DNA of 18,568 bases from Desulfobacteraceae bacterium (GTDB lineage Bacteria > Desulfobacterota > Desulfobacteria > Desulfobacterales > SURF-15). Below the pieces are notes generated by a model, which ran no database searches, was not told the DNA's origin, and saw nothing but the letters and a program-made list of their open reading frames with translations. Every line of letters begins with the position of its first letter. The stretch's first letter is position 1. Shown piece by piece: positions 1-18,568 of the stretch. The position numbers were made by a program, and so were the translations under genes. The stretch lies in contig QZKK01000183.1 in the NCBI GenBank assembly GCA_003599475.1, positions 1-18,568 of the forward strand, given 5' to 3'.

Positions 1-360
1 TATCCTCACCTCGGGACGCTGCCTCCGGAAAAAATCGAATATGAGCTGGCGGCGTCGAAAGCAGCCTTGGAAAAACGGCTTGGACAGGTTGTCGACTGTT
101 TCGCATATCCGGGCGGAATTCGCCGATATGGGGATCTCAACTGCAAAACCGAACAAATACTGATTCGCTGCGGCTATCAGATGGCCTGCACTTCGATTTT
201 CGGTCGCAACGGTTTCGGACAGAATCCTTATGAGCTAAAGCGCATCGGTATCGGACGTGCGGACACCTTGCCTGTTTTCATGGCCAAGGTCTCAGGAGCC
301 TGTGATTGGATAGAAAATGTCCAAACGGCGTTTCAGCAGGTCTTCAAAAACGTCTACTAA
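1..360 (+). CDS. Polysaccharide deacetylase (NodB fold), 3' fragment
   Basis: This is the C-terminal 119 residues of a gene that begins before the window. The frame is open from base 1 to a TAA at 358-360. It reads YPHLGTLPPEKIEYELAASK, then LGQVVDCFAYPGG. That is the 'HPxL ... ELxxSKxxLE ... FAYPxG' stretch of NodB/CE4 deacetylases, which remove N-acetyl groups from surface polysaccharide or peptidoglycan with a metal ion. A paralogous stretch occurs in the complete deacetylase at 4445-5575. The residue just before the Pro, usually the second metal-binding His, is Tyr here, so activity is uncertain. The first metal-binding motifs lie outside the window. A repeat-rich gap separates it from the next gene. 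The family call is firm; the substrate is unknown. Confidence 0.85.
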   Translation, partial: YPHLGTLPPEKIEYELAASKAALEKRLGQVVDCFAYPGGIRRYGDLNCKTEQILIRCGYQMACTSIFGRNGFGQNPYELKRIGIGRADTLPVFMAKVSGACDWIENVQTAFQQVFKNVY

Positions 361-460
361 TCAGAGGTTCAGGGTCCAGCGTTCAGGGTTCAGAGGTTCA
401 GCGTTTCATTCGATGTTGGACGTTCGCTGTTCGATGTTGGACGTTCATCTTTTAAATCAA
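361..460. repeat. Tandem heptamer (NGTTCAG) and GATGTTGGACGTTC repeats
   Basis: Bases 366-408 carry about six copies of a 7-base unit NGTTCAG, one base out of phase at 394. Bases 409-450 carry two copies of TTCGATGTTGGACGTTC. The heptamer is the reverse complement of CTGAACN at 13583-13634. The second unit recurs in reverse orientation at 6848-6868 with one mismatch in 21 bases. Such low-complexity intergenic units are typically dispersed through a genome. The small open frames they create (for example residues MLDVRCSMLDVHLL) are not credible genes. Confidence 0.8.
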
Positions 461-483
461 ATTTCACACGAGACAATAAAGTT

Positions 484-1851
484 ATGCGACGCATTGCCTT
501 CATCATGTCCACCTTTCCGACGCTTACCGAAACGTTTGTGGCCGGAGAAATCAAGCTCTTGATCTCTCATTTTTCCGGAAGCAGAATCTACTCGCTGAGG
601 CCGCCCTTTGACAAGACGCTTCACACCGAATCTGTCGATTTGATGGAAAAGACCGTTTATCTTCCCTCATCCCTTTCCACCGTCTGTTTGAAATCGAATG
701 CCCGGTGGTTCATCAGACACCCGATCCGTTATATCCGCGTGCTGCTTTATTTGATGTACCACACCGCTTCCAATCCGCTTCATCTGGTAAAAACCTTTTA
801 TCTCTTCCCTCAAGCGGCCCATCTGGCGGAATTGCTGCAAAATTCGGACATCGATCACATCCACGCGCACTGGTCCGGCTATCCCACTACCGTCGCGTTG
901 GCCGTCTCACGGCTTACCGGACTTTCCTTCAGCTTCACTTCTCATGCCTGCGACATGAGCATGATCAAAACCCTGGTGGCCGAAAAAGTCAAACACGCCC
1001 TCTTTGTCCTGACCTGTACCGTCGATGCCCTCAAATTTGTCCGCTCCTTCCTTCCGGCCGAGCATTTGGATAAAATCAGAGTGAACTACCACGGCTCAAA
1101 CCTTCAGAAATTCCGCCCCGAATTCCGTCGGCCGCACAGCGGGTCGCGACCTATCATCGTATCGTGCGCAGACCTGCACGAGCGCAAGGGCTTTCCCTAT
1201 CTGCTGCAGGCTTTGGCCATCCTGAAGAAAAGAAATCTGGATTTTTTCTGCTTTATCGTCGGGGAGGGGCCGCAGCGGCCCCTCTTGGAAAAAATGGTTC
1301 GAACATTGAAACTGCAGGACCAGGTCGCGCTCCCGGGAGCCGTCACGCAGGAAGAACTGATCGAGAAATACTATGGCGTTGCGGATATCTTCGTTCTGCC
1401 CTGCATGATTCAGAGACTTCGGTTTTTTAGAAAAAATGTGGATCTCGGCCGACTAAAGATCCTGGAATGCAAGATGAGCCGCGGCGAGGGGGTCCAGAAG
1501 GACGGCATCCCCAATGTTCTGGTGGAAGCGATGGCGATGGAAATTCCAACGCTTTCCTCGGAAATCGCGGCCATCCCGGAGCTGATCAGGCATAATCAAA
1601 ACGGGTTGCTGGCACCTCAGAAAGATCCGGAAGCCCTGGCCCTGCATCTGACCGCCCTCATCCAAGATGAAAAGCTCCGGAGCCGCCTCGGGGAGGCGGG
1701 ACACCGAACCGTCCACCAATTTTTCGACCGCAGCAAGAACATCAGGGAACTGCTTGACATATTTTCCCACTCGTTTCTTTACGGACCGATAGATTCAAAG
1801 GAAACCGAAGCCAGAAACCGGGCCGTAAAAACCCTGCTCCACAATTCCTGA
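484..1851 (+). CDS. Glycosyltransferase family 4 (GT-B)
   Basis: 455 residues; a cytoplasmic or peripheral enzyme that moves a sugar from a nucleotide donor onto a growing glycan. The N-terminus (RRIAFIMSTFPTLTETFVAGEI) is typical of exopolysaccharide GT4 enzymes. The donor half carries HERKGFPYLLQAL, FIVGEGPQRPLLE, GAVTQEEL, and DGIPNVLVEAMAMEIPTLSS followed by AAIPELI, so the usual E-x7-E appears as D340-x7-E348, as in many relatives. Between VLPC (residues 304-307) and DGIPN (340) there are about 34 residues, where relatives usually have around 10; the extra piece is basic (RLRFFRKN). No strong Shine-Dalgarno precedes the ATG at 484, and the start follows the upstream repeats directly. GT2 follows after 83 bases. 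The family is firm; donor and acceptor are unknown. Confidence 0.93.
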   Translation: MRRIAFIMSTFPTLTETFVAGEIKLLISHFSGSRIYSLRPPFDKTLHTESVDLMEKTVYLPSSLSTVCLKSNARWFIRHPIRYIRVLLYLMYHTASNPLHLVKTFYLFPQAAHLAELLQNSDIDHIHAHWSGYPTTVALAVSRLTGLSFSFTSHACDMSMIKTLVAEKVKHALFVLTCTVDALKFVRSFLPAEHLDKIRVNYHGSNLQKFRPEFRRPHSGSRPIIVSCADLHERKGFPYLLQALAILKKRNLDFFCFIVGEGPQRPLLEKMVRTLKLQDQVALPGAVTQEELIEKYYGVADIFVLPCMIQRLRFFRKNVDLGRLKILECKMSRGEGVQKDGIPNVLVEAMAMEIPTLSSEIAAIPELIRHNQNGLLAPQKDPEALALHLTALIQDEKLRSRLGEAGHRTVHQFFDRSKNIRELLDIFSHSFLYGPIDSKETEARNRAVKTLLHNS

Positions 1852-1934
1852 GTAAGCCCCGCCTCATCGAGCCGCCTTCAGCAATCATCGCAACTCGGAT
1901 GTTCCATCGATATCTTGAACCATTGGAGGATTCC

Positions 1935-2993
1935 ATGACACCGAAGCACTCGAACTTTCCACGGGTAACGATCGTCATTCCGGCCCGAAACGAAGAAGAG
2001 CACATCCGGGAGTGCCTGTCTTCCCTCCTGGAGCAGGACTATCCCGCCGACCTGCTGGAAATCGTGGTTATCGATGGGATGAGCGAAGACAGGACCGCCC
2101 AGCAGGTGCAGGAATTATCAACCCTGCACCCGCGGATAAAGCTTCTGCCGAATCCGCGGCGGATTATTCCTTCCGCTCTCAATATCGGCATCGCACAGGC
2201 CGAAGGTGAAATCGTCATGCGGGCCGATGCCCATACCCGTTACGAAAGGGATTACGTACGGCTTTCCGTAGAATTACTGCAAACGACGGATGCTGCCAAT
2301 GTCGGAGGAGTCATCTTCCCAATCGGGCGGGGGTTCATCGGCCGGGTGATTGCCGCCGCAGTCTGTTCCCCTTTCGGAATCGGCAATGCGTATTACCGCT
2401 TTGCCCGCAAAAGAATGTGGGTCGACACGGTGGCTTTCGGATGCTGGAGGAAAAAAACGCTGGTCGACCTCGGCGGTTACAACGAAAACTATTCCGCCAA
2501 CGAAGATTATGAATTGAACTACCGGCTACGGGCAAGCGGGGGGAAAATTTTGCTCGACCCCCGGCTCAAGTGCCAATATATCCCGAGAGATTCGCTGCCG
2601 AAAATCTTCCGGCAGTATTTTTCTTATGGACTGTACAAGGTCAGGATGCTTGCCCAATATCCCGAATCCATGGTGTTACGCCAGGCGGTAGCGCCGGTTT
2701 TCGTATTATGCCTGGCAGGGTCGCTGGCCCTCTCGCCCCTGACCTTCTGGCCTTTGGTTCTTCTGTCAGTCTCTTATCTGACAACCGGAGCGATTTTCTC
2801 CCAACGAACGGACTGCGGTCGAAATGTATTTCGCACGCTCACACTGCTCCTGACCTATTTGACCATTCATTGCGCGTGGGGAATAGGGTTCTTGTATGGT
2901 ATGAAAAGATTCGGTGTGCCGAAATTCCATAAGATTTACCCAATGAAACCGGTATCCGGTCCCAGCCCCGCCCCCGCACATGCCGATCGTTGA
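1935..2993 (+). CDS. Glycosyltransferase family 2 with C-terminal membrane segments (ExoA-like)
   Basis: 352 residues. The start at 1935 is chosen because GGAGG lies at 1925-1929; an in-frame codon further upstream lacks such a site. GT-A features run in order: VTIVIPARNEEEHI, then DGMSEDRT (D47), then a DxD-like RADAHTRYERD (D98), then NEDYELNYRLRASGG with a candidate catalytic base (E190/D191). Two C-terminal hydrophobic stretches (around AVAPVFVLCLAGSLAL and TLTLLLTYLTIHCAWGIGF) place it at the inner membrane, as in ExoA-type succinoglycan enzymes. It probably adds a sugar to a lipid-linked intermediate that the flippase at 6977 could export. Sugar identity cannot be read from sequence. 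Confidence 0.93.
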   Translation: MTPKHSNFPRVTIVIPARNEEEHIRECLSSLLEQDYPADLLEIVVIDGMSEDRTAQQVQELSTLHPRIKLLPNPRRIIPSALNIGIAQAEGEIVMRADAHTRYERDYVRLSVELLQTTDAANVGGVIFPIGRGFIGRVIAAAVCSPFGIGNAYYRFARKRMWVDTVAFGCWRKKTLVDLGGYNENYSANEDYELNYRLRASGGKILLDPRLKCQYIPRDSLPKIFRQYFSYGLYKVRMLAQYPESMVLRQAVAPVFVLCLAGSLALSPLTFWPLVLLSVSYLTTGAIFSQRTDCGRNVFRTLTLLLTYLTIHCAWGIGFLYGMKRFGVPKFHKIYPMKPVSGPSPAPAHADR

Positions 2994-3106
2994 TTTCGAT
3001 GAACCGAATGAAGTTAAGCCTCGGCGGATTCGAAATCGTCCATCCATATATTCTATGCAGTTCCTGTCCTCTGCAGGTTCAAATCTTAGGACGACCGAAA
3101 ACAAGG

Positions 3107-3114
3107 AGGTGGAG
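3107..3114 (+). promoter_or_regulatory. Strong ribosome binding site for the secreted protein at 3117
   Basis: AAGGAGGTGGAG lies just before ATG 3117, an almost perfect match to the 16S 3' end. The neighbouring glycosyltransferase at 484 has no such site, so this exported protein may be made in larger amount. Confidence 0.7.
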
Positions 3115-3116
3115 AA

Positions 3117-4454
3117 ATGAAGAGGTTCTGTGAGATCCTGATTCTTATGGGCATCTTGGCGTTCGTTGCGCCGGTGTATCCGGCGCAAGGGGTGACCGTT
3201 ACCGATACCCTTTTTGTCCGATCTTCGAGCGGCGACGGTTACAACAAGCCTTATAACGGAACGGCGAATATCACAAGCACTTATGCTTACATCGGTAACG
3301 GTTTCCTCATCGGCTGGCGGTTTGAAGGAATTCCGATTCCACCCGGCTCGGCGGTGCAGGAGGCGACGCTGGAGGTCTTCTGTCACATCGGAGCGGATGA
3401 ACCTGTCAGTATCCGTTACGTTGGAGAGGCTGTCGATGGTGCAGCTCCTTTTTCAGGTACGGGTTATGATATGATCAATCGTCCGAAGACTTTCACAAGC
3501 CTCATCGATGTGCCTGGACCGTGGCTTACCATGGGCTGGAATGCAAGCCCGGATCTGTCCCCAATTCTGCAGGAGATCATCGACCGGCCGGGATGGAGAG
3601 CTGGAAACGCGGTCGCTTTCTTCGCCGAGGAGACCTCCGCCGCAGGCAAACGCGGGGTGTATATGATGGAAAAAGGGGATGCATATGCCGCGCGATTGCA
3701 TGTCACCTATACGATTTCCAAAATCGATTTCGATACGAACGGAGACGGCTCCCCGGACATGACGATGAAGGATGCCGACGGCGACGGGTACTTTGAATGC
3801 CCGGTCGGAAAGACCGAATACACGGGCACCCTGACGATCGACAAACCCCTCGAGATCATGGGGTTTCCCGCTACCCGAACGGAGACCCTGTTCAAAGGGG
3901 ACGGGTTCATGCTCAAAAATGGGGGGCAAATCATCAGCGATCTGACCTCGCCGATCGTCAGCAGCTATTTCCCCGGCCTGAAGGGGAACGACCTCCAGGT
4001 AGTTTCACGCGACTTCATCTGGATCCAGTACGGCGCCAAAATTCTTTTGGGCGGAGACTCCAACCAGGATTTCGACGGAGACGTTTATCTAGAAGCCACC
4101 CGTCCGGGTGCCGACGTGGAGGTTAAGGAAGATGCCCTTATCCACGGCCGCCATATCGATATGATCACGTATGGGGGAGCCGTCTCCCTGCGCCGAAATG
4201 CCGTTCTGCGCGGAAACTCTCATATGAAATTCCGTGCCAATCTTTACGGCGATATTCGACTCAATCGGGATGTTACCCTTCAAGCATCATCCGTCGATGG
4301 AGATTGCTTTATCACCTTTACCGTACAAGAAGGCGATCTGCATATGAATCGGAATATCTTCCTGAATGCCGATGTGATCGATTTCTGCGGCGTTCAGGGC
4401 AATATCTGGGATGACGGGACGGTGACCCTGACCGGAAAAACCGAATGCTGGTAA
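3117..4454 (+). CDS. Secreted protein: N-terminal beta-sandwich (DNRLRE-like), Ca-type Asp repeats, beta-rich C-terminus
   Basis: 445 residues. A signal peptide is clear: MKRF, a hydrophobic core ILILMGILAFVAPVY, and a likely cut near PAQG. Residues ~27-198 resemble the beta-sandwich domain of secreted and adhesin-like proteins, with the features 'GWRFEGIPIPPGSAVQEATL', 'INRPKTF', 'ILQEIIDRPGWRAGNAVAFF' and a closing 'ARLHVTY'. Residues ~204-225 (DTNGDGSPD, DADGDGYFE) are Asp-rich loops like calcium-binding thrombospondin-3/dockerin repeats. The rest alternates short polar and hydrophobic strands (for example LYGDIRLNRDVTLQ and GDLHMNRNIFLNADVI), which suggests a beta-helix or bactofilin-like stack. 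No PEP-CTERM, LPXTG or membrane anchor is seen. The stop overlaps the possible start of the next deacetylase by 10 bases. I infer an extracellular matrix or adhesive role. Confidence 0.8.
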   Translation: MKRFCEILILMGILAFVAPVYPAQGVTVTDTLFVRSSSGDGYNKPYNGTANITSTYAYIGNGFLIGWRFEGIPIPPGSAVQEATLEVFCHIGADEPVSIRYVGEAVDGAAPFSGTGYDMINRPKTFTSLIDVPGPWLTMGWNASPDLSPILQEIIDRPGWRAGNAVAFFAEETSAAGKRGVYMMEKGDAYAARLHVTYTISKIDFDTNGDGSPDMTMKDADGDGYFECPVGKTEYTGTLTIDKPLEIMGFPATRTETLFKGDGFMLKNGGQIISDLTSPIVSSYFPGLKGNDLQVVSRDFIWIQYGAKILLGGDSNQDFDGDVYLEATRPGADVEVKEDALIHGRHIDMITYGGAVSLRRNAVLRGNSHMKFRANLYGDIRLNRDVTLQASSVDGDCFITFTVQEGDLHMNRNIFLNADVIDFCGVQGNIWDDGTVTLTGKTECW

Positions 4455-5575
4455 AAGGGATCAACGCATCCGGCCCCCAAAATCCTTTCCCCACGTACAC
4501 CCGCTCGTACCGGTCGCCGATCCATCCGATAGCCGTGCACCCTTGCCTCAAACCGTTTTCAAGAGTCGTAAAGCAACTTCTCTGGATGAACGCCGGCATC
4601 TGTTGCCGCCTCTTTGAACGGCCGTCAAAAAACGGTTATCCGATTCTGCAATACCATTCCGTCAGCCCGCTCGAGCCGCACCAGCAGTGGTATATCCATC
4701 CCAGCCTGTCGCTTCATCCCAGGGATTTCGAAAGGCAGATGGCATTCGTTCGCAGGCGCTTCGAGCCCCTCCTCCTCGGTCAATTGCTGGGCCGCGTGCA
4801 GGAGGGCAGTTACGGGAGTAAACCCCTGATAGCGGTAACCTTCGACGACGGCTACCGGGACAATTTCATCCATGCGCTTCCGATTCTGCGCAAGTACCGG
4901 ATTCCGGCCACATTCTACCTGACCAGTGAGTGCATGGACGGCCGGGTCCCGCTCTGGACGACTGAACTGAGAGCGCTGCTCCTCAAGAGCAGCCGGTCTC
5001 GAATTACGCTGTCCACCCTGCAGTGCTCGTATCGGCTCGACGGACCGGCGTCGCGAATCGAGGCGATCCGTCACATCAAAGCACGGATGCTGAAACTCCC
5101 CCGCGACCAGCGGGAAAAAGCAATCGAAGAAATTCGCAGGGTTACAGCAGCAGACCGCCGCCATTTCGCATGGATGAAAATGGTCATGCTCGATTGGGAG
5201 CAGGTAGAATACATGTCCTGCTGCGGCATGGAATTCGGATCGCACACCATGACGCACCCCTCCTTGCCCCATATCCCCGCCGACGAGGCGCTTTTGGAGA
5301 TCGCCGGCTCAAAAGCCGCAATCGAGGCAAAGATCGGAAGACAGATCGTCCACTTCAGCTACCCCAATCCGGGAAACGTCCCTAACTTCAACAGCCGGAT
5401 CCGGAGGATGTTGAAAAACTGCGGATTCGTTTCAGCGGCGACATCGGTTCCCGGACGTTTTGTTCAAGAAGCGGATATGCTGGCGCTCAAACGCAAGGGG
5501 ATATACCGTCCTTATCATCAGAATCCGGCCGAATTTTTCTTCTGGATCCAACGTGAATCGCTCATACCTGCGTGA
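4445..5575 (+). CDS. Polysaccharide deacetylase (NodB/CE4 family)
   Basis: Up to 376 residues. CE4 motifs are in order: PILQYHSVS, motif 1 TFDDG (D134/D135), motif 2 SHTMTHPSL (H267-x3-H271) and motif 3 FSYPNPGN (from F304). The Asp and two His residues that bind metal are all present, so it is probably active in removing acetyl groups from N-acetyl sugars. The start is uncertain. ATG 4445 overlaps the previous gene, and residues 1-30 look poor; GTG 4535 or ATG 4586 would give a protein of more usual size, but none has a strong Shine-Dalgarno. There is no signal peptide from 4445. The next gene starts 17 bases after the stop, consistent with one transcript. It is a paralog of the fragment at 1-360. 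Confidence 0.9.
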   Translation: MLVKGINASGPQNPFPTYTRSYRSPIHPIAVHPCLKPFSRVVKQLLWMNAGICCRLFERPSKNGYPILQYHSVSPLEPHQQWYIHPSLSLHPRDFERQMAFVRRRFEPLLLGQLLGRVQEGSYGSKPLIAVTFDDGYRDNFIHALPILRKYRIPATFYLTSECMDGRVPLWTTELRALLLKSSRSRITLSTLQCSYRLDGPASRIEAIRHIKARMLKLPRDQREKAIEEIRRVTAADRRHFAWMKMVMLDWEQVEYMSCCGMEFGSHTMTHPSLPHIPADEALLEIAGSKAAIEAKIGRQIVHFSYPNPGNVPNFNSRIRRMLKNCGFVSAATSVPGRFVQEADMLALKRKGIYRPYHQNPAEFFFWIQRESLIPA

Positions 5576-5591
5576 AAGGAAGAGACTCCGC

Positions 5592-6794
5592 ATGAAACCA
5601 GAAATTGCTCAAAAACCGACCGCCGTCGTGTTGGGTCTCGGGCAAAACGGTCTTGCCACGGTCCGCGCGCTGGCGAGAAAGGGAATTCCGGTCATCGGCA
5701 TCGACCGCGATCTGAAGCAGTATACGGCCCGCACCCGGTACTGCAAGCGCCTGCACTGCCCCGATTTCAAAACCGGCACGGACTGGATCGAACGGCTGGT
5801 GGAATTGGGGCAAGCACTGCCCTGCAAGGGAGTACTCTTTCCTTCGGGGGATTTCAGCCTGCAGAAGCTGTCCGACCATCGGAAGCGTTTGGATCCTTAT
5901 TTTCACTTCACCTTCCCCGTAAAGAAAGTGGTCGACCTGTGTCTCGATAAGAGGGCGTTCTACCGGTTCGCAGCCCTCCACGGTTTTCCGATTCCGCAAA
6001 GCTTTTTTCCCGAATCGGACGGCGATTGGCGGGCAATCACAGACAGCGTTCGTTATCCATGCGTCGTCAAGCCCTATCAGCCGAGCCTTGGATGGCGCCG
6101 TATTTTCCCGGAACACAAACTGTTTGAAGTCGGCTCGGCGGATGCGCTTCTGAAATTGTCCCGCCGGATCCGGCAGCTTCATTCGGATCTTGTCGTTCAG
6201 GAACGGATACCGGGAAAGGATGACTCTCTATTTTTTTCATTGACCTATCTTGATTCGAACTCAAAACCGCTTGGCATGTTCACAGGGAGAAAGCTTCGGC
6301 AGCAGCCGCCTCAATCCGGAACCTCCAGCATGGCGGAAAGTCTGTGGCAGCCATGGATCGCCGATACGAGCACCGCACTGCTGCAGGCGATGGGCTACAC
6401 GGGGTACGGTTCGGTGGAATTCAAATGGGACCCTCGCGATCGAGCGTTTAAAATCATCGAAGTCAGCGCCCGCACATGGTTTCCGCATGGAGTCAGCGCC
6501 GCTTGCGGAGTCAATCTGGAGTATATTGCCTACTGCGATAAAACCGGGCTTCCGATCCCGCCGGCAAACGGATTCCGCCAGAAAGTGAAATGGATTCACG
6601 AAGAAAGAGATCTGCGCAGCAGCATCGCGTATCTGAAAGCGGGAAAGCTGACGCTTCCACAGTGGATATCCTCCTATCGGGGAGCACGCACATATGCCAT
6701 TTCCTGCCGGGACGATCCCGGCCCCGTGCTTTACCTGATGCTGCATCTGATCACCGTACCATGGCGCAGGGTGATCAGGAGCCTTGCCTGTTGA
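5592..6794 (+). CDS. ATP-grasp carboxylate-amine ligase family protein
   Basis: 400 residues. ATG 5592 is chosen because GGAAGAG lies 5-10 bases upstream and the Rossmann-like start (AVVLGLGQNGLATVRALARKG) follows at once; longer in-frame options run into the previous gene. The pre-ATP-grasp domain is followed by ATP-grasp elements: CVVKPYQP (adenine-contacting Lys), LVVQERIPGKDDSLFF, TGRKLRQ, and GYGSVEFKWDP...IIEVSARTWFPHG. Relatives usually end with E-(I/V)-N-x-R as the metal site; here Asn is Ser. The family activates a carboxylate as acyl phosphate and joins it to an amine. In this locus a likely role is attaching an amino acid to a uronic acid, or making a peptide-like substituent. The true substrate is unknown. 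Confidence 0.85.
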   Translation: MKPEIAQKPTAVVLGLGQNGLATVRALARKGIPVIGIDRDLKQYTARTRYCKRLHCPDFKTGTDWIERLVELGQALPCKGVLFPSGDFSLQKLSDHRKRLDPYFHFTFPVKKVVDLCLDKRAFYRFAALHGFPIPQSFFPESDGDWRAITDSVRYPCVVKPYQPSLGWRRIFPEHKLFEVGSADALLKLSRRIRQLHSDLVVQERIPGKDDSLFFSLTYLDSNSKPLGMFTGRKLRQQPPQSGTSSMAESLWQPWIADTSTALLQAMGYTGYGSVEFKWDPRDRAFKIIEVSARTWFPHGVSAACGVNLEYIAYCDKTGLPIPPANGFRQKVKWIHEERDLRSSIAYLKAGKLTLPQWISSYRGARTYAISCRDDPGPVLYLMLHLITVPWRRVIRSLAC

Positions 6795-6829
6795 ACCGAC
6801 GGGATTGAAGACTGTGGACTGCTTCCCTG

Positions 6830-6955
6830 TTGGCTACTTCATTTGAGAGATGAACGTCCAACTTCGAATGAAAAGACGAGTGATTCGTTATAAACGATGA
6901 AGCTGTATTTAACGTGCAACGTGCAACGAGTTCAACGCGCAACGATTTTTTAAGC
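6830..6955. repeat. Repeat-rich intergenic segment (inverted copy of the 409-450 unit, plus CGTGCAA heptamers)
   Basis: Bases 6848-6868 match the reverse complement of 430-450 in 20 of 21 positions. Bases 6911-6945 hold a period-7 run (GTGCAAC, GTGCAAC, then diverged GTTCAAC and GCGCAAC). The run of T at 6946-6951 follows it, but no strong hairpin precedes it, so I do not call a terminator. The segment lies between the ATP-grasp and flippase genes. Confidence 0.7.
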
Positions 6956-6976
6956 TCCGAACGCGGAACCCCTGGC

Positions 6977-8485
6977 ATGTATCTTCGGCTTAAAAAGCTA
7001 TTCAGTGAGTCATCCATCTATGCGGTAGGCAACTTCCTGCTGCGTTCCTTTTCGGTGATCACCATGCCGGTTTTCACCCGCTGCATGCCGGCGACACAGT
7101 ATGGAATCCTTTCCATCGTGCGCACCGTCAGAGACCTCGGCAGTGTGCTCTATGAAGCGGGTACTTCGGCTTCGTCGATGCGCTTCTACTACGATTGCCG
7201 TGATTCGGAAGATTTGAAACGATTGTTTTCGAGTCTATTCTTTTTTACCACCACCTTCAGCCTGGCCTGTTCTTTGGTGCTCCTTACGGTCGGCAATTTT
7301 TTCTGGAGCCGCGCCCTCAAGGACATTCCCTTCCATCCTTACGGCTCTCTGACCGTTTTCACGCTGCTGATGACCTCCGTCGGGATTCTGCCGCGGACCA
7401 TTTTTCGAGCCTTAGGCCAGGCAAGGCGCTTCGTCCTGATCAATCTGCTCCAGGCGTTGTCGATCGTTCTCCTCTCGATCATACTGGTCGTGGCATTCGA
7501 CATGGGGGCTCTTGGACCGATCCTGTCCACCTTCATCGTCTCGTGCGTATTCTACGGTGTCTTTCTCTATTATCTGGGACCTTATTTGAGCTTCTCCTTT
7601 TCCTGGAAAATCGTCCGCCAGTGTCTGGCGTTCGGCCTGCCGGACAGCCCGGTGCGTTTCGGCAACTGGGCGCTCAAAGTGGCCAACCAATTGATCCTGC
7701 AGTATTATCATCCTCTGGCGATTGTAGCCGTCTACTCCGTCGGCTTTTCGGTGGGCCACATCCTTTTCGATGTTGTGGTCACCGGCGTCCATTGGGCGTT
7801 TTTGCCTTTCTACTATGAAACCGCCAAAAGGGAGACGGAAATCGAGGCAAAGGAGATATTCGCCTATGTGGCGACCTATGATTTCATCCTGATTTCCTTC
7901 CTGACCCTTTTCACCATTTTTCTGGGCAGGATTCTCCTGCTGGTATTTGCCTCCTCGCTCTACGAGGGGGCAGAACCGATAGTGACAGTCATCGCCTTGT
8001 CCGCATTCTTTCAGTTTCTTTTCTTCATTCCCAGCCGAGGCATCTATGTGGTGAAAAAAACCGTATACATGCTCCCCCTCCTCCTGATTACCGTTGCCGT
8101 CAATCTTGGACTGGGTTTTTTGCTGATCCCGCACTACGGGGTGTCGGGAGCAGCCTGGGCAACGCTGATCGCCTATATGGTTCGCTGCTTTCTTACCCTT
8201 TTTGTCGCACAATGGATCTATCCGGTCCCTTATCAATACCTTCGTCTGGCCAAAGCAACCTTTGTTTTAATCCTCCTGCTGGCGGCAGGGAGCCGCCTGT
8301 CCGGTCTGCCTCTGCCGGTTGAGATTTCTGTAAAGCTCGCTCTGCTGTCCATGTTTCCCGTTCTTCTTTTTTTGCTGGGATTCTTTGAAAAACAGGAACT
8401 CGCCCGATTCCGGCTCCAGACCCGCACCCTTTCGCGACGAGTTTTGATGTTCCTGCCCGGCCAATCCGGGGGGTCACCGAATTAG
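6977..8485 (+). CDS. Oligosaccharide flippase (Wzx-like, MATE/MVF clan)
   Basis: 502 residues, very hydrophobic, with roughly 12-14 membrane segments spread over the whole length. The start (SESSIYAVGNFLLRSFSVITMPVFTRCMPATQYG) is the standard opening of Wzx/RfbX-type transporters. ATG 6977 is preferred over GTG 6914, because the extra 21 residues would be encoded by the repeat. No strong Shine-Dalgarno is visible. It should move undecaprenyl-linked repeat units to the outer face of the inner membrane, working with the neighbouring glycosyltransferases. A Wzy polymerase is not in the window, so the type of assembly pathway is not settled. Confidence 0.93.
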   Translation: MYLRLKKLFSESSIYAVGNFLLRSFSVITMPVFTRCMPATQYGILSIVRTVRDLGSVLYEAGTSASSMRFYYDCRDSEDLKRLFSSLFFFTTTFSLACSLVLLTVGNFFWSRALKDIPFHPYGSLTVFTLLMTSVGILPRTIFRALGQARRFVLINLLQALSIVLLSIILVVAFDMGALGPILSTFIVSCVFYGVFLYYLGPYLSFSFSWKIVRQCLAFGLPDSPVRFGNWALKVANQLILQYYHPLAIVAVYSVGFSVGHILFDVVVTGVHWAFLPFYYETAKRETEIEAKEIFAYVATYDFILISFLTLFTIFLGRILLLVFASSLYEGAEPIVTVIALSAFFQFLFFIPSRGIYVVKKTVYMLPLLLITVAVNLGLGFLLIPHYGVSGAAWATLIAYMVRCFLTLFVAQWIYPVPYQYLRLAKATFVLILLLAAGSRLSGLPLPVEISVKLALLSMFPVLLFLLGFFEKQELARFRLQTRTLSRRVLMFLPGQSGGSPN

Positions 8486-8553
8486 ACTCTCCGACCCAGC
8501 AACTACGGGATGGAATCCACCTTTTCATCACCCAACATTTGAAAGGAGTCACC

Positions 8554-9504
8554 ATGCAAAAAGCACATCGTTCCCTCAGTTTTTTCATTCGGTTGATGCT
8601 TATTTCGGGCTTGATCGCCACAGGGCTGCCGGGAGCCGCCGGTGCCGCAAGCTGCAGCGAGATCGATCATACCGGCCCGGCGGTGTCGATTACATCGCCG
8701 ACATCGACCGGGGCCTATGAGACCACGGCAGATACCATCACCCTTTCCGGCGAAGCAATGGAGAATTGCGGCCTCCAGATGATCCGTTGGTCCGTCGATG
8801 GCCAGGCAGGGGTTCAACTCGCGTCGGGTCAAACCGACGACTGGGGCGTCTGGTCCTGGCAGGCAAAGGATATTGAGCTTGCAGAAGGCTTGAACCGCAT
8901 CGTAGTTGCGGCTGAAGACGCCGCAGGCAACCTGGGCGAAACATCCATCGATGTGACCTATACCCATTTCGTCCCCCCGCCTCCTCCGGCCGGAGAAACC
9001 GGCCAACTGAGTCCCAAACAGGCAAAATTCACTTTCTATTTCGGAGGGGAGGGCTACGAAGACCTGGACCGCTTCAGCGTCGTGAGCTACCTGAAGAAGC
9101 AGGCCGATGAAAAATTCATGATGCCTTTTGACCAGGACGTAACAGTCACAGTTCATGTGTCGGGGATCGGGGAACAGGAACCCATTTTTTCGCAAACCAT
9201 ACCTGCCGGCTCCGTTGCAGGCACTTCCAAATACCGCTACACCAGTTATTCAGGGGTCCGTGATCTTACCTTGATGAATGCCACAAGCACCTCTGTGTAC
9301 ATGTATGTTTTTGTCGACAAATGGAACTTCTTGCCAGAATTAAGAAACGACTTGAGCCCCGAAGCCTATCGGGCCAAAATTCAGGAAATCGACAGCTTCA
9401 CCATCACCCTGGAGATGGGATCCGACAAAACCTGGCAAGGATCGGCTCCTCTAAAGGTCAGCATTTTCAACGATCATAAACAGGAACTCCACTATAATCG
9501 ATAG
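8554..9504 (+). CDS. Secreted protein with Ig-like domain, Pro hinge and unknown C-terminal domain
   Basis: 316 residues. ATG 8554 is supported by AAAGGAG at 8542-8548. A signal peptide is clear (hydrophobic LMLISGLIATGLPGAAGAAS, cut near residue 31). Residues ~40-142 look like a bacterial Ig-like domain of the type found in adhesins and glycanases (GPAVSITSPTS, ITLSGEA, WSWQAKDIELAEGLNRIVV, AAEDAAGNLGE). PPPPP at ~148 is a hinge. The remaining ~165 residues form a domain I do not recognise, with FTFYFGG, YLKKQADEKF, DQDVTVTVHVSG and PLKVSIFNDHKQELHYNR. No enzyme motif or cell-wall anchor is visible. It is probably an extracellular binding or structural protein matched to the polysaccharide; this is an inference from context. 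Confidence 0.78.
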   Translation: MQKAHRSLSFFIRLMLISGLIATGLPGAAGAASCSEIDHTGPAVSITSPTSTGAYETTADTITLSGEAMENCGLQMIRWSVDGQAGVQLASGQTDDWGVWSWQAKDIELAEGLNRIVVAAEDAAGNLGETSIDVTYTHFVPPPPPAGETGQLSPKQAKFTFYFGGEGYEDLDRFSVVSYLKKQADEKFMMPFDQDVTVTVHVSGIGEQEPIFSQTIPAGSVAGTSKYRYTSYSGVRDLTLMNATSTSVYMYVFVDKWNFLPELRNDLSPEAYRAKIQEIDSFTITLEMGSDKTWQGSAPLKVSIFNDHKQELHYNR

Positions 9505-9528
9505 GTCCCGGATCGCCATATCGAGTTG

Positions 9529-9551
9529 CCGGCGATGCGTTTGGTCGCCGG
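9529..9551 (+). other. Small inverted repeat between the Ig-like and GlmS-like genes
   Basis: CCGGCGA pairs with TCGCCGG (7 bp) around a 9-base loop. There is no T tract, so it is not a typical terminator. It may be a weak attenuating structure or chance. Confidence 0.35.
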
Positions 9552-9589
9552 AACAGATCCGGAATGACCCGGGTTCCGTGAGGTGCAAG

Positions 9590-12500
9590 ATGAAATTCAT
9601 GAGTTGCTATGTTCACCTTTTTGGATCCTGCATGCGGCGGCTCCTTCCGCCGCTGGGCCGGGCTCTCACTGCAAAAACCTTTATCGCAAGGAATCCTTCC
9701 GGGGTTCCTGAGAATTCCATCGTATTCTTTCCGCTTTCTTCAAATGTCCTGGCCTGTGGTCTCGTCGGAATCGTGGCCTTCAAGCCCCGGGCGGATATCG
9801 GAGCGACAGATGATTTGATGTTCATGGAAAAACTCGTTTCCCGTATCGAAGAGACCAGCCCTGAAGCCGGAGAGCCCGGCGAAGATGAAACCAGACCGGG
9901 AGCAAAAGAAAACCGAAGCGACGGCGGGCTGCACCTGTTGGAATCCGGCCCGATCGATCTGCTGTCCAGGGAAGCTTTTGTCCTGAAAAACAGTCGCCGT
10001 TTTTTCGAAGTATTTCGGAATCGCCGCAGTCAGGTTCGGCTGGAAAAAGTGATCCTCCGATTGGGGGAGGTCATCCGCCGGGAGGAAGCCTTTTTCAACA
10101 AGAATATGGGGAATCTGAGCACCGCCCAGGCTTCGATAATATCGCAGCGTATTGAAAACCTGAAAGACATCTCTTGGAGCCTTTCGAGGGAAATTCTCGA
10201 CAATGTCGTAAAGGTCAAAGAATTCCTGGGAAAGGCGGAGGCTGCAGCCCCATTTGAAGCAGTACGCCTCTTCAAACTGATCAATGCAACACTTAACAGC
10301 CTCGACCGCCTCGAAGTCCGGGGCCGCGATTCGGCGGGTATTTCGATCATGTTCAGCTTGCCAGAAAATGAATTCAAGCGCTTCACGGACGAACTGGACC
10401 GATCCGGACCTCAGGGTTTGCCCGAGCAGTGGAAAGAGCGCTTGAACCGCGAGGTGCTGGTCAACCGGGATATCGGACTATCTGAAAAAAACGACACCGG
10501 GGTTCATCTAATCCTGACTTATAAGGTGGCCGCCGAAGTCGGCGGCCTGGGCGACAACATCGCTTTTCTTCGAAAAGAACTCGCATCCGATGAAATTCTA
10601 AGACGCTTGGCTTGTCTTTCCTACGAAAGCTTCACGCTTTCAGCCCATACGCGATGGGCTTCGGCAGGGGCGATCACCGAGCCGAACTGCCATCCGGTAG
10701 ACAACGGCTGCAGCGAAAGCCGCCCTTTCTCGAAGTCGAAAATCCATGTCTGCCTGAACGGAGACATCGACAATTATCAGGAGCTCAAGCACCGGTTCGA
10801 AGAAAACGGAAGCCGCATCCCCTGCGAAATTACGACAGACACAAAAATCATACCCCTCCAGATCCAAACCTATATCGATCTGGGATACGGCATCGCTGAA
10901 GCTTTCCGATTGGCGGTCAACGACTTCGATGGATCGCACGCAATCGCCATGCTCACCGATTTGGCTCCCGGAAAGCTGTTTCTGGCGCAAAAAGGGAGCG
11001 GCCAGGCGATTTTTATCGGCCTGGCCCAGGACCATTACATTCCTGCTTCGGAAGTTTACGGGTTTGTGGAAGAGACACCGTTCTATCTGAAGATGGACGG
11101 TGAAAAAACGGTCGACGGAAAATCCGGTAAAATCAAGGGTCAGATCTTTATCCTCGATCCGGAAACAGACGATGCTCTGAAAGGGATCCAAGCCGTTTAT
11201 TATGATGGTACTCCGATTGGACTCAAACCGCAGGACATCAAATGGACCGGAATCACTTCCCGGGATATCGACCGCCAGGGATTTCCTCACTACTTTTTAA
11301 AGGAAATCAGCGAGTCCCCGGCCTCGGTCGAAAAAACCCTCGCCAACCGATGGAAATTTTCCCCAAACGACCGCAGACTCAGAGTCGTTCAAATAGATGA
11401 AACCGTGATTTCTCCGAAACTCGAAGAGGCACTGCGAAAGGACAAAATCCGGCGCGTATTCTTTATCGGCCAGGGCACGGCCGGAGTTGCCGCCACAGCC
11501 TGTGCCGATATTTTCAAATATCATCTGGATGATCCCTTGCTGCCGGTTACAGCCGTCAAAGCCTCAGAAATGAGCGGATCCATGCTCAAGAACTTGGACG
11601 ATACCCGCAGCCTGGAAGATACCCTGGTCATCGCCGTTTCCCAATCGGGAACCACCACAGATACCAATCGAACCGTGGACATGGTCCGTCAACGAGGCGC
11701 CTATACCCTGGCCATTGTCAATCGAAGGGATTCGGATCTTACATTCAAGGTCGATGGGGTCATGTATACTTCAAGCGGCCGGGACATCGAAATGTCGGTG
11801 GCCTCTACGAAGGCATTTTATTCCCAAATCGCGGCAGGTGCGCTGATCAGCCTTCACATCGCCGGTCTGAAAGGACGACGAAGCGAGGAGTTCATCAGCG
11901 AAGAAATCAGGCACTTGCTCATGCTGCCGTCGGGGATGCAGAAAGTCTTGGCCATGCAGGAAAAGATCGCTGCGTCTGCCGGGCGGCTGGCGGTTTCAAG
12001 GCTGTACTGGGCCACGGTCGGCAGCGGTCCGAACAAGGCCGCCGCAGACGAGATTCGAATCAAACTCAGTGAATTGTGCTATAAAACCATTTCCTCCGAC
12101 TACATCGAGGACAAGAAGCACATCGACCTGTCTTCAGAACCGCTGATTCTGATCTGTGCGGCAGGTGCCGGTCCGACGGTCATCGGCGACATCATTAAGG
12201 ACACAGCGATTTTCAAGGCGCACAAAGCCGCCACCGTGATCATCGCCGACAAAGGCGAAGACCGGTTCCTCCCCTATGCCGACGATCTGTTCCATGTGCC
12301 GCGAACACTGCCGCACCTGGCACCGATATTCAACACCCTGGTCGGGCATCTTTGGGGATATTATGCCGCATTGGCCATTCACGAGAGTTCAATTTTTCTA
12401 AGCGGCTTCCGGGAAGAGCTGCATAAAATGCTGCAGGCTTACGCGCGGAAAGGGTTGAACACTTATGAAGTGGTCCTGGAGAAATCCTTCCGTGAAAAAA

Positions 12501-13408
12501 TCCTGACCTTCTATACGGAACTGATCCGGCGGCGCAACGAAGAACGGCTGCCTGGCATCATCGGCCTGCGCCCGGTCTCGGATCTTATGCTGCTGCTGAA
12601 ATACCTTGCCGGCCGTCTTCCAGTATCGGATTTCGAGATCGATTTCGGAAGGAAGGGGACCGCCATGGACATGCTTGAGATCCTGTTCGAATGCCTAGGC
12701 AAATCGATCAATGCGCTTTCGCGTCCGGTGGATGCCATCAAGCACCAGGCCAAAACCGTCACCGTGGGGACCAGCCGGATCGACGAAAAGTTCGACGGCG
12801 CGGTCTTCTCGACTCTGGCTGCACACCGGATCGGTCTGGGGCGGTTGACCCATCAGAATGTCCTGGTTTTAAAAAACCTCCAGGGAGTGATCTCTGCAGT
12901 CAACGGCTCGATACTCTACCGGATCGAGGGGCTCGATCTTCTCGGCCAGCCGACCGAGGAGACAAAGATTGCAGTCGTTCGCAAGGAGGGGCTGCTCCAA
13001 TCGCTCTCATCGAGGGTGGAGAAAAGCCCCATGCTCAGGGGAACCAAACGAATCATCGTCTGTCAGGGAAACGTCTATATCGGCAAAGGACTGGAAGACG
13101 GCAGAAACATTCTGATCGTACCGGTGCTTTCGGATGATTCCGCCGCTCCCAGAAATATTTCCCGACTGCTGCTGCTCAATGTCTCGTTCAAAGAGAAGGC
13201 CCCGCTTGAGGCGATCGTCAAGGCTCTCGGAGGAAAGTACGACCATATCAAAAATATCGTACATGAGAATAACATTTCCTGGCAGGATCAAATACTGGCC
13301 CCCTTCCCCCTCGAAGATCTTTTCGGCAGATCCGCCGAAAAGATCGCAGAATCCATCATGACGATCCATGGCAAACCGCAGGAGCACAAAAGGGTGCAGG
13401 CGGCCTGA
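9590..13408 (+). CDS. GlmS-like glutamine amidotransferase / double-SIS isomerase with large insertions
   Basis: 1272 residues, about twice canonical GlmS (~610). ATG 9590 follows AGG by 6 bases. Glutaminase hallmarks are present: CGLVGIVAF (Cys56), RGRDSAG (~247), HTRWAS (R355), LNGD (N390) and TDTK (D417). The isomerase half carries SIS1 with GQGTAG, SQSGTT (684-689) and VASTKAF. SIS2 carries K825, E828 and H844, spaced as K485, E488 and H504 of E. coli GlmS, and AKTVTVG (K1055) matches the tail holding K603. GlmS makes glucosamine-6-phosphate from fructose-6-phosphate and glutamine. Extra pieces are ~160 residues between Cys56 and DSAG (mostly helical), ~110 residues before K1055, and ~215 residues after it, the last of unknown fold. 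Cys56 would need propeptide removal to act as the N-terminal nucleophile. A likely role is supplying amino sugar to this locus; a modified acceptor is possible. Confidence 0.88.
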   Translation: MKFMSCYVHLFGSCMRRLLPPLGRALTAKTFIARNPSGVPENSIVFFPLSSNVLACGLVGIVAFKPRADIGATDDLMFMEKLVSRIEETSPEAGEPGEDETRPGAKENRSDGGLHLLESGPIDLLSREAFVLKNSRRFFEVFRNRRSQVRLEKVILRLGEVIRREEAFFNKNMGNLSTAQASIISQRIENLKDISWSLSREILDNVVKVKEFLGKAEAAAPFEAVRLFKLINATLNSLDRLEVRGRDSAGISIMFSLPENEFKRFTDELDRSGPQGLPEQWKERLNREVLVNRDIGLSEKNDTGVHLILTYKVAAEVGGLGDNIAFLRKELASDEILRRLACLSYESFTLSAHTRWASAGAITEPNCHPVDNGCSESRPFSKSKIHVCLNGDIDNYQELKHRFEENGSRIPCEITTDTKIIPLQIQTYIDLGYGIAEAFRLAVNDFDGSHAIAMLTDLAPGKLFLAQKGSGQAIFIGLAQDHYIPASEVYGFVEETPFYLKMDGEKTVDGKSGKIKGQIFILDPETDDALKGIQAVYYDGTPIGLKPQDIKWTGITSRDIDRQGFPHYFLKEISESPASVEKTLANRWKFSPNDRRLRVVQIDETVISPKLEEALRKDKIRRVFFIGQGTAGVAATACADIFKYHLDDPLLPVTAVKASEMSGSMLKNLDDTRSLEDTLVIAVSQSGTTTDTNRTVDMVRQRGAYTLAIVNRRDSDLTFKVDGVMYTSSGRDIEMSVASTKAFYSQIAAGALISLHIAGLKGRRSEEFISEEIRHLLMLPSGMQKVLAMQEKIAASAGRLAVSRLYWATVGSGPNKAAADEIRIKLSELCYKTISSDYIEDKKHIDLSSEPLILICAAGAGPTVIGDIIKDTAIFKAHKAATVIIADKGEDRFLPYADDLFHVPRTLPHLAPIFNTLVGHLWGYYAALAIHESSIFLSGFREELHKMLQAYARKGLNTYEVVLEKSFREKILTFYTELIRRRNEERLPGIIGLRPVSDLMLLLKYLAGRLPVSDFEIDFGRKGTAMDMLEILFECLGKSINALSRPVDAIKHQAKTVTVGTSRIDEKFDGAVFSTLAAHRIGLGRLTHQNVLVLKNLQGVISAVNGSILYRIEGLDLLGQPTEETKIAVVRKEGLLQSLSSRVEKSPMLRGTKRIIVCQGNVYIGKGLEDGRNILIVPVLSDDSAAPRNISRLLLLNVSFKEKAPLEAIVKALGGKYDHIKNIVHENNISWQDQILAPFPLEDLFGRSAEKIAESIMTIHGKPQEHKRVQAA

Positions 13409-13434
13409 TGACGCTCGCGAAGGCTCAGCCGGAA

Positions 13435-13466
13435 TGATAGGTTGCGCTTCGCTCCACCCATCCTAC
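13435..13466. repeat. Dispersed hairpin-type repeat (GGTTGCGCTTCGCTCCACCC family)
   Basis: The reverse strand begins GTAGGATGGGTGGAGCGAAG and then continues into GCGCAACC. This matches a widely dispersed bacterial intergenic repeat with ends that can partly pair (GGTTG/CACCC). It lies 27 bases after the GlmS-like stop and may serve as a 3' stabiliser; that is inference. Confidence 0.55.
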
Positions 13467-13476
13467 TGAACTTCGT

Positions 13477-13544
13477 TTGAAATTCGAAATCCGAATCTCG
13501 AAATCCGAAACAAATGCAAAATCTAAAATTCAAATGATCCAAAC
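13477..13544. repeat. CGAAATCCGAA-type low-complexity repeat
   Basis: CGAAATCCGAA appears twice, followed by related A-rich units (AAATGCAAAATCTAAAATTC). This class of repeat occurs in intergenic DNA of several environmental phyla. The open frame it creates on the minus strand is an artefact. Confidence 0.65.
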
Positions 13545-13582
13545 AGTCTGTTTTCTGGCCGTTTCGGCGGCTGGCGGCCATG

Positions 13583-13634
13583 CTGAACGCTGAACGCTGA
13601 ACCCTGAACGCTGAACCCTGAACACTGAACACTG
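13583..13634. repeat. Seven tandem CTGAACN heptamers
   Basis: The array has exactly seven 7-base units in register, CTGAAC plus G, G, C, G, C, A, A, then a partial CTG. It is the reverse complement of the heptamers at 366-408. It ends 9 bases before the ribosome binding site of the epimerase gene, so it lies in that gene's upstream region. Confidence 0.85.
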
Positions 13635-13659
13635 TAAATATGAAAGGAGGCACCCTTCA

Positions 13660-14730
13660 ATGCTCTCGTTGTCTGAACATCCGGTGCTGGTCACCGGGAC
13701 TGCCGGTTTCATCGGTTTTCATTTGACTTCAAAGCTGATTGAAAAAGGCGTGCAAGTTGTCGGTTTAGACAATTTGAACGACTACTACGATGTTCAATTG
13801 AAAAAAGACCGTCTCGAGCAACTGGAAAGACATCCTGATTTTTCCCTCCAGCGGCTGGATCTAACCGACCGGGTGGGGGTGAGCACGCTCTTTGCCCGGC
13901 ATGATTTTGAGGTGGTGGTTCATCTGGCCGCCCAAGCCGGTGTGCGCTACTCTCTCAGCCACCCGCATGTCTATATCGACAGCAACATTCAAGGTTTCCT
14001 GAACATTCTGGAAGGCTGCCGCAGTTGCCGCCAAATCAAACATCTGGTTTTTGCATCCTCGAGCTCGGTCTATGGGGCGAACACGGCCCAGCCCTTTTCC
14101 GTTCATCAGAACGTGGACCATCCCCTTTCTCTTTATGCGGCAACCAAAAAGGCAAACGAGCTCATGGCCCACACCTATGCCCACCTGTACGGAATTCCAG
14201 CGACAGGGTTGCGCTTTTTCACCGTCTACGGCCCTTGGGGACGACCGGATATGGCTCTTTTTCTCTTCACCCGGGCGATGCTTTCCGGAAAACCCATCCA
14301 GGTGTTCAATTACGGAAACATGAAACGGGATTTCACCTATATCGATGACATCGTGGAAGGCATCCTGCAGGTCATGGTTCGCCCGCCCCAACCGGACGCC
14401 CAGTGGAGCGGTGCACGCCCGGACCCCGGCAGCAGCCCCGGACCTTACCGCATCTACAACATCGGCAATAACCGGCCGGTTGAGCTCATGGAGATGATCG
14501 GAGTGCTGGAAAAGTGTCTCGGAATCGAGGCCAGGAAAGAATATCTGCCGCTGCAGGCCGGCGACGTGCCGTCCACCTATGCGGACATCGACGATCTGAC
14601 AAGGCTCTTCGGTTTCAAACCGAAAACCACAATCCACGAGGGAATACCGAATTTCGTCCGCTGGTATCGAGCTTACTACGGCGAAAGGATGGTCGGTGAG
14701 GAAGGTTTGTGCACCGCTGTTGCCGTTTGA
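13660..14730 (+). CDS. UDP-glucuronate 4-epimerase (extended SDR family)
   Basis: 356 residues; AAAGGAGG at 13643-13650 fixes the start. NAD-binding TGTAGFIG (G13, G16, G19) is followed by GLDNLNDYYDVQLKKDRLEQL, a signature I associate with UDP-GlcA 4-epimerases rather than GalE. Later landmarks are LAAQAGVRYSL, SSSSVYG (133-139), Y159-x3-K163, GLRFFTVYGPWGRPDMALF, DFTYIDDIV, YNIGNNRPVELM and GDVPSTYADIDDL. It should interconvert UDP-GlcA and UDP-GalA in the cytoplasm. The asparagine-synthase-like gene begins 39 bases downstream, which suggests the uronate may be amidated. The UDP-uronate preference comes from motif recognition and was not tested. Confidence 0.92.
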   Translation: MLSLSEHPVLVTGTAGFIGFHLTSKLIEKGVQVVGLDNLNDYYDVQLKKDRLEQLERHPDFSLQRLDLTDRVGVSTLFARHDFEVVVHLAAQAGVRYSLSHPHVYIDSNIQGFLNILEGCRSCRQIKHLVFASSSSVYGANTAQPFSVHQNVDHPLSLYAATKKANELMAHTYAHLYGIPATGLRFFTVYGPWGRPDMALFLFTRAMLSGKPIQVFNYGNMKRDFTYIDDIVEGILQVMVRPPQPDAQWSGARPDPGSSPGPYRIYNIGNNRPVELMEMIGVLEKCLGIEARKEYLPLQAGDVPSTYADIDDLTRLFGFKPKTTIHEGIPNFVRWYRAYYGERMVGEEGLCTAVAV

Positions 14731-14769
14731 CTTTTCCGACGCTGACGCGAACGGCATTTGGAGAAAACA

Positions 14770-16551
14770 ATGGCCAAACTCGTTTTGATAAGCCACAGAG
14801 ACGGCAGGATCAGGGAGAATTTCCGCGAGGAGGCGGAACATCTCTCCCAAAGGCTTACCCCCGACAACATCCCGCATGCTGCACCGGCAATGATTGTAAG
14901 CGGAGGTATTCACATCGCCGTATTCGGGGAAACGGCAGCAATATCGCTGAAAGAAACCGGCGTAGCCATGGGGCATCTTCATCACCCCGACAAGAGCTGG
15001 TTCAGACCCGGCGAGGAAACGCCGGAGGGGTCTTTCGCGTTGTTCAAAGCGGACCGCCGATTCATCGAACTGGCCACCGATATCGTCGGATCGAGAACCA
15101 TCTGGTATGCACAGACCCCGGAAGTGTTTATCGCTGCAACCTCACAGCGTGCTCTTGTGTATTTCCTGCAGTCCTTCGAACCCAACGAGGAGGCTTTTGC
15201 ATGGATGCTGTCTGGAGGCACCCTCGGGCCGGGGTTGTCCTGGGACCGGCGTGTGCGATTCCTTCCACCCAACAGCCGCCTGCTGCTGGATCGTTTCTCC
15301 TGGAGCCTTTCGTTGAATATCCTGCCGGCTGTTTTCGAACCGGAGCCCCTGTCGAAAAGAGAGCATCACAGGGTTCTTGAGAAGCAGATAGAAGACGTCC
15401 TTCAGGAGGTTAGTTTCGATCCCGAAAAATGGGTGCTTCCTCTGTCCGGCGGGTATGACAGCCGGCTGCTGCTTTTGCTGCTCAAAGACCGGTTCCCGGC
15501 GATCAAATGTGTCACCTGGGGCAGGGATGGGGCTTTGTCTCAGAAATGGAACGATGCGCAGATTGCACAAGACCTGTGTCGAATGCTGAATGTAAGGCAT
15601 GACTATTTCGTAACAGAAATATCGGTAGAGTCCATCGAGAAGGTATTTGGAAGGTTTTTGACAGCCGGAGAAGGAAGAATCGATCACCTGGAGCCCTACC
15701 TTGACGGTTTCTTTGTCTGGAAACACCTGTCCGAAAAAGGGGTAAAAGGGATCATCCGCGGAGACGAGTGCTTCGGCAGTCGGTGCCTCTATTCGGAGCT
15801 TGATTTTCGCAAATTCGTTTTTGCCACGATGATCTCGGATTACGCTGAGCTCAGGGAAATGGATCTTCCCGCCTCCTTTGGCCAGACATGGCCGGAAAGG
15901 TTGAGAGCCCGAAAGGACGAGACGCTGGAAACCTGGCGGGACAGACTCTATTGCGAATATTACTTTGCCCACGGTCTTTCCGCGCTGAATGACCTGAAAC
16001 TGAGCTACGTCGAGATCATGAACCCGCTCATTTTCAGAAGGATCGTTGAAAGAGTCAGGAAACTCCCGGACAGGCTGCGAACCGAAAAAATTCTTCTAAG
16101 AAAAATCGTCGAGCGCCGCACCCCCAATGTGCCGTTTGCAAAGTATCCGGCCATCGATTTGCGAAGGGATTACTTGAAGGGGAAAGAGGTAAGGGAATTT
16201 TTAAACGATCAGCTTTTTTCAGCCCCCTGCCGGACGGTGCTGCCTCATTCACTGATTTCGAAGATCATGGAAAATCTCAACAACAATCATTCCGGCGGCG
16301 TCACACAGCGGTTTCCCATTATCCGAACCCTCCGCCCCTTTTTCCCGCCTCCGGTCATAAAAATGATTAAAAAGACGCTTTCCCTGGAAGAGCGAATCGA
16401 TTATTTCGATCTGGCACTTCGTTCCTGTATCGTCGGCAGTATGACTGCCCTGCTTTCCCGGGATGCCCGGGAGCTTGCCGAAATATACAAACCCAAGCGG
16501 ACTATTCATGCGCCATCGGAAAATCATTGTCCAGTAGAGCCCGCCCCGTAA
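14770..16551 (+). CDS. Asparagine-synthase-like ATP-dependent amide/amine ligase lacking the glutaminase cysteine
   Basis: 593 residues. ATG 14770 is supported by GGAG at 14760-14763. The C-terminal half is an asparagine-synthase fold: PP-loop LSGGYDSR (S226-R232), FPAIKCVTWG and GIIRGDECFG. The N-terminal ~200 residues keep the later part of an Ntn-glutaminase fold (GSFALFKADRRFIELATDIVGSRTIWYA and VFIAATSQRAL). However, the protein begins M-A-K instead of M-C-G, so the nucleophile is absent. It probably uses free ammonia or an amine rather than glutamine, with the substrate carboxylate activated as an acyl-AMP. Sitting beside a UDP-uronate epimerase, it may amidate a uronic acid, as proposed for WbpS-type proteins of O-antigen loci. 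Other AsnB homologs make lactams or lasso peptides, but no precursor peptide is seen. Confidence 0.85.
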   Translation: MAKLVLISHRDGRIRENFREEAEHLSQRLTPDNIPHAAPAMIVSGGIHIAVFGETAAISLKETGVAMGHLHHPDKSWFRPGEETPEGSFALFKADRRFIELATDIVGSRTIWYAQTPEVFIAATSQRALVYFLQSFEPNEEAFAWMLSGGTLGPGLSWDRRVRFLPPNSRLLLDRFSWSLSLNILPAVFEPEPLSKREHHRVLEKQIEDVLQEVSFDPEKWVLPLSGGYDSRLLLLLLKDRFPAIKCVTWGRDGALSQKWNDAQIAQDLCRMLNVRHDYFVTEISVESIEKVFGRFLTAGEGRIDHLEPYLDGFFVWKHLSEKGVKGIIRGDECFGSRCLYSELDFRKFVFATMISDYAELREMDLPASFGQTWPERLRARKDETLETWRDRLYCEYYFAHGLSALNDLKLSYVEIMNPLIFRRIVERVRKLPDRLRTEKILLRKIVERRTPNVPFAKYPAIDLRRDYLKGKEVREFLNDQLFSAPCRTVLPHSLISKIMENLNNNHSGGVTQRFPIIRTLRPFFPPPVIKMIKKTLSLEERIDYFDLALRSCIVGSMTALLSRDARELAEIYKPKRTIHAPSENHCPVEPAP

Positions 16552-16823
16552 CTTCTGCCGGACCTGATAAATTCCACCAACGTGTCATCGGTAAGATCCA
16601 GTCCCGCCCAGGCGGGATTCCTCCGTAGGGAATTCTGTCAAATTTTGATTCGCTCGCTAAACCCAGCGGCAAGCCGCGGGGAATGCCCTCGGCCATGAGC
16701 TCGGGCCGAATGGCGCTCGCTAGAGCGGTTCAAAAGGCATCATGTTATTTGCGGGTCCGGATGGAGGGAAAGGAGATTTCGATTCATCACGTTACTGCCA
16801 AAAAAAGGAGGTGATGACAAAAA
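16552..16823. other. Gap without a clear gene, holding palindromic elements
   Basis: No convincing gene is seen in this part of the 341-base gap. Reverse-strand reading gives a 64-residue frame (starting MAEGIPRG) that runs into the upstream gene; this looks like repeat DNA rather than a protein. Stems are at 16602-16617 (TCCCGCC/GGCGGGA), 16662-16680 (GCGGC/GCCGC with flanking CCC/GGG) and 16689-16709 (TCGGCC/GGCCGA). None is followed by T residues. Confidence 0.5.
16651..16722. repeat. Palindromic element bounded by 9-base direct repeats
   Basis: CGCTCGCTA occurs at 16651-16659 and again at 16714-16722. The 54 bases between them contain two stem-loops (16662-16680 and 16689-16709). The arrangement resembles a small non-coding mobile element with a target duplication, or a REP-like repeat pair. 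Both readings are inference. Confidence 0.4.
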
Positions 16824-16877
16824 GTGATCGTGGCAAGGCTTCAGAGGTCTGAGAACTCAACTGTTTGTACAAACTAA
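16824..16877 (+). CDS. Possible leader peptide (17 codons) upstream of the secreted gene
   Basis: GTG 16824 starts VIVARLQRSENSTVCTN and ends at TAA 16875-16877. A full-strength AAAGGAGGTGA at 16804-16814 sits 9 bases upstream. The stop lies 15 bases before ATG 16893, so translation of the two frames could be linked. No homology or attenuation motif supports it, and it may be chance. Confidence 0.25.
   Translation: MIVARLQRSENSTVCTN
16863..16874. promoter_or_regulatory. Perfect 12-base palindrome before the secreted gene's RBS
   Basis: GTTTGTACAAAC is its own reverse complement. It ends 18 bases before ATG 16893 and directly precedes AAAAAGGAGAG. It could be a regulator-binding site or a short stem affecting ribosome access. 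Confidence 0.35.
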
Positions 16878-16892
16878 AAAGGAGAGTGACAA

Positions 16893-18269
16893 ATGAGCTG
16901 CAAAACGAATTTCACGTCCAAGATGCTGTTGGGTTTGGCGATCTTTTCGCTGTTGATCATTGCACCAACCACCGCATCCGCCATTGAGTACCGCCTGGCG
17001 GACTTTATGATTCTGGTCGACGATCAGCTCATCATCAAGGGGGCTGCGGATGTGATCAGCTTCCAGGGGGGGATATTTCAGAACAAACAGATGCGGAGCG
17101 ACCTGGGGAGCCGCAACTTCGCCCAGATCGGCGGAAGACTCAGCTGCCGGATTCCCGTTGATGCGCCCACGGTTGCCGATGTGGCCATCATCGCCCCGAA
17201 CGTGACCCTGGGGAATTTCGCCAAGGTGAGTCATGTCATCTACGATGCCGCAACAGGGTCGTTCAACGACATCGGCACCTCCGGAAGACTCGGCCCTACC
17301 CTCCTTGAAAACGATCTTGGGAACAACAGTCTGAACGACACCGGTTTTAAGAATCTGCCTGATTTCCCGGCCTTTCCCGTGTTCGCTCCCGGAGCGGCCG
17401 ATGTGATCGTCCCGTCGGGCGGAGTCACGAGCATCACACCGGGCAATTACCGGGATCTGATCGTAGGCCACAAGGGGACGGTAAACTTCGCATCCGGCAT
17501 CTATAATTTCAGGAGGATCATCATCAATGTTGCAGGTGAATACAATCTGATCTTCGAAGACGATACGGAGATCCGGGTCAAGCAGTTTGTCCGCCTTGCC
17601 GAATACGGCAACGTCAACCCGACATCGGCGAACAATGTCATCATGTATGTGGAGGGGGAAGACGGCGACTACGGCGGGGCCAACAGAAACCAGGATGGAG
17701 TCTACGGCCTGCCCGCCGCCTTCGAGTATGACGGGGACGGGAATTTCAGCCTCTGCTTTGTCTTTGTCCCAAACGGCACCATGAACATTCGCGGGCATAG
17801 CCAGCCGCCCTATGCCACCCAGTGGCTGGGAAAGTCCTTCCAGCAAATTTCCTCGTTGCGGATCATTCTCCAGCAGGCCATCGAGAGCTGTATTCCGCCC
17901 GGCATCGACTGCGCCTGCATCACCGACTTCACACGCCGGAGCGATGGTACCCTGCAGGTCAGGGGGATCAATCTCTCGGAGGATACCGTCGGGAAGCTGG
18001 CCATCTTCACCGAAACGGCCGTTGCCGGCATCGGGGGCCTGACGGGAGGAGACGCCGGTGCGGACCAGGCTGCGACGGATCTCACCTTCATCCCTACAGA
18101 CCGGTTCAATACGGATAACAACGTGGTTGCAGCACTCGCTGCAGGGCATACTTCAGGAGACAAGTTCTTCCTTGGCATCATCTACCCCGAAGTGCCTGAT
18201 CCAGTAACTGGCTTCCCTTTCGTTCCCGGATATTGCATCCTTACTGGAAAGCTTCTGGAGCTTCCTTAA
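16893..18269 (+). CDS. Secreted beta-rich protein (bactofilin/ice-binding-like repeats)
   Basis: 458 residues, start supported by AAAGGAGAG. The signal peptide is MSCKTNFTSK, a hydrophobic core (MLLGLAIFSLLIIA), and TTASA with a likely cut at residue ~30. The middle part has the feature set of secreted beta-solenoid-like proteins with 'GxYxxLxVGxxxTVNFxSGxYNFRxI' (here ITPGNYRDLIVGHKGTVNFA and SGIYNFRRIIIN). It continues with EDDTEIRVKQFVRLAEYGNV and FVFVPNGTMNIRGHSQPPYATQWLGKSF. The last ~120 residues (from CITDFTRRSDGTLQVRG) look like a separate beta domain. No enzyme motif and no sorting signal are seen. Context points to an extracellular matrix or surface protein. Confidence 0.78.
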   Translation: MSCKTNFTSKMLLGLAIFSLLIIAPTTASAIEYRLADFMILVDDQLIIKGAADVISFQGGIFQNKQMRSDLGSRNFAQIGGRLSCRIPVDAPTVADVAIIAPNVTLGNFAKVSHVIYDAATGSFNDIGTSGRLGPTLLENDLGNNSLNDTGFKNLPDFPAFPVFAPGAADVIVPSGGVTSITPGNYRDLIVGHKGTVNFASGIYNFRRIIINVAGEYNLIFEDDTEIRVKQFVRLAEYGNVNPTSANNVIMYVEGEDGDYGGANRNQDGVYGLPAAFEYDGDGNFSLCFVFVPNGTMNIRGHSQPPYATQWLGKSFQQISSLRIILQQAIESCIPPGIDCACITDFTRRSDGTLQVRGINLSEDTVGKLAIFTETAVAGIGGLTGGDAGADQAATDLTFIPTDRFNTDNNVVAALAAGHTSGDKFFLGIIYPEVPDPVTGFPFVPGYCILTGKLLELP

Positions 18270-18297
18270 GCGCAGATTCAGTCACCGGCAAGCTGCT

Positions 18298-18328
18298 GCC
18301 TGATCGGGTCTTCAAGACCCGGCCAGGC
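18298..18328 (+). terminator. Strong stem-loop after the secreted gene, probable 3' end
   Basis: GCCTG, two unpaired bases, CGGGTCT, loop TCA, AGACCCG, two unpaired bases, CAGGC: 12 base pairs in all, starting 28 bases after the stop at 18269. No T tract follows, so it may act as a Rho-assisted end or an mRNA-protecting hairpin. It is also partly self-complementary, so it would fold on either strand. Confidence 0.5.
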
Positions 18329-18568
18329 GGCCGCGATAAAAGAAACATGATTAATGGCTAGCCTGCCGCAAAGAGCACTTCTTGCGTGGGAAAAAAGCAA
18401 TGGAATGAAAGAAAAGCCGCCAGGAAGCCGCTCCAGAGACTTTACATGGGCATTGAGAAGCAGGTATGCACTTAATTTGACTTCGTAACTTTACTTTGGT
18501 CATTTTACATTGGCCCTGATACTTCTTGATTCCGAGTATGTGATTCTATGGCAGCTTGGCGCATGCGG
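18329..18568. other. Trailing region without a supported gene
   Basis: Only very short frames occur here. ATG 18548 is open to the window end (MAAWRMR) but lacks a Shine-Dalgarno and cannot be judged. AT content rises toward the end, which would suit a promoter for a downstream gene, but no clear -10/-35 pair was found. Confidence 0.5.

Follow-up and report, generated by a model that had tools for sequence, protein, structure and literature searches.

A conserved double-length family of GlmS-like proteins with a presumed propeptide, one copy of which lies in a polysaccharide locus

Comparison with GlmS and other glutamine amidotransferases

The glucosamine-6-phosphate synthases GlmS and GFAT (EC 2.6.1.16; TIGR01135; PDB 2j6h, 1jxa and 6zmk) combine an Ntn glutaminase and two SIS subdomains within one chain. 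The same Ntn glutaminase fold is found in PurF (glutamine PRPP amidotransferase) and in glutamate synthase, some members of which are synthesized with a propeptide ahead of the catalytic cysteine, but these enzymes have no SIS half and catalyze another acceptor reaction. For the superfamily, a passage of PMC9140057 describes a nucleophile that is exposed at a new N-terminus through autoproteolysis. The giant GlmS-like protein encoded in the window, by which is meant the whole stretch of 18,568 nucleotides analysed here (contig QZKK01000183.1 of a Desulfobacteraceae bacterium), shares the single-chain organization, the motif order and the fold of GlmS/GFAT, but differs in its double length, in scores below the curated cut-offs, in a leader before the cysteine, in the insertions A to C and in a domain after the C-tail (Table 1).

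The reading frame extends from GTG 9578 to 13408 on the + strand, and ATG 9590, with GAGGTG upstream, is the likelier start judging from the sequence. Residues are numbered here from GTG 9578, i.e. four higher than in the earlier note on this DNA. Motifs of the glutaminase half lie at C60, DSAG 251, HTRW 357, NGDIDN 394 and TDT 420, and those of the isomerase half at SQSGTT 688, ASTKAF 742, E825/K829/E832, H848 and K1059. The span from C60 to D251 amounts to 191 residues and that from E832 to K1059 to 227, against what we take to be 28 and 115 in E. coli GlmS (E. coli numbering), while 217 residues follow K1059. In addition, the DSAG-HTRW stretch counts 106 residues against presumably 42 in E. 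coli GlmS, thus being about 64 longer. The frame and the motif positions bear out the description, in the earlier note, of a GlmS-like protein of twice the usual size with such spacings and a tail of about 215 residues. The three added regions that it reported all exist, but this was an undercount, the leader (about 55 residues) and insertion B (about 64 extra residues) having been missed.

The similarity to GlmS is not due to chance, since TIGR01135, the NCBIfam GlmS equivalog, gives 223 bits with an E-value of 6.6e-66, and phmmer against E. coli GlmS gives 5.5e-22. The curated TIGR01135 cut-off of 418 is not reached, nor is it passed by any giant in 20 giant-bearing genomes, and a second GlmS model gives 239 bits, below its curated cut-off of 381; the NagB-II model NF046059 likewise stays, at 60.5 bits, under its cut-off of 430. 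Domain and fold matches identify an Ntn glutaminase fold and two SIS subdomains within the one chain, and the Foldseek and VIA match lists are made up of GlmS and of further proteins of the SIS or Ntn type. A PHROGs search returned one GlmS-like family, annotated as of unknown function.

In an alignment of 76 giants, C60, R359, N394, G395, D421, K829, E832, H848 and K1059 are all invariant, which confirms the hallmark residues previously noticed in both halves; we take their counterparts to be the E. coli catalytic residues C1, R73, N98, G99, D123, K485, E488, H504 and K603. E. coli Ser303 and His77, assumed here to be functional positions in GlmS, are aligned to A635 and A363, so that the giant has Ala at both. 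Structure prediction and superposition, which the earlier note had proposed, gave a modelled core that is intact and matches E. coli GlmS: the AlphaFold models align with E. coli GlmS and human GFAT across both catalytic halves. The extra segments are absent from these two aligned enzymes, so that neither outcome named in the earlier note as refuting, extras common to ordinary GlmS or a broken core, was obtained. A chance similarity or a broken core is ruled out by the NCBIfam score, the invariant residues, the intact modelled core and the fold matches.

Table 1. Features of the giant GlmS-like gene and its neighbours, in window coordinates
Feature	Position	Strand	Details and basis
Glycosyltransferase family 4	484..1851	+	PF00534; kept in L028
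Glycosyltransferase family 2	1899..2993	+	PF00535; kept in L028, L090
445-aa protein, locus marker	3117..4454	+	No family match
Polysaccharide deacetylase	4445..5575	+	PF01522
ATP-grasp protein, start uncertain	5460..6794	+	PF02786
Polysaccharide flippase	6914..8485	+	PF01943
Ig-like domain protein	8539..9504	+	PF17957
Giant GlmS-like gene	9590..13408	+	1272 aa; 1276 codons from GTG 9578; ORF, NCBIfam, phmmer, protein search
Conserved leader, residues 5-59, presumed propeptide	9590..9754	+	63/68 readable loci; predicted helix and two short strands (structure model)
Cys60, presumed glutaminase nucleophile	9755..9757	+	Invariant in 76/76 aligned proteins
Insertion A, residues 68-246, mostly helical	9779..10315	+	Structure model
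Insertion B region, residues 258-352	10349..10633	+	Motif spacing, alignment; presumably about 64 residues longer than in E. coli
Remaining glutaminase half (HTRW, NGDIDN, TDT) and linker	10637..11317	+	Domain, alignment and fold matches
Isomerase half, two SIS subdomains (SQSGTT, ASTKAF, K829, E832, H848)	11375..12373	+	Domain, alignment and fold matches
Insertion C, residues 933-1044, helical in model	12374..12709	+	E. coli GlmS alignment ends at residue 932; model
GlmS C-tail with K1059 (AKTVTV)	12710..12769	+	K1059 invariant 76/76; fold-aligned range extends to residue 1062
C-terminal domain (residues 1065-1276), modelled as alpha/beta; so far seen in this family only	12770..13405	+	Model and profile searches
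NAD-dependent sugar epimerase/dehydratase	13660..14730	+	PF01370; kept in L090, not found in L028
Asparagine-synthase-like protein	14758..16551	+	PF00733; kept in L028, L090
458-aa protein	16893..18269	+	Kept in L028

Distribution of the giant family and of canonical GlmS

A protein search with the giant scored 7,996 candidates, 7,995 of them at E <= 0.001, the best 119 other homologues among these being 1212 to 1296 residues long, with 55-75% identity over 96-99% of the query. They come from Desulfobacterales and relatives and are called either SIS domain-containing protein or glucosamine--fructose-6-phosphate aminotransferase, names that are assigned by similarity only; among the open-licence PMC papers listed by the literature searches, no experimental study of the family was found by title or abstract start. 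The added regions are genuine, but mark a whole family of the same architecture rather than this one protein. The window's giant has the family hallmarks (C-terminal domain, insertions, and a length within about 1170-1320 residues) and differs from the listed homologues by its location in a polysaccharide locus. A genome scan confirmed 148 relatives, of which 80 were kept. The majority belong to metagenome-assembled genomes whose titles read Desulfobacteraceae, Desulfobacterales or Deltaproteobacteria, besides Syntrophaceae, Smithella and one Aminicenantes. More distant giants of 1175-1230 codons, with the key residues retained, are present in the phylum to which the Aminicenantes genome belongs, where 8 of 149 genomes gave a match. 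Two further GlmS-like proteins (L083 and L084) likewise combine glutaminase motifs with SIS motifs in a single long chain, but differ from the giants in their length of 1486-1521 residues and in a Met-Cys at or near the predicted ORF start.

Canonical GlmS appears to be nearly exclusive with the giant. TIGR01135 is matched over its cut-off in none of the 20 giant-bearing genomes, against all 14 controls. Among 247 genomes of the phylum of G001, canonical GlmS over the cut-off was found in 203 and the giant C-terminal domain in 31, with 1 genome (G179) holding both, 30 only the giant, 202 only canonical GlmS and 14 neither; canonical GlmS is thus missing over the cut-off from 30 of 31 giant carriers versus 14 of 216 non-carriers (Fisher p 9e-27, kinship ignored). 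The per-genome canonical calls in this set were taken from best E-values, and their sum matches the tally of 203; two of the 14 genomes with neither, G184 and G189, give strong matches that stay below the cut-off. In the order of G002, the giant occurs in 225 of 241 genomes, canonical GlmS in 6 and neither in 11. Canonical GlmS was recorded there in 5 of 16 giant-less genomes versus 1 of 225 with the giant (Fisher p 4e-6), and in this last one (G480) it is a partial frame of 329 codons. None of the 8 giant-bearing genomes among the 149 mentioned above has canonical GlmS over the cut-off. The sets of 20 plus 14 controls, 247 and 241 genomes, for which completeness was requested as a filter, overlap and, since neither kind is present in 14 genomes of the set of 247 and in 11 of the set of 241, the absence of the canonical enzyme proves little by itself for a single genome.

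The gene surroundings were also considered. metG, pyrG or eno is found in 55 of the 80 related giant loci, the genes of L081 being confirmed by NCBIfam. In addition, 18 of the 84 loci contain a gene similar to the acyltransferase part of GlmU, which in L071 immediately precedes the giant. These surroundings fit, without proving it, a housekeeping role of the giant in UDP-GlcNAc synthesis; the GlmU model TIGR01173 itself is an unclean pathway marker, passed by 2 of 32 giant genomes and 9 of 14 controls. Taken together, the giant family looks like a housekeeping stand-in for canonical GlmS in many sulfate reducers and syntrophs and, as the family copy is the only GlmS in most sampled carriers, it is likely the housekeeping one.

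The copy in the polysaccharide locus

That a putative amino-sugar synthase lies here within a polysaccharide locus, as first proposed in the earlier note, is upheld by the glycosyltransferase, deacetylase and flippase genes around it and by the conservation of the locus in two other genomes. Of 84 loci compared, L028 of genome G002 is the only one that shares at least two of the window's locus genes. It matches ten of the window's genes at 60-80% identity, and its giant is identical to the window's at about 75% of the positions; elsewhere, G002 carries a second giant of the housekeeping type, L081, beside metG and pyrG. The giant of G179 likewise lies in a locus of this kind (L090), with eight flanking genes at 38-67% identity. 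The locus marker was found in 1 of the 241 genomes (G002) and in 2 of the 247 (G179, and G035 with a partial match), which indicates that the locus is rare. In the trees, the window's copy groups with L028 and P0003 (support 1.0, long stem), and L090 does not join this clade with support, so that a single origin of the locus copies does not follow. An Rfam scan of the window gave no element at the gathering threshold, hence no glmS ribozyme was seen there.

The further proposal that the additions re-target the enzyme to this locus did not hold, because giants beside metG, pyrG or eno in 55 of 80 loci, L081 included, share the same architecture. The additions are therefore not specific to the polysaccharide setting, and an adaptation to it was rejected on this ground.

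In both checkable genomes with the locus, G002 and G179, the locus giant is an extra copy. The window's copy is thus probably an additional GlmS that serves its polysaccharide locus, a second GlmS being presumed in the window's own genome. As this second copy is only presumed, the window's giant could instead be the sole GlmS of the organism and stand beside polysaccharide genes by happenstance, but we consider this unlikely, given that both searchable locus genomes have another GlmS (the giant beside metG and pyrG in G002, the canonical enzyme in G179).

Another reading concerns the substrate: the epimerase and deacetylase of the locus, together with the replacement of E. coli Ser303 by A635, could point to amidation of another keto-sugar phosphate, by which the locus polysaccharide would receive a rare amino sugar. 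However, A635 is invariant across the 76 aligned giants, housekeeping-type copies included, and does not mark out the locus copy. Besides, with near-invariance taken as an identity of 97% or more among the 83 others in columns occupied in 80% or more, the window's giant departs from the family at only 3 of 244 positions, none of them a residue that we take to be catalytic. In a second count of this sort, the departures are 1 of 239 in L028 and 6 of 239 in L090, an apparent loss of P59 in the window's protein being due to trimming. A changed substrate therefore seems quite improbable.

The leader, the additional domains and the proposed reaction

A leader precedes the cysteine in 63 of 68 readable loci, whereas four of the other five begin with Met-Cys and L043 starts at the contig end; 12 of the 80 loci were left unscored (truncated, or with a cysteine missed by the pattern), of which four (L007, L008, L039 and L061) carry a leader by eye. 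In the 64 leader-bearing proteins, the window's included, the residue before the cysteine is C in 32, S in 15, N in 7, F in 3, Y and P in 2 each, and Q, G and A in 1 each, so that a start codon at this place cannot supply an N-terminal cysteine. As the cysteine is internal with no start codon ahead of it, the conserved leader must probably be cut off to uncover the catalytic Cys60. According to a rough cut, the first stretch of the leader is net basic in 60 of 64 proteins, and its amphipathicity exceeds that of its own shuffles at p < 0.05 in 19 of 64 and at p < 0.1 in 35 of 64 (median p 0.08). The structure model has a pLDDT below 50 just ahead of Cys60. Since 5 of 6 further distant or divergent members start with Met-Cys, the leader looks acquired within the giant family.

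With its cysteine internal in 63 of 68 loci, the protein might also never lose its leader, the glutaminase half staying silent and the SIS half using free ammonia or acting as a deaminase, in the manner of NagB-II-type SIS proteins, whose model matches this half with an E-value of 1.7e-16. Nevertheless, the invariance of C60, R359, N394, G395 and D421 in 76 giants would be unexpected for a dead site and, along with the Met-Cys starts of related giants, makes a silent glutaminase very unlikely.

Regarding the extra segments, Pfam gave nothing over cut-off for the leader, residues 119-246 of insertion A, insertion C or the C-terminal domain, the best weak matches being CENP-R (E 0.038), BIg21 (E 0.088, in a relative) and DUF6869 (E 0.16), and no PDB sequence matched the C-terminal-domain profile at E <= 10. 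A protein search with this profile returned 420 proteins, the best 120 of which have 215-440 residues; the named ones among these are fructose-6-phosphate aminotransferases, several marked partial and many on short contigs, and therefore look like fragments of giants, with no separate family carrying the domain seen among the best 120 of the 420. For the helical insertions and the C-terminal domain, a role in assembly or regulation is probable. As for an assembly fusion of unrelated genes, for which size alone would speak, it is ruled out for practical purposes by the 119 other listed homologues, which cover 96-99% of the query at 1212-1296 residues.

The reading that we favour, and hold to be fairly probable from the sequence comparisons, is thus a glucosamine-6-phosphate synthase that depends on glutamine and belongs to a double-length, propeptide-bearing family of its own, whose family copy is likely the housekeeping enzyme and whose copy in the window is probably extra and feeds the locus. 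What was computed for it comprises the fold match, the conserved residues, the family-wide extras, the near-exclusion with canonical GlmS and the conserved locus; the activity, the substrate, the cleavage, the role of the extras and the dedication to the locus are what we infer. Against it weigh the scores below the curated cut-offs of both GlmS models and the Ala residues that face E. coli Ser303 and His77. The leader of about 55 residues would be removed ahead of Cys60 by (auto)proteolysis, Cys60 would then hydrolyse glutamine, the ammonia would be transferred to the SIS half, and fructose-6-phosphate would be converted there into glucosamine-6-phosphate at K829/E832/H848/K1059. More tentatively, and with the odds rather against it, the family might form a zymogen-type GlmS lineage, in which the basic, often amphipathic leader helix would dock the precursor at the membrane or at a partner, cleavage before Cys60 would switch on hexosamine synthesis at that place, the extra domains would act as feedback or assembly modules, and one copy would have been recruited to the polysaccharide locus as its own amino-sugar supply.

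The double-length architecture is genuine and conserved. It is through GlmS that sugar is committed to the synthesis of cell walls and polysaccharides. Of the 241 genomes sampled from one order, 225 hold an enzyme of double size, which is nearly never present alongside ordinary GlmS, has a leader ahead of its nucleophile and is longer by about 600 residues. Finally, the copy in the polysaccharide locus suggests that it was recruited as a dedicated source of amino sugar.

Further long GlmS-like proteins

Besides the giant, the double-length GlmS-like protein, the loci L083 and L084 encode long GlmS-like proteins of another kind, which measure 1486-1521 aa and carry glutaminase and SIS motifs. 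In addition, TIGR01135 is matched piecewise by frames of 1511-1535 codons in the genomes G004, G005, G018, G019 and G020.

Two matches to the C-terminal domain of the giant, some of them partial, were detected in 9 of 241 genomes of one order. In the genome G358, one giant (locus L086) lies beside metG/DegT, and the surroundings of a second full-length copy (locus L085) show no polysaccharide locus, as far as seen.

Features discussed in this section
Feature	Location	Remark
Second kind of long GlmS-like protein	L083:2720-7285	glutaminase + SIS motifs
Second kind of long GlmS-like protein	L084:1693-6153	glutaminase + SIS motifs
Second full-length giant of G358	L085:2107-5877	
Apparent split-GlmU example	L071:8523-9905	
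445-aa protein	window 3117-4454	
Asparagine-synthase-like protein	window 14758-16551	

GlmU frames and genomes with neither kind of GlmS over the cut-off

In many giant-bearing genomes, GlmU appears from its reading frames to be split in two, with an N-terminal half of 250-340 codons and an acyltransferase half of 410-480 codons, often at most 5 kb from the giant. The GlmU cut-off (TIGR01173) is passed in 2 of 32 giant-bearing genomes versus 9 of 14 controls.

Within one phylum, 14 of 247 genomes (G027, G048, G052, G077, G096, G101, G103, G181, G184, G189, G197, G238, G257 and G258) have no giant and no canonical GlmS over the cut-off, which may reflect incompleteness, fragments or another route.

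Two other proteins of the window

The 445-aa protein gave no family match in Pfam or NCBIfam; pieces of it are repeated within frames of 893-1016 codons on the same contig in G002 and G179, two other genomes carrying the window-type locus. As for the asparagine-synthase-like protein, its glutaminase half may be inactive, since the protein starts without Met-Cys; among the NCBIfam models it best matches that of a macrolactam cyclase subfamily, with a score under the cut-off.
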